Made by a program: the position numbers and the translations under genes
IMG/VR virus record: IMGVR_UViG_3300042305_002088
Location: 1-64,000 of that record
Length of the DNA: 64,000 nt
Strand: one strand, 5' to 3'
From: a virus
Notes under the pieces: generated by a model
Told to the model about the DNA's origin: nothing
What the model saw: the letters and a program-made list of their open reading frames with translations, nothing else
Databases searched by the model: none
Part shown: one piece after another, positions 1-64,000 of the stretch
Numbering within the stretch: position 1 is the stretch's first letter
Layout of the letters: every line of letters starts with the position of its first letter

Positions 1-469
1 ATTAGGATCAACAGGTATTGGAGGAGCTGCACCAGGTGTATTCGGTTCACAAACCGGAATTACTATTATAAGAGGGTTATCTTGCGGTCCAAGAGGTCAA
101 TGGCCAACTGCTGGTAATGTCTTTATAGTACCTCAAAGCACTTCAACAGCATCATTTGAAACTTCAGCATTTCAAGATGTGACCCTCATTACATCTTTAT
201 CAGATGGTATAGTGCCGCCTGTAAGCTCTGTAAGACTAGGAACAAGATATAATTTAAATGACTATACAGGTACTTGCGCTGTACCTTCTATAATTTCAGC
301 ACTACAAGGAGTAGCTGTAGATAATTCTACAGGTATTGCAGCACTACAACCACAAACAGTTTGGAGTGTTCAGACAAGCGCTATAAATACAAATTCATTA
401 GGAGGGAGGTTAAAAGAATCAGCAACAGTTCAAAGTTTTGGACAATTGTTGACAGCTTTTAATGCGTAG
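1..469 (+). CDS. Tail fibre/adhesin, C-terminal part (5' end outside window)
   Basis: An open frame runs from the first bases of the window to a TAG at 467-469, so only the last ~155 residues are seen. They match the C-terminus of the next gene: CGPRGQWPT, then SFET..FQ..TLI, PPVSSVR.GT, a TGTC..P segment and a final SIGGRL/SLGGRL-type motif. The shared block suggests a trimerisation, chaperone or attachment domain common to two fibre proteins. A GTG at 179 could be read as a start, but the homology continues upstream of it, so it is internal. The assignment as a fibre is inferred from the beta-helix repeats of the neighbour. Confidence 0.75.
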   Translation, partial: LGSTGIGGAAPGVFGSQTGITIIRGLSCGPRGQWPTAGNVFIVPQSTSTASFETSAFQDVTLITSLSDGIVPPVSSVRLGTRYNLNDYTGTCAVPSIISALQGVAVDNSTGIAALQPQTVWSVQTSAINTNSLGGRLKESATVQSFGQLLTAFNA

Positions 470-471
470 TT

Positions 472-2406
472 ATGGCTAATGTATGGGCAACAAAAAATGG
501 CGTTTGGTCAGATGTTACAGTTTGGAATACTGGAGCATTACCTACTATAGCGGATGATGTATATGCTGACGGTAGAATAGTTTATATTGATATCAACACC
601 CAAGTTCTTTCTATTAGTAACGGAAGAAGATCAGGAGGCACCATTAACGGGTATTTCATAGGTAATGATAATATTTCATTATCTGCAAATGTTCTTTGTC
701 GAGATGGTAGTGGTGGTTCTGTTACAGCTTGTTTAGAACTTTTAAGTGCTACCCCAAGTCTTTTTACAGTATACGGAAATGTTGTGGGTGCTGCTGCTTC
801 AAATGGTAGAGCAATTCGGTGCACATCTTCTGGAACTTTAACTGTTTATGGTAATGTTTCGGGAGGGACAGGTTCCGGTACCGCGTGGGGCATAGATAAT
901 CAGTCAACAGGCATTATAAATGTTATAGGGAATATAAGAGCATTTAATGTTTTAAATGCTGGTGCTATCAATAATAATTCAACAGGTACTGTAAATGTTA
1001 CTGGAAATGTATTTGGAAGTTCAACAGCAGGGGCTTCAAACTGCAGGGGTATAACAAATATAGATGGTATAGTAAATGTTTTAGGAAATGTTACAGCAAC
1101 TACAGGTTCTAATAATCATGGTATTTTAAATAGTACAGGTAGTAGCAACCCTAGGGTAAATGTTATTGGTGTTATTTTTGGAGGTACCAACGGTGCAGTT
1201 AATAACAGCGGGACCGGTACGGTAAGTATAACTGGGAATGTTTTTGGAACTAACGGGTTAGGGGTAGCTAATACTGGTGGTAGTGCAGGAACTATAAATA
1301 TCCGAGGTAATGTAACAGGTATTCTTGGTATTGGTTGCCAAAATACCGGAAGTGGTACTGTAAATGTTGTAGGTAATATAGAGGGTGGAATAGCATCAGC
1401 AGTAGTAGGTATAAGCAACTTCTCAACAGGTACAGTTAATGTAACAGGTAATTCAACTGCTGGTATCACTACAAATACACACGGTACTGCTAATAATTCA
1501 ATAGGGGTAGTAAATTTATTTGGTGATGCTTATGGAGGATCAAGTGGAACTATCGGTGGTGTAGCAAATACTGGAGCAGGTACGTGTAATATTATAGGGA
1601 ATGCATATTCAGGTACGCCAGGGTCATCTTCTCATGGTATTATTAATACCAATTCGTCAACTGGTGTAATAAATCTCACCGGAAACGCTTACGCAAATTT
1701 TGCTACTGCTATTCAAAATGGCACAGGTCCGAGTAGCATAAATATAAACGGATCAGTGTTCGGAGGAAGTGTGACTAACGCTCATGGAGTACAGAATGCT
1801 AGTTCGACTGGTACTGTAGTAGTTGCTGGGTCTGCTGTTGGAGGTACTGTTTCTACTGCATACGGAGCATTTAATGGCAGTACAGGGATATTAAGAGTTA
1901 AAAGAGCTGTAGGTAACAACTGGGGGTTAGGGTTTACAACAGTACTAGCAGGTACGCCGGGTGTTTTTTCTAGTTTATCTGGTTCCCAAACTTTTGTAGA
2001 AGAATTAGAATGCGGTCCAAGAGGTCAGTGGCCCACAGGTGGTGTTATATTCTTTACACCAAATCCAAAAGCTACATCTCAATTTGAAACAGATACTTTT
2101 CAGAATTATACTTTAATAAAATCAAATTCTGCTGATAATCTCTTACCACCAGTAAGTTCAGTAAGACAGGGAACTGTTTATGATCTAGAAACAGATACAG
2201 GAACTTGTATAATACCTCCTGCAAGTTCAGTGGGTTTTGGTGTACCAGTAGATAATACAACAGGTACAGCAACTTTAGTATCAACAAATGTTTGGAATAT
2301 TTCATCCCAAGAAATAACCGATAATCAAAGCATTGGAGGAAGACTTAAAAATACTTTGACAGCTAATGCAGCAGAAAAATTAGTAAACTCATTTAATTTG
2401 AATTAA
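472..2406 (+). CDS. Repeat-rich beta-helix tail fibre/adhesin
   Basis: A 644-residue protein that starts 3 bases after the preceding stop. Residues ~90-500 consist of about a dozen degenerate repeats of 25-35 residues with a core such as STGTVNVTGNVFG, STGIINVIGNI or STGVINLTGNAY. Such Gly/Asn/Thr/Val-rich repeats are typical of parallel beta-helices in phage receptor-binding proteins. The last ~130 residues are paralogous to the C-terminus of the upstream gene. There is no signal peptide and no enzymatic motif. A role as distal tail fibre or depolymerase-like adhesin is inferred from composition and tandem duplication. Confidence 0.75.
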   Translation: MANVWATKNGVWSDVTVWNTGALPTIADDVYADGRIVYIDINTQVLSISNGRRSGGTINGYFIGNDNISLSANVLCRDGSGGSVTACLELLSATPSLFTVYGNVVGAAASNGRAIRCTSSGTLTVYGNVSGGTGSGTAWGIDNQSTGIINVIGNIRAFNVLNAGAINNNSTGTVNVTGNVFGSSTAGASNCRGITNIDGIVNVLGNVTATTGSNNHGILNSTGSSNPRVNVIGVIFGGTNGAVNNSGTGTVSITGNVFGTNGLGVANTGGSAGTINIRGNVTGILGIGCQNTGSGTVNVVGNIEGGIASAVVGISNFSTGTVNVTGNSTAGITTNTHGTANNSIGVVNLFGDAYGGSSGTIGGVANTGAGTCNIIGNAYSGTPGSSSHGIINTNSSTGVINLTGNAYANFATAIQNGTGPSSININGSVFGGSVTNAHGVQNASSTGTVVVAGSAVGGTVSTAYGAFNGSTGILRVKRAVGNNWGLGFTTVLAGTPGVFSSLSGSQTFVEELECGPRGQWPTGGVIFFTPNPKATSQFETDTFQNYTLIKSNSADNLLPPVSSVRQGTVYDLETDTGTCIIPPASSVGFGVPVDNTTGTATLVSTNVWNISSQEITDNQSIGGRLKNTLTANAAEKLVNSFNLN

Positions 2407-2432
2407 AAAACGTTTCCTTTAATATACTCTGT

Positions 2433-2828
2433 ATGATCGAGTATTTTAAGGATTGTGCAGGTTCTCCAGAAGAAGAACGTAATGACTGTACAGTGAGAGC
2501 TTTAGCTATCTCAACAGGCATGCCCTATCATGACTGTTATATGTATCTAGCTAATTTTGGTCGCAAACCTAATAAAGGAACCAATATTCGAAAGTTCTTT
2601 AAAAATAATAAAACAGTTTTTCGTTATAGCTTCACTAAATTAAAATTCCGTAAATCAATTACTCTTAATAAATTTGTTAAAAAATATCCAGAAGGCACTT
2701 TTTATGTTAGAAAGTCTAAACATGTCTTTGTAGTTAAAGACGGGGTAGCAATTGATATGTCAAAACCTAGTACATATTGTAGAATTACTGATGCCTGGGA
2801 AGTTACCTCTTTAGATAAATGGACATAA
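2433..2828 (+). CDS. Papain-like cysteine-protease-fold protein
   Basis: A 131-residue protein. Near the N-terminus it has NDCTVRALA, with Cys at about residue 19 at the head of a helix. In the C-terminal half it has GTFYVR..KHVFVVKDGVAIDM, where a His on a strand is followed by a short turn and Asp. The order Cys-helix, then His-strand, then Asp is that of papain/C39-like folds, and this small family recurs in phages. Protease activity is not demonstrated by the sequence; deamidase or transglutaminase activity is also possible. TATACT at 2423-2428 lies 4 bases before the ATG and there is no Shine-Dalgarno. Confidence 0.6.
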   Translation: MIEYFKDCAGSPEEERNDCTVRALAISTGMPYHDCYMYLANFGRKPNKGTNIRKFFKNNKTVFRYSFTKLKFRKSITLNKFVKKYPEGTFYVRKSKHVFVVKDGVAIDMSKPSTYCRITDAWEVTSLDKWT

Positions 2829-2837
2829 ATATACTCG

Positions 2838-2887
2838 TTATTATCTTTATAGTGAGCACATAAAAGTGTTTGCTAAAGAGATAATAA
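2838..2887 (+). other. Inverted repeat just before a small ORF
   Basis: TTATTATCT (2838-2846) is complementary to AGATAATAA (2879-2887), with a G-T pair extending the stem inward. The 32-base interior contains a weaker GCAC/GTGT pairing. The right arm ends one base before the ATG at 2889. The stem could control translation of the 33-residue ORF or be part of a small structured RNA that ends at the terminator at 3017-3051. Confidence 0.4.
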
Positions 2888-2888
2888 T

Positions 2889-2990
2889 ATGATAACATTA
2901 GGAACAATAGTGACTGCTTTCGGCTTTAAGCTTATGCTTTTAGGATATGCAGCAATGATTACAGAATTTTTTCGTAGCCCCACTCAGTAG
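2889..2990 (+). CDS. Small hydrophobic protein, 33 residues
   Basis: ATG to TAG, 33 codons. Residues 3-27 are almost wholly hydrophobic (TLGTIVTAFGF..LMLLGYAAMI), which suggests one membrane segment with a short tail ending SPTQ. It lies alone between the papain-like gene and a strong terminator. No family is recognised. A single short frame in AT-rich DNA could be fortuitous, so confidence is moderate. Confidence 0.4.
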   Translation: MITLGTIVTAFGFKLMLLGYAAMITEFFRSPTQ

Positions 2991-3016
2991 TAATAGGGTT
3001 AAGAAAATATTCTGGG

Positions 3017-3051
3017 ATAAGAGCAAGGAAACTTGCTCTTATTTTTTTTTA
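3017..3051 (+). terminator. Rho-independent terminator
   Basis: An 11-bp perfect stem, ATAAGAGCAAG (3017-3027) with CTTGCTCTTAT (3032-3042), closes a GAAA tetraloop and is followed by a run of T to 3050. It ends the transcript coming from the fibre/papain-like side. Confidence 0.9.
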
Positions 3052-3084
3052 TAAAGAAGGTTCAGACTGGAAATTTTGTAGGGT

Positions 3085-3090
3085 TATAAT
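3085..3090 (+). promoter_or_regulatory. Early-type -10 box TATAAT
   Basis: TATAAT lies 11 bases before the ATG of the phosphoribosyltransferase and directly after a terminator, so a new transcript must start here. The predicted leader is only about 5 bases. Confidence 0.5.
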
Positions 3091-3101
3091 ATTATTAGTG
3101 C

Positions 3102-3599
3102 ATGGGACCAACCTCAGTTGCACCGGATGAAATTTTACATTTAAAACCTTCTATGAATAAACAATACTACTCTTGGGATCACTTTCACACATTAGTTGGA
3201 GAGATTAAGAAGAAGGTTAAAACAGCACCTAATATCATTGTTTCTATAGGTAAAGGCGGGTCTATCCCTGGGGTTATCTTAGCAGAACACTTTGAGTGTA
3301 ATAACCTCAATCTCGGTCTGAAGTCCTATAAGGGCCAATCTCGAGGAGAAATTCATGAATATCAAGGTATTAAATGTTACGATGGTCTAAGAGATGTTAA
3401 TATTCTTATCGTTGATGACATTGCCGATTCAGGAGAGACGTTCAAATACGCTGTCAAGAAATTTAAAGGTAACGGGTGTGAAAGAATTGAAACAGCTTCT
3501 GTATTTTACAAGCCTTGTTCAAAATTTAAACCAGATTGCTTTGCAGAAGAGGTAGAAGAGACAACCTGGATTGTTCAGCCCTGGGAAGCCTTTGATTAA
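3102..3599 (+). CDS. Type I phosphoribosyltransferase (purine salvage type)
   Basis: A 165-residue protein. The PRPP-binding loop is ILIVDDIADSGETF at residues 101-114, with the paired acidic residues and the SGET phosphate loop of type I PRTases. The upstream strand-loop VSIGKGGSIPGVILA (48-61) is the usual pyrophosphate loop region. These features and the length resemble xanthine/guanine/hypoxanthine PRTases. ATG 3102 gives ~17 extra N-terminal residues; an internal ATG at 3153 is an alternative start. In a phage that swaps guanine for 7-deazaguanine in DNA, salvage of released guanine would be a sensible role, but that is inference. Confidence 0.8.
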   Translation: MGPTSVAPDEILHLKPSMNKQYYSWDHFHTLVGEIKKKVKTAPNIIVSIGKGGSIPGVILAEHFECNNLNLGLKSYKGQSRGEIHEYQGIKCYDGLRDVNILIVDDIADSGETFKYAVKKFKGNGCERIETASVFYKPCSKFKPDCFAEEVEETTWIVQPWEAFD

Positions 3600-4006
3600 A
3601 GGTCTTTAAGAAACTTTTTATACAAGCCCCAATAAGCCTGAAAGACTTTTGTGAGTTTTTCAGGTTTTATTTTTTTGTAGTCTGCCCAAGCATAGTCTTT
3701 ATGCTCCCAAGATAATGTCGGTTTAAATTCCTTTTTAATAGCTTTGAAAAATGAATAAACAGGCCGTTTAACTTCTTCTTTAGTAATTTTTAATTTACCA
3801 ATCATTTCCCCATCAGGGTTCATTCCCAGCTCTTCAAAACATTCTCTTTGAGCTGTCTGAAAAGGTTCTTCACCAGGCTCCCGATGCCCTCCCGGGAATG
3901 TCCACTTACCGTTTTCTTTTTTAAGAAGGAGAATTTTTTTACCTGGAGCTACAAAAACTATTCCCGCACCAATGTAATCATCTTTTACATACTCACGAAA
4001 TTTCAT
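3596..4006 (-). CDS. Nudix hydrolase
   Basis: A 136-residue protein with an intact Nudix box at residues 40-62 (G-x5-E-x7-RE-x2-EE-x-G; seen as GHREPGEE, then QRECFEELG). This binds Mg2+ and hydrolyses nucleoside diphosphate-X compounds. The substrate cannot be read from the sequence; T4 NudE (ADP-ribose, Ap3A) is a precedent. Its last codons overlap the phosphoribosyltransferase stop by 4 bases, tail to tail. A late-type box at 4013-4022 precedes it, unlike the divergent bS21 gene. Confidence 0.9.
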   Translation of the reverse strand: MKFREYVKDDYIGAGIVFVAPGKKILLLKKENGKWTFPGGHREPGEEPFQTAQRECFEELGMNPDGEMIGKLKITKEEVKRPVYSFFKAIKKEFKPTLSWEHKDYAWADYKKIKPEKLTKVFQAYWGLYKKFLKDL

Positions 4007-4012
4007 TGATTT

Positions 4013-4022
4013 AGTATTTATC
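4013..4022 (-). promoter_or_regulatory. Late-type promoter box (GATAAATACT, minus strand)
   Basis: On the minus strand GATAAATACT ends 6 bases before the Nudix ATG. It matches the T4 late core TATAAATA at seven of eight positions (GATAAATA). It lies back to back with the early-type box of bS21 at 4028-4033. Confidence 0.5.
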
Positions 4023-4027
4023 TAGTG

Positions 4028-4033
4028 TATAAT
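4028..4033 (+). promoter_or_regulatory. Early-type -10 box TATAAT before bS21
   Basis: TATAAT ends 9 bases before the ATG at 4043. Transcription starting 6-7 bases downstream would leave a leader of about 3 bases and no room for a Shine-Dalgarno site. Confidence 0.5.
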
Positions 4034-4042
4034 ACTAAGCAA

Positions 4043-4273
4043 ATGGAAAACGTAGCAGTATATCTACAAAAGGGTGAGTTTTCTGGACGCGAACATATTG
4101 ATCGCGCTCTCAAAAGACTCAAAAATAAAGTCGACAACGAAGGTATTATCGAGACTGTTCGCATTAAGCGAGCTTTCGAAACCCCGGCAGAACGCAAAAT
4201 TCGCAAACGCCGGAAGCTTCAAAAGTCTATTAAAATGCTTAAGCTTAAAAGGCAGCAACAGCCGCGCAATTAA
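4043..4273 (+). CDS. rpsU: Phage-encoded 30S ribosomal protein bS21
   Basis: A 76-residue basic protein with the bS21 pattern. It begins with strand VAVYLQKGE, then helix IDRALKRLKNKVDNEGIIETVRIKRAFETPAERKIRKRR-type residues (12-57), and ends in a Lys/Arg-rich helix. Bacterial bS21 has the same order: ALRRFKR, then G..E.RRR..YEKP..RKR. The ATG at 4043 fits the family N-terminus; a GTG at 4025 would overlap the promoter box. bS21 sits next to the 3' end of 16S rRNA, so a phage copy could replace the host protein and bias initiation towards phage mRNAs. Homologues occur in several large-phage groups. Confidence 0.88.
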   Translation: MENVAVYLQKGEFSGREHIDRALKRLKNKVDNEGIIETVRIKRAFETPAERKIRKRRKLQKSIKMLKLKRQQQPRN

Positions 4274-4464
4274 GCTGCTTTACCAGCTTTGCGCGAGTTC
4301 TTCTCTTCTTGGATAGCTTTACGCTCAGATTTGGTATATTTACCAATCTCTTGAAGAGCTTTACGGGCACGAGCACCAGCAGCATTATTACCACCGTAGA
4401 ACTTTTCAGCTTCAACGGCAAAGGTTTCAACGAGTTGTTTCAGTGTTTCGGATGTGTTAGGCAT
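4270..4464 (-). CDS. Histone H1-like Hc1-family protein
   Basis: A 64-residue Lys/Ala-rich helical protein. The segment AEKFYGGNNAAGARARKALQEIGKY (about residues 18-42) matches the bacterial Hc1 pattern (aeKFY.kgNkaAGtRaRKAlQel), which is common in Bacteroidota, followed by a basic tail (AIQEEKNSRKAGKAA). Hc1 proteins bind and compact DNA. The gene is convergent with bS21 and their stops overlap by 4 bases. A role in condensing host or phage DNA is inferred. Confidence 0.75.
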   Translation of the reverse strand: MPNTSETLKQLVETFAVEAEKFYGGNNAAGARARKALQEIGKYTKSERKAIQEEKNSRKAGKAA

Positions 4465-4541
4465 AATATAGATAGTTAAACAATATACCTGAAAATATCA
4501 ACTACTTGATTTTATTAGAAATGATATTAAATTTATACTGT

Positions 4542-4655
4542 ATGAAATACATCTTACTCGCAGTTTTGGTAGTCTCTGCTGTTATGACTACTGCTTGTGC
4601 CTCGAAAAAAGAGTGCAAGCCGTCCGGTAAAACCGTTGTTACTTGTAATAAATAA
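4542..4655 (+). CDS. Small lipoprotein, 37 residues
   Basis: An ATG ORF: MKYILLAVLVVSAVMTTAC, then a short polar tail with Cys-Lys-Pro and a terminal CNK. The N-terminus has a Lys, a hydrophobic core and a lipobox ending TTAC, so the mature peptide would be an acylated stretch of about 20 residues. TATACT at 4534-4539 precedes the ATG by 2 bases. Function unknown; tiny lipoproteins in phages are often involved in lysis (spanin-like) or exclusion. Confidence 0.55.
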   Translation: MKYILLAVLVVSAVMTTACASKKECKPSGKTVVTCNK

Positions 4656-4669
4656 TAACGATGTTTTAT

Positions 4670-4770
4670 TACATACAAAACGAATATAGAATACTTACCC
4701 GTAAGGGCTGAGTTCTAGAACGTTTTGTTTTAAGACCCGGCCCTCGCAAGAAGGCCGGGTTCTTTTTTTT
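4670..4770 (+). ncRNA. Candidate structured small RNA ending in a terminator
   Basis: ACAAAACG (4675-4682) pairs with CGTTTTGT (4721-4728). Inside it TAGAA (4687-4691) pairs with TTCTA (4713-4717), and CTTA (4694-4697) pairs with TAAG (4702-4705) around CCCG. The nested three-part hairpin is followed within 7 bases by an intrinsic terminator. No protein frame fits it. It may be an independent sRNA or the 3' UTR of the lipoprotein mRNA. Confidence 0.45.
4735..4770 (+). terminator. Rho-independent terminator
   Basis: ACCCGGCC (4735-4742) pairs with GGCCGGGT (4753-4760) around a 10-base loop, followed by TCTTTTTTTT. The GC-rich stem stands out in AT-rich surroundings. Confidence 0.9.
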
Positions 4771-4784
4771 CGATCTTTGACAGT

Positions 4785-5006
4785 TTATAACAAGTTTAAG
4801 AAGGCCATACGGTTATTCTCCATGTTTGCTATATGGATCCTATAAGATCTTTTAAAAGATCTCCAGAACCTTCTTACGTAGTATCTCATATAACGAAATA
4901 CTAAATAGGATGTTTCTGGATCCATGTAACAGCAACCAGGATAACCTACACCACCATACATTGAATAAACCAATCCAAGATCGACTTTTGGTCGATTTTT
5001 TTTCAT
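4785..5006 (-). CDS. Hypothetical small basic/aromatic protein
   Basis: A 73-residue frame beginning MKKNRPKVD, rich in Tyr and Arg (YLVFRYMRYYVRRFWRSFKRSY). No family is recognised. A late-type box on the minus strand (AATAAATA, 5015-5022) lies 8 bases before the ATG, which supports a real gene. Against this, the first codons fall in a hairpin plus T-run (4980-5003) that reads as a terminator on the plus strand. Confidence 0.45.
   Translation of the reverse strand: MKKNRPKVDLGLVYSMYGGVGYPGCCYMDPETSYLVFRYMRYYVRRFWRSFKRSYRIHIANMENNRMAFLNLL
4980..5003 (+). terminator. Possible terminator before the tRNA cluster
   Basis: ATCGAC (4980-4985) and GTCGAT (4991-4996) form a 6-bp stem around TTTTG, followed by eight T. 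It would stop plus-strand transcription ahead of the tRNA genes, but it overlaps the 5' end of the minus-strand ORF. Confidence 0.45.
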
Positions 5007-5014
5007 GGCATAGA

Positions 5015-5022
5015 TATTTATT
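5015..5022 (-). promoter_or_regulatory. Late-type promoter box (AATAAATA, minus strand)
   Basis: Seven of eight positions match the T4 late box. It lies 8 bases before the ATG of the 73-residue minus-strand ORF. Confidence 0.4.
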
Positions 5023-5088
5023 CTATATCAGCTTAACAATATACGAATTTTAGTTTAAGATTTCTTAAATTTTCAATAAAAATTTTAC

Positions 5089-5170
5089 GGGTAGATCGCA
5101 TAGTGGCAATTGCCGAAGACTGTAAATCTTCTCTCTTTTGAGTTCGTAGGTTCGAGTCCTACTCTACCCA
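5089..5170 (+). tRNA. tRNA-Tyr(GUA)
   Basis: Acceptor GGGTAGA pairs with TCTACCC (5163-5169), discriminator A. The anticodon loop CTGTAAA gives GUA. A long variable arm (TCTCTTTTGAG) is present, as in class II bacterial tRNA-Tyr. The T-loop is TTCGAGT. CCA is not encoded. Confidence 0.93.
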
Positions 5171-5184
5171 TTTTATTTTTAGAT

Positions 5185-5255
5185 TACCTCGTGGTGTAAT
5201 GGTAGCACAAGAGTTTTTGGCACTCTTTGTCATAGTTCGAGTCTATGCGAGGTAG
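5185..5255 (+). tRNA. tRNA-Gln(UUG)
   Basis: Acceptor TACCTCG/CGAGGTA. Anticodon stem AGAGT/ACTCT encloses TTTTGGC, anticodon UUG. T-arm CATAG-TTCGAGT-CTATG. CCA is not encoded. Confidence 0.92.
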
Positions 5256-5298
5256 TTTTTAGTTGCATGTTCTAGCGAGTTCCGGTATATTATGAATC

Positions 5299-5484
5299 AT
5301 GAAATTAGATACAGCTATTCTCTTACTTCTTGCTTTTGGACTTATTGCCGGAAGCATTGTCTCAGAACTTCAGCATCGTCGAATTAAAGATTTGCAAACA
5401 CAAGTTGACGAGCTTAGAATCGTAGTTAATGAGAAATTTCTATCTTCTATGATTTTTGACAAATATAATTTAACTGTTCGATAA
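5299..5484 (+). CDS. Small membrane protein with coiled coil
   Basis: A 61-residue protein. Residues 4-22 form one hydrophobic segment (TAILLLLAFGLIAGSIV). Residues 24-48 are a charged heptad-like helix (ELQHRRIKDLQTQVDELRIVVNEK). The layout recalls i-spanins, which anchor in the inner membrane and carry a periplasmic coiled coil, but no partner o-spanin is clear. The gene sits between two tRNAs; TATATT at 5286-5291 is 7 bases before the ATG. Confidence 0.55.
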   Translation: MKLDTAILLLLAFGLIAGSIVSELQHRRIKDLQTQVDELRIVVNEKFLSSMIFDKYNLTVR

Positions 5485-5524
5485 TATGGAAGATTTTGAC
5501 GGTTTAGGACTTTAATGATTTTCA

Positions 5525-5596
5525 GCTCTTATAGTTCAAAGGTTAGAACGGTCTGTTTATAACGGACGAATCTTGGTTCAAGTCCAAGTAGGAGCA
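5525..5596 (+). tRNA. tRNA-Ile(UAU)
   Basis: Acceptor GCTCTTA/TAGGAGC with one G-T pair. Anticodon stem GTCTG/CGGAC encloses TTTATAA, anticodon UAU, reading the AUA codon that is frequent in this AT-rich genome. The 3' end overlaps the stop of the minus-strand endonuclease gene by 19 bases. Confidence 0.88.
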
Positions 5597-6288
5597 GTTC
5601 TTAGGTAGCGCACCAATTTCCGAAAATGAACATCTGCAGCAAACTCAGGAGTACCTAATTTATGTTCAATAATAACATAATTGATATAACCACACTCTTC
5701 AATTGCTTTATACCTTAAATTGTCCCGATGTTTAATTTTATTAAGTAAACTAACACCAGCTATAGGTTTCCAGTGCCATGCACCGTTCCAATGTATAGCT
5801 ATTTTATAATCTGGTAAAATTATATCTGCATCAAAGCCATTAAACATTTTTTTATTTGTAATAATTTTTAATCCGTGATTGATAAGTTTTTGAGATAATA
5901 TTTTTTCGCCTTTACTTCGACTATTTCTTCTTTGCCATAAACCACCAAGTCGTTTTTCAGTCTCAATATTCACTCTTCTCTTTAATTCATTTCTACACTC
6001 TATACCACACATTGATACTCTAGAATATTTTTCATGATAAAATTTTTTATTGCAAATTTTACAAGTTTTAACAAAGACGTCGTTCTCTTTTGGAAATTTT
6101 CGCCCAATAAGATCAGCTCTTTTTTTAAGTGTTTCACTCTTTTTTAATTTAGTTAGTAAGGTTTGCGGACCTCTTTTAAGATTATTAAATATAGCAGAAC
6201 AAGTTTGAGAGCAAAATTTCTTACCATATTTACTGGCAATAATTTTATTGCAATTTATACAATTCATATTATTATTTAATGAGGCCAT
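5578..6288 (-). CDS. Vsr-like (EDxHD-type) homing endonuclease with zinc fingers
   Basis: About 236 residues from the first plausible ATG (6286-6288). A TTG 12 bases upstream is possible. The N-terminal third has paired Cys motifs (CINC..CSQTC and CKIC..CGIEC) typical of the DNA-binding fingers of phage homing endonucleases. The C-terminal part has GEKILSQKL, then GFDADIILPDYKIAIHWNGAWHW and HRDNLRYKAIEECGY, matching the E..D..IHWNG.WHW core of Vsr-like nucleases. It lies antisense within the tRNA cluster, between tRNA-Ile and the intron-split tRNA, and is probably a mobile intruder. Confidence 0.8.
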   Translation of the reverse strand: MASLNNNMNCINCNKIIASKYGKKFCSQTCSAIFNNLKRGPQTLLTKLKKSETLKKRADLIGRKFPKENDVFVKTCKICNKKFYHEKYSRVSMCGIECRNELKRRVNIETEKRLGGLWQRRNSRSKGEKILSQKLINHGLKIITNKKMFNGFDADIILPDYKIAIHWNGAWHWKPIAGVSLLNKIKHRDNLRYKAIEECGYINYVIIEHKLGTPEFAADVHFRKLVRYLRTAPTWT

Positions 6289-6325
6289 ATAAAGGTTCAA
6301 GTACGTTCTTTGATAAAAATTTAAT

Positions 6326-6662
6326 GGGGTGGTAGCTCAATGGTTAGAGCAGTTAAAGCTGGCTGCTTTGTATCGTGAGATACATTGTTTACAATATTAA
6401 AGTTGCGGCTCATAATATTGTGACTTTATAGAGGGATCTATAATGAAAACTGGATGAATTCAGTGAAAGCCTAATAGGTCAACACTGAGCCAAGCTAAAG
6501 ATACATCTTTAGAAGGTGCAGAGACTACTGGAGAGGTTTAGTCCTCTTAATAACCAGAATTAGCGTCCGGCAACTCAAGTAGTTGAAGATATAGTCCACG
6601 GAGTTTGGTAACAAACACAAACGTAAATCGATTGGTTGTCGGTTCGAATCCGACCCGCCCCA
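6326..6662 (+). tRNA. tRNA gene split by a group I intron (isotype unresolved)
   Basis: The 5' part has acceptor GGGGTGG (6326-6332) and D-arm GCTC/GAGC. The 3' part has T-arm GTCGG-TTCGAAT-CCGAC, acceptor CCGCCCC (6655-6661), discriminator A6662 and an encoded CCA (6663-6665). Between them lies a group I intron core. The acceptor and T-arm are intact, so the locus looks functional. The anticodon cannot be assigned: with my best splice sites (after T6353 and after G6623) the product is about 67 bases and its anticodon arm is short by about 6. Confidence 0.75.
6354..6623 (+). other. Group I (IC3-like) self-splicing intron in a tRNA gene
   Basis: P1: exon bases 6345-6353 pair with 6362-6370 over 9 bp, with a T-G pair at the proposed 5' splice site. 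P4: TCAGTG (6460-6465) pairs with CACTGA (6483-6488). CTGAGCCAAGC (6485-6495), GGTGCAGAGACTA (6515-6527, R/P7) and AAGATATAGTCC (6586-6597, S/P7') resemble the cores of the Anabaena tRNA-Leu and Azoarcus tRNA-Ile introns. P9 is GTTTG-GTAA-CAAAC (6603-6616). The terminal G would be 6623. There is no ORF inside. The core is certain, the exact ends are not. Confidence 0.85.
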
Positions 6663-6671
6663 CCACTTTTC

Positions 6672-6743
6672 GGAATGGTAGCTCAACGGTAGAGCAGTAC
6701 CCTTTTAAGGTATTGGTTCTGGGTTCGAGTCCCAGCCATTCCA
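6672..6743 (+). tRNA. tRNA-Lys(UUU)
   Basis: Acceptor GGAATGG/CCATTCC, anticodon stem GTACC/GGTAT, loop CTTTTAA (UUU), T-arm CTGGG-TTCGAGT-CCCAG, discriminator A. Confidence 0.95.
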
Positions 6744-6760
6744 AATTAAATAAACTTTAT

Positions 6761-6832
6761 TGACAAGTAGCTCAACGGTAGAGCAGAGAGCTGTTAACTC
6801 TCCGGTTGTAGGTTCGAATCCTACCTTGTCAG
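6761..6832 (+). tRNA. tRNA-Asn(GUU)
   Basis: Acceptor TGACAAG/CTTGTCA, anticodon arm GAGAG-CTGTTAA-CTCTC (GUU), T-arm GTAGG-TTCGAAT-CCTAC, discriminator G followed by an encoded CCA (6833-6835). Confidence 0.95.
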
Positions 6833-6841
6833 CCACTTTTC

Positions 6842-6913
6842 GTCTCGTTCGTTCAACGGATAGGACAAGGCTCTTCTAAAGCCTCAATGTAGGTTCGATT
6901 CCTACACGAGACA
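6842..6913 (+). tRNA. tRNA-Arg(UCU)
   Basis: Acceptor GTCTCGT/ACGAGAC, anticodon arm AGGCT-CTTCTAA-AGCCT (UCU, reading AGA/AGG), T-arm GTAGG-TTCGATT-CCTAC, discriminator A and an encoded CCA. Confidence 0.95.
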
Positions 6914-6960
6914 CCATTTCTATTTGCCAGTTCCTGCAATTTCCTCTAAATTAAAAATCT

Positions 6961-7098
6961 ATGCTTACTACACTACCGTTCGTTCTTTATATCGCCACTA
7001 CAATGCTTCTTTTTGGCTTTGTTTGTTATGCCATGGGGTATCTCAAAGGTCGTGATTACGAAACTATTGAGATCACTCGGGATAAAAAGACTAAATAA
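6961..7098 (+). CDS. Small membrane protein, 45 residues
   Basis: ATG to TAA between tRNA-Arg and tRNA-Glu. Residues 5-28 form a hydrophobic helix (LPFVLYIATTMLLFGFVCYAM). A charged tail follows (GRDYETIEITRDKKTK). Single-pass topology with the C-terminus in the cytoplasm is likely. No family is recognised. Confidence 0.55.
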   Translation: MLTTLPFVLYIATTMLLFGFVCYAMGYLKGRDYETIEITRDKKTK

Positions 7099-7105
7099 AT
7101 TTAAC

Positions 7106-7177
7106 GTCGCCATCGTCTAACGGTTAGGACACATGGTTTTCATCCATGCAATCGGGGTTCGATTCCCCGTGGCGATG
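7106..7177 (+). tRNA. tRNA-Glu(UUC)
   Basis: Acceptor GTCGCCA/TGGCGAT (first pair G-T), anticodon arm CATGG-TTTTCAT-CCATG (UUC), T-arm CGGGG-TTCGATT-CCCCG, discriminator G. Confidence 0.93.
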
Positions 7178-7179
7178 CT

Positions 7180-7419
7180 TTACCAAAACCAAATTTCATG
7201 AGAAGTCTCGTAATAAGGTGGCTTATCTCTATTAACAGGATCAAAATTAATCTTGTTATAAACTTTATAATCGTAATCTTTTATTTTTGTAGTATATGTA
7301 AAGACCGTTTCATTACGATGGGTTTCTGAAATTCCTTCTTTTTGATAACGATAATTGCCAGAAATTTGACAACTGCATAAAAACAGAGTTGCCAGCACGA
7401 TAAAACACTTTATACTCAC
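7180..7419 (-). CDS. Small predicted lipoprotein
   Basis: A 79-residue protein from a GTG start. The N-terminus MSIKCFIVLATLFLCSC is a lipoprotein signal ending in a lipobox-like LCSC. The mature part is polar and Tyr-rich and ends HEIWFW. Export and acylation are predicted; the function is unknown. The gene reads away from the tRNA cluster and is divergent from the AAA ATPase gene, sharing a 23-base intergenic region. Confidence 0.6.
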   Translation of the reverse strand: MSIKCFIVLATLFLCSCQISGNYRYQKEGISETHRNETVFTYTTKIKDYDYKVYNKINFDPVNRDKPPYYETSHEIWFW

Positions 7420-7442
7420 AGCATTATTTATTATACAGTCGT

Positions 7443-8612
7443 ATGTCTAAAATTCAATTACCAAAAAATATCGGTCAAGGAACGCCTGCTAAAATTCGTC
7501 AAGACGTTCAATACTTTGATACTTCCCATCACGGTTCGTTTTTTCCCTTTGGAATATATTTTACATCGACATACGGGGTAATGCCTTCTACAGTACATAT
7601 TAATAAAACCTATACAGAAGACTTAGTTTTCTTTTTGAGAGAGAAGGGTGAAATCTTTCAAGACTTAGTTTCTATATCTGCAGGGTCTCCTCGTTCTATG
7701 ACACTCAGTATGTACCAAGACGATTTTGAACTTGATGAACCGGAGTATAAAGGCACTTTTCTTTATAAAGACTGTGTTATAAATTTTACAAGAACAACGT
7801 CTCGGAAGCATAAAAAAGCTACTGATACTCCACCGCTTTTTAATATTTCCATTTACTACAAGCCAGGTACAAAACCACCTGTGAAAGACTTTGATAAGTT
7901 CTTGTACGAAGAAAAACTTAATAGTGTTATTCATACTATTTTTAGAGACGAGCATGGAGGAATTGTTTTTGAGCCTTTCGAAACTGTTGTCCCTGAAGGA
8001 TATACAGTAGAGAAATATTATACAAAAGACTTTCAACCTATGCACAAGCATATTGTTGAAACACTTAAAAAGAACGAATCTGGGTTGTATCTCTTTCATG
8101 GTGAACCAGGTACAGGTAAGACTACGTATATTAAACATTTGGCTAGTCTCATTAACCGGGACATGATTTACGTTCCTGTAGCATTTATTGACTCTCTAGT
8201 TGATCCATCTTTCTTGCCAGCATTACTTAAAAAGCGTCATTCAATTCTTGTTATTGAAGATGCCGAAAAAGCTCTATTAGCTCGAGAGCCAGGTGATTCA
8301 TCCTCCCTAGTTTCTGCTATTCTTAATATCACAGACGGTATTATGGGAAATGTGTTCTCGATTTCAGTCATTGCTACTTACAATTCACCGAGAGCTGGAA
8401 TTGATAAAGCTCTTCTTCGTAAGGGCAGATTAAAAGGTGAGCACAAATTTGATAAACTTCCTATCGAACAAGTTCAGCAAATTATTGATGATAATAAGAT
8501 TAATTTTACTGCTAAAGAACCAATGTCTCTAGCAGAAATATTCAACACTCAAGAACCTGATACTCTTACTACTAAGGAGCTGGTCGAGGAAAAAAGAATG
8601 GGATTCTTTTAA
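7443..8612 (+). CDS. AAA ATPase (BCS1-like)
   Basis: A 389-residue protein. An unfamiliar N-terminal domain (~1-200) is followed by an AAA module: Walker A GEPGTGKT at 220-227, Walker B ILVIEDAE at 268-275, a sensor-1-like VIATYN and an arginine segment LLRKGRLKGEHKF. The combination of GEPGTGKT, DxxD/E and RKGR resembles BCS1-type AAA proteins found in many large phages. It is not the clamp-loader gp44, because the spacing and N-terminal domain differ. The role is probably protein or nucleoprotein remodelling. Confidence 0.75.
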   Translation: MSKIQLPKNIGQGTPAKIRQDVQYFDTSHHGSFFPFGIYFTSTYGVMPSTVHINKTYTEDLVFFLREKGEIFQDLVSISAGSPRSMTLSMYQDDFELDEPEYKGTFLYKDCVINFTRTTSRKHKKATDTPPLFNISIYYKPGTKPPVKDFDKFLYEEKLNSVIHTIFRDEHGGIVFEPFETVVPEGYTVEKYYTKDFQPMHKHIVETLKKNESGLYLFHGEPGTGKTTYIKHLASLINRDMIYVPVAFIDSLVDPSFLPALLKKRHSILVIEDAEKALLAREPGDSSSLVSAILNITDGIMGNVFSISVIATYNSPRAGIDKALLRKGRLKGEHKFDKLPIEQVQQIIDDNKINFTAKEPMSLAEIFNTQEPDTLTTKELVEEKRMGFF

Positions 8613-8624
8613 AAAATAGTTGAA

Positions 8625-8903
8625 ATGTCAAAAACCGCATTTAATATTAAACACGTTATGAAAAACACAAACACAAGCATCACGACGATGGGTCTTGACG
8701 AAATTGCTAACTTCTACATTCCGGCTAATGCGCCTAAGAATGTTAAGTCCTGCATTGTTGAGAACTATCTCGATACTACCCGCTATGAGTTCCTCGGGTT
8801 TGTTGATCGCTCGAATACGGCTATTCTTCGCCAACGCTTCCATAGCGTTCGTGATAACAACGGTCGTTTCGCTAAGATCCGCAACACTCGCCGTGCTCGC
8901 TAA
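8625..8903 (+). CDS. Hypothetical basic protein
   Basis: A 92-residue protein beginning MSKTAFNIKHVMKNTN and ending in a basic tail (NNGRFAKIRNTRRAR). No family is recognised. Codon choice is richer in C-ending codons (aac, ttc, cgc, cgt) than in its neighbours, as in bS21, which may mean high expression or a different origin. It follows the AAA gene by 12 bases and precedes a hairpin. Confidence 0.6.
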   Translation: MSKTAFNIKHVMKNTNTSITTMGLDEIANFYIPANAPKNVKSCIVENYLDTTRYEFLGFVDRSNTAILRQRFHSVRDNNGRFAKIRNTRRAR

Positions 8904-8925
8904 TCGGTAAGTAGTAGAACATCAT

Positions 8926-8960
8926 GAACCCGGTTTTGGGCTTGACTCAGAACCGGGTTC
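8926..8960 (+). terminator. GC-rich hairpin, probable terminator without a T-tract
   Basis: GAACCCGGTT (8926-8935) pairs perfectly with AACCGGGTTC (8951-8960) over a 15-base loop. It lies between a stop codon and the next promoter box. There is no T-run, so it may be an mRNA-stabilising 3' structure rather than a true terminator. Confidence 0.6.
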
Positions 8961-8964
8961 CTGT

Positions 8965-8970
8965 TATACT
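8965..8970 (+). promoter_or_regulatory. Early-type -10 box TATACT
   Basis: It lies directly after the hairpin and 6 bases before the ATG at 8977. The predicted transcription start coincides with the start codon. Confidence 0.5.
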
Positions 8971-8976
8971 GACATC

Positions 8977-9264
8977 ATGAAAAAATTAGAAACTAAATTT
9001 AGTAAAAAAGGCTTTAACTACTCTCAAGTTACTCGTAAAGGTAATTTTGCAATTTACGAGCAGCAAAACGATAAAATTAAAAATGGGTCAAAAAATTATG
9101 AGGTAGTTGAGATTAAATCTCACAATGGTTATGAGATTGGTGGATCGAAGATTGCGGCTGCGGAAGTTTACCCAGGTTCTTCTCAGTGGGGCCTGTTGGG
9201 ATGGACCTACTCAGATTTAAAATCAGCTGAGAATCGTTTCAACAAGCTCGTCAAAGGAAAGTGA
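8977..9264 (+). CDS. Hypothetical protein
   Basis: A 95-residue Lys-rich protein. Segments YEVVEIKSHNGYEIGGSKIAAAEVYPGSSQWG and WTYSDLKSAENRFNKLV suggest a small alpha/beta fold. No family is recognised. Its 3' end overlaps the convergent DUF3008 gene by 42 bases, an unusually large tail-to-tail overlap. Confidence 0.6.
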   Translation: MKKLETKFSKKGFNYSQVTRKGNFAIYEQQNDKIKNGSKNYEVVEIKSHNGYEIGGSKIAAAEVYPGSSQWGLLGWTYSDLKSAENRFNKLVKGK

Positions 9265-9408
9265 TTCTTTCTTAAGAAACTTTTTAATCTCTTTTTTAGG
9301 CATTTCTTTAGCAACTTTTTTAGCTGCACCGGAAACACCCTTTTGACCTTTCTTAGCTCCCATCACAGCACCAAAGAACTTTTTTTGTTTTTCTGATTTT
9401 GCTGGCAT
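9223..9408 (-). CDS. DUF3008-like small basic protein
   Basis: A 61-residue protein from ATG 9406-9408. It begins MPAKSEKQKKFFGAVMGAKKG, the MPAKSxxQ.xF.g signature of DUF3008, and continues with a Lys-rich helix (SGAAKKVAKEMPKKEIKKFLKK) and an acidic C-terminus. A longer frame to 9465 has a hydrophobic non-family N-terminus and is rejected. The family's function is unknown; it is frequent in phages and small enough to be a nucleic-acid-associated protein. Confidence 0.75.
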   Translation of the reverse strand: MPAKSEKQKKFFGAVMGAKKGQKGVSGAAKKVAKEMPKKEIKKFLKKESLSFDELVETILS

Positions 9409-9438
9409 ATTATGATTAATTAAGCAATATATTACAAA

Positions 9439-9993
9439 ATGGCTGCAGTAAAACAAAAACGTCAAAAGCGAGTAGATCTTGTTTGCATACTAACAGGGGA
9501 AGTAATTCCTAAGCAACCAAGAGCACGAATTGATAAACAGGCTAAAAAGCTTAAGTTCGATGACTCTGAGGATTACATTAATTACTTTATTTCCCGGGAT
9601 GCTCGTAAATTACTATCTAAAGGTAGTTCAGAGTTAGAAATTCGTAAACAGTACAAATGTAAGGAAACAAAACCAATTCCTTTTCACATACTGAAGTGTT
9701 ACGTTAAGAAATTTAAATCAAAGGACGCTGTAGATCGCAAGAGACAAAAGAAGATAGCTGAAGAGTATAAAAATAAACCTATTATAATGCAGTGGAAAGG
9801 CTCTGAACCTGTTAGCCTATTGAAAAATAAAGAAATGTGTGAAAAGGTTACACAGTTTGCCTGCTGGCGTCCAGATATCTATCTGGATTTAGGTTGTGAG
9901 GCCTGTATACTAAAAGACAATTGCGCTTGTCCAATTAAAAATCTCAAACGAAAGCCTCATGCTAGAAGATCTCAAAAAGCTAAAAGTATTTGA
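9439..9993 (+). CDS. Hypothetical protein with C-terminal Cys cluster
   Basis: A 184-residue Lys-rich protein. Near the C-terminus five Cys are clustered (FACWRPDIYLDLGCEAC, then NCACP), which suggests a zinc or iron-sulfur site. The first third includes LVCILTGE. It overlaps the following PD-(D/E)XK nuclease gene by 35 bases, implying coupled expression. A role in DNA repair or recombination is possible only by that association. Confidence 0.6.
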   Translation: MAAVKQKRQKRVDLVCILTGEVIPKQPRARIDKQAKKLKFDDSEDYINYFISRDARKLLSKGSSELEIRKQYKCKETKPIPFHILKCYVKKFKSKDAVDRKRQKKIAEEYKNKPIIMQWKGSEPVSLLKNKEMCEKVTQFACWRPDIYLDLGCEACILKDNCACPIKNLKRKPHARRSQKAKSI

Positions 9994-10741
9994 CCGAATC
10001 ACCTTTTACGACGATAAACACTCGTATAAAATTGACGGTCAACCTTCTGCTAAGGTATCCGTTACTGGTTTAGTTAGCTCTGTTAAAGAGCCATTTGACG
10101 AAGAAAAGTGGTCTAAAATTAAAGCTAAAGAATTCGGTTTTTCTCCTGAAGAGATGAAACTCGTTTGGAAGAAAAATAACCAAATGGCTACGTATCAAGG
10201 CTCAACTCTTCACAACTATATTGATAACTTTTATCAGAACAAAGTTAAACCTTACGATAAAAATTTAGCTAAAGCTATTCTTGGAGATGTTTTGCATGAT
10301 AAGATGTATGGAAATCTTAAAGTTCTTGTTAAGCAGTTTGATAGTTTTTATCAGGCTACAAAAGATGAAATTCTACCTATTAAAAACGAATTTGTAGTAG
10401 GAGATTTAACAGATACTCGCGTTTGTGGTATGCTTGATATGTTGTCGTATAACACAAAAACTAATAAGTTTGAAATTTACGATTTTAAAACTAATAAGAG
10501 ATTTAGTATGGCTTCTGAATTTGAAAAGAACTTCTTGCCACCTCTTGAGCATCTCGACGAGTGTGAGTTTAATACTTACTCACTTCAATTATCTTTATAT
10601 AAAATCTTTATTCAGAAATATACAGATATAGAGATTGATAAGCTTAAAGTAGTTTGGTTTTCAGTTAATAATGAAGACTACAAAATTGTAGAGTTAAATT
10701 ATCTTCCAGAAGAATGTAAAACTCTATTGAAGTATTTTTAA
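9959..10741 (+). CDS. PD-(D/E)XK family nuclease
   Basis: A 260-residue protein with the RecB/Cas4-type exonuclease arrangement: GSTLHNYID (81-89), Glu in NEFVV (~144), GMLDML with Asp160, and EIYDFKTNK with D175-x-K177. A QLSLYK helix follows, where RecB-like nucleases have QL..Y. It probably degrades or trims DNA in recombination or host DNA breakdown. It starts inside the previous gene. Confidence 0.82.
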   Translation: MLEDLKKLKVFDRITFYDDKHSYKIDGQPSAKVSVTGLVSSVKEPFDEEKWSKIKAKEFGFSPEEMKLVWKKNNQMATYQGSTLHNYIDNFYQNKVKPYDKNLAKAILGDVLHDKMYGNLKVLVKQFDSFYQATKDEILPIKNEFVVGDLTDTRVCGMLDMLSYNTKTNKFEIYDFKTNKRFSMASEFEKNFLPPLEHLDECEFNTYSLQLSLYKIFIQKYTDIEIDKLKVVWFSVNNEDYKIVELNYLPEECKTLLKYF

Positions 10742-11097
10742 CCAATAACACGCTCTATTAAGAAGTAGGTGATTAATACTGTGAGGTACAATACCGGTAT
10801 TAATGTCCAGTGTGTAAATACACAAGATGCAATAATACATAGCCAAAAAGCTATGCATAAAGGGCAGCTTATTAAAGCAACTATGAATTTACAGATAGAG
10901 CATTTTAAAACTAGTTTGCTTTTTATATAGAGGTGTTGAGGAAAAGTTAATCCTTCTGATCCATCGTTATAATTTAAAAGTAAGTTTCGTAAACCAAAAA
11001 GTTTTGCGTACTCTACAAATGCACTTGATTTAAACCAAACTACCATAATAGTTACAATAAGACAAACTACTTTAATAAAAACCAGCAAATCCTCCAT
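10738..11097 (-). CDS. Multi-pass inner membrane protein
   Basis: A 119-residue protein from ATG 11095-11097. Three or four hydrophobic segments are visible (LVFIKVVCLIVTIMVVWF; FIVALISCPLCIAFWLCIIASCVF; LIPVLYLTVLITYFLI). The central CPLC..W resembles the C-x2-C-x3-W of DUF1360-type proteins. It overlaps the stop of the nuclease gene tail to tail. Function unknown. Confidence 0.6.
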   Translation of the reverse strand: MEDLLVFIKVVCLIVTIMVVWFKSSAFVEYAKLFGLRNLLLNYNDGSEGLTFPQHLYIKSKLVLKCSICKFIVALISCPLCIAFWLCIIASCVFTHWTLIPVLYLTVLITYFLIERVIG

Positions 11098-11110
11098 AAA
11101 TATATATAAT
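11096..11110 (+). promoter_or_regulatory. Promoter region with late-type ATAAATA and TATAAT
   Basis: ATAAATAT (11096-11103) is followed by TATAAT (11105-11110), which ends 8 bases before the ATG at 11119. Which box is used cannot be decided from the sequence. Confidence 0.4.
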
Positions 11111-11118
11111 ATAATTAT

Positions 11119-11547
11119 ATGAAATTTGATAGTCTTTTTAAAACCGTATTTCTTACCGAACAAGACGAAGTAGCTTTACCGGAAGATGATTTAGCACCTG
11201 TAGCAGACGAAACACCGGCTCCAGAATCTGATGGAGTTCCAATGCCTGACAATTATGATGTTGAACCAGCTCCTGTTGCTCAACCTGCTGGTGATGCCGG
11301 TTCAATTAAAAACTATATTATGAAATTAGATGAATTTGCTGATTCTTTAAACGGAGTTGATTCCGGTTCACTTCAGCAAATGGTAACCGACATGGACAGA
11401 GCTGGTTCATTGTTCCAAGGTATTTCTAGAGAAACTTCCTCCGATATTATTAAGCTTGCCGAACAGGCCAGACAATTAGCAGAAATCCTTAAGGGGTTTG
11501 TTATTAACTCTGCTAAACGTCAGAGAGATATTGCCGCCGGCGCCTAA
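11119..11547 (+). CDS. Putative capsid-targeted protein (acidic N-terminal region)
   Basis: A 142-residue protein. The N-terminus MKFDSLFKTVFLTEQ resembles T4 capsid-targeting peptides: a short amphipathic helix ending in LxE, the cleavage pattern of the gp21 prohead protease. Next comes an acidic Pro/Ala-rich linker (20-60), then a helical domain. No enzymatic motif is visible. It is grouped with seven other proteins here that share such an N-terminus. Confidence 0.6.
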   Translation: MKFDSLFKTVFLTEQDEVALPEDDLAPVADETPAPESDGVPMPDNYDVEPAPVAQPAGDAGSIKNYIMKLDEFADSLNGVDSGSLQQMVTDMDRAGSLFQGISRETSSDIIKLAEQARQLAEILKGFVINSAKRQRDIAAGA

Positions 11548-11552
11548 GCCTG

Positions 11553-11558
11553 TATAAT
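11553..11558 (+). promoter_or_regulatory. Early-type -10 box before the primase
   Basis: TATAAT ends 6 bases before the GTG at 11565, so the expected transcription start falls on the start codon. Confidence 0.5.
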
Positions 11559-11564
11559 ATAGAG

Positions 11565-12569
11565 GTGGAAGGACTACCTCAAGATTATGTCATACAGGCT
11601 CTCTACTCCTACTGCAAAAGGCCTGTATACAAGAAGTATCAAAGAGTTTACAACGCAGAGTGCTGTGTATGCGGGGAAGGTAGTTCTGCTGGTCGTAAGC
11701 GTCGGCTTTTTTATTTTTCAGATGATCGGTATTTCTATTGCTTTAATTGCAGTCGGTCTTGGTCTGAGCTTAGTTGGATTCATGAGATTACTAAAAAGTC
11801 TATTCCGGAAATCTTAAGAGAGACTAAAAACTTTGTTCCTACTTCTCAAGTTCAAAATAAGATTCAAAAGCAGAACGAGGCTGTTAAGCAGGTTGAGATA
11901 CCTTCTATCCCTGATGATTCAATTAATATTTGTGATTCTTCTCAAGTAGACTATTATAAGGATAATAAATTCATTAAAAGAGTAATTGAATATTGTCAGT
12001 CCCGGAGATTGTTTAGTGCTGTTAATAAACCGAAGTCTTTGTATGTTTCGTTTAAGGATAAAGTACATAAAAACAGACTTATAATTCCTTTTTATGGGGA
12101 GTCTGGTAAAATAGAATCTTATCAATCGAGAACTCTAGACGGAGACACATATCCAAAATATCTAACAAAGTACGGAGAAAAGAGCCTTTACGGCGAAAAC
12201 AATATAGATAACGATATACCTTATATCTTTATCTTTGAAGGGCCAATTGATGCTATGTTTGTTAAAAATGCTGTAGCTGTTGGTGGTGCTTCAATGACTG
12301 ATAAACAAGAGGCTTTTGTTAAGAAGTGTGTTGATAAAGAGGTTATATACGTTTACGACAACGATAAGAACAATAAAGAGATGTCTAAGAAAATTAAGAA
12401 CCTTATTAAACAAAATAAAAAGCTTTTTGTATGGCCTAAAGAGCTTAAGAAATATAAAGATGTTAACGAGATTTGCTGTAATCTTTGCCTCGACGAATTA
12501 CCTTACAAGTTTATTGTACAGAACTCCTACTCTGGAGTTGAAGCTTTAATGAAGCAAAAAATTACTTAA
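11565..12569 (+). CDS. DNA primase (zinc ribbon plus TOPRIM)
   Basis: A 334-residue protein with a GTG start. The N-terminal zinc ribbon has Cys in CCVC (33-36) and CFNC (59-62). A central region like the DnaG catalytic core ends in a TOPRIM motif IFEGPIDAMFV (~223-233) and the downstream acidic VYDNDKN. It should make RNA primers with the DnaB-type helicase encoded at 47130. The size matches T4 gp61. Its 3' end overlaps the convergent 79-residue gene by 8 bases. Confidence 0.85.
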   Translation: MEGLPQDYVIQALYSYCKRPVYKKYQRVYNAECCVCGEGSSAGRKRRLFYFSDDRYFYCFNCSRSWSELSWIHEITKKSIPEILRETKNFVPTSQVQNKIQKQNEAVKQVEIPSIPDDSINICDSSQVDYYKDNKFIKRVIEYCQSRRLFSAVNKPKSLYVSFKDKVHKNRLIIPFYGESGKIESYQSRTLDGDTYPKYLTKYGEKSLYGENNIDNDIPYIFIFEGPIDAMFVKNAVAVGGASMTDKQEAFVKKCVDKEVIYVYDNDKNNKEMSKKIKNLIKQNKKLFVWPKELKKYKDVNEICCNLCLDELPYKFIVQNSYSGVEALMKQKIT

Positions 12570-12801
12570 GATTACTTACACAGAAGTTAATAGCCTTAAG
12601 AAACTTATCTTTGTAATTACGAATCGGCTTTACTTCTGTTTCAGCCTCTGCTTCTTCGATCATTTGAAGTCTTGAAAATTCTTCTTTAAGAGATTTTAAA
12701 AACTTTTCAGAAAACTGAATTTGTTTTGGATAACGAACTCTTGTAACAACTTTCATAGTTGTCGGAAAAAAACTTTCACAGATTTGATCGAACTTTAACA
12801 T
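12562..12801 (-). CDS. Hypothetical protein
   Basis: A 79-residue charged helical protein (SEKFLKSLKEEFSRLQMIEEAEAETE). Its start MLKFDQICESFFPT loosely resembles the capsid-targeting-like N-termini nearby, but no clear LxE site follows in the first 20 residues. It follows the next minus-strand gene by 2 bases and is probably co-transcribed with it from 13364-13373. Confidence 0.55.
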   Translation of the reverse strand: MLKFDQICESFFPTTMKVVTRVRYPKQIQFSEKFLKSLKEEFSRLQMIEEAEAETEVKPIRNYKDKFLKAINFCVSNLK

Positions 12802-12803
12802 TA

Positions 12804-13352
12804 TTATCCTCCGTATAGTTTGGCTCCGCCAAAATCTGCTAAAGCTCCTAAAGCTTGTGCTGCATAACCAAGGCGGCTTTTACCTGGCTCTTTCTCGAGA
12901 GCATTAGCTACCAAGCCGTTTGTTACTTCCCACTGATTTTTATTTGTATACTTTACAATAACATCTCTTTCTTGAGCACCATTTTTGTTGACGCTTTTGT
13001 TGTTAAGAAAATCACGTAAATTTTTAGCCGGCTTCGGTGAAGCGCTTTCCCATAAATTTTTTAAAACATCTAAAATTAAAATATTTTTTCCAACTGTACG
13101 TGCATCTTGACCTGCGATATAACCTTTAGTAACAATAGGAAATATTTTATTAATATCCGATTCTGTAACTTCCCCTAAACCGAGTTCTTTATGTTTTGCT
13201 AAAATATCTTTAAACCAATCTGGAAAAACTATACCTTGTTGCGGTATTGGTGGTGTTGTCTGCGGTGGTAGCGGGGCACCAGCAGGCATGACAGTCGGTG
13301 TTGGTTTAGGCTGTTCTAGAACCAAATGTACTATTTTTGTAAAATTAAACAT
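12804..13352 (-). CDS. Putative capsid-targeted internal protein
   Basis: A 182-residue protein. N-terminus MFNFTKIVHLVLEQ is an amphipathic leader ending VLE-Q. A Pro-rich linker (15-40) and a helical/basic domain ending in Gly (KLYGG) follow. It is preceded by a late-type box. No enzymatic motif is visible. It most likely enters the prohead as an internal protein, by analogy with T4 IP proteins. Confidence 0.6.
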   Translation of the reverse strand: MFNFTKIVHLVLEQPKPTPTVMPAGAPLPPQTTPPIPQQGIVFPDWFKDILAKHKELGLGEVTESDINKIFPIVTKGYIAGQDARTVGKNILILDVLKNLWESASPKPAKNLRDFLNNKSVNKNGAQERDVIVKYTNKNQWEVTNGLVANALEKEPGKSRLGYAAQALGALADFGGAKLYGG

Positions 13353-13363
13353 AGTGATAGTAT

Positions 13364-13373
13364 TATTATTTAA
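13364..13373 (-). promoter_or_regulatory. Late-type promoter box
   Basis: TTAAATAATA on the minus strand, 11 bases before the ATG of the 182-residue gene. It is identical to the boxes at 17588, 18201, 19376 and 20433. Confidence 0.55.
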
Positions 13374-13379
13374 TACAAA

Positions 13380-14012
13380 TCACATACCAGCTAGCAAAGA
13401 ACCGTCTTCTTCATCAAAGAATTTACCAGACGGTTTAATATACAAAGGAATCTGTTCAATACGTAGATCTGGAGGACCTTCTAGAGTTATAACAGCCGGA
13501 CAATCTTCTTTAGGGAAGAAAATACCTTGCTGCTTTTCATATGTTCCAACAACAGCTCTAAAGAGATTATCGATTTCTTGACGATAAACAGGGTCAATGG
13601 CGCGCCCTTTTTTAGGCACGATAGCAATTTCTTCTCTTAAAGGAACATAAAAGATAATATCAAACACACGGATTGCTTCAAAGGCGATACGCTTTGCATC
13701 CATAATAAATTCATCTGACACTTTACCTTTTTCGTTAAGCCAGAGTGAATAAACAATATTATCAATAACACACCGATCAAATACTAAAAAATCATTACCT
13801 TCTGCGGAAGCTTTTTGTGTATCATCAATAATTGCATCGAGAATAGCACGTTGAGATTCCGCAGTACCATCTTCATTATTGGTAATTTTGCCGGTTTTAA
13901 TGAGTTTACGGTATGTAGACTTGACCTCTTTATACATTGGCCAACGCTTACAGAACTCTTTAATTAGTGTACTTTTTCCATTACACTGTGTACCCATGAA
14001 TGCAATTTTCAT
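13380..14012 (-). CDS. AAA_28/NadR-like P-loop kinase
   Basis: A 210-residue protein. The N-terminal P-loop is MGTQCNGKSTL (G-x5-GKST). FDRCVIDNIVYS (~99-110) is the DRC/DRS motif of nucleoside or nicotinamide-riboside kinases, and DIIFYVPLREE precedes a lid region. It starts 2 bases after queE and ends the queD-queE operon. A paralogue at 44083 lies between dpdN and queF. Its substrate may be a (deoxy)nucleoside monophosphate or ribonucleoside; a link with 7-deazaguanine metabolism is inferred from position only. Confidence 0.75.
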   Translation of the reverse strand: MKIAFMGTQCNGKSTLIKEFCKRWPMYKEVKSTYRKLIKTGKITNNEDGTAESQRAILDAIIDDTQKASAEGNDFLVFDRCVIDNIVYSLWLNEKGKVSDEFIMDAKRIAFEAIRVFDIIFYVPLREEIAIVPKKGRAIDPVYRQEIDNLFRAVVGTYEKQQGIFFPKEDCPAVITLEGPPDLRIEQIPLYIKPSGKFFDEEDGSLLAGM

Positions 14013-14014
14013 GA

Positions 14015-14773
14015 TTATACTTTAAGGGCTTTATTCCAGATTAGCAATTGCAGTCTTGGTGAAAAGTTAACATGCATAGCTTTTGCATATTCTGCTACCG
14101 CAGGTGCATTCTGTACATGCTCTTCTCTGGAACCACAACAAGGCATAAACCAGATTCGATGAAGCGGTACATTAATGCCTTTATCATCATTAACGTATTT
14201 TCGCCAAATCTCTTCAATATCTTTGTCAGAGTTGATAACAAATTTAAACCCTGAACCGTTTGTTACATGCCATTGAAGTGCTTCTGGCTTATAGGTCTTC
14301 TCTTCTGGATCTCCATTTGAGATAAGTTTAGGGGATGTAGTAAAGGTGGCTCTGAATTCATTACGCCATCTCTCAGAGGGAATCAAAGTAGCATTAGTTT
14401 CAAAATCAATACGTGATACAAAGTTATACCTCTCTTTAAAGGCTTCAATAAATTTAAGAAGCTGCTTTTCTTGAATGATGGGCTCACCACCTGTTAGTTT
14501 TAAAATTGCACCATGGCGAAGATGTTCGATATAGTTATTATCTTCCATCATCTGAAATACTTCAGCAAATGTTTTTTTGTTCTTAACAGACCAAGATACA
14601 AACGAATCACAACCATTAGGTGAATCTGGTGACGCAAATCCAATACAAGTTAAGTTACACATTGACATGCGCATAAACACAGAAGGCTGACCGACAAATT
14701 CACCTTCACCCTCAACTGTGTAAAATACTAAGTCGTCTGACAAGAACAATGTTTCTTTATTAATATCAATCAT
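14015..14773 (-). CDS. queE: QueE, 7-carboxy-7-deazaguanine synthase
   Basis: A 252-residue radical SAM protein. The YTVEGEGEFVGQPSVFMRMSMCNLTC start is characteristic of QueE. The cluster-binding Cys occur as C-x3-C, then an 11-residue insertion and a third Cys (NGCDSF), instead of the canonical C-x3-C-x2-C; such insertions are known in some QueE proteins. LTGGEPIIQ is the SAM-binding GGE motif. It converts 6-carboxytetrahydropterin to 7-carboxy-7-deazaguanine. It lies in an operon with queD. Confidence 0.9.
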   Translation of the reverse strand: MIDINKETLFLSDDLVFYTVEGEGEFVGQPSVFMRMSMCNLTCIGFASPDSPNGCDSFVSWSVKNKKTFAEVFQMMEDNNYIEHLRHGAILKLTGGEPIIQEKQLLKFIEAFKERYNFVSRIDFETNATLIPSERWRNEFRATFTTSPKLISNGDPEEKTYKPEALQWHVTNGSGFKFVINSDKDIEEIWRKYVNDDKGINVPLHRIWFMPCCGSREEHVQNAPAVAEYAKAMHVNFSPRLQLLIWNKALKV

Positions 14774-14776
14774 AAA

Positions 14777-14974
14777 TTATCCTCCAATTATAAATTTATA
14801 AAGTAGGGTACAGATTACAAGAGCAACCCAACCCAGTGGATTTAAAAATAATAAAACAAATCCTGCAAAAATCAAGGACACTAATACAGTTAAAAATTCC
14901 CAAAAGCCGATTTTCTTATCTTTTGGTACAACTTTTTCAAAGCTAGCATTGATTATTTCAAGACCGTTTTTCAT
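14777..14974 (-). CDS. Small membrane protein in the queD-queE operon
   Basis: A 65-residue protein from ATG 14972-14974; a GTG three codons earlier is possible. An N-terminal polar part is followed by two adjacent hydrophobic stretches (FLTVLVSLIFAGFVLLFL and WVALVICTLLYKFII). It overlaps queD by 17 bases and precedes queE by 3 bases, so it is co-translated with both. No family is recognised. Confidence 0.6.
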   Translation of the reverse strand: MKNGLEIINASFEKVVPKDKKIGFWEFLTVLVSLIFAGFVLLFLNPLGWVALVICTLLYKFIIGG

Positions 14975-15404
14975 ATATAGCACTGTTAAGTTCGTGTTCC
15001 CAAACTTCTACTTTCTCAACCCAGCAACGACCAACTGACATCTCCCGAATCATAGGATCAACAGCCTTAAAGCACCACTCAGCAGTCTTTTCAATTCCTA
15101 CACCATCCATAACTTTGAGAATACATCCCCCTTTAGCATCGAGTTGTTTAAATTCCTCAAGTAACGGATCATCTTTAGCAATACAAAGAGTGTGATCGAA
15201 CTGCTCTTGTAATACTCTTTTAACGTCTTTTAATCCGCCGAAATTAATAACCCAATTTTTATTATCTAAGCCAGTGCAGCCAAACCAAAACTTTGCTTTA
15301 AGCTGATAGCCATGAATGTACTTGCAGTGTGTGCCCTCAGCGCTCCACTGACGGAAGGCACAAGAGCCAAGTTCAATTATTTTAGTTGATTCGAATTTAA
15401 TCAT
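14958..15404 (-). CDS. queD: QueD-like 6-carboxytetrahydropterin synthase
   Basis: A 148-residue protein. The catalytic Cys and metal region reads SCAFRQW...THCKYIHGYQLKAKFWF, followed by NFGGLKDVKRVLQEQFDHTLCI (the D-H pair of the family) and a C-terminal Glu in WEHELNSA. Compared with canonical QueD, the first zinc His is replaced and HGH is HGY, which marks a divergent subfamily. It converts dihydroneopterin triphosphate to the QueE substrate, downstream of FolE (50440). Confidence 0.85.
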   Translation of the reverse strand: MIKFESTKIIELGSCAFRQWSAEGTHCKYIHGYQLKAKFWFGCTGLDNKNWVINFGGLKDVKRVLQEQFDHTLCIAKDDPLLEEFKQLDAKGGCILKVMDGVGIEKTAEWCFKAVDPMIREMSVGRCWVEKVEVWEHELNSAIYEKRS

Positions 15405-15691
15405 TAGGCTTGTTGTAATGGAACGACGTTAAGATTATCTTTAAAGAAGTTAAAGACAGACTGTGTCCAAGAATCTTCGTAATTCTCTTCTTGATAAAAT
15501 ACGATGTTTTTAAGATTAGTTGATCCGTTTAGTTGGGTTTTAAGCTTTTTGGAGAGAGATACCATCTTATTAATATCCTTCTCAGACCAGTCAGCCCCGA
15601 CGTTAACAGAAGAAGCAAACAGTAAGGCTTCTAAAAGCATGTTTGCCTCGTCTTGTTTGAGTTCAAGTGTTACCGTACTACTAGTTTTCAT
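15404..15691 (-). CDS. Hypothetical protein, first gene of the queD operon
   Basis: A 95-residue helical protein (VTLELKQDEANMLLEALLFASSV..., then a charged helix and a C-terminal FFKDNLNVVPLQQA). It overlaps the queD start by one base and lies directly behind an early-type box, so it leads the operon 95-aa gene, queD, membrane protein, queE, kinase. No family is recognised. Confidence 0.65.
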   Translation of the reverse strand: MKTSSTVTLELKQDEANMLLEALLFASSVNVGADWSEKDINKMVSLSKKLKTQLNGSTNLKNIVFYQEENYEDSWTQSVFNFFKDNLNVVPLQQA

Positions 15692-15699
15692 ATAGCAGT

Positions 15700-15705
15700 A
15701 TTATA
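15700..15705 (-). promoter_or_regulatory. Early-type -10 box of the queD-queE operon
   Basis: TATAAT on the minus strand, 8 bases before the ATG at 15691. The predicted leader is 1-3 bases. Confidence 0.5.
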
Positions 15706-15718
15706 CAAGCTCTAGAAC

Positions 15719-16330
15719 TTATTTCAACTTTTTATTAAACAGGTTATAGATACTTTGATCAAATTTACCGTAAAGATCAATAATAATTTGTTTTCTCTCT
15801 TGGTCTGAAACATGCTTATACATGTCTCTTATTTGAGTAGCACCGGTGACAGTTTTACCTAACACTTTAAAAGGGTTAACAGTAGCTACTTTAACATAGC
15901 CTTTATCCTTCATAGGTAGAAGCTGATTAGCATCTTCTAACCTTTGAAAGTAGCCAGGTGAGCCGTCTTTTTTGGTGTATGAAATTCTAGAAGCGTCTTT
16001 TTCAGATAAAGCGTATACAAGACTATCTTTATCTTGATTATATTTTTCTGAAATTTCTTTAGCCACGTAAGGTGACTTTACCTTTACAATTCTATCTCCA
16101 GGTATACCTAGTTTTTGTAAAATAAATTTACGCTCTTCAAACGTAAAAGGGGATAATGCATCTACTTTCTCAGAAGTAGCAATATAAACGTCTGAATTAG
16201 GAAACTCTTGTTTTAAAGAATTATAAAGCCCGGCATGTCCCTTATGTGCGGGTTGAAACCGGCCTGGGAAAATTACTACTACTTTACCGTCTCTTGTCTG
16301 CTCTGTAAAGAAACTATTAAAAGCTATCAT
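15719..16330 (-). CDS. HxGH nucleotidyltransferase with capsid-targeting-like N-terminus
   Basis: A 203-residue protein. After a leader MIAFNSFFTEQ (FTE-Q), the enzyme begins with VVVIFPGRFQPAHKGH. The GRFQP..HxGH motif (H29-x-x-H32) marks the cytidylyl-/adenylyltransferase superfamily (NMNAT, PPAT, CTP transferase). TGATQIRDM near residue 170 stands where the family has ISGTxxR. It transfers AMP or CMP to a phosphorylated acceptor; the acceptor is unknown. It overlaps the upstream ligase-like gene by 4 bases (ATGA). Confidence 0.75.
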   Translation of the reverse strand: MIAFNSFFTEQTRDGKVVVIFPGRFQPAHKGHAGLYNSLKQEFPNSDVYIATSEKVDALSPFTFEERKFILQKLGIPGDRIVKVKSPYVAKEISEKYNQDKDSLVYALSEKDASRISYTKKDGSPGYFQRLEDANQLLPMKDKGYVKVATVNPFKVLGKTVTGATQIRDMYKHVSDQERKQIIIDLYGKFDQSIYNLFNKKLK

Positions 16331-17580
16331 TTAAATTTATCCTCCTTAGAAATAGCAAAGTTAGCTCTAGAAAATTCTAATCTATCAACAAGTTTCACCA
16401 TATTACCAATTTTATCAACAGCAACAAACCCTTCACCAGGGGTAACCTTAAGTGTACCGTCAGGTTGTGTTAAAAATTGTTTCGTTTTAACCGCAGAAGA
16501 ATACTTGTTAAAGAATATCTTTTTAAGGTCAGCTAATTTTTTTGTTATGTTAAAAATGTTAATTACGGACATTTTGTTAGTATTAAAGAACTGAACCGTT
16601 TTATTTTTAGCATCTATTTTCTTCTGTCTACCAGCTTCAGTCTTCATCTTATCAACCTCTTTATCCATTCTAGTACTGTACCAGCTTATAAACTCATTAA
16701 AAGCTTCTTCTGGATCTTCGATAAATTTTCCTTGACGAATGAGTGTGTTAATAAAAGTGTTAGCTAAAATATAAAAGTTATTAGGTAAGGCTGTCCAATC
16801 TGTTACTCCCGAAGCTTTTTGTATCGAATTAACTGTTTCAATGACAGTTCTTTTTTCATCATCCGTTAATGTCACGGTACCAGAAACATCTTTAAATTTA
16901 GCATCATCAAACCATACTTCCGGTGTTTGATTAAACTCTGAAACATTGACATCAGCCGACTTCGAAAGCTGAGTTAAAGAAGGCCCTGTGTAACGAGTAT
17001 GAAACACAACACCGATTTGAGCGTTTTGAATTCTTTTACCGAGCTCAGAGTCAGCTTCAACGGCGTATGTAATAGTGTTGGGTTTAAAGGTGATTAGTTT
17101 TTCACCTTGAAAGTCTATTTGATTGAGAGTAGACTTATCAAACATAAAGTCACATTGATATACATTAGACTTTATGACTTTTGAAAGATACAAGAGAGCC
17201 ATTTTCATTTTTTCAGCTAAGCCTGGTGCTTGGCCGTAGTTAGTCTGAATATCATTAACCGTGTAGTTAATTTTTGGTGTCTTAGCCGCTATACTTTTTG
17301 TAGATACGAAAAACCTGTTATTTTCAGGGTTATAACCACAGATTATGGCAGGCGCGCCGTCGTATTTTACGGTTGTAAAAACACCAGAATCAGCGTTGCC
17401 GTTAAAAGCATCTGTAAGAGCATTAATAAAAGAGAGTGCTGTATCAAGTCCTTCCTTTTGACGAGTTAATATAAGCTCCTCTAAATGAGTGAGGTGTTTA
17501 ATAATACCTTCTTGTTGTTCAATGACAAGGTATTTACTAGTACTATCTTTATAAAAGCTATTAAAAGCTTGTTCGATCAT
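16327..17580 (-). CDS. Ligase-like nucleotidyltransferase (DUF6267-like), capsid-targeting-like leader
   Basis: A 417-residue protein. The first 23 residues contain an extended leader ending YLVIEQ. VKYDGAPAI (71-79) has the K-x-D-G motif I of DNA/RNA ligases and capping enzymes. Next come FVSTKS, an acidic DFMFD (144-148, motif III-like) and, far downstream, EGFV (383-386, motif IV-like) and VKLVDR (395-400, motif V-like). The long insertion between III and IV is atypical. It could ligate or adenylylate nucleic acid ends; activity is unproven. Transcribed from the late-type box at 17588. Confidence 0.65.
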   Translation of the reverse strand: MIEQAFNSFYKDSTSKYLVIEQQEGIIKHLTHLEELILTRQKEGLDTALSFINALTDAFNGNADSGVFTTVKYDGAPAIICGYNPENNRFFVSTKSIAAKTPKINYTVNDIQTNYGQAPGLAEKMKMALLYLSKVIKSNVYQCDFMFDKSTLNQIDFQGEKLITFKPNTITYAVEADSELGKRIQNAQIGVVFHTRYTGPSLTQLSKSADVNVSEFNQTPEVWFDDAKFKDVSGTVTLTDDEKRTVIETVNSIQKASGVTDWTALPNNFYILANTFINTLIRQGKFIEDPEEAFNEFISWYSTRMDKEVDKMKTEAGRQKKIDAKNKTVQFFNTNKMSVINIFNITKKLADLKKIFFNKYSSAVKTKQFLTQPDGTLKVTPGEGFVAVDKIGNMVKLVDRLEFSRANFAISKEDKFK

Positions 17581-17587
17581 AACGCTG

Positions 17588-17597
17588 TATTATTTAA
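17588..17597 (-). promoter_or_regulatory. Late-type promoter box
   Basis: TTAAATAATA on the minus strand, 7 bases before the ATG at 17580. It overlaps the 3' end of the upstream gene. Confidence 0.55.
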
Positions 17598-17958
17598 GCG
17601 TTAAAAGATAGCGTAGTTTATTAATAACAGCTAGAATTTCGTCTCTAATATTGAGACAATCAGTGTCCTTTACCGGGTCATGCATTTCAGCGAACGGACC
17701 AGATAGATAATCATTTAATTGAATAAGAATATCTTCAAGATCAATTTCGTCTTGATTTACTAAACCTAAATCGATTGGAGTCTCGAAAGTAATTCTACCG
17801 TATTTACCTTGATGTACTTCAACGAGGCTATCAATTAAATCGTCTAAATCATTATAAGCATTACCTAGAGCTTTATGAGCAGCATAGGAAAGTGTTTGCC
17901 AATGAAGAATTCTTAATTGGTTTTGTATTTTAAGAAGATTAACAATTGCTTTGTCCAT
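17590..17958 (-). CDS. DUF5856-like, ferritin/Dps-like helical protein
   Basis: A 122-residue protein. The pattern QNQLRILHWQTLSYAAHKALGNAYNDLDDLIDSLVEVHQG is Dps-like: HWQT..Y..H..L, then Y..LDDLID.LVE, giving His, Asp and Glu residues where Dps has its ferroxidase ligands. T4-like phages of cyanobacteria encode a similar small family. It begins at the stop of the 79-residue gene (1-base overlap) and probably shares the late promoter at 18201. Iron binding or virion association is inferred. Confidence 0.6.
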   Translation of the reverse strand: MDKAIVNLLKIQNQLRILHWQTLSYAAHKALGNAYNDLDDLIDSLVEVHQGKYGRITFETPIDLGLVNQDEIDLEDILIQLNDYLSGPFAEMHDPVKDTDCLNIRDEILAVINKLRYLLTLK

Positions 17959-18197
17959 TAAACAGCAGGTTTAGGCTGAGTTGCAACACCGTTTTGTGGA
18001 TGTGTAACGCCTTGCATAATTGTTGCAAGAATATCTTTAATCTGTTTCGGATCGTTAATTTTAGATAACTGATCAGCTAATTTTTCAACTTCTTGCTGTT
18101 GAGTTGGATTGAGAACGGGTTTTGGTTGATTAGGTTGCTGCGGCGCCGCAGGAAGCTGTTCTTCTATTCTTTTTAAAACGGCATCGAATTTACTCAT
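17958..18197 (-). CDS. Small Pro/Gln-rich protein with capsid-targeting-like leader
   Basis: A 79-residue protein. N-terminus MSKFDAVLKRIEEQ is amphipathic with IEE-Q. A Pro/Gln linker (PAAPQQPNQPKPVLNPTQQQ) and a short helix follow. There is no enzymatic motif. The late-type box at 18201-18210 is 3 bases before the ATG. Confidence 0.6.
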   Translation of the reverse strand: MSKFDAVLKRIEEQLPAAPQQPNQPKPVLNPTQQQEVEKLADQLSKINDPKQIKDILATIMQGVTHPQNGVATQPKPAV

Positions 18198-18200
18198 ATA

Positions 18201-18210
18201 TATTATTTAA
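18201..18210 (-). promoter_or_regulatory. Late-type promoter box
   Basis: TTAAATAATA on the minus strand, 3 bases before the ATG at 18197. A small hairpin, AGAACA-ATAA-TGTTCT (18214-18229), lies just upstream. Confidence 0.55.
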
Positions 18211-18265
18211 TCTAGAACAATAATGTTCTCAGCGTATTTGGCGAAGGCTTTAAAATTCTTTTAAT

Positions 18266-18757
18266 TTATTTATTCAGTGTCTCAGAAAGATCAACTGTAC
18301 CAAGGGAAAAAGTTTTAGATTTTTTATTTTTCTTTTGAAAATTAATAAGAGAATTCTTATTCAAAAACTTTTCCAGCTTCGAGCTCACGAGTTTACCGTT
18401 AGATAAAGCTCTTTGTACTGCGTATTCAGTATCCGGTGAATCAAATTGTTGAACTTTAACCCAAGGTACAGGTAGTACTTTGAGTACGCTCTGTAAATGC
18501 TTATCAGTAAACCCTACCTCTTTTGGTAGAGGATATACAACAAGCGCTTTTGGGTACTTAGAATTACATTTCTGATACCCATAACAGAACTTCTCGAGAC
18601 AGTAATGATAAAAGAACTTTTGAATATCTTTAGATTTAAATGAGTAAGGGATCTTATATTTCTTACAGAACCCGTAAGACTCTTTGAGAGCCTCTACAAA
18701 GTAAGGATAAAAATCTATGCCGCAAACACGGGACTTTGGAAACTCTTTAAAATGCAT
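18266..18757 (-). CDS. Hypothetical protein
   Basis: A 163-residue basic protein with several Cys (SRVCGIDFYPYF, FCKKY, YHYCLEKFCYGYQKC) and a Lys/Ser-rich C-terminus. The middle (ALVVYPLPKEVGFTDKHLQSVLKVLPVPWVKVQQFDSPDTEYAVQRAL) looks like an alpha/beta domain. No family is recognised. It overlaps the zinc-knuckle gene by one base and is probably translated with it. Confidence 0.6.
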   Translation of the reverse strand: MHFKEFPKSRVCGIDFYPYFVEALKESYGFCKKYKIPYSFKSKDIQKFFYHYCLEKFCYGYQKCNSKYPKALVVYPLPKEVGFTDKHLQSVLKVLPVPWVKVQQFDSPDTEYAVQRALSNGKLVSSKLEKFLNKNSLINFQKKNKKSKTFSLGTVDLSETLNK

Positions 18758-19371
18758 TATTGTAATAATGCCTGAACTTGCTCTAGGGTCAAGCCATCTT
18801 TAATAGCATTATCAGTTGTTTCGTGAAGTTGGGCAAAAATATTATTAATCTTTTGCTCGTATTCTAAAAATGTTTTATGTGTTTCTTTATTGTACTCGGT
18901 CTTAGATGCATTTTCTAAGATTGCTGTCTGATTTATGAGATCTAACTTTGAACCGAGATACTTTTTAATCTTAAGAATTGTTTTTGTTTCAGGGGAGTAG
19001 GCTGCAATTTCTTGTTCTGTTACAGGTTCTTTAATTTTATTGCCTACTTCATTTATAATGCCTAGTTTATAAGCTTCAAAATCAGTAAAGTTTTTATTGA
19101 GCTGTTGAGTTAAAAATTTATTCTTAAAAGATTCATTAAACATCTTGTTGTAATCTATACCATGAAGATGGATATCGGAAAACGGATTTAAACGACAACC
19201 TTTACCATAGGATGTCGAACCACAATATGAACACTTTTTAGGATCTGAAGGATGAAAGTGTACACCGTTAGGTGCAAATCGGCAGCCTTTACCGTAAGAT
19301 GTAGCATTACAATATAAGCATCTTGATACCGGCTTTAAAAGAGAAACTTTCTTTTCATCTATCAATTCCAT
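18757..19371 (-). CDS. Protein with duplicated zinc-knuckle-like motif
   Basis: A 204-residue protein. Two tandem copies of C-x2-C-x3-SYGKGCR-x-P/N...H-x-H lie at residues 18-40 and 47-70 (CLYCNATSYGKGCRFAP and CSYCGSTSYGKGCRLNP, ending HFH and HLH). Each can bind one metal with Cys and His. The remainder is helical. The motif is a small metal-binding module for nucleic acid or protein contacts; the function is unknown. It has a late-type box 4 bases before the ATG. Confidence 0.65.
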   Translation of the reverse strand: MELIDEKKVSLLKPVSRCLYCNATSYGKGCRFAPNGVHFHPSDPKKCSYCGSTSYGKGCRLNPFSDIHLHGIDYNKMFNESFKNKFLTQQLNKNFTDFEAYKLGIINEVGNKIKEPVTEQEIAAYSPETKTILKIKKYLGSKLDLINQTAILENASKTEYNKETHKTFLEYEQKINNIFAQLHETTDNAIKDGLTLEQVQALLQ

Positions 19372-19375
19372 TATG

Positions 19376-19385
19376 TATTATTTAA
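19376..19385 (-). promoter_or_regulatory. Late-type promoter box
   Basis: TTAAATAATA on the minus strand, 4 bases before the ATG at 19371 and overlapping the end of the GIY-YIG gene. Confidence 0.55.
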
Positions 19386-19791
19386 GGAGGCTCTTAGGAG
19401 GAGTCCCGATACGAACATTAATAATTCCGTTGTAGTAATCATTTCTTCGAAGAACATCCCGAGCTATTTGTTCTTTAATTTCTTCGTAACCTAGCTCCCA
19501 CTTAGAACCACATACTTTTAAAATACGAAACTCGAAGTTGTCTTTGCCGTACTTTTGAATATCTTCATTTAGCTCGTTAGAAGATGAAGTATATGTCTTC
19601 CAATCTGACTCTTTGTGATCAATTCTATTACGGGTTTTACCCTTGAGCGGTTTGCGTTTAATTTTGCGGATACACTGCTTTTTACCAATATATTTTTTGC
19701 CATTAACTTTATTGGTTATCTCATAGATAAAACCAAACATGTTTTCATGCATGTAAGCATCTTCGTTAATGAGCCAATGACCTGTATCCAT
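19378..19791 (-). CDS. GIY-YIG-like nuclease
   Basis: A 137-residue protein. FGFIYEITNKVNGKKYIGKK (19-38) has the two strands of the GIY-YIG fold (FIY...YIG). SDWKTYTSSSNELNEDIQKYGKDNFEFRIL and a conserved Glu/Asn region (YEEIKEQIARDVL..NDYYNG) follow. It belongs to a compact phage GIY-YIG group without the DNA-binding tail of SegA-type homing enzymes. Structure-specific DNA cleavage is plausible. An internal ATG (residue 14) may be an alternative start. Confidence 0.72.
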   Translation of the reverse strand: MDTGHWLINEDAYMHENMFGFIYEITNKVNGKKYIGKKQCIRKIKRKPLKGKTRNRIDHKESDWKTYTSSSNELNEDIQKYGKDNFEFRILKVCGSKWELGYEEIKEQIARDVLRRNDYYNGIINVRIGTPPKSLLK

Positions 19792-19800
19792 AAAGCAGAA

Positions 19801-20022
19801 TTAGCGCTTCTTTTTACGCTTTTTTCTGCCTTTAATTAAGCCTCTACGAGTAACTATACCACCAAATATACTTTTAGGAATGCGTGCATCCCCGGGTGCA
19901 TAGTTATCCCCCGAAAACGGTGTAGCAGTAGACTGAACACCAGGACCAAAAGCTGATGCAGCACCTCCTGCTACATTCTCCTCTTTCAATACGTCTAATA
20001 CTAATTGTTCTAAGTTTATCAT
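19801..20022 (-). CDS. Small basic protein with capsid-targeting-like leader
   Basis: A 73-residue protein. Leader MINLEQLVLDVLKEE (LKE-E), then a Gly/Ala/Ser-rich middle and a strongly basic tail (RRGLIKGRKKRKKKR). Its ATG overlaps the stop of the 48-residue gene (ATGA). A DNA-binding internal head protein is the simplest guess. Confidence 0.6.
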   Translation of the reverse strand: MINLEQLVLDVLKEENVAGGAASAFGPGVQSTATPFSGDNYAPGDARIPKSIFGGIVTRRGLIKGRKKRKKKR

Positions 20023-20165
20023 TTAACTTGTCCCTTTCTGCATCTAACTATATAACCTGAGGCATAGGCTGAAGGAAATACTTTGTACTTTCTTTTAGCC
20101 TTGTAATAGCACCTATCCTTCTTTTCAAGAAGCTGCTGTTTATAAAATTCTTTAAATGAGGTCAT
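20019..20165 (-). CDS. Small basic protein (YPSAYASG-type), 48 residues
   Basis: ATG 20163-20165 to TGA 20019-20021. MTSFKEFYKQQLLEKK is a leader-like start with LLE. CYYKAKRKYKVFPSAYASGYIVRCRKG follows, a motif (KYKV.PSAYASG..V.CRK) recurring in small phage proteins. The ATGA overlap with the next gene and the conserved motif make it real despite its size. Confidence 0.65.
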   Translation of the reverse strand: MTSFKEFYKQQLLEKKDRCYYKAKRKYKVFPSAYASGYIVRCRKGQVK

Positions 20166-20174
20166 TTCTAGTAC

Positions 20175-20429
20175 TTATTTCTTTTTAGACCATTTAATTC
20201 TCTTCGGTCCTTTTTTCTTAGCCTTTGAACCAGTGCACTGCGACAGGGTAGGACGACAAGCAGGGTAACCCTTTGAAGGGCCCTTTGTACCTTTTTCTCT
20301 GCCGCAAGGAACAATCTTACCAGGCTTTGATTTCTTGCAATTAACCCAACCCTTACCTTTATTTCTTTTAAACCACTTATGAAGAGATTCTTCATTTAAT
20401 AGTTCTAGAACTGTATTAGTAAAGTTCAT
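20175..20429 (-). CDS. DUF5872-like small basic protein with capsid-targeting-like leader
   Basis: An 84-residue protein. MNFTNTVLELLNEE (LNE-E) precedes SLHKWFKRNKGKGWVNCKKSKPGKIVPCGREKG and GYPACRPTLSQC. The gWV.C...PCGR...yPACRPT..QC pattern is that of DUF5872, found in phages and giant viruses. Four Cys could bind metal. The Lys-rich tail ends WSKKK. The late-type box at 20433 is 3 bases before the ATG. Confidence 0.7.
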   Translation of the reverse strand: MNFTNTVLELLNEESLHKWFKRNKGKGWVNCKKSKPGKIVPCGREKGTKGPSKGYPACRPTLSQCTGSKAKKKGPKRIKWSKKK

Positions 20430-20432
20430 TTC

Positions 20433-20442
20433 TATTATTTAA
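20433..20442 (-). promoter_or_regulatory. Late-type promoter box
   Basis: TTAAATAATA on the minus strand, 3 bases before the ATG at 20429. It is the first promoter of the minus-strand late block and diverges from uvsY. Confidence 0.55.
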
Positions 20443-20485
20443 GTTGTTTCCTCTATAAAAGAGTCTAATATATAAGGTACCAATT

Positions 20486-20905
20486 ATGGAAGACCAAAGA
20501 CAATCTCCGATTTTGTTAATTGAAAAATACAACGAAGAGATCAAAAAATACGTTACTGTTGATGAGTTTAATATGAAGCAGGTTCAAATGGATCTGCCAG
20601 CCTCTCGTCACTATTGGGTAGGTCGACTTATGTTCCATAAACAAGAAATTTTAAAACTCAAAAAGCTCAGAAAAGAAGCCCAGAAAAAAATAGCCGATAA
20701 ACTCGAGCATGAGTCTCCTGTCGGGCTTAATCCTAAGACTTTAGAACAGGCTCAACAAAACCACCCTCTTATTGCTAAGATTGATGGCGAGATTGCCGAG
20801 CACGAACTTGTAGTTGAGTATCTTGGTAAGATTGAAGCTAATTTTAGATCTATTTCGTTTGACATCAAAAATCTTATAGAGATTGTTAAACTCGAAACAA
20901 CGTAA
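20486..20905 (+). CDS. uvsY: UvsY-like recombination mediator
   Basis: A 139-residue helical protein. The segment ASRHYWVGRLMFHKQEILKLKKLRKEAQKK and the C-terminal HELVVEYLGKIEANFRSISFDIKNLIEIVK match the pattern of T4-type UvsY proteins in length and helix layout. UvsY loads UvsX on gp32-coated ssDNA. The assignment rests mainly on position: it overlaps the UvsW gene by one base, and T4 also pairs uvsY with uvsW. Confidence 0.65.
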   Translation: MEDQRQSPILLIEKYNEEIKKYVTVDEFNMKQVQMDLPASRHYWVGRLMFHKQEILKLKKLRKEAQKKIADKLEHESPVGLNPKTLEQAQQNHPLIAKIDGEIAEHELVVEYLGKIEANFRSISFDIKNLIEIVKLETT

Positions 20906-22350
20906 TGGTAAATGTAACGTTCGATTATGATACATCTCGCAAAAAAGGTATAATAGTTTCAGACTATCTTCCTAATATTCGAGAACATTTTTCGGTTGAA
21001 GATAAACAACAAGTCTTCAAGCGTCGTTACGCTATTGGTTATAGACCTCAGACAAGACAATACGCTATAACACCTCAAGGCAGATTTGAACCAAGATTAT
21101 TATTTTCGATTTTAGAGTTTCTAAAAACCCAAGACATACAGTTTAATATTGAACTGACTGATAAGCTTAGAGATGTAATAGCTATACCTTCTTTAAAGGA
21201 AGAGCTTGTAAAGTTAAAACTTAACCCAAGAGACTATCAAGAGGAGTCAGTTCTAGCAGCTATTAAAAATAAGTCTGGGGTTATTGTGCTACCAACTTCA
21301 GCAGGTAAGACTCTTGTAATTGCTTTACTGGTTAAATCCATTCAAGCCCAGCATGATTGTAAGACATTAATTCTTGTGCCTGATATTCAACTTGTAGCGC
21401 AGACTTACTCTGACTTTCTTGAGTACGGGATTTCTGAAGATGAAATTACTAAGTGGACCGGATCAATTGAGCCGAATAAGAATGCCAAGATAGTAATTTC
21501 AAATGCTCAAATATTACTTTCTGAAAAACAAGACTTATCCTTACTAAAGGATATAAAATTGCTTGTTATAGATGAAGTACACAAAATTCGTTATGGAAAC
21601 AAAATTAATAAAGTGGTGGAGCAAATTCCTGCGTTATTTCGTTATGGACTTACAGGAACTTTGCCAGACGATAAAATCGACCAATGGAACATATTTGGGA
21701 AGATAGGTAGAGTAATTTACTTTAAACAGTCAGCTGATCTTAGAGAACAAAAATATATTTCTCAGGTTCATGTGGCCGCCTTAAAGTTAAGCTATAGCAA
21801 TACCCCTCAGTTTACTGTTCCCTCGATGCATAACCCAACAGCAGGGTATGAAGAAGAGATAACCTGGCTGCAGACAAATAAGTTTAGAAATGATATTATA
21901 ACTAAGCTTGTTAACAAAGCTGATAAAAACACACTCATAATGGTTGATCGTATTGCTCATGGAGAAGAATTATTAAGAGTACTTCAAGAAAATACAGATA
22001 AAGCTGTTCATTTTGTTCATGGCGCTATTGAGATTGAAGAACGAGAAATGATTCGTAAACTTATGGAAGAACAGGATAATGTAGCCTGTATCGCTATTTC
22101 AAAGATTTTTTCAACAGGTATTAATATTAAGAATCTCCACAATATTATTTTTGCTGCTATTGGAAAAGCCCGAATAAAAATTATTCAATCCATTGGCAGA
22201 AGTTTAAGAAAACATGCTAGTAAAAAACGAGCGACTATATTTGATATTTGGGATAACCTTCGTTACGGTAACAAGCATGTAACTGAACGTTTAGCTCTCT
22301 ACGATCGAGAACAAATACCTTATTCTGTTACTGAGCTAACAGAGCCTTGA
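20905..22350 (+). CDS. uvsW: UvsW-like superfamily 2 helicase
   Basis: A 481-residue protein. Walker A LPTSAGKT at ~129-136, motif II VIDEVH at ~221-226, motif III LTGTLPD, and motif VI QSIGRSLRKH at ~428-437. The N-terminal ~100 residues correspond to the UvsW substrate-binding domain. It unwinds branched DNA and RNA-DNA hybrids and drives the switch from origin- to recombination-primed replication. Confidence 0.9.
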   Translation: MVNVTFDYDTSRKKGIIVSDYLPNIREHFSVEDKQQVFKRRYAIGYRPQTRQYAITPQGRFEPRLLFSILEFLKTQDIQFNIELTDKLRDVIAIPSLKEELVKLKLNPRDYQEESVLAAIKNKSGVIVLPTSAGKTLVIALLVKSIQAQHDCKTLILVPDIQLVAQTYSDFLEYGISEDEITKWTGSIEPNKNAKIVISNAQILLSEKQDLSLLKDIKLLVIDEVHKIRYGNKINKVVEQIPALFRYGLTGTLPDDKIDQWNIFGKIGRVIYFKQSADLREQKYISQVHVAALKLSYSNTPQFTVPSMHNPTAGYEEEITWLQTNKFRNDIITKLVNKADKNTLIMVDRIAHGEELLRVLQENTDKAVHFVHGAIEIEEREMIRKLMEEQDNVACIAISKIFSTGINIKNLHNIIFAAIGKARIKIIQSIGRSLRKHASKKRATIFDIWDNLRYGNKHVTERLALYDREQIPYSVTELTEP

Positions 22351-22381
22351 TTTTTATTTACTTTACTATATTATACACCTC

Positions 22382-22945
22382 ATGATTCGTAGAAGAAAAA
22401 TTAAAGACGAAGACTTTAAAAACGACCCTAATGAAGAAGATTTTAGCTCTTTATGGGACTCAGAACCAAAAGTTAAAAAGAAGAGAGTTCGCCGTACAAA
22501 AGAAGAGCTTAAACCTAACTACGTTGACCCAATTGAAATGGAGAATCTTATTATTCGTTATTACGATGAAGGTGGTATAGATATTCCTTCTGACTTAGCA
22601 GATATGATTCAAAAGATTGCCACACGACTCGGTTACGCTCAAAACTTTATCAATTATTCTTATAAGGAAGAAATGATCGGAGATGCTATTATTAAAATGA
22701 TTACAGCACTCACTCGCAAGCGTTTTAAATGTAAATCAGGATATAACCCGTTCTCTTATTTTACTAAAGTTGCTTATAGGGCATTTCAAAACCGTATTAA
22801 GAAAGAAAAGAAAGAACATGACACAATTCACCGTTATCAGACAGAAGTGTATTCTCTTCTTACTGAATCTGGTCAAATACCTTTTCAAAAGAATTCGAAA
22901 TTTGATACCGAGTATGATGATTCATATCGGATCGAGAATGAGTAA
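22382..22945 (+). CDS. 55: Late-transcription sigma factor gp55
   Basis: A 187-residue protein. The central region EMIGDAIIKMITALTRKRFKCKSGYNPFSYFTKVAYRAFQNRIKKEKK is the sigma region-2-like core of T4 gp55, with NPFSYFT...AF.NRI.KEKK. The N-terminus is acidic then basic. It redirects host RNA polymerase to late promoters with a TATAAATA-like -10 box, which fits the late-type boxes seen in this window. Length matches T4 gp55 (185). Confidence 0.9.
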   Translation: MIRRRKIKDEDFKNDPNEEDFSSLWDSEPKVKKKRVRRTKEELKPNYVDPIEMENLIIRYYDEGGIDIPSDLADMIQKIATRLGYAQNFINYSYKEEMIGDAIIKMITALTRKRFKCKSGYNPFSYFTKVAYRAFQNRIKKEKKEHDTIHRYQTEVYSLLTESGQIPFQKNSKFDTEYDDSYRIENE

Positions 22946-24006
22946 TGCATTTTAGTTCTAACAAAGTAGCTTGTATATCTGATATACATTTAGGAGTACA
23001 CCAGAATGCGCAAACCTGGCATAATATCGCTATAGATTTTGCAAGGTGGTTTGATAAAGAGCTCAAACTTCGAGGTATTAAAGATGTTATTATAGCTGGA
23101 GATATATTTCATAATAGACATGAAATTGGTGTTAACACTATTCACTGTGCATATCAGTTCTTCGATATTTTAAAGAATTATAATATTCTTGCTATTACCG
23201 GTAATCACGACTGTTATTATAAAGATAAGTCAGATATTAACTCTATTTCTATTCTTGATGGGTATAAAAATGTAACAGTTTTTAAAGAGCTTAAAACAGT
23301 AAATTTAAACAGTAAAGTATTTAGCTTTTGCCCATGGGGCGTACCTGTAGAAGATATACCACCTTGTGATGTTGTTATTGGGCATTTTGAGATTCTTAAT
23401 TTTAAGATGAACGCCCATAAGGTTTGTGATCATGGAGTAGAGAGTGAATCATTATTAGATAAAACTAAGCTTGTTGTTACCGGGCATTTTCATTGCCGGG
23501 ATCATAGAAAATATAAAAATAACAAATCGATTATTTATCTTGGATCCCCACATGAACTAGACTTCGGTGATAGAGATCAAGTTAAGGGATTTACTATTCT
23601 TAATACTGATGATCTTTCATTAGAGCTTGTCGAAAATAACGTTACACCGAAACATAAAAAAATAAAAATATCTGAGCTTTTAGATGGTAAGATTGCATTA
23701 GAAAATATCTCAGAAGAACTACAAAATAATTTTGTCAGTCTTTGTGTTGATAGAAACGTTAACGAGCAGATATTAAACTTAATGCTTTCTAAGTTTAATC
23801 AATATAAACCTAAGCATGTAAGAACAGATTTTAATATTTTTGAATCCGTACAGTTATCTGCAACAGAATTAAATGAAGTTAGTATTGATATTGATACAGC
23901 ATTGCACGAATTTGTCAACCTTTTAGATACACCCGTGCCTAAAAAAGATATTCTTGATAAATGTATTGATCTTTACAGAATTTCACAGACAGTAAATGAG
24001 CACTAA
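22945..24006 (+). CDS. 47: gp47/SbcD-like recombination endonuclease
   Basis: A 353-residue Mre11-type phosphoesterase: SDIHLGVH (~13-20), AGDIFHNRHE, ITGNHDCYY, VIGHFEI and VTGHFHCR supply the metal ligands in order. It partners with gp46 (Rad50-like, 37064) to resect DNA ends. The ATG overlaps the gp55 stop by one base. In T4 genes 46 and 47 are close together; here about 13 kb separates them. Confidence 0.93.
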   Translation: MHFSSNKVACISDIHLGVHQNAQTWHNIAIDFARWFDKELKLRGIKDVIIAGDIFHNRHEIGVNTIHCAYQFFDILKNYNILAITGNHDCYYKDKSDINSISILDGYKNVTVFKELKTVNLNSKVFSFCPWGVPVEDIPPCDVVIGHFEILNFKMNAHKVCDHGVESESLLDKTKLVVTGHFHCRDHRKYKNNKSIIYLGSPHELDFGDRDQVKGFTILNTDDLSLELVENNVTPKHKKIKISELLDGKIALENISEELQNNFVSLCVDRNVNEQILNLMLSKFNQYKPKHVRTDFNIFESVQLSATELNEVSIDIDTALHEFVNLLDTPVPKKDILDKCIDLYRISQTVNEH

Positions 24007-24790
24007 AATTGGAGTTGGAATTATCACATGTGATAGACCTGATTACCTTAAAAAACTAATCAAGTCTTTAGAGGGTATTTCTGTTTCTGATTTTTATATT
24101 ATAAACGACGGTGAAAAACAAATTAAAGGTGGTAAATTAAAAACACATAACAATACACCCCCTAAACAAGGAGTAGGTAAAGCTAAAAACCAAGCATTAA
24201 AATATCTTAAAGACAGCGACTATATTTTTCTTATAGAGGACGATATAGTTATTAAAGATAAAACTGTTTTCGAAAAGTATATAGAAGCTTCTAAGCTATC
24301 AGGCATACAACATTTTAACTTTGCTTTTCACGGCACAGATAATTACACACCTGATGGTTCACCTGCAGTACGTCTTAAACTGGATTATTCTCCAACAGTT
24401 TCAGTGTGTTTGTATCCTAATCTTTACGGTGCGTTTTCTATGTACACAAGAGAATGCATAAAAACAGTTGGTTTAATGGATGAATTTTATTACAATGCTA
24501 TGGAGCATGTAGATCATACTGCTGAAATTATTAAAGCAGAAATGCATCCGCCATTTCGTTGGTTTGCAGACATTACAGATAGCAACAAATACATTGAAGA
24601 AATTGATAGAGCTCACTCTGGGTCTGAAATTCGTAGAGATCAAAAATGGATAGAAAACTTCCATAAAGCAGCAGACCACTTTGTAGAAAAATTTGGTTTT
24701 GATGTTCGTAACCCGCATGCGGCAACAGCTTCTAAAGAAGATACTATAAACACCATAAAACAGATAAGGAAACAATATGGACAAGGGTAA
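23996..24790 (+). CDS. GT2-like glycosyltransferase
   Basis: A 264-residue protein. VGIITCDRPDYLKKLIKSL at the N-terminus and IFLIEDDIVIKD (~79-90), a DxD-like EDD, are typical of GT-A family 2 enzymes. C-terminal HVDHTAEI...WFADITDSNKY is shared with the next gene, showing a tandem duplication. It overlaps gene 47 by 11 bases, so the island is physically fused to the recombination operon. Donor and acceptor are unknown. Confidence 0.8.
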   Translation: MSTKIGVGIITCDRPDYLKKLIKSLEGISVSDFYIINDGEKQIKGGKLKTHNNTPPKQGVGKAKNQALKYLKDSDYIFLIEDDIVIKDKTVFEKYIEASKLSGIQHFNFAFHGTDNYTPDGSPAVRLKLDYSPTVSVCLYPNLYGAFSMYTRECIKTVGLMDEFYYNAMEHVDHTAEIIKAEMHPPFRWFADITDSNKYIEEIDRAHSGSEIRRDQKWIENFHKAADHFVEKFGFDVRNPHAATASKEDTINTIKQIRKQYGQG

Positions 24791-25553
24791 GATAGGGGTA
24801 GGTGTAACAACTTATAATTCTGAAGAGTATTATAAAGCTCTTTATAATTCATTACCTTTAGATAAGATTGATGTTTTAGTTACCGTTAATGGAGGGGATA
24901 GATATAAAGACAAATATAAAGGTAATTGGATACAACACTCTGAGAACGTTTATCCGTCAGTATGTAGAAACGATTGTATAAACTTCTTACTTCAACGAAA
25001 CTGTGAACATATCTTTATTATTGAAGATGATATGATTTTAAAATCTGAAGATATATTTCAAAAATATATACAAGCTTCTAAAGAATCGGGATTAAAATAC
25101 TTTTCATTTGTTTCAACGTCTTGGGAATCCGGCAACCCTGGTAAACGAACACCCCGTCTTACAGTTGAGTACAAAAATAATGTTAGCGTATCGTTCTTCC
25201 AGAATATGTGTAATGAGTTCACCTATCATCACAACTCTTGTTATGAAAAGACAGGACTATATGATACTAACTACCGAGACCCCTGGGATATTGACATGAC
25301 TTACAGAGAGTCCCAGCAGGACTATGCAGCTCCCTTTTGGTGGTTTGCTGATATTACCGGATCTGATAAATTAATAATGAATAACCCTGAAGCTGTTTCC
25401 CGACTTCAAGGAGAACGCACTGATGGTTCTAGAGAACAGCGAATTCAAAAAGAGTGGGAATATTTTTTTAAAAAACATGGTTGTCATGTAACCCAAATAC
25501 CTAACGTTTCAAAGGAAGAAATTATAGCTAAACTAAAGAGGTTAAAGTCATGA
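24777..25553 (+). CDS. GT2-like glycosyltransferase (paralogue of preceding gene)
   Basis: A 258-residue protein. VGVTTYNSEEYYKALYNSL, IFIIEDDMILKSEDIFQKYIQASKESGLKYF (~79-109) and WWFADITGSDKL align with the upstream enzyme. Differences in the acceptor half suggest a different linkage. It overlaps both neighbours by 14 and 4 bases. Confidence 0.8.
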   Translation: MDKGKIGVGVTTYNSEEYYKALYNSLPLDKIDVLVTVNGGDRYKDKYKGNWIQHSENVYPSVCRNDCINFLLQRNCEHIFIIEDDMILKSEDIFQKYIQASKESGLKYFSFVSTSWESGNPGKRTPRLTVEYKNNVSVSFFQNMCNEFTYHHNSCYEKTGLYDTNYRDPWDIDMTYRESQQDYAAPFWWFADITGSDKLIMNNPEAVSRLQGERTDGSREQRIQKEWEYFFKKHGCHVTQIPNVSKEEIIAKLKRLKS

Positions 25554-27202
25554 AAATTTCCATAGGTATTAACGGATTTAAAAATTATGAAACTCTTGAA
25601 AAGAGAGAAAAATTCTGTATTGACGCATTATTAAAAATAAAACAAGATAATGTAACCTTGTACAATATATGCTTCGATAATGAAAATATAGAGTATAAAA
25701 ACTTCACTACACTTAACAAACTTACAAAAAAATCTAATAAACTTATTCATGAATATTTTCAACATGAGGGTTTAACTAACGAATATAATCTTCGCAAACA
25801 AGAAATAGATAATAACAACAAAGAATTACCTACTGTTAAAGAAATTTTTGATGTACTAGCTAGTACAGACTGCGACTACTTTCTTTTCTTAAACAATGAT
25901 ATTATTTTATCGAATAGAATTTTTAAAGAAATTGAAGATGGTATAGAGTGTTACCCGATATCAAGAATGCATATCTTTGATATTGAAAACCTAAACGATA
26001 CACCGAAGCTTGAATCTTATTCAGTACACGGGTTTGATGCTTTTTTAGTTAAAAAAGAAACCTGGCTTAAAATTCGTAATAATTTTGAAGATTTAATTTT
26101 AGGGAGATTTTATTGGGATACATACTTTGCAACAATGTTTAACTTGCTCTGTAAATGTAAAAATATTAATAAATTACCTCCTGCTTGCTTTCATATAGAA
26201 CATAATAGTAACTCTAGTGATAATACAATTGAAAACTACTATAATGAAGATGTATTTAAACGCAATATGATAATAGGTCATTTATGGTTTAGTTATGTAC
26301 AAAATATTCTTCTAAAAAGACCGACTGTAAATAACTGTAAATGGTATCAACCGTTCCCTAACGAGTTAGAATTAGAAAAACAACACTTCGATCAATTAAA
26401 TCAAATACAGCTTGTTAACCCTAATTTTCAAAAACAGCAGGTAACCGAAAAGCAAGATTTTGATCTTTTTATACCAGTAGCTCCTAAAGATGAAATAAAA
26501 TTGCCATATGTTATTGAATATGCAAATAAACATCTCAAACATAAGAAAATTTTTGTCTGTTCTCCTCATTATATAACTAACAAAATTACTGATAGTAATA
26601 TTACATATATTAATGATAAAGATGTTCTTGATGTTCCAGACAGATCATTTATATCTTTTAGACCAAACTGGATATATCAACAATTTTTAAAACTCTTCTT
26701 TAATCAAAGTGAATCGGAATATTATTTTGCTCTCGATGCCGATACAATCATTACAAAATCACTCCCTTTATTTGAAAAAGAACACCCTATATGGTATTAT
26801 GGCTGGAAACAAAATCATTTTCCTTATTTCTTGTTTAACAAGAAGTTCTTTAATTTAAATAAATCCCTCGATCATACCGGTATAGGAGATCTAGGGCTTT
26901 TTAATAAAAAAATAATACAAACATTTTTAAACTATACCGGAACTGAAACACCTTTAAAGTTACTTAAAATGATAGGACCTAAAACTAATGTAGTATTTCA
27001 TTTTTCTGAGTATGAAACTTATGCCAATTTTTGTAATACATATTACCCCGATCTCTATGTTTTTAAACACCTAGAACAGCAAAACAGCGGTAGAGATTTA
27101 AATCAAGGTCAAGATTGGACACAAAAAGATATTATTACAACAATTGAAAATTATAAAAATTCAAATAAATCTATACTATCTCTCCATTCATGGAAACTAT
27201 AA
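25550..27202 (+). CDS. Two-domain glycosyltransferase (GT2-like plus DUF6492-like)
   Basis: A 550-residue protein. The N-terminal half has YFLFLNNDIILSNRIF, a GT-A core with NND. The C-terminal half begins near residue 300 with FDLFIPVAPKDE and has YYFALDADTIITKSLPLF, a second DxD (DAD), in the style of DUF6492 proteins. Either it arose by fusion or it makes two successive transfers. It overlaps the next gene by 13 bases. Confidence 0.75.
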   Translation: MKISIGINGFKNYETLEKREKFCIDALLKIKQDNVTLYNICFDNENIEYKNFTTLNKLTKKSNKLIHEYFQHEGLTNEYNLRKQEIDNNNKELPTVKEIFDVLASTDCDYFLFLNNDIILSNRIFKEIEDGIECYPISRMHIFDIENLNDTPKLESYSVHGFDAFLVKKETWLKIRNNFEDLILGRFYWDTYFATMFNLLCKCKNINKLPPACFHIEHNSNSSDNTIENYYNEDVFKRNMIIGHLWFSYVQNILLKRPTVNNCKWYQPFPNELELEKQHFDQLNQIQLVNPNFQKQQVTEKQDFDLFIPVAPKDEIKLPYVIEYANKHLKHKKIFVCSPHYITNKITDSNITYINDKDVLDVPDRSFISFRPNWIYQQFLKLFFNQSESEYYFALDADTIITKSLPLFEKEHPIWYYGWKQNHFPYFLFNKKFFNLNKSLDHTGIGDLGLFNKKIIQTFLNYTGTETPLKLLKMIGPKTNVVFHFSEYETYANFCNTYYPDLYVFKHLEQQNSGRDLNQGQDWTQKDIITTIENYKNSNKSILSLHSWKL

Positions 27203-28047
27203 AAACAATATACGTTCATTTAACATTTAAAAGTCTTCCTTTTTCGAAAGAATTGACAAATTCTGATTTTGTTTATAGCGAGGTACCAGCTTATACCTAT
27301 GTAAGCATAGAACAAACAAAAAAAGTTACAGATAGTGATTGTATTTTGCTAACTAACAATAATATTGATGAATATTACGATGATGTGCAAGAGTTTTTTG
27401 AACTTTGTAAAAATGGTTTTCCCTCCTTTTATAAGGACCCTTTTTGGTTACTAACACTTTTACGTCTGTACATAGTTTATCTTTATTGTGCTAAACATAA
27501 TATTAACAGTTTTGTGCATTTAGAAAATGATAACTTAGTTTATAAAAACTATGACTGTTTAAAAAAATTACCTGACGGTTGTTATTTTACAAAAGTAGGC
27601 CCTGAATGTGGTTCAGCAGGGTTTATGTTTTGCAATAATCTTGAAAGTTTTGAAATAGCAATTAACTGTTTAAAACATTTACTTAAAAAAGGGGAATATA
27701 ATATACGACCTTATACAGGTTACGACTTTTTATCTGAAATGATTTTAATAGATATATTAGTGAGAGGTAATAAAGCAAAATACCTACCGCTCACACCTAA
27801 TGATCAATACTACGATATAACTAATTGTGTTTTTGACGGCGCTTCTTACGGTCAATATATCGGTGGTACCAATAATAACCACGGCCCGGGCTGGTTTGGA
27901 TTAAACCACTACCTTGGCCAGCTATTCAATCAAAGTAGAGTTCAAATTATATTTGATAAAAACATCCCTTATACTATTATAGATAATACAAAAGCAGATA
28001 TTTTTAACCTGCATATTCATAGTAAACAATTACAAAAATATGTATAA
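27190..28047 (+). CDS. Glycosyltransferase-like protein
   Basis: A 285-residue protein. FVHLENDNLVYKNYDCL (~110-126) provides an END motif at the place of a GT-A DxD, and GGTNNNHGPGWFGLNHYLGQ lies near the C-terminus. It resembles capsular polysaccharide/GT32-type proteins but without a firm family match. It sits within the overlapping run of sugar genes. Confidence 0.6.
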   Translation: METIKTIYVHLTFKSLPFSKELTNSDFVYSEVPAYTYVSIEQTKKVTDSDCILLTNNNIDEYYDDVQEFFELCKNGFPSFYKDPFWLLTLLRLYIVYLYCAKHNINSFVHLENDNLVYKNYDCLKKLPDGCYFTKVGPECGSAGFMFCNNLESFEIAINCLKHLLKKGEYNIRPYTGYDFLSEMILIDILVRGNKAKYLPLTPNDQYYDITNCVFDGASYGQYIGGTNNNHGPGWFGLNHYLGQLFNQSRVQIIFDKNIPYTIIDNTKADIFNLHIHSKQLQKYV

Positions 28048-28645
28048 TGTTGATCAGACAATTCGCAAAAGACCTTACCTCCTTATAAAGGAAGCACTAA
28101 GTAATTTATCTATTACGAGTTCTACTATAGTAGAAATTGGGTCAATGAGAAAACCATGTAACCATGATTTAGATACTTTCAATCATGAATGTTGCAACGA
28201 TGGTCATAGTTCTTTACTTTTAGCTCGAGCTGCAAAAGAGTTTCATACTGTAGATATTGACATGGAGTGTGCAAAACTAACCCGCTCCGAATTGAAAAAA
28301 CATAATCTATGGTCAAAGTCAAATGTGTATTGTGGAGACGGTATAATGTTTTTAAAAGATTTTGATAAACCGATAGACTTTCTATATCTAGATGCTTGGG
28401 ATGTTGAATATCCTAATCATGCAGAAATGCATCTTGAAGCATTTAAAATTGCTGAAAATAAACTTAATGAAAAATCGGTTATACTAATAGACGATACAGA
28501 TATTGGTTACAGCCTTGAAAAAGGGTTTCACAATGATGAAGAATGTTTAGGCGGAAAGGGTAGATTATTAATCCCGTTCTTGCAGCAGAAAGATAATTTT
28601 AAATTACTTTTTAAAGGTAGACAAACCTGCTTTATAAAAAAATAA
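28040..28645 (+). CDS. SAM-dependent methyltransferase
   Basis: A 201-residue class I fold. IVEIGSMRKP (motif I region), FHTVDIDMECAKLTRSEL (acidic end of strand 2), VYCGDGIMFLKDF and FLYLDAWDVEYPNHAEMHLEAF (motif IV) are visible, close to Methyltransf_24-type enzymes that methylate sugars or small molecules. A target on a glycan is inferred from the island. Confidence 0.75.
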   Translation: MYNVDQTIRKRPYLLIKEALSNLSITSSTIVEIGSMRKPCNHDLDTFNHECCNDGHSSLLLARAAKEFHTVDIDMECAKLTRSELKKHNLWSKSNVYCGDGIMFLKDFDKPIDFLYLDAWDVEYPNHAEMHLEAFKIAENKLNEKSVILIDDTDIGYSLEKGFHNDEECLGGKGRLLIPFLQQKDNFKLLFKGRQTCFIKK

Positions 28646-28646
28646 T

Positions 28647-29345
28647 ATGAATAACCCTTTTAACTTTTTTGATAAAATATTTTGTATTAATTTAAAAACT
28701 CGCCCAGACCGGTGGCAAGAGTGTTTAGGTATATTTGAACAACTAAAGATTCAAAATAAAGTTGAAAGGTTTGAAGCTGTAGATTTATCTAATGATACTT
28801 CGATTATAGAGATGCATCGAGGTCGTTGTGGCTGTGCACAATCACATTTGGATATTATAAAAGACGCTAAAAAAAATAACTATCAAAATATTTTAATTTT
28901 TGAAGATGATATAAAACTACATTCTGATACCGAAACATTGTTTAGCGTTATGTCAGAGAGTATAAAAGAATTACCACCTGATTGGGAAATTTTTTACCCT
29001 TCAGCAAATCCTCCAAACCATTGGGAAAGTCTTACTAACTATAGCAAAAATTTATGTCAGGTAAAAGCTGCTTTTACGACCCATAGTATTGCAATAAACG
29101 GTAATATTTTTGATCTTTTATTAGAACGATTTAATAGCTATGGCGATGTTAATAACTTCATCCATAGAGCTGTAGCTGTTGATAATTTTTATACAGAATC
29201 AGCATGTAGTAGGGGTAAAGTATTTTTATCTAAAAAACTTCTATTTACCCAAAGAAACAATTACTCAAATATCGATTTGTGCGATAGAGATATTAATAAT
29301 ATTATTATCACTACTTACACACAAAACCCGTTATTAGAACCATAA
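28647..29345 (+). CDS. GT25-family glycosyltransferase
   Basis: A 232-residue protein. FDKIFCINLKTRPDRWQECLGIF at the N-terminus, GRCGCAQSHLDIIKDAKKN and ILIFEDDIKLH (EDD) are hallmarks of the LPS glycosyltransferase family 25. It starts one base after the preceding stop. Confidence 0.85.
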   Translation: MNNPFNFFDKIFCINLKTRPDRWQECLGIFEQLKIQNKVERFEAVDLSNDTSIIEMHRGRCGCAQSHLDIIKDAKKNNYQNILIFEDDIKLHSDTETLFSVMSESIKELPPDWEIFYPSANPPNHWESLTNYSKNLCQVKAAFTTHSIAINGNIFDLLLERFNSYGDVNNFIHRAVAVDNFYTESACSRGKVFLSKKLLFTQRNNYSNIDLCDRDINNIIITTYTQNPLLEP

Positions 29346-29346
29346 T

Positions 29347-30015
29347 ATGGAAAATATTACTGCAGTTTTTACGTCTTGTGGTCGTTGGGATTTGTTAGAA
29401 CGAACGCTTACATCATTTATAAATACTGTTTCGTCGCCAGATATAAAATATATTGTTATTGATAATTCAACTCTTGCTACTGCTAATGATGAGATCAATA
29501 AAATACTTGATAAAAATAAAACTAAAGGACAGGTCATTATTAATGAAACCAATATCGGTCAAGTATCATCTATAGACAAAGCATACTCATTTGTTAAGAC
29601 AGACTACATTTTTCATAGTGAGGATGATTGGTTTTATACAGGGAGTAATTACCTTGAGCAATCCTTAGACGTTTTGTGTAGTGTGCCACAGATCGTAAAT
29701 GTAAATATACGGGCAAGGTTCGATGGAGAAAAAGGCGGTGATGCCCCTATAGGGCCACTTTTACAAACCTCTAAAGGAACAAAATATCACTTATATGAAC
29801 TAAACTACCTTAATATGTGGCACGGTTTTAGCTGGAACCCTGGATTACGTAAAACATTAGACTATAATATTATAGGTAGAAGTTATAAAAAAATAGGACA
29901 AGAGCAGCACGTGGGCCAAGTTTATAAAGATCTAGGTTATCGAGCTGCATGCCTAGAAGGCCAATATGCTAAACATATCGGTACAAATAGTTCTACACCA
30001 CTTTCTAATCAGTAA
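29347..30015 (+). CDS. GT2-like glycosyltransferase
   Basis: A 222-residue protein. ITAVFTSCGRWDLLERTLTSF and YIFHSEDDWFYTGSNYLEQSL (EDD) mark a GT-A enzyme. WHGFSWNPGLRKTLDYNIIGR shapes the acceptor site. It lies in the tandem sugar-gene run. Confidence 0.8.
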   Translation: MENITAVFTSCGRWDLLERTLTSFINTVSSPDIKYIVIDNSTLATANDEINKILDKNKTKGQVIINETNIGQVSSIDKAYSFVKTDYIFHSEDDWFYTGSNYLEQSLDVLCSVPQIVNVNIRARFDGEKGGDAPIGPLLQTSKGTKYHLYELNYLNMWHGFSWNPGLRKTLDYNIIGRSYKKIGQEQHVGQVYKDLGYRAACLEGQYAKHIGTNSSTPLSNQ

Positions 30016-30018
30016 AAT

Positions 30019-30657
30019 ATGAGTAGTTTTAATATTAACAAAGCTAAAGAAATAATAAATGATGCTGAAAATATAATCATTTTTGATATTGGAGCACACA
30101 ATTTTGAAGATTCAAAAATATTAAAATCTGCTTTTCCAAATTCAGTTGTTTATGCATTTGAGCCTGACATTAAAAATATACAATATTATTCCTCTTCAGC
30201 AGAACAATACGGGGTAAAAGTAATTAATCTCGCCTTATCAGACAGTACAGGTGAAACAACCTTTTACAATAGTGAAACACTTAACGGCTGTGAATGGCTT
30301 TGCTCTGGCTCTATCTTAAAACCAATAACTATAAAAAATACTAATGAAGGTTTAAACCATAAAGGGTTATTATATAATTTAACGGGTTATAAAATACAAA
30401 CAACAACTTTTAAAGATTTTTGCGATGCTCAAAACATATCACCAACTATAGTACATATGGACGTACAAGGAGCTGAAACAAAAATTATGAAAGGAATAGG
30501 TAATTATAGACCTAAAATAATTTTTGCCGAAACTTGCGAATTTGATACATATGAAACAGGAACAAATATACAGCAATTTGATTCAATTATGGAAGATTTA
30601 GGTTATAAAATTTGGGAAAGGTTACAGTATGATACGTTTTATGTTTATAGTAGATAA
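30019..30657 (+). CDS. FkbM-family methyltransferase
   Basis: A 212-residue protein. IIFDIGAHNFEDSK (motif I), VYAFEPDIKNIQYY, VINLALSDSTGETTFYNS and HMDVQGAETKIMKGI follow the FkbM pattern closely. FkbM enzymes O-methylate sugars or polyketides. It is the last gene of the first half of the island; a gap with a promoter-like box follows. Confidence 0.85.
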   Translation: MSSFNINKAKEIINDAENIIIFDIGAHNFEDSKILKSAFPNSVVYAFEPDIKNIQYYSSSAEQYGVKVINLALSDSTGETTFYNSETLNGCEWLCSGSILKPITIKNTNEGLNHKGLLYNLTGYKIQTTTFKDFCDAQNISPTIVHMDVQGAETKIMKGIGNYRPKIIFAETCEFDTYETGTNIQQFDSIMEDLGYKIWERLQYDTFYVYSR

Positions 30658-30672
30658 ATGATTTTTATTCTA

Positions 30673-30678
30673 TATAAT
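30673..30678 (+). promoter_or_regulatory. Early-type -10 box inside the sugar island
   Basis: TATAAT ends 11 bases before the ATG at 30690. The 32-base gap at 30658-30689 is by far the largest between genes of the island, so the second half may be transcribed separately. Confidence 0.4.
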
Positions 30679-30689
30679 ATGTTTTATTA

Positions 30690-31637
30690 ATGAAAACAGT
30701 ACTAATAACAGGGGGAAGTGGGTTTTTAGGTCGTAATCTTGCATTACATTTAAAAGACTCATATAAAGTTTTTTTAGCGTCTCGTAACAACAAACAAAAT
30801 ATTTTAGCTTCTAAGGTTACAGGGTGTGAGTCTTTACCTCTAGATGTAGCAAATATTGAATCGGTAAGAGATGCTATTAAACTTACTAAACCGAATATTA
30901 TTATTCATGCTGCAGCTACAAAATTTGTAGATCTATCAGAAAAATATCCTAACGAAACTATCGATATTAACGTAACCGGCTCACAAAATGTTGCTCGAGT
31001 TGCAATGGAAAATGATGTTGAGTATGTTTTAGGAATATCTACTGATAAAGCATGCCCGCCCATTAGAAATATTTACGGTCTATCGAAGGCAACAATGGAG
31101 CGTCTTTTTTGTCTACTTAACAAAAAAGCAAACACCCAATTTGCATGCGTGAGATATGGTAATGTGGCATGGTCAACTGGCTCGGTACTTCCAATTTGGA
31201 AAAAAATGCATGAAGAAACAGGCCTACTACAAACCACTGGACCTGAGATGAGAAGATTTTTCTTTTCTATACAAGACGCTGTAAATCTTGTTATAACTGC
31301 AATTGATAATAAAGATATTATTCATGGACAGGTATTATCACGTGTAATGAAGTCTGCTCAAATACAAGATATTTTAGACGTCTGGACAAAGCATTTAGGG
31401 GGTAAGTGGGAAAGAATTGCAGGTCGACCTGGTGAAAGAGATGACGAGTTTTTAGTTGGAGAGACTGAACTGAATTATTGTCAGGTTATTAACTTTAATA
31501 ACATTAAGCATTTTCTTCTTAGTCCAAACACTAAAGTAGAAACCCCATACCCAAACATCTTTACATCTAAAGAGGCAGAAAGATTGTCAGAAGCAGAAAT
31601 ATTAGAGTTATTAAACTCTGTACCTGATATTTTATAA
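30690..31637 (+). CDS. NDP-sugar epimerase/dehydratase (extended SDR)
   Basis: A 315-residue protein. The NAD(P)-binding GGSGFLG (8-14), LGISTDKACPP (catalytic T/D/K region) and YGLSKATMERL (Y-x3-K) are those of polysaccharide-type nucleotide-sugar dehydratases and epimerases such as the PseB/CapD group. It should supply an activated deoxysugar or epimerised sugar to the island's transferases. Confidence 0.85.
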   Translation: MKTVLITGGSGFLGRNLALHLKDSYKVFLASRNNKQNILASKVTGCESLPLDVANIESVRDAIKLTKPNIIIHAAATKFVDLSEKYPNETIDINVTGSQNVARVAMENDVEYVLGISTDKACPPIRNIYGLSKATMERLFCLLNKKANTQFACVRYGNVAWSTGSVLPIWKKMHEETGLLQTTGPEMRRFFFSIQDAVNLVITAIDNKDIIHGQVLSRVMKSAQIQDILDVWTKHLGGKWERIAGRPGERDDEFLVGETELNYCQVINFNNIKHFLLSPNTKVETPYPNIFTSKEAERLSEAEILELLNSVPDIL

Positions 31638-32284
31638 TGTTCAAGTACGCGGTAATATATGCCGGTGGAGAAGGTACAAGAATGCTACCTCTCACACAGT
31701 ATATACCTAAAGGGCTTATACAAATTAAAGGAAAATCTTTGATAGATTATGTTATAGATTTTTTAAGACAAAACGGTATTGAACAAATATATGTCACTTA
31801 CTCTTATAAAAGTGAACAAATTTTAACATATCTAAAAGATAAAGTTAACGGCTTTATAAACACCACTAATAAAGATAATTCATATTTTTTATATAATAGT
31901 TTTGCAAAATATATAAATGAACCGATAGTGTGCATGCCTTGTGATATTATAGTTAATTTAGATCTTAAAAGAGTCTATAATACCTATACTCAATCACAGA
32001 ACCCCGTACACGCTATTATACCCGTAAACGTTAAACAAGGAATTAGCGGAGATTACATAACTTCATCCGGTAACCATATAACTAAGCTAGATAGGGATAA
32101 AAATACAGGCATATATTCAAGTGGTATACAAATTATAAACCCCGCTCTTTTAAACGAGATAACTAAACCGGTGAATAATTTTTGCGAAGTGTGGGACCAA
32201 CTTATTAAACTTAATAAATTACATTTAATAGATATTAAGCCAGAAGTTTGGAGCGCATACGATAATATTAATGACATAGTATGA
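31637..32284 (+). CDS. Sugar-phosphate nucleotidyltransferase
   Basis: A 215-residue protein. YAGGEGTRMLPLTQYIPKGLIQIKGKSLIDYVIDFL is the G-x-G-T-R-x(4)-T...PK signature of NTP-transferases that make NDP-sugars, with CDI (~96-98) at the metal site. It overlaps neighbours by 1 and 4 bases. It is shorter than typical RmlA proteins and lacks their C-terminal regulatory part. Confidence 0.85.
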   Translation: MFKYAVIYAGGEGTRMLPLTQYIPKGLIQIKGKSLIDYVIDFLRQNGIEQIYVTYSYKSEQILTYLKDKVNGFINTTNKDNSYFLYNSFAKYINEPIVCMPCDIIVNLDLKRVYNTYTQSQNPVHAIIPVNVKQGISGDYITSSGNHITKLDRDKNTGIYSSGIQIINPALLNEITKPVNNFCEVWDQLIKLNKLHLIDIKPEVWSAYDNINDIV

Positions 32285-33105
32285 AAGAGTGGTCGATTAG
32301 AGATAGTATGTTCTCTCATGCATTTTCAACAAGTAATTGGTTTAAGCCTACTCACTTTAAATGGAATTTTAAAGACGTACAAGGAAGTTTTGTTTTTTTA
32401 ACCGACCGTAATTTACACGAAGTTGAACATATTAAGGGTGTTAAAAAGTATGCTTGGTTAATAGAATCCCCGCACATAACACCGGATTCATATAATTTTG
32501 TAAATAATAATCCTAATCTATTTGACAAAATATTCACTCATTCTAAAAAAATATTACAACATAGCAACGCGCACTTAGTACCCGTAGGTGGCTGTCATTT
32601 AGATGAAAATGAAATTGCACTTTACAGTAACAAAACAAAACTTATTTCTATGATGTACTCTGATAAAAAGTATACACCGGGGCATATCTTAAGACATAAA
32701 ATTGCTGCAAGTGAGTGTGCTAACTACGTAGATATAATGGGCAGCGGGAAATCCGGCCATCATGTTAAAAAAATTGAATCATGCAAAGATTATAAGTTTT
32801 CAGTAGTTGTAGAGAACTGTAAAGAAGATTTTTATTTCACTGAAAAAATTATAGACTGCTTTTTAAGCGGCACTATCCCTATATATTGGGGATGTCCTTC
32901 AATAGGTAACTTTTTTAATACCAAAGGATTTTATCAATTTGATAGTTTAGATGAGCTATTTAACATCGTAAACGCATCGCAAACCTTGCATCACTTTTAC
33001 AAAAATAATAAACATATAATAGAAGAAAACTATAACAAAGCCCTTTTATATAAAATAGGGGAAGACTATCTTTATAACAATTATCAAAAACTTATTGAAG
33101 AATGA
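32281..33105 (+). CDS. GT10-type (fucosyltransferase-like) glycosyltransferase
   Basis: A 274-residue protein. The signature SVVVENCKEDFYFTEKIIDCFLSGTIPIYWGCPSIGNFF (~176-214) is diagnostic of alpha-1,3-fucosyltransferase-like GT10 enzymes (donor-site E-N...YFTEK). The N-terminal GT-B half is poorly conserved. GDP-fucose or a similar donor is expected. Confidence 0.82.
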   Translation: MKEWSIRDSMFSHAFSTSNWFKPTHFKWNFKDVQGSFVFLTDRNLHEVEHIKGVKKYAWLIESPHITPDSYNFVNNNPNLFDKIFTHSKKILQHSNAHLVPVGGCHLDENEIALYSNKTKLISMMYSDKKYTPGHILRHKIAASECANYVDIMGSGKSGHHVKKIESCKDYKFSVVVENCKEDFYFTEKIIDCFLSGTIPIYWGCPSIGNFFNTKGFYQFDSLDELFNIVNASQTLHHFYKNNKHIIEENYNKALLYKIGEDYLYNNYQKLIEE

Positions 33106-33797
33106 AAATAGCTATCTGTATATCAGGACAACCGAGATGTTTTAAACAAGGATTCGAGTCCCTTTCTAAAAATATACTTAATAACTACAACAATTGTGAT
33201 ATTTTTATACATACATGGTTTACGAACGAGTTAGTAGGAACAACCTTTGATACCACTCATCAAGGCTCTCGGGCTAAAGTGGGAAAGTATGAGTCAAACA
33301 CAATTGAACAAATTTTAGAACTTTTTAAACCTAAAAGCTTTTTAGTTGATAAACCAAAGACTTTTAGTTGGGATATACCATTCACCCCTAATAACTTAAG
33401 AGATGGAGTACAACCTAATAATGTGTACTCTATGTTTTACTCTATTTATAAATCTATACAGTTAAAAACTGAATACGAAAGAGTAGATAATATTAAATAC
33501 GACGTTGTTGTTAGAACACGCTTCGATCTTTCTTTATCTGAGCCGCTATTGTTTGAAACCTATAATTTAAACACAATTGTAGCACCTCAATCTAATAATA
33601 CAAATGTTGTTTATGATATACTCGGATTTAGTAATTCAAGTAATATGAATCATTACGGCAACACTTTTATCAATATTAAAGACGTTTGGTCTCCCGATAA
33701 ACACTTTATTGGAGAACAATTACTTACCGATAATATCAAAAAATATAATATACCCGTAACACCGATAAGCTATAGAGCTGACTTATATAGAGTATGA
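33102..33797 (+). CDS. Putative glycosyltransferase
   Basis: A 231-residue protein. IAICISGQPRCFKQGFESL, CDIFIHTWF and YDVVVRTRFDLSLSEPL resemble a family of capsule/teichoic-type putative transferases in viruses and bacteria (SGQ.R......NI....D.FiH.W..., R.R.D). No clear DxD triad is seen except RFDLS. The function is inferred from the island. Confidence 0.6.
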   Translation: MKIAICISGQPRCFKQGFESLSKNILNNYNNCDIFIHTWFTNELVGTTFDTTHQGSRAKVGKYESNTIEQILELFKPKSFLVDKPKTFSWDIPFTPNNLRDGVQPNNVYSMFYSIYKSIQLKTEYERVDNIKYDVVVRTRFDLSLSEPLLFETYNLNTIVAPQSNNTNVVYDILGFSNSSNMNHYGNTFINIKDVWSPDKHFIGEQLLTDNIKKYNIPVTPISYRADLYRV

Positions 33798-35170
33798 AAA
33801 TTAAATTAGTAATTTTTGATCTCGATGGAGTACTCGTAGATGCAAAACAAATACACTATCAAGCACTTAATACTGCAATTAAAAACATAGCTGGCCCACA
33901 ATATACTATTTCTCTTGAAGAGCATCTACACATTTATGACGGGCTTAAAACGTATCAAAAACTGGACCTACTCACACAAAATAAAAATTTAGATAAAGAG
34001 TTACATAAAAAAATTTGGGATAATAAACAAGAGATTACCCTTCACTGTTTTCGTAAAATTGAACCTAACCCAAATATAATTACCATTTTTGAATTTTTAA
34101 AGGAAAGAAATATTTTAATTGCGTGTTGCTCCAATTCTATTAAGCGCACGGTTTTGCTGGCCCTTTCAAAACTCAATATTATTGAATATTTTAATTTTAT
34201 TGTATCTAATGAAGACGTTAAACACGCAAAACCGCACCCTGAAATTTATTGGAAAGCCATGGCTTCAGCAGGGGTACTACCGGAAGAAACTTTAATAGTA
34301 GAGGACTCTCCACCAGGTCTTCTAGGGGCCTCCCGTACGAGAGCAAATATTCTTCGTGTAAAAGATACAAATGATTTGACATATGAAAAGTTTATTATAA
34401 AATGTCATACTAGCAAAAATATGCAAATGGTACCAAAATGGCAGGATGACAAATTAAACGTGCTTATACCGATGGCGGGTGCAGGATCTCGTTTTGAGCA
34501 GTCCGGTTACACCTTTCCAAAGCCTCTCATAGATGTTAATGGTAGACCTATGATTCAAGTAATAGTTGAGAACCTTAATATTGATGCGAATTTTATTTTT
34601 GTTGTTCGCAGAGAACATAGACAGAAGTATAATTTAGACTCTGTTCTTAACCTTATAGCCCCAAATTGTAAAATTGTTGAAACTGACGGTCTAACAGAAG
34701 GTGCTGCTTGCACAGTGCTTCTCGCAAAACAATATATCAACAACGATTCACCTCTAATTCTTGCTAATTCGGATCAATTCGTTGAATGGAATTCAAACGA
34801 GTTCATGTATAAAATGCATGAACAAAATCTCGATGGCGGTATTTTATCCTTTGAGTCCACTCACCCCAAATGGTCGTACGCTAAAACAGACAATAACGGT
34901 TTTGTCACTGAGGTGGCTGAAAAGAATCCTATATCTAACCTCGCTACTGTTGGAATATACTATTGGAAACACGGTAAGGATTTTGTAAAATACGCTGAAA
35001 CAATGATTAATAAAAATATTCGAGTTAATAATGAGTTTTATGTCTGCCCGGTGTTTAACGAGGCGATTATTGATAATAAAAAAATTAAAACTTACAATGT
35101 TGAAAAAATGTGGGGAATTGGCACCCCTGAAGATCTAAAAACATTTTTAAACAGCAAAAAGGATGTCTAA
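33794..35170 (+). CDS. Fusion of HAD phosphatase and sugar nucleotidyltransferase
   Basis: A 458-residue protein. Residues 1-205 form a HAD hydrolase: FDLDGVLVDA (8-17), CCSNS and KPHPEIYWKA...VEDSPPGLLGA. Residues ~216-455 form a nucleotidyltransferase: VLIPMAGAGSRFEQSGYTFPKPLIDVNGRPM and LANSDQFVEW. The fusion could couple sugar-phosphate dephosphorylation or mutase-like activity to NDP-sugar synthesis. It is the most complex enzyme in the island. Confidence 0.88.
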   Translation: MKIKLVIFDLDGVLVDAKQIHYQALNTAIKNIAGPQYTISLEEHLHIYDGLKTYQKLDLLTQNKNLDKELHKKIWDNKQEITLHCFRKIEPNPNIITIFEFLKERNILIACCSNSIKRTVLLALSKLNIIEYFNFIVSNEDVKHAKPHPEIYWKAMASAGVLPEETLIVEDSPPGLLGASRTRANILRVKDTNDLTYEKFIIKCHTSKNMQMVPKWQDDKLNVLIPMAGAGSRFEQSGYTFPKPLIDVNGRPMIQVIVENLNIDANFIFVVRREHRQKYNLDSVLNLIAPNCKIVETDGLTEGAACTVLLAKQYINNDSPLILANSDQFVEWNSNEFMYKMHEQNLDGGILSFESTHPKWSYAKTDNNGFVTEVAEKNPISNLATVGIYYWKHGKDFVKYAETMINKNIRVNNEFYVCPVFNEAIIDNKKIKTYNVEKMWGIGTPEDLKTFLNSKKDV

Positions 35171-35618
35171 ACTAATTTCCCATCGCGGTAATTTAACAGG
35201 GCCAGATACTTCTGTAGAAAATGTTCCCGAGCAGATTGATATTGCATTGAAAGCAGGCTATGATGTTGAAGTTGATATTTTTTTGCAAAAACAAAAATAC
35301 TATTTAGGTCACGATGAACCCCAATACCCTATTGATATACAGTGGCTAGTAAAACGAAAAAATAAACTTTGGTTACATTGTAAAAATATATATGCACTTG
35401 AAAGTTTTTTAGAGTTTGATTTTAACTACTTTTGGCATCAACAAGATGACTTTACATTAACATCTAAAAATTTTATTTGGACTTATCCAAATAAACTACT
35501 AACCGGAAAAAGCATATGTGTGCTACCTGAACAAGGTTTTAACGGCGATATTAATAATTGTGCTGGTGTATGTACAGATTTTATTTTAAATAAAACATGG
35601 AATCGCAATCTCAAATAG
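35163..35618 (+). CDS. GDPD-like phosphodiesterase
   Basis: A 151-residue protein. ISHRGNLTGPDTSVENVPEQIDIALKAGYDVEVDIFLQ has HRG, ENVP and the VEVD metal residues of glycerophosphodiester phosphodiesterases, followed by YLGHDEPQY. It is about half the usual length and lacks the later GDPD strands, as in short versions from sugar-biosynthesis clusters. It overlaps both neighbours. Confidence 0.7.
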   Translation: MSKLISHRGNLTGPDTSVENVPEQIDIALKAGYDVEVDIFLQKQKYYLGHDEPQYPIDIQWLVKRKNKLWLHCKNIYALESFLEFDFNYFWHQQDDFTLTSKNFIWTYPNKLLTGKSICVLPEQGFNGDINNCAGVCTDFILNKTWNRNLK

Positions 35619-36118
35619 GACAAGACCAGTTTGTTCTAACAACATTAAATTATATCCGTAATGGCGTTTTTGTAGATATTGGTTGTGAGAGACCTAAAAC
35701 TATAAGCAATACATATCTACTCGAGAATGATTATGACTGGACTGGGTTAGCAATTGATCTTATTGACTTTAAAGAGGCAAACGGTGAAACGTGGGAACAG
35801 TTAAGACCTAAATCAAAACATATTATAGAGAACGCTCTATCGATTGATTATACATCTCTTTTTGAAGAGAATAAATTACCAAACGTCATCGATTATTTGA
35901 GCATTGATCTTGAGCCACCACAAATTACTTTAGAGTGTTTATTTAAAATACCCTTCGACAAATACAAGTTTAAATGTGTTACCTTCGAAACAGACGAGTA
36001 TCGAGAAGGCGGTCAACAGCGTAAAGAAATATCAAGGTCCTTTATGAAAGAAAAAGGGTATACATTTATTAAAAATATGAATTCTCAGGATGACTTTTAT
36101 ATCTTGGAAAATCTATAA
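35597..36118 (+). CDS. FkbM-like methyltransferase
   Basis: A 173-residue protein. SQIGQDQFVLTTL...GVFVDIGCERPKTISNTYLLENDYDWTGLAIDL and VIDYLSIDLEPPQITLECLFKIPFDKY match FkbM-like enzymes (DIG...N....E...W.G.....; D.E......L...P). It is shorter than the earlier FkbM gene and is a second, divergent copy. Confidence 0.75.
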   Translation: MESQSQIGQDQFVLTTLNYIRNGVFVDIGCERPKTISNTYLLENDYDWTGLAIDLIDFKEANGETWEQLRPKSKHIIENALSIDYTSLFEENKLPNVIDYLSIDLEPPQITLECLFKIPFDKYKFKCVTFETDEYREGGQQRKEISRSFMKEKGYTFIKNMNSQDDFYILENL

Positions 36119-37032
36119 TGTTTTGTCTCAATAAAAAACAATTAACTATTAACGATATAGAAAAAGCTGCTAATTTTGGTGGTCAGGATATTTTTTTGTT
36201 GGTGCCTTTCTTATCAGAAGAATTATACTACAAAGCATTAGTTCCAAAAATTTGTAACCATAATGAATCTCTATACACAAAATGGTTTTTTACAGGTAAG
36301 AATCTTTTACAAGAAAAGGAGTTAGCAACCTGTCAATATTCTATTGTACCTTTTAAGTTTGATATTGAAGATCAAAGAATAAACACTTTATGTGAGAATG
36401 CTAAAACACACAATAAAACAGTATTAGCTTTTTACACCGACGATACCACAGAAACATTTAACTTACCTGATAATTTAATACTCTTCCGAACCTCTGTTAA
36501 TAAAAAAACGTTACAGACAAACGAAAGAGTGATGCCTGCTCTTCACCCTGATCATTTTTCAGGTTTTACGGAATATAAAAACAGTATTGGGTTTTGTGGT
36601 CAGTTGACTCATTTAAGACATAATATTATTACAAAGTTAAACGAGTTAAATTTACCCACTGATTTTATTTACCGTCAAGGGTTTTGGGCACCAGAAGTTG
36701 GATCTAAAATAAAAGCCCGTAAAGAATACTACAAAAACCTTCTATCTAATAAATATGCACTCTGTATTCGAGGTTCAGGAAACTTTTCGTTTCGTTTTTA
36801 TGAAGCATTGTGTTTTGGTAGAATACCAATTCTTATAGATACCGATACTACATTACCATTTTCGTCTTCTATAGATTGGAATAAACATATAATTTGTATT
36901 AAACAAGAAAACTTACACACACTCCCAGATATCCTAGAACAAGATAATCGCTCTATGGCTGACAATAGAAAATTATGGGAAGAATATTTTTCGATAGAAG
37001 GTTATGCTCAAAAATTCATTAAAGATATTTGA
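36118..37032 (+). CDS. Exostosin-like (GT47-type) glycosyltransferase
   Basis: A 304-residue protein. The C-terminal segment YALCIRGSGNFSFRFYEALCFGRIPILIDTD is the exostosin donor-site motif (C.RG.G..S.R.YEAL..G.IPV...D). The N-terminal GT-B half is variable. It is the last gene of the island, 32 bases before gene 46. Confidence 0.8.
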   Translation: MFCLNKKQLTINDIEKAANFGGQDIFLLVPFLSEELYYKALVPKICNHNESLYTKWFFTGKNLLQEKELATCQYSIVPFKFDIEDQRINTLCENAKTHNKTVLAFYTDDTTETFNLPDNLILFRTSVNKKTLQTNERVMPALHPDHFSGFTEYKNSIGFCGQLTHLRHNIITKLNELNLPTDFIYRQGFWAPEVGSKIKARKEYYKNLLSNKYALCIRGSGNFSFRFYEALCFGRIPILIDTDTTLPFSSSIDWNKHIICIKQENLHTLPDILEQDNRSMADNRKLWEEYFSIEGYAQKFIKDI

Positions 37033-37050
37033 ATTTTTAAAAACTCCCTC

Positions 37051-37056
37051 TATACT
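37051..37056 (+). promoter_or_regulatory. Early-type -10 box before gene 46
   Basis: TATACT ends 7 bases before the GTG at 37064. A leaderless message is predicted. Confidence 0.45.
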
Positions 37057-37063
37057 GTATTAA

Positions 37064-38860
37064 GTGCGTTTAGTAAATTTTAAATCTCTTACGATCAAGA
37101 ACTTCCTCTCTGTTGGAGAGACACCAGTAACTATTAATTTTCAGCCTGGTGTAAATGTAATCACTGGAACTAATTACGACAAAGAAGATTCCAAGAACGG
37201 TGTCGGTAAATCTACAATTGCTGATGCTTTGTACTTTGCCTTGTTCGGAACAACTATTAGAGAGCTTTCCAAAGACTTAATAGTCAATTCTTTCACAAAG
37301 AAGAAATGCGAAGTAGTTCTAGATATTGATATTGAAAACGGAAACGGTTTGTCTCAGTACCGTATCACAAGAACTATTAATCCTACTAAGTGTCATATGA
37401 CTAAGAACGGTGAAGATATTACCCGTTCTACAATGGCTAAGACAAATGAGTATATTCAAAAGCTGGTCCTGTCTAATGGTAAGATCTTTCAGAATTCTGT
37501 TATTATGACTATCAACAACACTGTGCCGTTTATGGCTCAGTCAAAAGTTGATAAGCGTAAATTTATTGAGAGTATTCTTAGCCTTGAAATCTTTTCGGAA
37601 ATGCTTTCAAAAGCTCGTGAAGAACATAACACACTTAAAAAAGATTACGAAGTTTTATTTACTAAAGTTGAAGGTATTGAAAAAGGTTACAAGTTCAATA
37701 AAGAACAACTTGACACTTTTGAAGAAAATAAAAAACAAAAAGTTACTGAGTTAGAAAAACGTATTGACGAAAACAAAGCTAAAGTTGCTGAGTTAATAAA
37801 AATGATTAAACAGCTTCCTGATGACGTCATGCAAAAGCTCGACGAAAAAGAGCAAACTTGTAAAGACGAGTTAGTCAATATTCAGAAAGAATACAAACAG
37901 GCTTATCAGGTTTTAGCTGACGTTAAAAGTAAGATTAGTCATATAGAAGGGCAATTAAAAGAGATTGAAAAAGTAGGTGCTATTTGTACCACTTGTAAGA
38001 GAGCTTATTCCGACGACGACCTCAAGCATAAAGAAGCTAATAAAAAAGAGCTTAATAGCAAACTTAAAGATTTTAACAAAGAACTAACTACAGCTCAAAA
38101 AGCTCTTGATAAAGTTAACTCTGATCAAGGGAAGAAGGAAAAAGAACACAAAGATATTCAAGATAAAAAGAACGTTATAAGAGATGTTATAAACAATAAT
38201 AAAAATACTGAGACTAAGATCAGCCTTATTAATGAAAATATTCAAGCTATCCTAAAAGATATCGATGAAGTTAAAAAACAAACTAATGATGTATTAGAAA
38301 ATGTTGTTAAAGAGCTTGAAGAAAAGCTTAAAACCGGAAAACAAGAACTTGAAAAACTAGATAAAGATTGTGCTGTACTTGAATGTGTTAAGTTTGTGGT
38401 GTCTGAAGAAGGAGTAAAATCGTATATTGTTAAAAAGATCTTAGCTGTTCTTAACGGACGTATGGCCTACTATCTCGATAAACTCCATGCTAATTGCTTG
38501 TGTCAGTTCGATGAGTTCTTCGATGAGCAAATTACAGATGAAAAAGGTGAATTAAAATCTTACTTTAACTTCTCAGGCGGTGAGCGAAAAAGAATTGATT
38601 TAGCCTGCTTATTTTCTTTCTTAGATATTCGTAGAATGCAAGGTGATGTTCACTTCTCTACTATCTTCTACGATGAACTACTTGATTCTTCTCTCGATGA
38701 TAAAGGTGTTGAATTAGTGCTTGATGTTCTTCGTGAAAGAGCACAAAAGCATAACGAAAATTGTTATATCATTACTCATCGTGGTACTACAATTACAGAG
38801 AAAATCGATAATACAGTATTTCTGGAAAAACGTAACAACTTTACCTATTTATTAGCATAA
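37064..38860 (+). CDS. 46: gp46/SbcC-like recombination ATPase (Rad50 type)
   Basis: A 598-residue protein with a GTG start. Walker A GVGKST at 46-51, long coiled coils interrupted by a zinc-hook CTTC (~308-311), ABC signature FSGGERKRID (~502-511) and a Walker B region IFYDELLDSS. It forms the end-resection nuclease with gp47. It is separated from gene 47 by the sugar island. Confidence 0.92.
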   Translation: MRLVNFKSLTIKNFLSVGETPVTINFQPGVNVITGTNYDKEDSKNGVGKSTIADALYFALFGTTIRELSKDLIVNSFTKKKCEVVLDIDIENGNGLSQYRITRTINPTKCHMTKNGEDITRSTMAKTNEYIQKLVLSNGKIFQNSVIMTINNTVPFMAQSKVDKRKFIESILSLEIFSEMLSKAREEHNTLKKDYEVLFTKVEGIEKGYKFNKEQLDTFEENKKQKVTELEKRIDENKAKVAELIKMIKQLPDDVMQKLDEKEQTCKDELVNIQKEYKQAYQVLADVKSKISHIEGQLKEIEKVGAICTTCKRAYSDDDLKHKEANKKELNSKLKDFNKELTTAQKALDKVNSDQGKKEKEHKDIQDKKNVIRDVINNNKNTETKISLINENIQAILKDIDEVKKQTNDVLENVVKELEEKLKTGKQELEKLDKDCAVLECVKFVVSEEGVKSYIVKKILAVLNGRMAYYLDKLHANCLCQFDEFFDEQITDEKGELKSYFNFSGGERKRIDLACLFSFLDIRRMQGDVHFSTIFYDELLDSSLDDKGVELVLDVLRERAQKHNENCYIITHRGTTITEKIDNTVFLEKRNNFTYLLA

Positions 38861-38865
38861 CCTTT

Positions 38866-40125
38866 ATGTCTCAGTTCATCGTACAACAATCCGGTATTTC
38901 TAATCTCGTGGGTGCTCCAATCGGTTTGCCGCCCTTTATTCCTTCAACAACACAGGTATTGCAAACACAACAAGGACCTGGTTTACCCCCCCCTGAAATT
39001 CCCGGACAAGGATTACCTAGAGCTATTAACTACTTAGCTGACTACGGTGGTTGTTCTTGGTATCGTTGTATGGCACCAAATCTGATGCTCAATCTTTATC
39101 AGAAAGCGGTAATGCTAGAACTTACCACAATGGTCTTAGATCCCAGGTTCTATGCAGGTGTTAAAGCTGTAAAGATTCAGCGTCAAGCTACCCCGATTCA
39201 AAGAGATTTTGTCAAGATGCTTAAAGAGATTTCACGACAAATGCCTGATGGAGGATTTAAACTCATTTACGAAATTGACGATATTGTTTTTAGAGAAGAT
39301 ATTCCTGACTTTAATCGTAACAAAGATGCGTTTGTAGCAGATGAAATTCGTAACTCTATTTTAGAAATTCTTGATATGTGTGACGAGGTTACAGTTACCT
39401 GTGACTTTATGAAAGATTACTTTAACGAAAAAATGGGAGTAAAAAAGACTACTGTTATTCCAAACTATCTTACAAGATGGTGGTTTGACAGATATTACAA
39501 CCTCGATAAGCTTGTTAAGAACTTTGAGAAGAATAAAAAGAAGCCTGTTGTATCTATTTTTGCCTCTGGTACCCACGTCGACGTCACTAATCGTACAGGG
39601 CAAAAAGATGACTTTGAAATGGTTGTACCCGCTATTATTAAAGCTAGAAAAGATTTTAGGTGGAAGTTCTACGGGTGTTATCCTCTACCTCTAAAGCCGT
39701 TTATTGACAGAGGTGAAATAGAATTCTGTGAATGGACACCACTTCCAGAGTTTCCAGGCGCTATGGCAGAGTCTGGTACTCAAGTAACCTTTGCTGCTCT
39801 TCAAGATAATAACTTCAATAGAGCTAAATCTAATATTAAACTCTTAGAAGCTGCTGCTTTGGGCATTCCTTGTATTTGCCCAGATATGGTTACATATAAG
39901 GACGCTAAGCTCAAATATTCAAATCCTGCAGAATTTATTGACTGTATTAAAACTGCTACTAAGAACCAACATACCTATGCTGACTATTGTAAGAAAGCAC
40001 GTGAGTATGCTGATGGCTTTTGGTTAGAAGATGAAAAGAACCTTATGAAACATCATGAGGCTTATTTCACACCTTACGGTTCACCTGACCGCAAATATTT
40101 GCTTGAGACTAATCCTAAGTCATAA
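38866..40125 (+). CDS. GT-B glycosyltransferase with N-terminal extension
   Basis: A 419-residue protein. The first ~45 residues are a Pro/Gly/Gln-rich low-complexity extension (LPPFIPSTTQVLQTQQGPGLPPPEIPGQG). The rest has a GT-B architecture: YLADYGGCSWYRCMAPNL, LIYEIDDIVFREDIP, and a C-terminal LLEAAALGIPCICPDM (E..A.G.P...) as in GT1/GT4. It sits between gene 46 and the DNA polymerase rather than in the island, so DNA glycosylation is one option. Substrate unknown. Confidence 0.72.
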   Translation: MSQFIVQQSGISNLVGAPIGLPPFIPSTTQVLQTQQGPGLPPPEIPGQGLPRAINYLADYGGCSWYRCMAPNLMLNLYQKAVMLELTTMVLDPRFYAGVKAVKIQRQATPIQRDFVKMLKEISRQMPDGGFKLIYEIDDIVFREDIPDFNRNKDAFVADEIRNSILEILDMCDEVTVTCDFMKDYFNEKMGVKKTTVIPNYLTRWWFDRYYNLDKLVKNFEKNKKKPVVSIFASGTHVDVTNRTGQKDDFEMVVPAIIKARKDFRWKFYGCYPLPLKPFIDRGEIEFCEWTPLPEFPGAMAESGTQVTFAALQDNNFNRAKSNIKLLEAAALGIPCICPDMVTYKDAKLKYSNPAEFIDCIKTATKNQHTYADYCKKAREYADGFWLEDEKNLMKHHEAYFTPYGSPDRKYLLETNPKS

Positions 40126-40139
40126 TACAATAGGTAGTA

Positions 40140-42686
40140 GTGTATAGGAACGCATCATATAACCCACGAGAAGGAACTGTTTATCTTAGAACTTGGACTG
40201 AAGACGGTGTAAGAATTGATACTGAAGTTCCGTTTACTCCTTATCTCTTTACAGAAAGTAAAGATGCTAAGGATGCTACTTCTATTTTCAAAACACCCCT
40301 AAAGAAGCATTATTTCAAGAATACCTTTGAGCGTACTAAATTTGTTCAAGAAACTAAGAATCCAAGATTATTCGGTAATCTATCAGTGGATCAGCAGTTC
40401 TTAGTAGATAGATTCAAAGAGGAAGTTCATAAACCTGAGTTCAGTCAGTTCCCTCTCAAGGTTTACTTTATAGATATCGAAACATACTCACCAGGTGCGT
40501 TTCCTATTCCTAAGTATGCAAAAGACCCAGTCAATCTTATTACAGTATTAGATACACTTAGCGGTAAAATACACACTTGGGGTCTCAGAGAAGACTACAA
40601 ACCAAAGCTTGATAACGTCACATACTATTGCTGTAAGACCGAAGGTGAGTTGTTTGAAAGATTTGTTAATTTTTGGAAGAAAGATCCTCCAGATATCTTA
40701 ACTGGTTGGAACACCGAGCAGTTCGATATTCCCTATATCATTAATCGCGCTAAGAACTTACTCGGTGAAGACTTTATTCGTCAACTCTCACCCGTCGGTC
40801 AAGTTCATTACAGAGAAAATTTTGCCAAGTTTGGTAAAGAAATGGGTAGATGGTATATCTCCGGGGTTAGCTGTTTGGACTACATGGAGATTTATAAAAC
40901 TTATTCAAAGGGTGATAGAGAGTCGTTCTCTCTGAATTATATCTGTGAATATGAACTTGGTGAAGGTAAACTTGCTATTAATGCTACTAACCTTTCATCT
41001 CTATCTGAAACTGACTGGGAAAACTTTGTAGATTATAACATTCAAGATGTTGATCTGCTTCGTAAACTTGAAGAGAAGCTTAACTATCTTAAGATTATTC
41101 GTCTCTTATCCTATAAAGGTTGTACCAACTTCGAAAGAGCTTTAGGTAAGGTATCGATTGTAACTGGTGCTATGACACTTCAGGCACAGAAACAAGGCTA
41201 CATTATTCCTACCTTTAAGAATGAGACAGAAAGAGAGTCCCTTGAAGGTGGCTATGTCCGTGATCCGGAAAGAGGCCTCAAAGAGGCTATCGTATCCTTT
41301 GACGTTAACTCTCTATACCCGAATACCATTATCACTCTTAATATTGGTTCTGAGACTAAACTTGGTAAAATTGTAACTGGGGATCCAGAATACGATAAAG
41401 AGGTTGAGATCAAGCTTGAGTCCGGAGGAATGTTTAAAGTAACTGTAGCTAAACTTAAGAAGTTTCTAAAAGACGAAAACGTAGCTCTATCAAAGGCTGG
41501 TGTACTTTACTCTCAGAAATTTAAAGGTGTTTGCCCTAACTTGATTAATAGTATCTACGAAGAGCGAGTGTACGCTCGAAATGAGATGATTAAACTCAAG
41601 AAGACAAAACAAAAGGATAAAGAGACTGTTGGTAAGATTCAGTATTTTGATACTCTTCAATATACGTTAAAGATTCTTCTTAACTCCATCTACGGAACGT
41701 TTGCTAACAAGCATTCAGCGTTCATGGATATTGATAACGCCTCGTCTATTACTCTAACCGGTCAAGCAGTTGCTAAAGCTGGTGGAGCTATTGTAGATGC
41801 CTGGGCTAAAGAAAAGTTCGGTATTGATGAGTCACTTATTATTGCTGGTGACACCGACTCTCTTTATACCACAATTCAGCCTATTCTTAATAAGCTTAAT
41901 TTACCCCTTGTAAAAGACGGTACTATTACCCAAGAGGCTCATAAGATTATTAATGCCATGGAAAAGCATCTCAATACTGAGATCATTAACTGGGCTAAAA
42001 CCGATCTTAACTCTGCTGATCCTCGATTCGTCTTTAAACGAGAAGCTATTGCTGATGTAGGCTCCTTCTTAATGAAGAAACGCTATATTATTCATATCCT
42101 GGATGAAGAAGGTGTTCCTACTAATAAGTTCAAGTACGTAGGTGTTGAACTAGCTCGGTCAACAACCCCTAAGGAAGTTAAGGCTTTGATTAAGAAAACC
42201 ATTGATACGGCCTTTCTATCAAAGGATGTTAAAAAGACTAACGAAGTGTTCCGAGAAGCTTATGACCACTTTAAAAATTTAGATATAACCGAGGCTGCCT
42301 TTCGCAAAGCTGTTAAAGAGCTTGAGAAGTATTCAGGTGGCGCCTCACTTCATAAGTTTAACCTCGGTACACCCTGCCACGTTAAAGCGGCATTAGCTTA
42401 CAACTTCCTTCTCGAAAAAATGGGCATACAGACCAAATACGAACAGATTAATTCAGGGCAGAAGATCAAATATTTTTATGCGATGAAAAACCCCTATGGC
42501 TTAGATGCCGTAGCGTTTGCAAGTGAGTATCCAAAAGAGTTTCATGAGATTAAAATCGATTACGATAAAATGTTTGGTAAGATTGTTGTACCACCAATTG
42601 AGGCTGTTTACGAGGCTATTGGATGGAGAATACCTGTGATCGGTAAAGAAGTACAAACTGATTTATTTGATTTATTTGGAGATTGA
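40140..42686 (+). CDS. 43: Family B DNA polymerase (gp43)
   Basis: An 848-residue protein with a GTG start. Exonuclease motifs FIDIETY (~109-115) and NTEQFDIPYI; polymerase motif A SFDVNSLYPNT (~386-396), motif B ILLNSIYGTFANK and motif C AGDTDSLYTT (~568-577). The C-terminal VQTDLFDLFGD resembles the clamp-interacting tail of T4 polymerase. It replicates the genome with gp45, gp32 and gp41. Confidence 0.95.
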   Translation: MYRNASYNPREGTVYLRTWTEDGVRIDTEVPFTPYLFTESKDAKDATSIFKTPLKKHYFKNTFERTKFVQETKNPRLFGNLSVDQQFLVDRFKEEVHKPEFSQFPLKVYFIDIETYSPGAFPIPKYAKDPVNLITVLDTLSGKIHTWGLREDYKPKLDNVTYYCCKTEGELFERFVNFWKKDPPDILTGWNTEQFDIPYIINRAKNLLGEDFIRQLSPVGQVHYRENFAKFGKEMGRWYISGVSCLDYMEIYKTYSKGDRESFSLNYICEYELGEGKLAINATNLSSLSETDWENFVDYNIQDVDLLRKLEEKLNYLKIIRLLSYKGCTNFERALGKVSIVTGAMTLQAQKQGYIIPTFKNETERESLEGGYVRDPERGLKEAIVSFDVNSLYPNTIITLNIGSETKLGKIVTGDPEYDKEVEIKLESGGMFKVTVAKLKKFLKDENVALSKAGVLYSQKFKGVCPNLINSIYEERVYARNEMIKLKKTKQKDKETVGKIQYFDTLQYTLKILLNSIYGTFANKHSAFMDIDNASSITLTGQAVAKAGGAIVDAWAKEKFGIDESLIIAGDTDSLYTTIQPILNKLNLPLVKDGTITQEAHKIINAMEKHLNTEIINWAKTDLNSADPRFVFKREAIADVGSFLMKKRYIIHILDEEGVPTNKFKYVGVELARSTTPKEVKALIKKTIDTAFLSKDVKKTNEVFREAYDHFKNLDITEAAFRKAVKELEKYSGGASLHKFNLGTPCHVKAALAYNFLLEKMGIQTKYEQINSGQKIKYFYAMKNPYGLDAVAFASEYPKEFHEIKIDYDKMFGKIVVPPIEAVYEAIGWRIPVIGKEVQTDLFDLFGD

Positions 42687-42701
42687 TTTATTATTACAAC
42701 T

Positions 42702-43532
42702 ATGCTTATATCACACGAAACACCTGTATCGTTGCTTCCATACTCTTGGGGCTATAATGATTACTGCTATTGTTTAGTACATCTATTGCCTGAGAATCAA
42801 AAATACAAAGACTTCTATTTTAAGTCTGTAGAATACGGACGCAGAGTACTTTTAGACAATTCTATTTTTGAGCTCGGTACTGCTTTTGATCCTGAGCAGT
42901 TTGCTTATTGGGTTAAAGAGCTTAAGCCTTTTGAATATGTTATCCCTGATGTCTTAGAAGATACTACAGGTACTTGTATGTCCATGGATAACTTCTTGTC
43001 CAAGTATTCCGATCTCCCTGGTCGTAAGATCGGTGTTGTTCAGGGCAAGACATATCAAGATATTGTTGACTGTTATCGTTTTGTAGCACCAAAGGTTGAT
43101 AAAGTCGCCATTTCTTTTGATTACTCGTATTATCTAGAAAATTGCGATTGGTCTCAGATTAATGTTCCCGGTTTTGTTAAGAAGCAGGAAGATAACAAAT
43201 GGCTAAAGTACGCTATTGGTAGAGTTAAACTACTGGATGACCTCTATGACGATGACGTTCTTGATGTAAATAAGCCACACCACCTACTTGGGGCATCATT
43301 ACCTTGGGAGTTTGCTCTGTATGCAGATAATTACCTTAGTGAATATATTGAAACTATTGATACTTCAAATCCAATTGTCGCTGGTATTTTGGGGAAAAAG
43401 TACGAACCTGAATACGGTCTGTCAGAAAAATGGTCAGTGAAGCTTGTTGACTTTATTGATGCTGAATTGACCACCCAGCAAATTTACGATTCGTTCTGGA
43501 ATATTACACAGTTTAGAAATCTATGCCGGTAG
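42702..43532 (+). CDS. dpdA: DpdA-type DNA guanine transglycosylase
   Basis: A 276-residue protein related to tRNA-guanine transglycosylases in its phage form. LLDNSIFELGTAFDPEQF, VIPDVLEDTTGT, RKIGVVQGKTYQDI, VDKVAISFDYSYY, HHLLGASLPWEF and ETIDTSNPIVAGI supply the D...VPD...QG...LG.S...D.S/D pattern of the TIM-barrel active site. It should exchange guanine in DNA for a 7-deazaguanine base. It precedes a formyltransferase with a 10-base overlap. The exact DpdA subfamily cannot be told here. Confidence 0.85.
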   Translation: MLISHETPVSLLPYSWGYNDYCYCLVHLLPENQKYKDFYFKSVEYGRRVLLDNSIFELGTAFDPEQFAYWVKELKPFEYVIPDVLEDTTGTCMSMDNFLSKYSDLPGRKIGVVQGKTYQDIVDCYRFVAPKVDKVAISFDYSYYLENCDWSQINVPGFVKKQEDNKWLKYAIGRVKLLDDLYDDDVLDVNKPHHLLGASLPWEFALYADNYLSEYIETIDTSNPIVAGILGKKYEPEYGLSEKWSVKLVDFIDAELTTQQIYDSFWNITQFRNLCR

Positions 43533-44071
43533 CACAGCCCTGGGTTACGTTCTTTAGTCAGACCGGTTCTGAGATTTATAAAATATCTAAAAGAATTAAT
43601 CGTGTTCCAGATGTTATTGTAACAAATAAAACTAAAGATAAAGTTTTAGAAATTAACGAAGATTTATTCTTTGAATATGTAGATAAAATTGTTTGGTTAC
43701 CTAAAAAACCTACTATAGAAGAATACAGACAAGTTATTCCTAAAGGCGCTTTTGTAACTCTTCATGGCTGGTTAAGAATTATTCCTCCTGAGATTTGTCA
43801 AGAGTTTGAAATTTATAATTTACATCCTGCTCCAATCCATTTAGAAGGTTATGACAAATATAAAGGTAAAGACCCTCAAGTTAGAATCTTTGAAGATAAA
43901 GCTACATATTCCGGAAATGTTATTCATGAATGTATTGCCGAGCTTGATGCAGGAAAGATTCTAGCTCAAAATCAATTTGATGTTCGAGGTTTTGATCTTG
44001 ATATGGTTTTTAAACTAACACATTCTAAAGCTACGGAACTTTGGTGTAGCTTTTTAGAAAATAGAATATAA
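43523..44071 (+). CDS. dpdN: Formyltransferase, DpdN-like (proposed dPreQ1 formylation)
   Basis: A 182-residue formyl-transferase N-terminal fold: TLHGWLRIIPPEICQEFEIYNLHPAPIHLEGYDKYKGKDP contains the catalytic N-x-HP (NLHPAP), and CIAELDAGKILAQ the conserved Asp region. Methionyl-tRNA formyltransferase would need a C-terminal domain, which is absent. Phages carrying 2'-deoxy-7-(formylamino)methyl-7-deazaguanine have been reported with a predicted formyltransferase named DpdN. Overlap with dpdA and proximity to queF support that identity here. Confidence 0.75.
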   Translation: MPVAQPWVTFFSQTGSEIYKISKRINRVPDVIVTNKTKDKVLEINEDLFFEYVDKIVWLPKKPTIEEYRQVIPKGAFVTLHGWLRIIPPEICQEFEIYNLHPAPIHLEGYDKYKGKDPQVRIFEDKATYSGNVIHECIAELDAGKILAQNQFDVRGFDLDMVFKLTHSKATELWCSFLENRI

Positions 44072-44072
44072 T
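44067..44072 (+). promoter_or_regulatory. Early-type -10 box
   Basis: TATAAT spans the stop of the formyltransferase gene and ends 10 bases before the ATG at 44083. Confidence 0.45.
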
Positions 44073-44082
44073 ATAGAGAGTT

Positions 44083-44631
44083 ATGAGAGTTTCGTTTACA
44101 GGTGCGCAGAGTACTGGTAAGACTACATTACTGAATAAGTGTAAAGAAATCTACAAAGATTATAAATTTGTAGACGAGGTTACTCGTTATGTTCGTCGGA
44201 CTTATGACGTTAAGATTAACGAAATTGGTGGTACTGAAACTCAGCTTTACATTTTAGCTGAACATATTAAGAACCATCTTAAACTAGATGAAAACTTGAT
44301 GCTTGATCGTTGTATCTTAGATGGTTATGTTTATACAAAATATCAAGTGGAACAGGGTAAAGTAAAAGAAGATGTTTTACGAGCTTTTAATGGAGTGTTT
44401 AATGCACTCTTTGATAGACTTGACTACGTCTTTTATACTGATCCGTCGGATGTAAAATTAGTAGATGACGGAGAACGTTCTGTCGATTTTAAATTTAGAG
44501 ATGATATTATTGTACTTTTTGAAGATTTGATTACACATAAAATATCTCCTAAGAATAGAGAAAAGATTATCCGGCTTAAAGGCTCTGTCGAACAGAGAAT
44601 GAAAACAATTGAAAAATATTTAAAACAATGA
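44083..44631 (+). CDS. AAA_28/NadR-like P-loop kinase
   Basis: A 182-residue protein. FTGAQSTGKTTL (P-loop, 5-16), FVDEVTRYVRR and LMLDRCILDGYVYTKYQ (DRC) match AAA_28/NadR-type kinases, like the gene at 13380. It overlaps queF by 4 bases and follows the dpdA-formyltransferase pair. Both copies of this kinase type adjoin 7-deazaguanine genes. Substrate not determinable. Confidence 0.75.
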   Translation: MRVSFTGAQSTGKTTLLNKCKEIYKDYKFVDEVTRYVRRTYDVKINEIGGTETQLYILAEHIKNHLKLDENLMLDRCILDGYVYTKYQVEQGKVKEDVLRAFNGVFNALFDRLDYVFYTDPSDVKLVDDGERSVDFKFRDDIIVLFEDLITHKISPKNREKIIRLKGSVEQRMKTIEKYLKQ

Positions 44632-45572
44632 ACACTAACTTAAACGACATCGCATCCAAGTCACTCGGTTCTTCAGCATCTTACGCTGTTTATACTGACA
44701 GTCATGACGCTTCACTTCTCAACCCAATGCCTAGAAAGCTCGCCCGAGACGGCTGGAATATTAAAGGTACTGAGTTTGTAGGGTACGACACTTGGCATTG
44801 TCATGAATCTACTTTTCTTTTAAACAACGGAGCCCCTATCGCGGGTACTTTAAAATACACATATTCTTCTGACTCAGAGTTTATGGTAGAATCAAAGTCA
44901 GCTAAACTTTATCTTAATACATTTGATATGTGTAAGATGGGTCAGTCCGTTGATACAGCTATTCAAAATTACGAATTACAGGTTAAGGCTGATCTTGAAA
45001 AAGCTTTAGAAACTTCAGTTGATGTTAAGTTTTTTAAATCTGGTGACGACGAGATGGGGTTATTTCCTATGACAGGTTATCTCGATCTTCAAACCTTTTT
45101 AGGTAAAGATCTTGAAGAGTTAGAAATTAACGATTACAACGCTGAGAGTAATCACTTAGAGTTTGAAAAAGCTAATTTCTCAGGTTATGGTTATAGTGTT
45201 AACGAAAATAAAGCACTATTTGCAAACAAATACTTTACTAATGCACTAAGATCTCGTTGCCGTCATACGAAGCAAAAAGATACAGGAGCTGCTTACATCT
45301 CTATCAATTCCTTAGATTCAGTCATTAAACCAGCCTCCCTCTTTAAACAGATTATCTCTCTGAGAGAGGTTAATGAGTTTCATGAATTCTGTGCAGAAAA
45401 ACTTTATACAGAAATTATGAAGTGCCCGGAGGTTGAATCCTGTTGTGTCACTTTACTTTATTCTAGGAGAGGCTCTTTAGATATTAATCCTACCCGAGCT
45501 ACATCCTTCGATATGCTACCACCTGCACTGTACAATACAAAATACTACACTAAAAAGGCAATGGGGCAGTAG
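44628..45572 (+). CDS. queF: QueF-like preQ0 reductase
   Basis: A 314-residue two-domain QueF of the longer (E. coli type) form. N-terminal YDASLLNPMPRK-like segment (seen as HDASLLNPMPRKLARDGW), FMVESKSAKLYLNTF with the conserved ESKS-K; C-terminal LRSRCRHTKQKDTGAAYISI with the catalytic Cys (~211), EVNEFHEFCAEKLYTEIM and LLYSRRGSLDINP. It reduces preQ0 to preQ1 with NADPH, so the inserted base should be at the preQ1 level. Confidence 0.9.
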   Translation: MNTNLNDIASKSLGSSASYAVYTDSHDASLLNPMPRKLARDGWNIKGTEFVGYDTWHCHESTFLLNNGAPIAGTLKYTYSSDSEFMVESKSAKLYLNTFDMCKMGQSVDTAIQNYELQVKADLEKALETSVDVKFFKSGDDEMGLFPMTGYLDLQTFLGKDLEELEINDYNAESNHLEFEKANFSGYGYSVNENKALFANKYFTNALRSRCRHTKQKDTGAAYISINSLDSVIKPASLFKQIISLREVNEFHEFCAEKLYTEIMKCPEVESCCVTLLYSRRGSLDINPTRATSFDMLPPALYNTKYYTKKAMGQ

Positions 45573-45607
45573 AACTTTAAAACTAACAAATATAAATTAT
45601 ATACATT

Positions 45608-45982
45608 ATGGCTAACACAGAAAATAAAATTGCAGTATTCTTCGACTCAGTCGGTAGAACAATCCTCGGAGAAAAATTAGAAGATAAAACAACTGATAAA
45701 GTTCTTTCAATTAAGAACCCAGCTGTTGTTCACATTATGCCTAATCAGCAAACAGGCCAACTTCAGCTTCAAATTCTTCCTTTGTTCTTTAAGGAGTTCT
45801 TAGCTGATAAAGATTCTGGTACTATTTGGAGCTACAATCGAGAAAACATCACTGAAGCTGTTGACGTAACCTTTGACTTTAAACTTGAAGCTCAATACCG
45901 TCAAATCTTTGCTTCAGGCCCAGCCCCTGCACCTCAGCAGCCACAAGGTTCACCAGAAGTTATTAAACTTTTTGACGAATAG
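45608..45982 (+). CDS. Hypothetical protein
   Basis: A 124-residue protein. KIAVFFDSVGRTILGEK, VVHIMPNQQTGQLQLQILPLFFKEFL and a Pro-rich C-terminus (GPAPAPQQPQGSPE). It resembles no family I know but looks compact and conserved in style. It lies between queF and uvsX with a TATAAATT box at 45591-45598. Confidence 0.6.
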   Translation: MANTENKIAVFFDSVGRTILGEKLEDKTTDKVLSIKNPAVVHIMPNQQTGQLQLQILPLFFKEFLADKDSGTIWSYNRENITEAVDVTFDFKLEAQYRQIFASGPAPAPQQPQGSPEVIKLFDE

Positions 45983-46020
45983 TAAGTTGCAATCCTCTAG
46001 GTTTCCTTCATCATTGAGGT

Positions 46021-47130
46021 ATGGCAAAAAAGACTAATAACCCTTTAGATAACCTCAAAGACATCTTTAAGTCTGTTGATGATTTAAACCCTGATGCAGC
46101 AGTACTAGACGCTTCTACACTATCAACCGCTGAAGATTGGATTGATACAGGCTCATATGCCCTCAATGCAATTATTAGCGGTTCGATGTATAAAGGTATC
46201 CCGGTAGGTCGTATCACTGGGTTCTCCGGTCCTTCAATGGCTGGTAAGACTCTCATCATGAATAAGATTATGGCTAATGCTCAGAAGAAAGGGTATATTG
46301 CTGTAATTTGGGATTCTGAGGTAGCTGTTGATAAGAAGGGTGCTGAAGCAGTTGGCATGGACCCAACCATGACAAAGTACTACCCGGTTGAGACTATTGA
46401 GGATTGCCGTAATCAGATTTGTACGTTCCTAGATAACGTTATTAAGTCTGAAAATCCTGATCTGAAGTTTATTGTTTCAATTGACTCGTTGGGTAACTTA
46501 GCTTCTGCTAAAGAGATTAGAGATACAACCGCTGGTAAAGATGCCTCTGACGTCGGTCAAAGAGCTAAAGCTATCAAGTCGATGATGCGAGTCTTAACTT
46601 ATAAGGCTGCAAAAGCACGCGTACCGATTCTCTTTTCCAATCACGTCTACGACTCAATGGAGATGTTCCCGACCTTGGTTAAAACCCAATCAGGTGGCAA
46701 GGGACCGATTTATCTTGCTTCTGTCCTTGTACAGCTTTCTACACGAAATGAAAAAGTATCTGACAACCCTAACGAACAGTCTATTGCTATCGCTCACAAT
46801 ATCAGTGGTGTCACTTTGGGCGCTCTTACTATTAAAAATCGATTCGTACCTAATTACCTTAAGACTGAATTGTACCTTAACTTCAAAACAGGTCTGGATA
46901 AGCATGCGGGTTTATTTGAAATTGCTGAGGCGTTTAGCGTCATTGAAAAGCCAGGCCGCACAGTAATGTTTAATGGGGAGTCTCTAGGTTATCGTAAAGA
47001 CCTTGAAAAGAATTCAGAGTTCTGGGGCAAGATTATGCCTAAACTCGAAGAGGTTCTTCAAGACAAGCTTTGTTACGGTGGCGGTGAAACGTCAGTTGAT
47101 ATCGAAGAAGAAATTGATAATATTGATTGA
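46021..47130 (+). CDS. uvsX: UvsX, RecA-like recombinase
   Basis: A 369-residue protein. Walker A GPSMAGKT (~70-77), Walker B FIVSIDSLG, the L2-like region KTQSGGKGPIYLASVLVQLS and an acidic C-terminus (GGETSVDIEEEIDNID). It catalyses strand exchange and works with UvsY and gp32. It is followed by the replicative helicase with a 1-base overlap. Confidence 0.92.
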   Translation: MAKKTNNPLDNLKDIFKSVDDLNPDAAVLDASTLSTAEDWIDTGSYALNAIISGSMYKGIPVGRITGFSGPSMAGKTLIMNKIMANAQKKGYIAVIWDSEVAVDKKGAEAVGMDPTMTKYYPVETIEDCRNQICTFLDNVIKSENPDLKFIVSIDSLGNLASAKEIRDTTAGKDASDVGQRAKAIKSMMRVLTYKAAKARVPILFSNHVYDSMEMFPTLVKTQSGGKGPIYLASVLVQLSTRNEKVSDNPNEQSIAIAHNISGVTLGALTIKNRFVPNYLKTELYLNFKTGLDKHAGLFEIAEAFSVIEKPGRTVMFNGESLGYRKDLEKNSEFWGKIMPKLEEVLQDKLCYGGGETSVDIEEEIDNID

Positions 47131-48485
47131 TGTCTTCTAAACTCGATCTTGATTATTACGAGAATATAATCCTCTTTAACTCTCTCCTAAGTCAGGAGTA
47201 TCTCTCGTCGATTATAGAGTATGCAGATCCTGCTTACTTTAATGACAGTAATATTAAAACTGTCTTTAAGGCTATAACTTCATTCTTTAATGAAAGAGGT
47301 TTATGTCCTTCAGTTACAGAATTAAAAGCTCGTCTTACTACTGATGAAGAGAGAAAAGCTTTTAATGAAGTAGCAGTTAAGTTTAAAGAACTTGATACAA
47401 AGTTTAATAAAGAGGAGTTGCTCAATAATACAGAGCGCTTTCTTAAAGAGCGGTGCTTATATAAAACTATTGTTGATACTGCTGAGAAGTACGCTCAAGG
47501 TAAAGCAGATCCTGCCGATACTTTAAGAGACTTTGAAAAAGCTTATAATATTACTTTAGCTGAAGACTTTGGTTCTTGGTATTTCGAAGACATTGATGAG
47601 CACATTAATGAATTAACTAAAATTTATAACCCACTACCTACTGGTTGGAACTTCTTAGATGAAAGATTAGAAGGTGGGTTATTCCCTAAAACTTTAACAT
47701 GCCTTGTCGGGCAGGTCAATGTCGGTAAGAGTATCTTTTTAGGCAATTTAGCCACTAATATGGTTATGAAGGGTAAGAATGTCTTACTCATTTCTCTTGA
47801 GATGTCTGAGTTCATGTATGCAAAGAGAATTAGTACTCAGCTAACTCAAATTCCTCATAACGACTTAAAGGTTTATACAGATGAACTTAAGCAGCAGATT
47901 AGTCATCTTAAAAAGCAATTAGACTCTAGACTGATTATTAAAGAGTATGCACCTAAAACAATTACCGTACGTCACGTTGACGGGTATATTGGTAAATTAA
48001 AGCATAAAGGGTTTACTCCAGAGGTTGTAGTTATCGACTATATCAATCTTTTAAAACCAACTTCAAAGAATCTAAATTCTTATGCTGAAGTTAAAGAGAT
48101 TGCTGAACAACTCCGTGCACTCTCCTTTAAATATAATATACCGTTTGTTACGGCATCTCAATTAAACCGTGGAGCATTTAACACAGCATCGCCCGGGATG
48201 GAGGGCATTTCTGAAAGTATTGGCCTTGCTGCCACTTGTGACGTTATTTGCTCTCTTTGGCAGGAAGAAGAAGACAAAGAACTCGGACTCATTCATTTGG
48301 GTATGCAAAAAAACCGATTCGGGGTTAACTACGGTCACTGTACCTTTAAAGTTAAGTACGAAACACTCACACTCACTGAAGTTAACCCAGACCATTTTGC
48401 CCAAGAAAATACTCAACAAGCTGTACAAGAAGCTGAAAACACTTTAGCAAAATTAACAGAAGATAAAAAAGATCCGGAAACTTGA
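47130..48485 (+). CDS. 41: DnaB-like replicative helicase (gp41)
   Basis: About 451 residues from the ATG overlapping the uvsX stop; a TTG one codon upstream is less likely. The N-terminal DnaB-N domain is followed by GQVNVGKSIFLGNLA (Walker A, ~192-206), LLISLEMSEFMYAKRI, Walker B VVIDYINLLKP and FVTASQLNRGAF. It unwinds the fork with the DnaG-type primase at 11565. Confidence 0.92.
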   Translation: MSSKLDLDYYENIILFNSLLSQEYLSSIIEYADPAYFNDSNIKTVFKAITSFFNERGLCPSVTELKARLTTDEERKAFNEVAVKFKELDTKFNKEELLNNTERFLKERCLYKTIVDTAEKYAQGKADPADTLRDFEKAYNITLAEDFGSWYFEDIDEHINELTKIYNPLPTGWNFLDERLEGGLFPKTLTCLVGQVNVGKSIFLGNLATNMVMKGKNVLLISLEMSEFMYAKRISTQLTQIPHNDLKVYTDELKQQISHLKKQLDSRLIIKEYAPKTITVRHVDGYIGKLKHKGFTPEVVVIDYINLLKPTSKNLNSYAEVKEIAEQLRALSFKYNIPFVTASQLNRGAFNTASPGMEGISESIGLAATCDVICSLWQEEEDKELGLIHLGMQKNRFGVNYGHCTFKVKYETLTLTEVNPDHFAQENTQQAVQEAENTLAKLTEDKKDPET

Positions 48486-48522
48486 TTATTGGAGTAGTAT
48501 GTAGTAAATACTCTACATACAA

Positions 48523-48831
48523 ATGTTTAACGAAAAAGTCCTCAATGATTTTAATTCTCGAACAAATCCATTAAATCAGATTTGTACAAAAGAGTATATT
48601 CTTGGGGTATTTAAATTTGGATCTTTTCTTTCTATCATTCATAATAAAAGACTAAACCCTGCTGCTATATTTGTATGTATTTTAGAGAACAAAGAAATAA
48701 GAGACTTATTTGTAGAAGTTACTCATTCAGACAGTGTGCACGAAGCCTTACTTGGCCTGTTGCAATTATACCCCCCGCTATTAAAATCGAAAAATACCAA
48801 ACGGTTGTTTAAGAAGTCGATAGCAAAGTGA
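48523..48831 (+). CDS. Hypothetical protein, gp33 position
   Basis: A 102-residue protein (FNSRTNPLNQICTKEYILGVFKFGSFLSIIHNKR, then a helical region and KNTKRLFKKSIAK). No signature is seen. In T4 the order is 33-59-32; this gene directly precedes the gp59-sized gene and gene 32, so it could be the gp33 late-transcription co-activator. That rests on position and size only. Confidence 0.55.
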   Translation: MFNEKVLNDFNSRTNPLNQICTKEYILGVFKFGSFLSIIHNKRLNPAAIFVCILENKEIRDLFVEVTHSDSVHEALLGLLQLYPPLLKSKNTKRLFKKSIAK

Positions 48832-49499
48832 TTACTGATTTAGAGCGCAGAATTTATAACAAACATTTAGCTGTATCTCGTTCTCTACGAGGTAAGGCTT
48901 TTAAGTTAAAACAAGACTTTACAGACTTTCAAAACGATCCCAAATATCTTCATATTAAGCGTCTTGCTACCTTCTTTTCCAAGTACCCAGACGTTAATAT
49001 GGATACCTATTTTATAGCACCTTATAAACTCTATACAGACGTTCAATATTTTGATCTATCTTATTTTGCATCGCCGAGAGCCATCAAAACTTATACAATT
49101 TATAAACAACAACTCTTACAAGAATCACCAGACTCTCAAAAAACAGATGTTAAGGAATCATTAACATTTTTAGTCCGTTATTGTTTACAGAACAGTATTC
49201 AACTTCATGATTACGTCTTTCATAAAGAAAAAGGAATAGAGCCAATTTGGACATACCATATTAAACATAACAAAATTAACCCTTACGTTTTAATGGAATT
49301 TCCAAATCTTTTTCATACAATACAAGAAATGCCGAGAGATGAGAGGGAAATACTTCTAGGTCGTTTTGGAACTAATTTCCTCGAATACCGGACACGATAT
49401 ATGAATTCTAAAGAACTAAGACCGTTTTTGGAAAAAGCTTTTGTTCGCCTAAAACTTTTTGTAGATAAAAACTTGAACTCTGCAAAATATCAACCATAA
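48828..49499 (+). CDS. 59: Putative helicase-loading protein (gp59-like by position)
   Basis: A 223-residue all-helical-looking protein (FFSKYPDVNMDTYFIAPYKLYTDVQYFDLSYFASPRAIKTYTIY). T4 gp59 has 217 residues and lies immediately upstream of gene 32, as here. A GTG start overlaps the previous stop. Direct sequence similarity to T4 gp59 is not obvious by eye, so the function is inferred from synteny. Confidence 0.6.
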   Translation: MITDLERRIYNKHLAVSRSLRGKAFKLKQDFTDFQNDPKYLHIKRLATFFSKYPDVNMDTYFIAPYKLYTDVQYFDLSYFASPRAIKTYTIYKQQLLQESPDSQKTDVKESLTFLVRYCLQNSIQLHDYVFHKEKGIEPIWTYHIKHNKINPYVLMEFPNLFHTIQEMPRDEREILLGRFGTNFLEYRTRYMNSKELRPFLEKAFVRLKLFVDKNLNSAKYQP

Positions 49500-49509
49500 T
49501 AATAACACT

Positions 49510-50436
49510 ATGACATTCACTAAAAATATGTTTAACGAAATTAAGGCCTCTTTGTCTGATAAGAAAGATTCTTCTTATAAAGAGATCATGAAATTTGAGC
49601 CCGGCAAGACTTACGTTGTTCGTCTTGTACCTAATGTTACCGATCCTAAATCGACCATGTATCATTACTATCACCATTCCTGGAACAGCCTTTGTACAGG
49701 TCAGTTTGTTACTACCCTTTGCCCTTCGACTTATGGAGAGCAATGCCCTATTGATCAACTCGTTCTTAAGACCTACAATACAGGTTCTGCAGAAGAGAAG
49801 GAGAAGATTAAGCCTATTACTCGTAAAGAGAACTGGTATGTTAATGCTTATGTTATCTCTGATCCTACCAACCCTGAGAACGAAGGTAAGGTTAAGGTTA
49901 TTCGCTACGGTAAAGAGCTTGCTAAGATTATTAACTCTGCCATTGATGGCGATGATGCCGATGAGTTTGGTGTTAAGATCTTTGACGTTGCTGAAGGCTG
50001 TTCTCTGAAGGTTAAGTGTGAATCCCGCACTGGTATGGGCGGTAGCCGAGCTTTTGTTACTTACTCGGCCTCTAAGTTCACCTCACCTTCTAAGCTTGAG
50101 GGTATTGATGCCAAGAAGCTCGACGCTATCTATGAATCCGCTCACGATCTTAGTAAGCTTGTTAAACCTAAGACTTATGCTGAGCTTCAACGTATGCTCG
50201 ATCAGCACTTCTTCTGCATTCAAGATGTAACTAATCTTGAAGAAGAAGACGAAACACCAACACCTGCTAAAGTAGCTGAGGTTAAAAAGAACGATGCTCT
50301 TGATTCAATCTTTGCAGGTATTAAAGAGTCTACCTCTACTACTGAGCCTGCTGTATCTAAAGTAGCAGTCTCTGAAGAGAAGCCTGCCGTGGATGACACT
50401 GATGCTAAACTCAAAGAACTTCTCGCAAGTCTCTAA
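49510..50436 (+). CDS. 32: Single-stranded DNA-binding protein gp32
   Basis: A 308-residue protein with the three T4 gp32 parts: a basic N-terminus (MTFTKNMFNEIKASLSDKK), a zinc/OB core beginning with TYVVRLVPN and containing HHSW..LCTGQFVTTLCPSTYGEQCPI, and an acidic C-terminal tail (VDDTDAKLKELLASL) that contacts replication partners. High use of C-ending codons suggests strong expression. Confidence 0.92.
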   Translation: MTFTKNMFNEIKASLSDKKDSSYKEIMKFEPGKTYVVRLVPNVTDPKSTMYHYYHHSWNSLCTGQFVTTLCPSTYGEQCPIDQLVLKTYNTGSAEEKEKIKPITRKENWYVNAYVISDPTNPENEGKVKVIRYGKELAKIINSAIDGDDADEFGVKIFDVAEGCSLKVKCESRTGMGGSRAFVTYSASKFTSPSKLEGIDAKKLDAIYESAHDLSKLVKPKTYAELQRMLDQHFFCIQDVTNLEEEDETPTPAKVAEVKKNDALDSIFAGIKESTSTTEPAVSKVAVSEEKPAVDDTDAKLKELLASL

Positions 50437-50439
50437 TTT

Positions 50440-51105
50440 ATGTTAAGAAGTAAAAAGAAACTCCAATACGCTAACCACAACGTAATTCATTCTCAAGAAG
50501 AGATTAATGAGCTTATTGAGAATGGAGCTAAAGCTTACGAAGCATATCTTGATGCCTTAGGTTTTGACTGGCGCAATGACCCTAATAGTTCAGATACACC
50601 TCGTCGTGTTGCCAAGGCATTTGTTACAGACCTAGCTATGGGCTGTTATACAGAACCACCTAAAGTGACTGCCTTTGATAACGTAGATAGTTACGATGGT
50701 ATGGTCTGTCAGAATAACATTAAGGTTGTTTCGATGTGCTCTCATCACCATGCACCTTTTATGGGTGTTGCGCACGTTGCCTATATACCTGCTGCAAATG
50801 GTAAAGTAATTGGTCTCTCGAAGCTCAATCGTATTGTTGATTGGTTTTCACGCCGCCCTCAAGTTCAGGAGAACCTTACTATGCAGATTCACCAGTATAT
50901 TGATGCAGTCTGCGAGAAGAATAAAGGAGTAGCTGTCTTAATTGAAGCTAATCATACTTGCTGTTCTAATCGCGGTATTAAACATGATAGTACTATGAGG
51001 ACTGCTAGAATGTCTGGATCTTTCTTAGATGAAAAAGATAATTCAAGGGCTGAGTTTTACAAATTTGTTGAATTTGCCCAAAACAATAAAGGCCACATTT
51101 CGTAA
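50440..51105 (+). CDS. folE: FolE, GTP cyclohydrolase I
   Basis: A 221-residue protein. [18 protein letters not shown] (from ~100) carries the zinc Cys and His; [26 protein letters not shown] and [20 protein letters not shown] follow the GCH-I pattern fully. It makes dihydroneopterin triphosphate, the first step towards 7-deazaguanine. It sits 3 bases behind gene 32, suggesting strong co-expression. Confidence 0.95.
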
Positions 51106-51106
51106 A

Positions 51107-51556
51107 ATGATCACGGATGAACAACTTGCAACAGCGCTAGTCGCTAAAATGGCTGGTATGGAGCTTAAAAAGGTTGACGATAACACCCTTACTCAATCTT
51201 CTACTGGTCCTGCTACTAAAATTGACCCGAAGAATTTTCTTCCCGGGGTTCAACAACATCAGCAAAACCAGCAGCAAAGAATGATCGAAGAGCTCAATAG
51301 GCAGGCTATGATGGCCCATCCACTACCTCAGCAGCAAATGCCTATTCAACAAGCGCCTGTTGTTCAAACAGTAAGTACACCACAACCGCAAACCTTCACG
51401 GGACAGGATCCTAATCAATTAACCTTTGATTTTATTGATGAAGCTACACAGAAAAAGTCACTTAAGCAGCTTGATTTAATTGTTGATTACCTGTATTCTA
51501 TTAACAACAAATTAGATAAGATTTTAAGTCGTGACAAACATTCTGTCTCTCAATAA
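51107..51556 (+). CDS. Hypothetical Gln/Pro-rich protein
   Basis: A 149-residue protein from the ATG at 51107, directly after the folE stop; an upstream in-frame ATG at 51029 lies inside folE and is unlikely. A short N-terminal helix is followed by a Gln/Pro-rich linker (about 45-100) and a C-terminal helix (KSLKQLDLIVDYLYSINNKLDKIL). It overlaps the clamp gene by 26 bases. No family is recognised. Confidence 0.6.
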   Translation: MITDEQLATALVAKMAGMELKKVDDNTLTQSSTGPATKIDPKNFLPGVQQHQQNQQQRMIEELNRQAMMAHPLPQQQMPIQQAPVVQTVSTPQPQTFTGQDPNQLTFDFIDEATQKKSLKQLDLIVDYLYSINNKLDKILSRDKHSVSQ

Positions 51557-52268
51557 AGAATCCTTCGTACAGAAGTTCTTAACACCTATCAGCAAATTAG
51601 CTGATAACGTTTCAATATCGTTTAATGATGATGAGGTGTTTACTACTTGTGCTTCTCAAGACGGGTCAATTGTATTACTGGCCAGTTATAAAACTGATAC
51701 AGCTGTAAAAGGTATTCCTCGGATTAATCTTCCTGATGTTAAGAAGTTTGTAAGGCTTCTTGATTGTGTAGACCAGGATAATATTGCCTTAACCATTGAG
51801 AACAATCATCTCAAGTATACTACTCCTTCCTTTAAGTTTAATTACTTCTTACTTGAAGACAGCTACATGCAGAGGTGCCCGGTTAACCCAGATAAGATTA
51901 AACAGCTAAAATATGATACAGCTTTCCTTTTACCTAATACAAAGTTTAATGAAGTATTAAAGGGTAGCTCCATTGCTACAGATTCTGATAAGTTATATTT
52001 TTATACAAAAGACGGTAAGGTGTATTGTGAATTAAATGATCTGGAAAGACAGAACATTAATAATATTACATATCTTGTAGCAGAGAAGTTTGTTGGTGAA
52101 AGCATTAAGAATACTTTACCTCTTAACTTAGAGAATATCCGTTTACTTGCTGGAACTAAATGCAACGAATTCACTGTAAAGGTTAACAACGAACTAAAAG
52201 TAACCCTTTTTCAGATTGAAGAAAAAGATATTGATATAAAATTTATTATATCAGCGCTGGTAAAATAA
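51531..52268 (+). CDS. 45: Sliding clamp gp45
   Basis: A 245-residue protein with a GTG start. The sequence order NVSISFNDDEVFTTCASQDGSIVLLASYKT, INLPDVKKFVRLLDCV and FNYFLLEDSYMQR matches the T4 gp45 clamp fold. It tethers the DNA polymerase and also activates late transcription with gp55. No clamp-loader genes (44/62) are in the window. Confidence 0.85.
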   Translation: MTNILSLNKESFVQKFLTPISKLADNVSISFNDDEVFTTCASQDGSIVLLASYKTDTAVKGIPRINLPDVKKFVRLLDCVDQDNIALTIENNHLKYTTPSFKFNYFLLEDSYMQRCPVNPDKIKQLKYDTAFLLPNTKFNEVLKGSSIATDSDKLYFYTKDGKVYCELNDLERQNINNITYLVAEKFVGESIKNTLPLNLENIRLLAGTKCNEFTVKVNNELKVTLFQIEEKDIDIKFIISALVK

Positions 52269-52291
52269 CACCTTGTAGTATAAGTTTTAAT

Positions 52292-52621
52292 ATGTCAAAT
52301 AAATTGTCCACATTAGGTTACACACTGAAACGTTTACGGGATTCAGGTTATTATGCTCATAAACTTTTTACTGAGTACAATGAAGCTGATCCTCGAGCTT
52401 GGACAATTGTTATCGACCCAAGTGTATCATCAGTGTTTTGCACCTGCTTTGTCAACGAACCTTTTTATGGAGATTCTTATTTTGAGTTAACAGATGGTGA
52501 TCAAAGAATTCCTGGTCGTTTAAAAATTTCTACCTCTTCGTTTGAGGTACTTGTTGAGCATTTAGTCAAATATAACATTAATAATAAAGCACCAGGGTAT
52601 AATAAGAAATTTAATAAATAA
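52292..52621 (+). CDS. Hypothetical protein
   Basis: A 109-residue protein. LGYTLKRLRDSGYYAHKLFTEYNEADPRAWTIVIDPSVSSVFCTCFVN suggests a small alpha/beta domain. It lies between the clamp and the packaging genes. No family is recognised. Confidence 0.6.
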   Translation: MSNKLSTLGYTLKRLRDSGYYAHKLFTEYNEADPRAWTIVIDPSVSSVFCTCFVNEPFYGDSYFELTDGDQRIPGRLKISTSSFEVLVEHLVKYNINNKAPGYNKKFNK

Positions 52622-52625
52622 TTGT

Positions 52626-53000
52626 ATGCCCGGGGAGGACAAAAATAAAAAGAAACCCAAACGGGCTTATCGTAAAAAGAAGACTGATGCTATGGGTCTG
52701 AGTGCCCTAAACCCTGAAGATCAATTACTACCAGCTAAACAGTTAGCACAAGTTGAAGATGTTATTAAACAGGCTTTTCTTCGCTTCTACGATAACGCAA
52801 CCCTAAAACAATATAAGGTTAAAGATCTAGAACACCTTGATACTGTTGTATCAGAGTTTTTAGGTTCATTTATGATTTTAGGTTACGATATAAATGGTGA
52901 AAAGGTTCTTATTATGCATGCCACAAACCCTCATGATAGGGATGCACTTATAGAGCATATGAGAACAACATTGCTTGGAATTATCAATCCACAAGGTTAA
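52626..53000 (+). CDS. Hypothetical protein preceding the terminase
   Basis: A 124-residue protein. A basic N-terminus (KNKKKPKRAYRKKK) and a helical C-terminal domain. It ends 8 bases before the large terminase, where T4 has small terminase gene 16. The basic tail and position make a small-terminase role possible but unproven. Confidence 0.55.
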   Translation: MPGEDKNKKKPKRAYRKKKTDAMGLSALNPEDQLLPAKQLAQVEDVIKQAFLRFYDNATLKQYKVKDLEHLDTVVSEFLGSFMILGYDINGEKVLIMHATNPHDRDALIEHMRTTLLGIINPQG

Positions 53001-53008
53001 ATAACTTC

Positions 53009-54790
53009 GTGCCAAAAAACGAAGAGGTATTTAAAGATCCCTACGAAGATGTTATAATAGAGAACCCTATAGACGATTCTCAGTTCTATAGAGGTGATAA
53101 AAATGTACCAAAAGAGGATGCCCAGTTTGAATGGACTCCTAAGATGGTTAAGGAGCTCAAGAAGTGTAAAGAGAATATCATACACTTTGCTGAGAACCAT
53201 TTCTGGATTGTAAACCTCGATCGAGGTAAGATGAAGATTGAGCTCTATAAAGCTCAAAAACGTGCCCTTAAGTCTCTTGCCGACAATAGGTTTGTCTGTG
53301 TCTTAGCCTCCCGTCAATGTGGTAAGACGACGATTACTACGATATACGCGCTCTGGAATACCTGCTTCTTTGACGACCAAAGAGTTATTATTGTTGCCAA
53401 TAAAGAAAATACTGCAATTAACATTTTTAAGAGAATAAGAATGGCTTATGAATTATTACCGAACTATCTCAAACCCGGTGTTAAAGAGTATGGTAAGACG
53501 GGTGTTACTTTTGCTAACGGTTCTAGTATAGGTATTAGTACCACGACGTCGACAGCAGCTCGTGGTGATACGGCTTCTATTCTTTGTATTGACGAGGCAG
53601 CTTTCATTGACCCTCACTTTATGGATGAGTTCTGGAAATCAGTTATCCCGATTGTTTCATCTGGTAAAAAGACAAAAATTTTCATGGTCAGTACCCCAAA
53701 CGGTTCAGGTAACAAGTTTTACGAAATATATTCTGGTGCTGAAAAGGAAACTAATGGTTGGACAGCTGAAAGAATTGATTGGTGGGATGTTCCCGGAAGA
53801 GGTGAAAAGTGGCGAAAGCAGATGGTAGCAGCTCTTGGTTCTGATGAAGCTTTTCAACAAGAGTTTGGTAATACGTTTCTTGATGCTGGTAATTCTGCAG
53901 TCGGAGCTTCGGTTATTGAGAGATTTAAAGAAAATAAAAAACCTGCCATCCATACAAGCGATGAAGGTGCGTACAAAGTCTTTGAGGTCCCAGATATTAA
54001 CAAACTTTACGCAATCGGTGTTGACGTCGGAGAGGGTATTGGGAGAGCCTCCTCTGTGGCCCAAGTACTTGATGTTACAGACTTAACTGACATTAAACAG
54101 GTAGCTGTGTACGGAACTAATACTGTTGAACCTTATCACTATGCTAACAAATTAGTTAATCTTTGTTCCCAATGGGGTAACCCACCTCTGTTAGTTGAGA
54201 GAAATAACTGTGGTGCACAAATTATTGATGCCCTTTTCCACAAACACATGTACGAAAAAATTGTATCATGTTCCAAGTTAGCCAACACCGGGTCATTTTC
54301 TAATACCAGACATCTAGGAATTCTTTCACATAATAATCTCCGCTTTGCAGGTGTTGCTAATATGCGTTACTGGGTCAACTTCCTACAGGTTGTCCATATT
54401 AATGATCTCGACACAATTAAAGAGTTTGAAACTTTCATCCGTTACCCAAACGGAACTTACAGAAAGAAGAATGACCAATTTTACGATGACCGAATTATGT
54501 CTCTTGTTTGGGCTTTGTTTATTTTAGAACCAGAAATCTGCCAACAATATTTTGAAGTTAAAGAGTTTGATGACCAAAATAAACCTCTACGCATTGGAAA
54601 CCTCGATTACTATGAACCTGATAAAAGTCTTTATAAGGTAAAAGACTTAAATAATAGTAACAATATAACAACTTTGGGTAACACTGAAGAGTCAATGTTT
54701 CAGCCATTAGTTTCAGAAAAAGAATTTGAAAAAATGTATGATACATCGGATTTAGACGATTTAATGTCTCAAGGTTGGAAACCAATGTAA
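53009..54790 (+). CDS. 17: Large terminase subunit gp17
   Basis: A 593-residue protein with a GTG start. ATPase: ASRQCGKTT (Walker A-like, ~99-107), ILCIDEAAFID (Walker B, ~190-200), MVSTPNGSGNKFYE (coupling motif). Nuclease: IGVDVGEG (~334-341), VERNNCG and DRIMSLVWAL supply the acidic RNase-H-like residues. It cuts and pumps DNA into proheads. Confidence 0.93.
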   Translation: MPKNEEVFKDPYEDVIIENPIDDSQFYRGDKNVPKEDAQFEWTPKMVKELKKCKENIIHFAENHFWIVNLDRGKMKIELYKAQKRALKSLADNRFVCVLASRQCGKTTITTIYALWNTCFFDDQRVIIVANKENTAINIFKRIRMAYELLPNYLKPGVKEYGKTGVTFANGSSIGISTTTSTAARGDTASILCIDEAAFIDPHFMDEFWKSVIPIVSSGKKTKIFMVSTPNGSGNKFYEIYSGAEKETNGWTAERIDWWDVPGRGEKWRKQMVAALGSDEAFQQEFGNTFLDAGNSAVGASVIERFKENKKPAIHTSDEGAYKVFEVPDINKLYAIGVDVGEGIGRASSVAQVLDVTDLTDIKQVAVYGTNTVEPYHYANKLVNLCSQWGNPPLLVERNNCGAQIIDALFHKHMYEKIVSCSKLANTGSFSNTRHLGILSHNNLRFAGVANMRYWVNFLQVVHINDLDTIKEFETFIRYPNGTYRKKNDQFYDDRIMSLVWALFILEPEICQQYFEVKEFDDQNKPLRIGNLDYYEPDKSLYKVKDLNNSNNITTLGNTEESMFQPLVSEKEFEKMYDTSDLDDLMSQGWKPM

Positions 54791-54791
54791 T

Positions 54792-55400
54792 ATGCCAGAT
54801 AACGACCTTTGCGAGACACCTCAAGCTACCCAGCAATCAGTTCTTAATAGATCAAGTAAAGATAAATTTTTGCTTGTTTTAAATTTACCTACCATTCTTA
54901 AAGAAAGATCTAAAACCGATTCTAAAATTAAACTTGACCCTTTACAGATGAGTGTGCACGGAACTATAGTTCCTGCTATTCAGGTACCAGCTAATGAAGT
55001 TCGTTTTGCAGGACAATCTTACAATGTATCCTCTCACTCTCGCCCAAACTATCAACCACTAACTGTTAATTTTATTGTTGACAACAAATTTTATAATTAT
55101 TGGCTACTTTGGAAATGGTTAGATGTACTCAATACATCCCGTGGTAGCTTGTATGACGGTACAAAAGAAAAAAACAAAACAAGACAATATAACACAGAAC
55201 AAGGAGATCTATTAGAATATCAATCTAATTTAACTGTTTTTAGTTTAAACGAATACAATCAAAGAAGTGTGGAATTTTTATATTTTAACGCTTTTATAAC
55301 CAATCTCGGAGCTATTAATTATAGTTATAGAGATTCAGAAATTATAGAAGCCACTGCAGAATTTCAGTTTAGTCAGCTTAAAATTAATTTATTAAGCTAA
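54792..55400 (+). CDS. Tail-tube-like protein
   Basis: A 202-residue protein. MSVHGTIVPAIQVPANEVRFAGQSYNVSSHSRPNYQPLTVNFIVDNKFYNYWLLWKWLD has the beta-sandwich layout of T4 gp19-type tube proteins. It starts one base after the terminase stop and precedes the sheath. It may be a tube-related baseplate or terminator protein. Confidence 0.65.
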   Translation: MPDNDLCETPQATQQSVLNRSSKDKFLLVLNLPTILKERSKTDSKIKLDPLQMSVHGTIVPAIQVPANEVRFAGQSYNVSSHSRPNYQPLTVNFIVDNKFYNYWLLWKWLDVLNTSRGSLYDGTKEKNKTRQYNTEQGDLLEYQSNLTVFSLNEYNQRSVEFLYFNAFITNLGAINYSYRDSEIIEATAEFQFSQLKINLLS

Positions 55401-55429
55401 ATTTCGATAAAAAAATATACCCAGAAACA

Positions 55430-55439
55430 ATAAATAATA
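55430..55439 (+). promoter_or_regulatory. Late-type promoter box before the sheath gene
   Basis: ATAAATAATA, 10 bases before the ATG at 55450. Confidence 0.55.
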
Positions 55440-55449
55440 ATATAACAAT

Positions 55450-57654
55450 ATGGCTATTCAAAGACCGCAAAGAAGAATTAATTCACCGGGTGTACAGATC
55501 GACGAAACTGATTTGTCCCAATATTTAAACCCAACACCAGGTACAACAGTATTTGTTGCTGGTTATGCCCCACAAGGCCCGGTAGATGAAGTATTAAGTA
55601 TTACTTCAAATTCTGAGTTAGATCAAGTTTTCGGTCTTCCGCAGACACCTGCTGAGCGTTATTTTTATCACTCATGTAAGGAAATTTTAAATTCACCAGG
55701 TAACTTACTTGTTACTCGTCTACCATATGGTTCTGGTGGAGGTGAAGTTTTTGGCGGTTCATACGGAGCATTATTTTACCCTGTTTTAAGCTCAGGTACA
55801 ACAATAGGTACAGGAATCTCGGGTGTCGGTGCACTTTCAGCAACAGAGCTTTCAGCAACTACAATAACCGGTTATCAGATTGGTCAACCAACACATCTTA
55901 CATTAAATGACGATCAATACGACAATATTATTCAAGGTAACGTTACCTGGTCGTCTTTATCATCTACTCAACTAACACCAAGTCTTTCTACAACTGGATC
56001 AGTATATAATATTAACAACACAGGTATTATTGTTCTCAACTCTTCTAAAACAACAATTAATGAAGCATTTGAAGGTTATTACATAACATTTGCTGATAAT
56101 ACAAATTTTGGTCCTGATTCTGATTACAACGCAGTAACAAGTCTGTATAGTCTTACTGCAGCAAATGATTTTACACAACTACCATCAACTCGTCTCGGTT
56201 TTGCATTATCAGCTGCTTCCGGTACTACAAGAGATTCAATCTCTGAAGTTATTGAGAAGACACCAACATACAATTTTGGTGATTCGTACTATAAAGATTC
56301 TCTGATCGTTAATATCTTTAAAATTCGTAATTCGATTTATGAGCCAGAAAATTTAACATACTCGTTAGCAGAAACCCACATCGGTTCTTTTGATCCTAAT
56401 AAACAAATCGTAGCCGATGGTGGCGGTACACCGAAAACGTTTTACTTAGAAAATATCGTTAACCGTGGTTCAAATAATATAAAGCTACTAATTAACCCAG
56501 CACTAACAGATAGAACTAATTGGGTATCCCTAAGTGCTAATACACCAGCAAGAGCTGTTACGATTAATTCAGCAGCACGAGCCATATTCCCGGTAGGTTC
56601 ATATTTACCAACATACGCTTATCAAAGAGGTAAAGATATCGGTAATGTAGTAACAAAACTACAGCGTGCTTTAACCCTAGTTGAATTACCTGAAACTATT
56701 AATATCGATGTACTCGTTGATGCAGGCCTTTCAACAATTCATGCAAATAGTATTACAACCAGTAACGGTGACAAGTATTATGATGATAAAACCTTCCAAG
56801 TTACTACAAATCTTACCTCAAGTATTGAGTTATGGCAGTCAATTACAAATACATTTAATACATTTGTAACACTGACTCGTAAAGATTGTGTATTTATTTC
56901 TGATCCACTACGTCAAATATTTGTAAACGGTGAAGATACTAAAACACTCTCACTTAAAACTAAAAACTTTACAACAAACGTTTACACACCTCTCAAAAAC
57001 AGCTATGGGAGTATAAATTCAAATTACTTAGCAGCATATGCTAACTGGGTTAAGATATACGACTCAACAATTGATAAGCGCGTATGGGTACCTATTTCAG
57101 GTTTTGTAGGAGCTGTTTATGCTCGTTCTGATGCACAAACTCAACAGTGGTTTGCACCAGCTGGCCTAAATCGCGGTATTATTGCTAACGCTCTTGATTT
57201 AGCTATCAACCCCAACCAAAAGCAAAGAGATAACCTTTACACAATTGCTCTTAACCCTGTTGTATTCTTCCCAGGAGACGGTTATGTAGTATTCGGTCAA
57301 AAGACCTTACAAACAAAACCAACAGCATTTGACAGAGTAAATGTAAGACGTCTGTTCTTAGCTCTGGAAAAAGCAACTCTTAAAGCTCTTAAGTACTTCG
57401 TATTTGAACCTAACACTGAGTTTACACGCTCACGTCTCAAAGCAACCCTTACACCAATTTTTGAATTGGCTAAGAATACAGAGGGTGTTTATGACTACCT
57501 CATTGTTTGCGACGAGCGTAACAATACATCAGATTCAATCGATCGTAATGAGTTACTAGTAGATATCTATATCAAGCCAGTTAAGGCTGCAGAGTTTATC
57601 TTAGTCAACTTCATTGCAACACGCACTGGTCAAAACTTTGAAGAATTGATCTAA
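55450..57654 (+). CDS. 18: Tail sheath protein gp18
   Basis: A 734-residue protein. The N-terminal RRINSPGVQIDETDLSQYL...GTTVFVAGYAPQGPVDEV and the C-terminal DLAINPNQKQRDNLYTIALNPVVFFPGDGYVVFGQKTL...FDRVNVRRLFLALEKATLKALKYFVFEPN are the sheath hallmarks (PGV, RRL...). The middle carries variable inserted domains. It contracts to drive the tube through the host envelope. Confidence 0.95.
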   Translation: MAIQRPQRRINSPGVQIDETDLSQYLNPTPGTTVFVAGYAPQGPVDEVLSITSNSELDQVFGLPQTPAERYFYHSCKEILNSPGNLLVTRLPYGSGGGEVFGGSYGALFYPVLSSGTTIGTGISGVGALSATELSATTITGYQIGQPTHLTLNDDQYDNIIQGNVTWSSLSSTQLTPSLSTTGSVYNINNTGIIVLNSSKTTINEAFEGYYITFADNTNFGPDSDYNAVTSLYSLTAANDFTQLPSTRLGFALSAASGTTRDSISEVIEKTPTYNFGDSYYKDSLIVNIFKIRNSIYEPENLTYSLAETHIGSFDPNKQIVADGGGTPKTFYLENIVNRGSNNIKLLINPALTDRTNWVSLSANTPARAVTINSAARAIFPVGSYLPTYAYQRGKDIGNVVTKLQRALTLVELPETINIDVLVDAGLSTIHANSITTSNGDKYYDDKTFQVTTNLTSSIELWQSITNTFNTFVTLTRKDCVFISDPLRQIFVNGEDTKTLSLKTKNFTTNVYTPLKNSYGSINSNYLAAYANWVKIYDSTIDKRVWVPISGFVGAVYARSDAQTQQWFAPAGLNRGIIANALDLAINPNQKQRDNLYTIALNPVVFFPGDGYVVFGQKTLQTKPTAFDRVNVRRLFLALEKATLKALKYFVFEPNTEFTRSRLKATLTPIFELAKNTEGVYDYLIVCDERNNTSDSIDRNELLVDIYIKPVKAAEFILVNFIATRTGQNFEELI

Positions 57655-57661
57655 TAAATAT
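57654..57661 (+). promoter_or_regulatory. Late-type promoter box before the tube gene
   Basis: ATAAATAT, 8 bases before the ATG at 57670. It spans the end of the sheath gene. Confidence 0.5.
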
Positions 57662-57669
57662 TTAAAATT

Positions 57670-58197
57670 ATGGCACAAAATATAGCAGACTTCTATAGAA
57701 CAGTACAAGAAAGAGATTTTGCACGTCAATTTCAATTTCGTGTAATTCAGCTTGCAAATACTAACTTTAACGAAGATGAATTCGTTTATTTAGAAACTGC
57801 AAATCTACCAGGCAGAACAATTAATAATATTCAGGTACCTTTCATGGGCTTGAATTTCAATGTACCTGGTACAGCTTCATACCCTGGTTCTGAGAGTTAT
57901 GCCGTATCATTTAGGTGTGATCAGAATTATGACATTCGTTCTACTCTAGAAAACGCTACATTTAACACTTTTGATGATCAAACATCAACCGGGGACTACA
58001 ATATTGCAAGAAATTCTTCTGTTATCATCTTAAATCTTCTTGGCAAAGACTCAAGTGTTATTAGACAATATACCCTATATGGAGCTTATGTAGTATCAGT
58101 AGGAGATATTGCTTACAATCTAGGAGATAACGGAGCTATCGTAACCGTTCCTTCTACTCTAGCCTATCAGTACTGGAGAGTTACTGCTGCCTCCTAA
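57670..58197 (+). CDS. 19: Tail tube protein gp19
   Basis: A 175-residue protein. RDFARQFQFRVIQL, ANLPGRTINNIQVPFMGLNFNVPGTASYPGS and the C-terminal YTLYGAYVVSVGDIAYNLGD match T4 gp19 in length (163) and fold pattern. It polymerises into the inner tube on the baseplate. Confidence 0.9.
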   Translation: MAQNIADFYRTVQERDFARQFQFRVIQLANTNFNEDEFVYLETANLPGRTINNIQVPFMGLNFNVPGTASYPGSESYAVSFRCDQNYDIRSTLENATFNTFDDQTSTGDYNIARNSSVIILNLLGKDSSVIRQYTLYGAYVVSVGDIAYNLGDNGAIVTVPSTLAYQYWRVTAAS

Positions 58198-58220
58198 TTT
58201 ATATTAATAGGTAAAACCTA

Positions 58221-58230
58221 TTAAATAATA
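58221..58230 (+). promoter_or_regulatory. Late-type promoter box
   Basis: TTAAATAATA, 7 bases before the ATG at 58238; identical to the minus-strand late boxes. Confidence 0.55.
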
Positions 58231-58237
58231 TAAATGT

Positions 58238-58912
58238 ATGGGTGTCGAGCTCACTAATCAAATACCATTCTTTTTAGAGTCGTTTCTTAGCAAACCTGCA
58301 TCTGCTTTACCGAAAGGTGCGCAGTGGGTACTAATATTTGATCCTATTCCAACTACTTTAATTAAGAGAATTGCTTCAGGTTGGGAACCACGAAAATGGA
58401 ATATAGATAAAGCTATAGAACAAACAAACGATAACAGCAACTACATGAATAAAAAGGGCTGTTTGTTTGTTCAAGCTGCAGAGATTCCTAGCGAAGGAAC
58501 TGTTATAAACGCAGAAGGTTTACAATATAATGGGTTTTTAAGAACAAATATCGGAGCTGGCCGGGAAGCATACTCTACTGTACAAATTATATTTCTAGAT
58601 ACAAATATTAGTTTTGCTGATAATGTTATTAGACCTTGGGTTATAACTACATCCCATTTAGGTATGATGGCACGTGGCGTAGAAAATGGAGTCGACTACA
58701 ATTACAGATGTAATTTTACCCTTTATAAATTAGGTGTTAAAAATAGAAAAGACCCTCCAAAAATTACTCAAAAAGTAACATTTATTGGGGGATGCCCGGT
58801 ATCAGTTGGCAGTGAGGAATTAAATTACTCCCCGGTTACTTCTCCAAGTCTACGAAGCACAACATTCACTTTTCATTATTATACGGTAGAAGGTCCTCAA
58901 AGTACCTTTTAA
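58238..58912 (+). CDS. Tube-like baseplate protein
   Basis: A 224-residue protein. LFVQAAEIPSEGTVINAEGLQYNGFLRTNIGAGREAYSTVQIIFLDTN follows the tube-protein pattern (a..iPg..i......G....pG.r......i.F..) and resembles a gp19 paralogue with an N-terminal extension. It could be the gp54-type initiator of the tail tube or a related baseplate protein. Confidence 0.6.
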   Translation: MGVELTNQIPFFLESFLSKPASALPKGAQWVLIFDPIPTTLIKRIASGWEPRKWNIDKAIEQTNDNSNYMNKKGCLFVQAAEIPSEGTVINAEGLQYNGFLRTNIGAGREAYSTVQIIFLDTNISFADNVIRPWVITTSHLGMMARGVENGVDYNYRCNFTLYKLGVKNRKDPPKITQKVTFIGGCPVSVGSEELNYSPVTSPSLRSTTFTFHYYTVEGPQSTF

Positions 58913-58924
58913 GTAAAGGTAAGA

Positions 58925-59827
58925 ATGAGCTTTTTATATAAGGCAAAATTATTAGATCAAGAGATATTCTATAGTGAGTTAAGGGTTTATCAGCATAAAA
59001 AACTTTTAAAATGCTTTATAGGAGATCAAATACAGCCAGATGTTTTAATAAAGAACCTTAATGATATAATTTTTCAAAATACACAACTATCTGAAAAAGA
59101 TATTGAAAAAATGTCTTTCTTTGATTACTTTTTATTAGTATTGTATTTACGTTATACAAGTATCGGTGATTTAATTTTTGCTGAAATTGTTACTGATAAA
59201 AAGACAAAATTAGAAATCAGTATTAATAAAATGTTAAAAGAGTTTTATTCTTTTAATATTCAAGATATTTTAAAATCAACTATATTAGAGAATTTCGAAA
59301 TCGGTTATAAAATACCAGATATATATTCTATTTTAAAGCTTCAAGACAAAGTAATCCAAAATACTTTTTACTTATATTTTTTAAAATATATAAAAGTAGG
59401 AGACCAAATTTTAAATTTAGAAAAATTTAACGATACCGAGAAACAGATTATATTTGATAGTCTGCCTGCTAAGGTTACTGCCCAAATTATCAAACATACC
59501 TCAATGATTATTAAAACAATTAATAACTTTAACATTTTAACATTTTTGCCCGGACTTGAAGCAAAAATTTATTTTAATCTGAACATAGAAAACTTTTGCA
59601 GTTTAATAAGATTATTAGTTGGAGGGGATTTACTAAGCCTTTATGAAAACATTTTTGCTCTTAGTAAGTATGGAAATCTACCCCCTGAGTACATAGAGCA
59701 ATGCACACCTGGTGAATACTTGTTCTTTGTTAAGAAGTTAGAAGAAATTGCTAAAAAACGAGCAGCTGAAAATATGCCACCCTCTGATATGAGTGAAACA
59801 CCATTTGATGATGGTATAAGTGGATAA
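58925..59827 (+). CDS. T4 gp26/gp51-like baseplate hub protein
   Basis: A 300-residue protein. EKDIEKMSFFDYFLLVLYLRYTSIGDLIFAEI is a motif shared with the next gene and with the T4_baseplate family (D.l.l.l.lR..S.g). The C-terminal end (PPSDMSETPFDDGISG) is flexible. It probably works in hub assembly. It is paralogous with 59855. Confidence 0.65.
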   Translation: MSFLYKAKLLDQEIFYSELRVYQHKKLLKCFIGDQIQPDVLIKNLNDIIFQNTQLSEKDIEKMSFFDYFLLVLYLRYTSIGDLIFAEIVTDKKTKLEISINKMLKEFYSFNIQDILKSTILENFEIGYKIPDIYSILKLQDKVIQNTFYLYFLKYIKVGDQILNLEKFNDTEKQIIFDSLPAKVTAQIIKHTSMIIKTINNFNILTFLPGLEAKIYFNLNIENFCSLIRLLVGGDLLSLYENIFALSKYGNLPPEYIEQCTPGEYLFFVKKLEEIAKKRAAENMPPSDMSETPFDDGISG

Positions 59828-59841
59828 TTATTTTACACAAA

Positions 59842-59849
59842 TATAAATA
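59842..59849 (+). promoter_or_regulatory. Perfect T4 late promoter box TATAAATA
   Basis: It exactly matches the T4 late -10 consensus and ends 5 bases before the ATG at 59855. Confidence 0.65.
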
Positions 59850-59854
59850 CCGCT

Positions 59855-60721
59855 ATGAGTGAAATTATAGAACAAGCCCAGCCCACCCCTAAAGAAAGTC
59901 TTAGTAGCATCTTATCTCTTCTTAGTAACGAAGATTCTAAACTAACATTTAGTATTTTAGTACCCTCTCTTCAACAAGAGATAACTTTCAAACAGCTTAC
60001 TACAGAACAGCTTAAAAGACTTTTAAAGACTATCATTGATTCTCCTGTTTATAATACCGAGTTTACCCTTACTATTAATAGTGTCATTAAAGAGAATTGC
60101 ACAGATAAAACTATTGATACCGGTAAATTTACCATTTTTGATAAGTTATTTATTGTCTTTAAAACAAGAATAGAAAGTATATCTGATACCTATATAGTTA
60201 AATTTACAGATGAGGAAATTAAAGACAATAACTTAACTGAAAAATCTTTATCTATTAATCTCGTTGAACGTTTAGATAACTTTGCAAAACAGAACAACAC
60301 ATTTGATAACAAAGACTATTCTTTAAATGAATTTACTATCACATGCTCATTACCTACTTTGGAAATTGAAAATAAATTTGAAAAAGAACTTCATAAAAAC
60401 ATTAAGACAGATATTAACACACCTGAAGAACTACGAGAAATTATCGGTAGCACCTTTGTAAATGAGATTAGCAAATACATTACTAAGCTTCAGATAGGTG
60501 AAAAAGTTATTGATCTATCTAATTACAACTTTAAAGAACGAGTTAAAGTAATAGAAAAACTTCCAACAAATTTAATCAATAATGCCATCAAATTTATTGA
60601 AAAATATAAAGACCTTACCGGTTTGTTATTTAAGATTAATACAGACATTAAAGACACTACTGGCAATAGTGTAGTACTCGAAAAAGAACTTCCATACGAC
60701 GCAACTTTCTTCAATATCTAG
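59855..60721 (+). CDS. T4 gp26/gp51-like baseplate hub protein
   Basis: A 288-residue protein. SLQQEITFKQLTTEQLKRLLKTIIDSPVYNTEFTLTINSVIKENC and FTIFDKLFIVFKTRIESISDTY follow the T4_baseplate family (P.....V.F...T..E...LL......t..f......li..C, then l...D...i...lR..S.....) typical of gp26 and gp51. Confidence 0.75.
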   Translation: MSEIIEQAQPTPKESLSSILSLLSNEDSKLTFSILVPSLQQEITFKQLTTEQLKRLLKTIIDSPVYNTEFTLTINSVIKENCTDKTIDTGKFTIFDKLFIVFKTRIESISDTYIVKFTDEEIKDNNLTEKSLSINLVERLDNFAKQNNTFDNKDYSLNEFTITCSLPTLEIENKFEKELHKNIKTDINTPEELREIIGSTFVNEISKYITKLQIGEKVIDLSNYNFKERVKVIEKLPTNLINNAIKFIEKYKDLTGLLFKINTDIKDTTGNSVVLEKELPYDATFFNI

Positions 60722-60731
60722 GCTTCTCTTC

Positions 60732-60741
60732 TTAAATATTT
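60732..60741 (+). promoter_or_regulatory. Late-type promoter box within a palindrome
   Basis: TTAAATATTT, 5 bases before the GTG at 60747, sits inside the perfect palindrome CTTCTTAAATATTTAAGAAG (60728-60747). Confidence 0.5.
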
Positions 60742-60746
60742 AAGAA

Positions 60747-63020
60747 GTGACAGCATCAACGTTCTTACAGTCAAATCCTGAATTAATTGATATTCTAGCG
60801 GATTTATTGTCTTCAAAGTTTGACATTCCCCCGGATATGTTGAAGACAATAACCCAGAAAGCTATAGCTACTTCTACACGCAAAACAAACATTTTAATAG
60901 ATAAAACTCTCAAAGAGAGATTAAAAGATATTAATGATAGATTTAAAGAGAGCGGGTTAATTGGTTTAACAAAAGATTTTCTTAAAAGCAAAGCACAAGC
61001 TAAAATAACCCCTGCAAAAGAAAAAACAGTTACTGAATTAACTGTACCAAAGTCTAAAGAGTTACCTACCTTACCTTCTATTATACCATCTAATATACAA
61101 ACTTTAGGGTCTGAAAAAAGCGGTTCAGAAGCAGATAGAAAATTAACTGAAGAAAAAAAAGAACCGATACCTGTATTATTAGCCGGTATTACTAACGACG
61201 GTGAAAAAAGCTTAAGAGAAAAATTACCCGGTATTTTTGAAGATATCTTTAAAAAGATGCCTAAACAAGAACAAAAAGAGGATATGAAGTCTCAATTCTC
61301 TGAAAAAGGTCTTTTAGGTCTATTACCAAAAGGTTTATTAGGTTTAGGGGCTGGTGTTGCGCTGCTGCTGGGCGGTTTAGGAGCTTTAGTGGCAGGTCTT
61401 CAGACAGAAGGACCTTTTAAAGGTCTTCTTAAAATTTTTAGTAGAGTTGGTCTTGAAGGTGGTTTAAAACTTTTACAAAAAAGCGCTCTAACATTTTATA
61501 AATCCATATCTTCTTTTGTAGAGGCTCCAATTCGTTTGCTACAAACAGCAGCAAAATCTATAACCGAAATTTTTACAACAGGAGCTTTAAAGGGAGTAGG
61601 CGGGTTATTAAAAGGCGCTAAAGGTATCTTCACTAAGATGTTTGGTGGTGTAATAAAATTTTTAACCCCTTTTGTTAAGAGAATACCTTTTGTTGGCTCG
61701 TTAATTAGTTGGGGATTTGCATATTCTCGTTTTAAGTCAGGGGATATAGTAGGCGGAGCCATAGATCTTTTATCCGGTATCGCGACGCTTTTCCCCGGTA
61801 TAGGTACCGCCATAGGTATTGGATTAGATATACTCAACGCTTTCTTAGATTATAAATCTGGAGGTGCTGATAAAAAAGCATCACAGAAAAAAGGTAATAT
61901 ATTATGGGATTGGGTTAAAGGTCTCGGTAGTATGATCTGGAAAGGCATAAAATATGTCCCTGTGATTGGCCCGTTACTTGACATGGTTGAATCAATTACA
62001 AAAGGTAATTGGTTTGATGCTCTATGGAATTTTGCTCGTATTAACCCGTTATTTGACCCTCTAGTAGGTATTATAGAATACTTCACTGGTGGCAACATAA
62101 AAGAGGAGGCGCAAAAAGGAGTAATAAACTTTGCAAGTAAAATGCTCGACTGGGGTAAAGGTCTCAGTAAATGGGTTTATGAAGGTGCTAAAAAGCTTCC
62201 AGTAATTGGTCAGCTTATTAAGACAGGGGAGTTTTTATTACAAGGAGAATGGAGTAAGGCTCTTGTAGCGTTTTCTCGTGTAATACCTGGCGTCGGTTGG
62301 GTAATGGATATGCTTGGCTTTACTGAAGAAAAACAATTACAAGCAACAGAGAAAGGTTTAGATGCAATTAAAGGTCTTTGGAAATGGATTAAAGATTCAC
62401 TTTGGGAAAAAGTTACCGGCTTTGTTGGTAGTTTAATTGACAGTGTTAAAGACTGGTGGAACAATTTATCTTTGGACCCTCGTTCTTGGGTAGGTATGGG
62501 CCCTCAGGCCCCTGAACCAACTACCTCTCAAACCACCCAATCTACATCTACTCAATCAACTCAGCAGACTACCCCCCAGACTACATCAACACCTAACTCT
62601 GCACCTCTTTCTACAACGCCCGAACCAATAATACCTATAAGTACGCCCGAACCAATAATACCTATAAGTAGCGAAAAAATTATAACTCAAACAACAAACC
62701 CCTTAATAGGGGAAGCGGCACCCGAAATTACAACACCTTCAGAAACTCTATTAAGTGGTGCGTTTGGAGATGAAAATAATATTTTAAATAATAAAGCTCT
62801 TGAAGATATTGCTAGTAATACCGGAGACACAAATAATGCTATAGGTAATTTAACAAATGCTATTTTTAAATTAGCTCAAACTTTTGCAAAACAACAGCCA
62901 CAAGCTGGTAATAATATTATAATTAACGGTCAGCAGCAAAGTAACATACCTTCAGCCTCGCAAATTGCTGCTACTAATGTTGACCCAATAAGAAATATTA
63001 GAGCCCAATTTGCGATTTAA
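60747..63020 (+). CDS. Tape measure protein (gp29 position)
   Basis: A 757-residue protein with a GTG start. A charged helical N-terminus leads to a glycine-rich hydrophobic segment GLLPKGLLGLGAGVALLLGGLGALVAG (~190-217), then repeats of the type W-KG-x-W-x-GAK/IK-x-x-PVIG (~385-560), and a Ser/Thr/Pro/Gln-rich linker with a duplicated PEPIIPIS. It lies between gp26/51-like and gp48-like genes, as T4 gene 29 lies before 48. It sets tail length and is ejected with the DNA. Confidence 0.7.
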   Translation: MTASTFLQSNPELIDILADLLSSKFDIPPDMLKTITQKAIATSTRKTNILIDKTLKERLKDINDRFKESGLIGLTKDFLKSKAQAKITPAKEKTVTELTVPKSKELPTLPSIIPSNIQTLGSEKSGSEADRKLTEEKKEPIPVLLAGITNDGEKSLREKLPGIFEDIFKKMPKQEQKEDMKSQFSEKGLLGLLPKGLLGLGAGVALLLGGLGALVAGLQTEGPFKGLLKIFSRVGLEGGLKLLQKSALTFYKSISSFVEAPIRLLQTAAKSITEIFTTGALKGVGGLLKGAKGIFTKMFGGVIKFLTPFVKRIPFVGSLISWGFAYSRFKSGDIVGGAIDLLSGIATLFPGIGTAIGIGLDILNAFLDYKSGGADKKASQKKGNILWDWVKGLGSMIWKGIKYVPVIGPLLDMVESITKGNWFDALWNFARINPLFDPLVGIIEYFTGGNIKEEAQKGVINFASKMLDWGKGLSKWVYEGAKKLPVIGQLIKTGEFLLQGEWSKALVAFSRVIPGVGWVMDMLGFTEEKQLQATEKGLDAIKGLWKWIKDSLWEKVTGFVGSLIDSVKDWWNNLSLDPRSWVGMGPQAPEPTTSQTTQSTSTQSTQQTTPQTTSTPNSAPLSTTPEPIIPISTPEPIIPISSEKIITQTTNPLIGEAAPEITTPSETLLSGAFGDENNILNNKALEDIASNTGDTNNAIGNLTNAIFKLAQTFAKQQPQAGNNIIINGQQQSNIPSASQIAATNVDPIRNIRAQFAI
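62616..62669 (+). repeat. Perfect 27-bp tandem duplication
   Basis: Two identical 27-base units (62616-62642 and 62643-62669) encode a repeated TPEPIIPIS in the linker of the tape-measure gene. The lack of any mismatch indicates a recent duplication. Confidence 0.95.
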
Positions 63021-63026
63021 ATAATA
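63017..63026 (+). promoter_or_regulatory. Late-type promoter box
   Basis: TTAAATAATA overlaps the stop of the tape-measure gene and ends 4 bases before the ATG at 63031. Confidence 0.55.
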
Positions 63027-63030
63027 TAAT

Positions 63031-64000
63031 ATGGCCGCTCAACCAACAGATACATATAAAAAAATATATGAACCTAAACCCCAAACAGGTGGTGGAGGAT
63101 TAGCTAGTCTATATAAACCTTCTGGAGGCACATACGGTTATGTAAACGTTGTAAAGGATTATGAATGGACTTTATCCCCTTCCTATATTCGAGATACAGC
63201 TCCCGTAGTGGTTCTTAAAGAATATGAAGTTAATGAAACAGCTATAAAAAGACAATTATATTTTTACGGAGCAGGGGCTACCGGACAGACAAGTGATACT
63301 ACTAAAGGTATACTCGCACCTTATGCAGAATTATTTCCAAAAGATAAACCTACAGGATTTGTTTATCAGCTTCCTTATTTAACTGATATAAATTTTCAAT
63401 TAAACACCCCTCAGTGGGCCTCACTAGATACCCTTGAACAAGGTCAAAAATTTGCTAGTAGCGTGGCAGGTGTTATAGGTGGGCAAGGTGCAGCTGCTAC
63501 TACTGAAGCAATTCTTGGCGCTGCTGGTGGAGCTTATATGGGTGCACAAGCTTTAAGTTACCCAAAAGTAGGTATCATGGATAGACCAAAATTATGGCAA
63601 AGCCATGATTTTCGAACAACAGAAATTAGATTCCCTCTCTTCAATACTCATACAGTAAATGTATGGCAGCGTAATAGGGATTTATGTTGGCTTTTAATAA
63701 ATCAAAATTTGTATAATAAAAGAGACTTCATTACAAGTGTGCCTCCTGTATTTTACGAACTATACGTCCCTGGTCAGCATTATAGTATTGCTGCCTGTGT
63801 GACTAATATTACAGTTACCAATCGAGGAAATATGAGAAGAATGGTAGGTTCTGATGGAATGGAGAGCAATGTACCGGACGTTTATGATGTACAGCTCACT
63901 TTAACAGACATGGTTATGCCAAGTAAAAATTTACTACAAACACTAGAAAATAGAACTGTAAGAGTACAAGTATTTCAATCTCAAACAGGGATCGGTGCTC
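63031..64000 (+). CDS. 48: Baseplate tail-tube cap, gp48-like (3' end outside window)
   Basis: An open frame from ATG 63031 to the window end, at least 323 residues. RFPLFNTHTVNVWQRNRDLCWLLINQNLYNKRDFITSVPPVFYELYVPGQHY and ITVTNRGNMRRM...VPDVYDVQLTLTDMVMPSKNLL recall the tube-like domain of T4 gp48, which caps the hub and starts the tube. Position directly after the tape-measure gene agrees with T4 order 29-48. Confidence 0.68.
   Translation, partial: MAAQPTDTYKKIYEPKPQTGGGGLASLYKPSGGTYGYVNVVKDYEWTLSPSYIRDTAPVVVLKEYEVNETAIKRQLYFYGAGATGQTSDTTKGILAPYAELFPKDKPTGFVYQLPYLTDINFQLNTPQWASLDTLEQGQKFASSVAGVIGGQGAAATTEAILGAAGGAYMGAQALSYPKVGIMDRPKLWQSHDFRTTEIRFPLFNTHTVNVWQRNRDLCWLLINQNLYNKRDFITSVPPVFYELYVPGQHYSIAACVTNITVTNRGNMRRMVGSDGMESNVPDVYDVQLTLTDMVMPSKNLLQTLENRTVRVQVFQSQTGIGA

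What the first reader, a model, noticed from the sequence alone, without database searches (positions are those of the whole stretch)
6326..6665. tRNA gene interrupted by an IC3-like group I intron in a phage
Seen: complete acceptor and T-arms with encoded CCA flank ~270 bases containing P4, R, S and P9 elements that closely resemble those of the Anabaena and Azoarcus tRNA introns. Group I introns in T4-like phages are better known from protein genes. The best P1 (9 bp with T-G at the splice site) puts the 5' junction right after the D-arm, which leaves the anticodon arm ~6 bases short, so either the junction differs or the tRNA is unusual.
Basis: seen in the sequence. Interest (0 to 1): 0.7.

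Follow-up and report, generated by a model that had tools for sequence, protein, structure and literature searches.

The report
Phage tRNA gene interrupted twice
A virus of bacteria carries an isoleucine-type transfer-RNA gene that is broken up twice, once by an ordinary self-splicing intron and once by a 52-base piece that has no catalytic part but carries its own splice guide, which suggests that one ribozyme removes both pieces.

Summary
The group I intron is real: Rfam RF00028, 89.9 bits, window 6402-6618. Intronless orthologues in syntenic phages show that the gene is tRNA-Ile2(CAU), and that the missing anticodon segment CGGCTCAT lies inside the supposed intron at 6406-6413. The gene is therefore interrupted twice. 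IVS1 (6354-6405, 52 nt) sits between tRNA positions 28 and 29. IVS2 (6414-6625, 212 nt, group I, IA-like rather than IC3) sits after CAU36. Unannotated single introns at the same site occur in Klebsiella jumbo phages and two metagenomic phages. Only the window and one relative have IVS1, and in both the normally invariant terminal G of the group I intron is A. IVS1 has no core, but carries a 14-bp guide (9-bp P1' with U.G at the junction, 5-bp P10') placed exactly on the orthologue-defined junction (11 of 200,000 shuffles), and ends in G. Best explanation, inferred and not shown: IVS2's core removes both pieces. [quoted passage not shown]

The parts
6326..6353 (+). exon 1 of tRNA-Ile2(CAU): positions 1-28 (acceptor 5' strand, D-arm, first two bases of the anticodon stem)
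   Evidence: aligned with intronless orthologues in L005, L007, L011 and L012; identical in L002
6354..6405 (+). IVS1: 52-nt core-less intervening sequence between positions 28 and 29; ends in G
   Evidence: absent from all intronless orthologues; present in L002 with 3 substitutions, one in the N of a GNRA loop and two compensatory
6357..6361 (+). P10' strand AGCTG, pairs with exon 2 CGGCT (5 bp)
6362..6370 (+). P1' internal guide GCTGCTTTG, pairs with exon 1 TAGAGCAGT (6345-6353), U28.G at the junction
6371..6382 (+). hairpin hp2 with GNRA loop (GUGA in the window, GCGA in L002); possible second P2
6384..6395 (+). hairpin hp3 ATTG-TTTA-CAAT (ACTG/CAGT in L002)
   Evidence: one compensatory double change
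6389..6399 (+). 5' strand of an alternative 11-bp helix that would mask U36 and the IVS2 guide (6413-6423)
   Evidence: MFE structure in both phages; weak significance, 0.9% of shuffles
6406..6413 (+). exon 2, CGGCTCAT: positions 29-36 with anticodon CAU
6414..6625 (+). IVS2: group I intron after CAU36, with P1 (CUCAU/GUGA), P10, P2-P9, P7.1/P7.1a; terminal nucleotide A (omega-A)
   Evidence: Rfam RF00028; homologous boundaries in L017, L171, Klebsiella phage Muenster and OU509535, all omega-G
6626..6665 (+). exon 3: positions 37-76 with encoded CCA
5578..6300 (-). adjacent free-standing putative homing endonuclease ORF (HNH/Vsr-like, weak hits); may or may not belong
   Evidence: PHROG 1271 E 3.4e-8, PHROG 3339 E 1.5e-6; Pfam Vsr below cutoff. 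Not in the corresponding place in L002

Best explanation
This is a phage tRNA-Ile2(CAU) gene in three exons (1-28, 29-36, 37-76). IVS2, after the anticodon, is a complete group I ribozyme. IVS1, in the anticodon stem, is a core-less mini-intron with its own splice guide (P1'/P10'), a GNRA hairpin and a terminal G. In the proposed mechanism the single core of IVS2 removes both. First, P1' docks in the core, guanosine cuts after U28, P10' brings C29 beside it, and the G ending IVS1 fills the guanosine site so that exon 1 joins exon 2. Removing IVS1 also frees the IVS2 guide (masked in the predicted fold), and IVS2 then splices with its unusual terminal A. The A may weaken the normal 3' site enough to limit joining of U28 to A37, which would lose the anticodon. 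Shown: the gene structure, the core, the guide pairings, conservation in two phages, and the terminal A. Inferred: that IVS1 is excised, that the IVS2 core does it, the order of events, and the role of the A.
For: Orthologue alignment fixes both IVS1 junctions without ambiguity. Of the forms tested, only removal of both pieces gives a tRNA. The IVS1 guide scores 14 bp, centred exactly on U28|C29: 120 of 200,000 dinucleotide shuffles reach 14 bp in total, 11 of 200,000 reach both P1>=9 and P10>=5, 0 of 63,499 genomic 52-mers do, and no other T-ending split of the tRNA exceeds 8 bp. P10' pairs 5 bp with exon 2 but 0 bp with exon 3. Between window and L002 the exons differ at 0/76 sites, IVS1 at 3/52 (all structure-preserving) and IVS2 at 16/211, against 20.8% in the neighbouring gene and 24.6% in a neighbouring spacer. 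IVS2 boundaries are fixed by single-intron phage homologues with omega-G. Excision of internal segments by group I ribozymes is established for engineered ribozymes (PMC4094466).
Against: No RNA data. Only two phages carry IVS1, and P1' does not vary between them, so P1'/P10' has no covariation support. P9.0 pairing for the IVS1 3' site is imperfect (GUUG rather than GUG). The masking helix is weakly significant. P1' uses D-stem bases, so it competes with tRNA folding. Omega-A normally impairs the second splicing step (own knowledge). No full-length group I intron at site 28|29, from which IVS1 could derive, was found.
Confidence: 0.5

Rival explanations
1. IVS2 is a normal group I intron, but IVS1 is a disabling insertion. 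The gene is a pseudogene, or yields only spliced but useless RNA, and the guide match is coincidence or a relic.
For: Omega-A suggests relaxed splicing; IVS1 has no core and no known relatives; the window also has a tRNA with anticodon UAU that could read AUA.
Against: Exons 0/76 different where neighbouring sequence differs by ~20-25%; all three IVS1 substitutions keep structure; the guide match is unlikely by chance; the same arrangement is kept in two divergent phages.
Confidence: 0.25
2. IVS1 is removed by proteins (an endonuclease plus RNA ligase/kinase), or is retained in a noncanonical tRNA, independent of IVS2.
For: Many phages encode RNA-repair enzymes (own knowledge); IVS1 folds into compact hairpins.
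Against: Does not explain the precise 14-bp group I-style guide, the U before and the G at the end of IVS1. No tRNA fold was found with IVS1 retained. A repair-enzyme search of the genome was not done.
Confidence: 0.12
3. One reading: one ~270-nt intron from U28 to a G near 6623, leaving a short anticodon arm.
For: A strong P1 exists at U28; a G precedes TAAATCG.
Against: Product is not a tRNA; only 2 bp P10 with that 3' exon against 5 bp with exon 2; orthologues and single-intron homologues place the intron after CAU36.
Confidence: 0.03
4. Free IVS2 ribozyme removes IVS1 in trans after splicing itself out first, or two precursor molecules help each other.
For: Engineered group I ribozymes excise segments in trans (PMC4094466); hairpin hp3, which excludes the masking helix, is supported by one compensatory change.
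Against: The predicted fold masks the IVS2 guide while IVS1 is present.
Confidence: 0.1

Closest known systems
Group I introns in bacterial tRNA anticodon loops (Azoarcus tRNA-Ile(CAU), cyanobacterial tRNA-Leu; IC3)
   Same: tRNA-Ile(CAU) gene, CAU-ending 5' exon (Azoarcus site from own knowledge), short P1 with U.G
   Different: IA-like core with P7.1/P7.1a; in a phage; terminal A; a second, core-less interruption in the same tRNA
Phage group IA2 introns (T4 td, Twort orf142)
   Same: Core type and P7.1 region; Twort orf142 also has a short exon between two introns (PMC10136302)
   Different: Those lie in protein genes and each intron has its own core. A 2014 review states that all phage introns observed to date were in protein-coding genes (PMC3984707)
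Trans-excision-splicing ribozymes and spliceozymes (engineered)
   Same: Removal of a core-less segment through P1/P10-type recognition by a group I core (PMC4094466)
   Different: Natural, in cis, and the guide sits in the removed segment rather than on the ribozyme
Coxiella burnetii 23S rRNA introns
   Same: Short exon between two group I introns (PMC10136302); one lacks the terminal G (own knowledge; the papers are not held)
   Different: Both Coxiella introns have their own cores; rRNA rather than tRNA
Unannotated tRNA-Ile2(CAU) introns of Klebsiella jumbo phages (Muenster, OU509535)
   Same: Same tRNA, same site after CAU36, same GTGACTTT guide region
   Different: Single intron, terminal G, no IVS1

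Membership tests
Group I intron (IVS2) | Match to the Rfam RF00028 model above gathering score | tested here: met
   89.9 bits against 50, full model 1-253
Group I intron (IVS2) | Core helices P3, P4, P6a, P7, P9 supported by covariation | tested here: met
   15 double-change pairs over P2-P9 in up to four phage introns, no non-standard cells; P7 and P8 themselves showed no double change. Helices were aligned by hand
Group I intron (IVS2) | P1 with U.G at the 5' splice site | tested here: met
   CUCAU/GUGA, U36.G6420
Group I intron (IVS2) | Terminal guanosine (omega-G) | tested here: not met
   A6625 in window and L002; G in L017, L171, Muenster, OU509535 and in 32 of 32 bacterial tRNA-Asn introns. 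Known exceptions exist (own knowledge), so this lowers expected activity rather than removing it from the family
Group I intron (IVS2) | Self-splicing | not testable with these tools
   needs in vitro transcription
Subgroup IC3 | No P7.1/P7.2 extension between P7 and P3 (own knowledge) | tested here: not met
   P7.1 and P7.1a present and covarying
Group I intron (IVS1) | Own catalytic core | tested here: not met
   52 nt; no Rfam match of its own
Group I intron (IVS1) | Guide (P1/P10) spanning the exon junction, U before, G at the end | tested here: met
   9+5 bp, U28.G6362, ends in G6405
Trans-excision splicing substrate | P9.0 pairing next to the 3' site | tested here: inconclusive
   GUUG|C; only an imperfect match to the AC used by IVS2 P9.0 (by inspection)
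tRNA-Ile2(CAU) | Cloverleaf with CAU anticodon, synteny with intronless genes | tested here: met
   68/76 and 71/76 identical to L005 and L007. ARAGORN calls it tRNA-Met(cat)
tRNA-Ile2(CAU) | Lysidine at C34 (isoleucine rather than methionine identity) | not testable with these tools
   56/76 match to E. coli tRNA-Ile2 recalled from memory, 8-nt D-loop
Archaeal bulge-helix-bulge intron | BHB motif at both junctions | not tested
   no formal motif search

The most novel reading that the evidence does not exclude
A natural group I counterpart of dependent introns: a 52-nt intron that has only a guide and splice sites and is removed by the ribozyme core of a neighbouring intron in the same transcript. 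One core would serve two introns in a fixed order, with loss of the terminal G as an adaptation against skipping the 8-nt anticodon exon.
Probability: 0.42. Interest if true: 0.88.

Novelty: new variant of a known kind. Interest (0 to 1): 0.7.

Why it matters
A 2014 review states that group I introns in phages lay only in protein-coding genes (PMC3984707). This work finds at least four separate single-intron tRNA-Ile2 loci at one site, some in cultured Klebsiella phages whose annotation missed them. If IVS1 is removed by the neighbour's core, it is a natural form of a reaction known to me only from engineered ribozymes. It would also give a group I case of the idea that introns can lose their catalytic core and depend on another RNA, which bears on how simple tRNA introns may have arisen (hypothesis discussed in PMC6125680). 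The 340-nt locus makes the question directly testable in a tube.

Tried and rejected
Searches for other IVS1 copies or a full-length intron at site 28|29 found nothing: gapped patterns in viral contigs, blastn in annotated phages, local blastn over fetched loci. One search hits other than L002 were unrelated sequence or tandem tRNAs. A wider orthologue scan gave 80 loci; a partly cut inspection showed no further interrupted tRNA-Ile2. The pattern scan of bacterial genomes returned mainly Patescibacteria tRNA-Asn(GUU) introns at 35|36, useful only as an omega-G control. The phage intron hits at S-SRM01, Flavobacterium immuto and LR756501 showed no tRNA gene nearby. T4 tRNA-Ile was compared and is no closer than E. 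coli Ile2. No plasmid match. The remaining ~39 kb of the contig holds no further tRNA. Assembly artefact rejected: two contigs whose insertion and intron differ by 6-8% share the arrangement. Conserved exons alone are not proof, since two short spacers in the cluster are also unchanged.

Full report
Observation. The window at 6326-6665 begins with GGGGTGGTAGCTCAATGGTTAGAGCAGT and ends with AATCGATTGGTTGTCGGTTCGAATCCGACCCGCCCCACCA, the two ends of a tRNA with encoded CCA. ARAGORN finds seven other tRNAs in the window, but not this one. Rfam places a group I intron at 6402-6618 with 89.9 bits, the only RF00028 match in the 103,278-base virus record.

Which tRNA. The next tRNAs downstream (Lys, Asn, Arg, Glu) and the AAA-type gene at 7443-8612 were used to find relatives. 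In L005, L007 and L011 the place of this gene is held by an uninterrupted gene with anticodon CAU; a pattern search found further copies. Example, L007: GGGGTGGTAGCTCAATGGTTAGAGCAGTCGGCTCATAATCGATAGGTTGACGG... The 8-nt D-loop and overall match favour tRNA-Ile2 (C34 to be modified to lysidine) over elongator Met, though ARAGORN labels the gene Met(cat). Identity as an isoleucine tRNA is inferred.

Two interruptions. Aligned to these genes, the window has AGT (to position 28), then 52 nt, then CGGCTCAT (29-36), then 212 nt, then AATCGAT (37 on). In silico removal of both pieces gives a 76-nt cloverleaf. One other contig (L002, also seen as L009 and L036) has the same arrangement.

IVS2. Two metagenomic phages (L017; L018 with its neighbouring sequence L171), Klebsiella jumbo phage Muenster (MT708547) and phage OU509535 carry a tRNA-Ile2-like gene with one group I intron after CAU36, with RF00028 scores of 62-104 bits. 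KP13-7, RCIP0023 and phiKp_21 match the same stretch but were not read. Three of the four spliced forms fold for ARAGORN; the Muenster form, with an enlarged D-loop, does not. Muenster and OU509535 share the GTGACTTT guide region with the window. The intron in L018 encodes an HNH-type endonuclease ORF (read by eye), so this site has probably been mobile. Core helices covary. P7.1/P7.1a between P7 and P3 argue for an IA-like rather than an IC3 intron. In all four single-intron loci, and in 32 of 32 bacterial tRNA-Asn introns, the intron ends in G. In the window and L002 it ends in A at a position fixed by homology (...CACAAACGTG|AATCG in L018...CACAAACGTA|AATCG here).

IVS1. It is 52 nt with no core. 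It starts after U28 and ends in G. Its segment AGCTG|GCTGCTTTG pairs 9 bp with the end of exon 1 (U28.G at the junction) and 5 bp with the start of exon 2, which is the geometry of a group I internal guide. Chance: 120 of 200,000 shuffles reach 14 bp in total, 11 reach both lengths, 0 of 63,499 genomic 52-mers do; the same insert placed after any other T of the tRNA reaches at most 8 bp. P10' pairs 5 bp with exon 2 but none with exon 3. A GNRA hairpin and a second hairpin follow. All three differences from L002 preserve these structures: GUGA to GCGA, and one compensatory pair.

Constraint. Window against L002: exons 0/76, IVS1 3/52, IVS2 16/211, AAA gene 20.8%, downstream spacer 24.6%. Lys and Asn tRNAs are also 0%. 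The interrupted gene is kept as well as its neighbours, which speaks against a pseudogene. Caveat: two short spacers inside the cluster are also unchanged, so local exchange may contribute.

Mechanism, inferred. IVS1 presents a second P1 domain to the IVS2 core. In the predicted fold of both phages an 11-bp helix between IVS1 and 6413-6423 hides U36 and the IVS2 guide, which would force IVS1 to leave first; its statistical support is weak (0.9% of shuffles). The terminal A may lower competition from the normal 3' site. Known tandem group I introns around short exons show exon skipping (Twort 23 nt, Coxiella 34 nt; PMC10136302), which here would delete the anticodon. Engineered group I ribozymes do excise segments recognised by P1, P9.0 and P10 (PMC4094466), so the chemistry is possible. 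P9.0 for IVS1 is imperfect, and nothing has been shown in RNA.

Verdict. The intron is confirmed and the gene model corrected. Phage tRNA introns are new relative to the 2014 review (PMC3984707); literature searches here found no later report, but the library lacks most subscription papers. The dependent mini-intron reading is the best-supported explanation at about even odds.

Noticed in passing
L178 about 883-1207 (Klebsiella phage Muenster MT708547); L179 (OU509535): Unannotated tRNA-Ile2(CAU) genes split by a single group I intron in Klebsiella jumbo phages; KP13-7, RCIP0023 and phiKp_21 match the same stretch.
   Followed up: partly
L171 (G001:C1:68700-71800, reverse strand): Phage tRNA-Ile2 intron carries an HNH-type endonuclease ORF that overlaps the 5' part of the ribozyme core.
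   Followed up: partly
L113-L167 (Patescibacteria contigs): Thirty-two group I introns in what look like tRNA-Asn(GUU) genes, placed inside the anticodon (35|36), some with endonuclease-like coding sequence upstream.
   Followed up: partly
L002 530-620, L003 4607-4697, L007 7409-7499, L011 4429-4523: A tRNA with anticodon UAU but a long class-II variable arm in relatives of this phage; the window has an ordinary 72-nt tRNA-Ile(UAU) instead. Its amino acid is unclear.
   Followed up: no
window 5578-6300 (-): Free-standing putative homing endonuclease between tRNA-Ile(UAU) and the interrupted tRNA; its 3' end overlaps the tRNA-Ile gene. Absent from that place in L002.
   Followed up: partly
L002 1-390: A different endonuclease-like ORF (PD-(D/E)XK-looking by eye) upstream of tRNA-Gln in the relative.
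   Followed up: no

What the first reader, a model, noticed from the sequence alone, without database searches (positions are those of the whole stretch)
15719..17580. Possible virion-delivered pair: ligase-like KxDG enzyme plus HxGH nucleotidyltransferase
Seen: two genes overlapping by 4 bases, both with capsid-targeting-like leaders and a shared late promoter. One has KYDG, DFMFD, EGFV and VKLVD motifs of covalent nucleotidyltransferases with a 235-residue insertion; the other is a GRFQPAHKGH adenylyl/cytidylyltransferase. Together they could repair or tag nucleic acid ends, or build a dinucleotide such as NAD at the moment of infection. I know of no described two-enzyme injected system of this kind.
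Basis: inference. Interest (0 to 1): 0.75.

Follow-up and report, generated by a model that had tools for sequence, protein, structure and literature searches.

The report
Head-targeted phage enzyme pair, often fused
Two adjacent genes of a T4-like phage, a ligase-like enzyme of an unstudied family and an NAD-synthase-like nucleotidyltransferase, form a recurrent and often fused module that carries the head-packaging tags of injected phage proteins, and may repair or cap RNA (or rebuild NAD) as infection starts.

Summary
The pair is real. ORF1 (16327-17580, minus strand, 417 aa) is Pfam DUF6267, unknown function. ORF2 (15719-16330, 203 aa) is an HxGH adenylyl/cytidylyltransferase with an NMNAT/PPAT fold. 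They overlap by 4 bases. K72, D74, G75, E383, G384 and K396 are invariant in 80 of 80 relatives, which supports a covalent nucleotidyltransferase active site. The fold search was not significant, so "ligase-like" rests on motifs, topology and weak enrichment.

The partnership is far from unique. DUF6267 occurs in more than 450 phage records, mostly cyanophages. Of 71 loci with sequence downstream, 41 have an HxGH/TxGH enzyme fused (6) or close behind (35), and fusions occur in both orders. A second KxDG family is fused to the same enzyme in every complete ORF but one, often with a kinase.

Capsid-targeting leaders are statistically supported, and published proteomics find leader-bearing relatives of ORF2 in virions. 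DUF6267 itself has not been shown in virions. No late promoter was found.

Best reading: an injected end-processing module, probably RNA repair. NAD+ restoration is the main rival. Substrates cannot be settled here.

The parts
16327..17580 (-). ORF1, 417 aa, DUF6267: predicted ligase/capping-type covalent nucleotidyltransferase with N-terminal leader
   Evidence: Pfam PF19782 E=5.8e-99; PHROG 455; AF2 pLDDT 85.4, pTM 0.79
15719..16330 (-). ORF2, 203 aa, HxGH adenylyl/cytidylyltransferase (NMNAT/PPAT fold) with N-terminal leader
   Evidence: PF01467 E=1.5e-8; Foldseek to CoaD and NadM, best E=2.4e-5
17518..17580 (-). Putative capsid-targeting leader of ORF1, residues 1-21, predicted cut ...YLVIE|QQ
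   Evidence: pLDDT<50 for residues 1-27; [VIL]E|Q kept in most close relatives; family leader enrichment
16301..16330 (-). Putative capsid-targeting leader of ORF2, residues 1-10, MIAFNSFFTE|Q
   Evidence: conserved in close relatives; matches T4-type CTS pattern
17356..17367 (-). Motif I KYDG (K72-G75), predicted nucleotidyl-lysine
   Evidence: K72, D74, G75 in 80/80 relatives
16492..16863 (-). Helical insertion, residues about 240-363, between motif IIIa and motif IV regions
   Evidence: AF2 secondary structure; shortened in natural relatives
16381..16434 (-). Motifs IV and V, EGFV ... VKLVDR (383-400)
   Evidence: E383, G384, V386, K396, R400 invariant in 80/80
16235..16264 (-). GRFQPAHKGH, HxGH motif of ORF2 (residues 23-32)
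   Evidence: alignment A3
16327..16330 (-). 4-base overlap (ATGA) of ORF1 stop and ORF2 start: translational coupling likely
17590..17958 (-). Upstream operon gene, DUF5856, context only
   Evidence: PF19174 E=4.9e-16; PHROG 858
17958..18197 (-). Upstream 79-aa ORF with leader-like start MSKFDAVLKRIEE|Q, context

Best explanation
ORF1 and ORF2 are two halves of one enzyme module that T4-like phages load into the head and inject. ORF1 (DUF6267) is predicted to form a covalent lysine-nucleotide intermediate at K72, as ligases and capping enzymes do. ORF2 joins an NMP to a phosphate acceptor. Most likely the pair processes and seals or caps broken RNA ends, such as tRNA cut by host defence nucleases, in the first minutes of infection. 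Shown: the genes, invariant motifs, leaders as a statistical pattern, recurrent adjacency and fusion. Inferred: packaging of ORF1, catalysis, substrate and the RNA-repair role. Rough confidence by step: one functional module 0.9; leaders mean packaging 0.8; ORF1 in the covalent nucleotidyltransferase superfamily 0.75; nucleic-acid end repair as the role 0.4.
For: Fusion and adjacency: DUF6267 and the HxGH/TxGH enzyme are one polypeptide in S-PM2d138, in L052, L058, L059, L061 (DUF6267 first) and in L055, L056, L062-L064 (NTase first). Of 71 loci with room downstream, 6 are fused and 35 have the NTase within 1.5 kb, 21 of these with gaps of 0 or less. PHROG 455 spans both domains. Independent recurrence: a second KxDG family (EKLDG, MNLEV, EGIVF, K[FL]TG) is fused to an HxGH/GPHH NTase in 24 of 25 ORFs that do not start at a contig edge. 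The two nearest phage relatives of ORF2, Mel-JY01 and LR756508, are such fusions. Repair context: 18 of those 25 ORFs carry a P-loop kinase motif, and Pfam calls it AAA_33/zeta-like where scanned. Two carry a GS-x-SDxDL motif typical of Pol-beta nucleotidyltransferases (Pfam only E=0.1). Leader-bearing zeta/AAA_33-type kinases, weakly matching PHROG polynucleotide kinase (2e-6, 3e-6), directly follow DUF6267 in L069 and L111, and a HAD nucleotidase follows in L069. Fold: the first out-of-family BFVD hit is an iridovirus polynucleotide kinase/ligase (E=3.9e-3), with RNA ligases further down. Capping enzyme, tRNA ligase Trl1 and the NHEJ ligation complex appear in the PDB top 50, none significant. 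Delivery: virion-detected NTases of S-SM1, S-SZBM1 and S-CREM2 all start with a leader (MKKFSAFLNEA, MRFRQFIIEA, MKNFSSFLTEA).
Against: No significant structural or profile match of DUF6267 to a solved ligase; profile comparison with T4 Rnl2 not significant. Homology of DUF6267 to the second KxDG family is not demonstrated: 20 of 80 column shuffles score as well. DUF6267 was not among virion proteins of S-SZBM1 (SSZBM1_141 absent from Table 1), where it has no leader. In 30 of 71 loci no NTase was found within the flank. S-CREM2 has the NTase without DUF6267 beside it, and jumbo coliphages and RaK2 have a leaderless NTase next to Dam with no DUF6267 detected. ORF2 matches NMNAT models best, which fits NAD synthesis as well.
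Confidence: 0.42

Rival explanations
1. Injected NAD+ restoration. ORF2 is an NMN adenylyltransferase that rebuilds NAD+ at once on infection, against NAD-depleting defences or to feed the host; ORF1 supports it, for example by consuming or recycling NAD+ as an AMP donor.
For: Best sequence matches of ORF2 are NMNAT models (PRK01153 2.4e-5) and NadM structures. Cyanophage virion papers already propose NMNAT and NAD (PMC9602691, PMC10665884). NadV/NadM/NadR phage NAD pathways are known (PMC9503650).
Against: No equivalog cut-off is reached: scores about 13-24 bits against cut-offs of 100-450. PPAT is an equally good structural match. No NadV-like gene was noted in the window, although PMC9503650 reports that every NadM phage has NadV. 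It does not explain why the recurrent partner is a KxDG enzyme.
Confidence: 0.25
2. The pair acts on the incoming phage DNA: sealing nicks or adenylylating/capping DNA ends to protect or circularise the genome.
For: Ligase-type motifs; late-gene style leaders; NTase beside Dam in jumbo phages. DUF6267 lies by gp41, uvsX and mazG in cyanophages.
Against: The window phage encodes its own replication and repair genes and no end-specific context was found. Kinase and Pol-beta-like partners fit RNA repair at least as well.
Confidence: 0.13
3. Ordinary cytosolic auxiliary metabolism: the proteins are expressed late and only contaminate virions; leaders are incidental.
For: Authors of two proteome papers state that carry-over after CsCl is possible. 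DUF6267 not detected in S-SZBM1 virions. Several DUF6267 genes lack a leader.
Against: Leader enrichment in DUF6267; virion-detected NTases of three phages carry the leader, in independent studies.
Confidence: 0.12
4. DUF6267 has lost catalysis and works as a nucleotide-binding or scaffold protein in the head core.
For: Foldseek to catalytic ligases not significant; motif V lacks the second lysine of classical KxK (sequence).
Against: Strict conservation of K72, D74, G75, E383, G384, K396 over about 25-97% identity, hard to explain without catalysis.
Confidence: 0.08

Closest known systems
DUF6267 (PF19782) / T4-GC 71 of cyanophages
   Same: ORF1 is a full-length member; same neighbour as in S-SZBM1, P-HM1 and S-SM1
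   Different: The family is of unknown function and no paper in the library names it; this clade adds a leader and the GRFQPAHKGH subtype of partner
T4-GC 190 'cytidylyltransferase'/NMNAT-like virion proteins of S-SM1, S-SZBM1, S-SCSM1, S-CREM2
   Same: HxGH/TxGH nucleotidyltransferase with capsid-targeting-like leader (seen in S-SM1, S-SZBM1, S-CREM2); in S-SM1 and S-SZBM1 it sits right after DUF6267
   Different: ORF2 is a different subfamily, its nearest phage relatives being Mel-JY01 and LR756508 at 35-39%; published work treats the enzyme alone and proposes NAD synthesis
T4 internal head proteins (Alt, IPI-IPIII) with capsid targeting sequences
   Same: Short N-terminal leader ending near a prohead-protease-like xxE site; delivery with DNA (PMC9026906)
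   Different: Enzymes are ligase-like and HxGH, not ADP-ribosyltransferase; the window leaders end in E|Q; virion presence untested here
T4 RNA ligase 2 and ATP-grasp RNA ligases
   Same: KxDG-type motif I, EGxV motif IV, similar strand order (inference)
   Different: No significant sequence or profile match; helical insertion; conserved HxxHxE upstream; HxGH partner
Polyvalent injected proteins (Iyer et al. 2017, PMC5512222)
   Same: Large multi-domain forms with the same modules (L062-L064, L179, L206) carry leaders or several enzyme domains
   Different: ATP-grasp RNA ligase domains are mentioned there only as absent from association with 2H domains

Membership tests
DUF6267 (PF19782) | Profile match above curated cut-off over full length | tested here: met
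   332.4 bits against cut-off 27, residues 28-412
Covalent nucleotidyltransferase (ligase/capping) superfamily | Invariant KxDG lysine plus motif IV EGxV and motif V lysine in order | tested here: met
   80/80 relatives; order I-III-IIIa-IV-V on strands of AF2 model
Covalent nucleotidyltransferase (ligase/capping) superfamily | Significant fold match to a solved member | tested here: inconclusive
   No PDB match with E<=0.001; ligase/capping entries present at E about 1.5-2.7; BFVD kinase/ligase E=3.9e-3
Covalent nucleotidyltransferase (ligase/capping) superfamily | Lysine-NMP intermediate | not testable with these tools
   Needs biochemistry
T4 RNA ligase 2 family | Sequence/profile homology to Rnl2 | tested here: not met
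   hhalign probability 0.35-0.68%, wrong register; no Pfam RNA_ligase hit among the 25 listed families for 49 members at E<=10
HxGH nucleotidyltransferase superfamily (CTP_transf_like) | HxGH motif, Rossmann-type fold, C-terminal [ST]xxxIR signature | tested here: met
   Foldseek 47 PDB hits at E<=0.001; TGATQIR/SASQIR conserved
NMN adenylyltransferase (NadM) | NCBIfam equivalog cut-off | tested here: not met
   PRK01153 24 bits of 127; TIGR01527 18.5 of 181
T4-type capsid-targeted internal protein | N-terminal CTS-like leader with protease-like site | tested here: met
   pattern-level only
T4-type capsid-targeted internal protein | Presence in virion | not testable with these tools
   Published for NTase relatives only; DUF6267 absent from the S-SZBM1 list
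Polyvalent injected proteins | Several unrelated enzymatic domains in one injected polypeptide | tested here: not met
   The window pair are two separate proteins; fused multi-domain forms exist only in relatives

The most novel reading that the evidence does not exclude
T4-like phages of sea and fresh water inject a ready-made RNA-repair machine, built from a KxDG ligase (DUF6267 or its analogue), an HxGH nucleotidyltransferase and, in relatives, a kinase, nucleotidase and Pol-beta enzyme, delivered with head-packaging tags, so that RNA cut by host suicide nucleases is mended from the first moment of infection.
Probability: 0.3. Interest if true: 0.85.

Novelty: new variant of a known kind. 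Interest (0 to 1): 0.6.

Why it matters
DUF6267 is in several hundred sequenced phage genomes, mainly cyanophages, and has no known function. Tying it by repeated gene fusion to a nucleotidyltransferase that others have detected in virions gives a testable function for a near-core cyanophage gene. It also suggests why NMNAT-like enzymes keep turning up in cyanophage particles: as half of a KxDG/HxGH module rather than as a lone NAD enzyme. If the module repairs RNA, it would be an injected counter-defence distinct from T4's RNA repair genes, which are expressed after infection.

Tried and rejected
Late promoter: TATAAATA/ATAAATA scan, rarer than chance and none adjacent. Sequence search of the PDB with the DUF6267 profile: only low-complexity helical matches. 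Pfam scan of 49 DUF6267 members at E<=10: no ligase family among the 25 listed. hhalign of DUF6267 against T4 Rnl2 and against the second KxDG family: not significant, shuffles score as well, so common ancestry of the two KxDG families is not claimed. S-PM2 p138/p139 as separate genes: rejected as a frameshift in the old record, since the later record has one 591-aa fused ORF. E. coli jumbo phages as a model for the pair: they hold the NTase, but DUF6267 was not detected in them.

Full report
What is there. On the minus strand, ORF1 (16327-17580, 417 aa) and ORF2 (15719-16330, 203 aa) overlap by 4 bases. The window is part of a 103,278-base IMG/VR virus record with T4-type genes; the Gp23 head-protein family matches near its end. 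ORF1 is Pfam DUF6267, unknown function (E=5.8e-99); ORF2 is CTP_transf_like (1.5e-8). Downstream are QueD, QueE and a P-loop kinase; upstream are a DUF5856 protein and a small leader-bearing ORF.

Motifs. Across 80 DUF6267 sequences (about 25-97% identical to the window's), K72, D74, G75, E383, G384, V386, K396 and R400 never change; H29 and H32 never change where the N-terminus is present (77 rows). AlphaFold2 with 49 sequences gives pLDDT 85.4, pTM 0.79. Motif I follows strand 67-71, motif III-like DFMFD is on strand 140-148, IIIa-like VVFHT on 189-198, motif IV on 385-389 and V on 394-397. Between IIIa and IV sits a helical bundle at about 240-363. This order fits the ligase/capping nucleotidyltransferase domain (established knowledge), but full-length Foldseek finds no significant PDB match. 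In the viral library the first match outside the family is a polynucleotide kinase/ligase (E=3.9e-3, probability 0.41), with annotated RNA ligases below it. I read this as support for the superfamily, not proof. Homology to T4 Rnl2 is not supported by profile comparison.

ORF2. AlphaFold2 pLDDT 87.0, pTM 0.82. Foldseek gives phosphopantetheine and NMN/NaMN adenylyltransferases, best E=2.4e-5, 47 hits at E<=0.001. NCBIfam places it nearest NMN adenylyltransferase but far below any equivalog cut-off. The acceptor is therefore unknown.

The module. tblastn finds DUF6267 in 456 phage records, nearly all cyanophages, plus Pelagibacter, Methylophilales, Stenotrophomonas and Vibrio phages. In S-SZBM1, P-HM1 and S-SM1 the next gene is the 'cytidylyltransferase' T4-GC 190. 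In the resequenced S-PM2 the two are one 591-aa protein. Among IMG/VR loci, fusions occur as DUF6267-NTase (L052, L058, L059, L061) and as NTase-(other domains)-DUF6267 (L055, L056, L062-L064). Of 71 loci with at least 2.5 kb downstream, 6 are fused, 35 have the NTase within 1.5 kb and 30 have none detected. In L024 an NTase of a different subtype (GRYNPPTTGH) occupies the same slot in the same operon, ahead of QueD, QueE and the kinase.

A second KxDG family, first met in Microcystis phage Mel-JY01 and the 484-kb phage LR756508, carries EKLDG, MNLEV, VFHG, EGIVF and K[FL]TG in the same order, with a GHMNHPFDD start reminiscent of HLxHLED. Of 25 ORFs not starting at a contig edge, 24 are fused to the HxGH/GPHH NTase; 18 also carry a kinase motif, and two a GS-x-SDxDL motif typical of Pol-beta enzymes. 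Common descent of the two KxDG families could not be shown; their partnership with one NTase type stands either way. The two phage records nearest to the window's ORF2 are exactly these fusions.

Packaging. DUF6267 proteins carry an N-terminal pattern like T4 capsid-targeting sequences in 41 of 69 cases against 57 of 584 control ORFs (related sequences are not independent). T4 CTS are about 10 residues and are cut after xxE by the prohead protease (PMC9026906, PMC5694885). In the window, leader-like ORFs at 11119-11547, 12804-13352, 15719-16330, 17958-18197 and ORF1 itself all have E-Q at the predicted cut. Virion-detected NTases of S-SM1, S-SZBM1 and S-CREM2 begin MKKFSAFLNEA, MRFRQFIIEA and MKNFSSFLTEA (S-SZBM1 sequence). 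In S-SZBM1 the DUF6267 neighbour lacks a leader and was not detected. The authors of two papers caution that carry-over after CsCl is possible.

Function. The partner set in relatives (kinase, HAD nucleotidase, Pol-beta-like domain, KxDG enzyme) resembles the syntax of RNA-repair systems as described for jumbo phages (PMC7824862), so injected RNA end repair is my leading reading. NAD+ restoration, already proposed for cyanophage virion NMNAT-like proteins (PMC9602691, PMC10665884), is the main rival. It explains ORF2 alone but not the KxDG partner.

Limits. No coordinates of the models could be examined, so active-site geometry was not checked. Leaders are pattern matches. No enzymatic activity or virion content of this phage is known.

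Noticed in passing
window 14015-15404 (-) and 50440-51105 (+): QueE-like and QueD-like genes in the same operon, and a GTP-cyclohydrolase-like ORF elsewhere (by eye), suggest a 7-deazaguanine (DNA modification or tRNA) pathway.
   Followed up: partly
window 11119-11547, 12804-13352, 17958-18197, 20175-20429: Further small ORFs with capsid-targeting-like leaders (FLTEQ, LVLEQ, RIEEQ, LLNEE): possible set of head-packaged proteins with a phage-specific E|Q cut.
   Followed up: partly
L062:1325-4135: One polypeptide joins an HxGH nucleotidyltransferase, a SET domain (PF00856, E=3.6e-7) and DUF6267: a phage protein with a protein-methyltransferase-like domain.
   Followed up: no
L236:1622-5230 and L233: 1203-aa protein with leader, GPHH nucleotidyltransferase, Zn_protease/retropepsin-like domain (PF05618), Pol-beta-like stretch and KxDG domain.
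   Followed up: partly
L206, L179, L236, L056: In many fusions HxGH has become GPHH (GRFQPFGPHH/GRFQPMGPHH), a changed active-site motif that may alter or abolish catalysis.
   Followed up: no
window 17590-17958 (-): DUF5856 protein (PHROG 858, annotated starvation-inducible regulator) sits between a leader ORF and DUF6267.
   Followed up: no
window 13380-14012 (-) and 44083-44631 (+): Two P-loop kinases; the first is AAA_28, the second matches the NadR kinase region only weakly (E=0.016), so a nicotinamide riboside kinase role is open.
   Followed up: partly
AJ630128.1 103025-104804: Old S-PM2 record splits the fused DUF6267-nucleotidyltransferase gene into p138 and p139 by an apparent frameshift; LN828717.1 has it whole.
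   Followed up: yes
window 23996-37032 (+): Long run of glycosyltransferase, methyltransferase, epimerase and nucleotidylyltransferase-like ORFs (by eye), a sugar-modification cluster.
   Followed up: no
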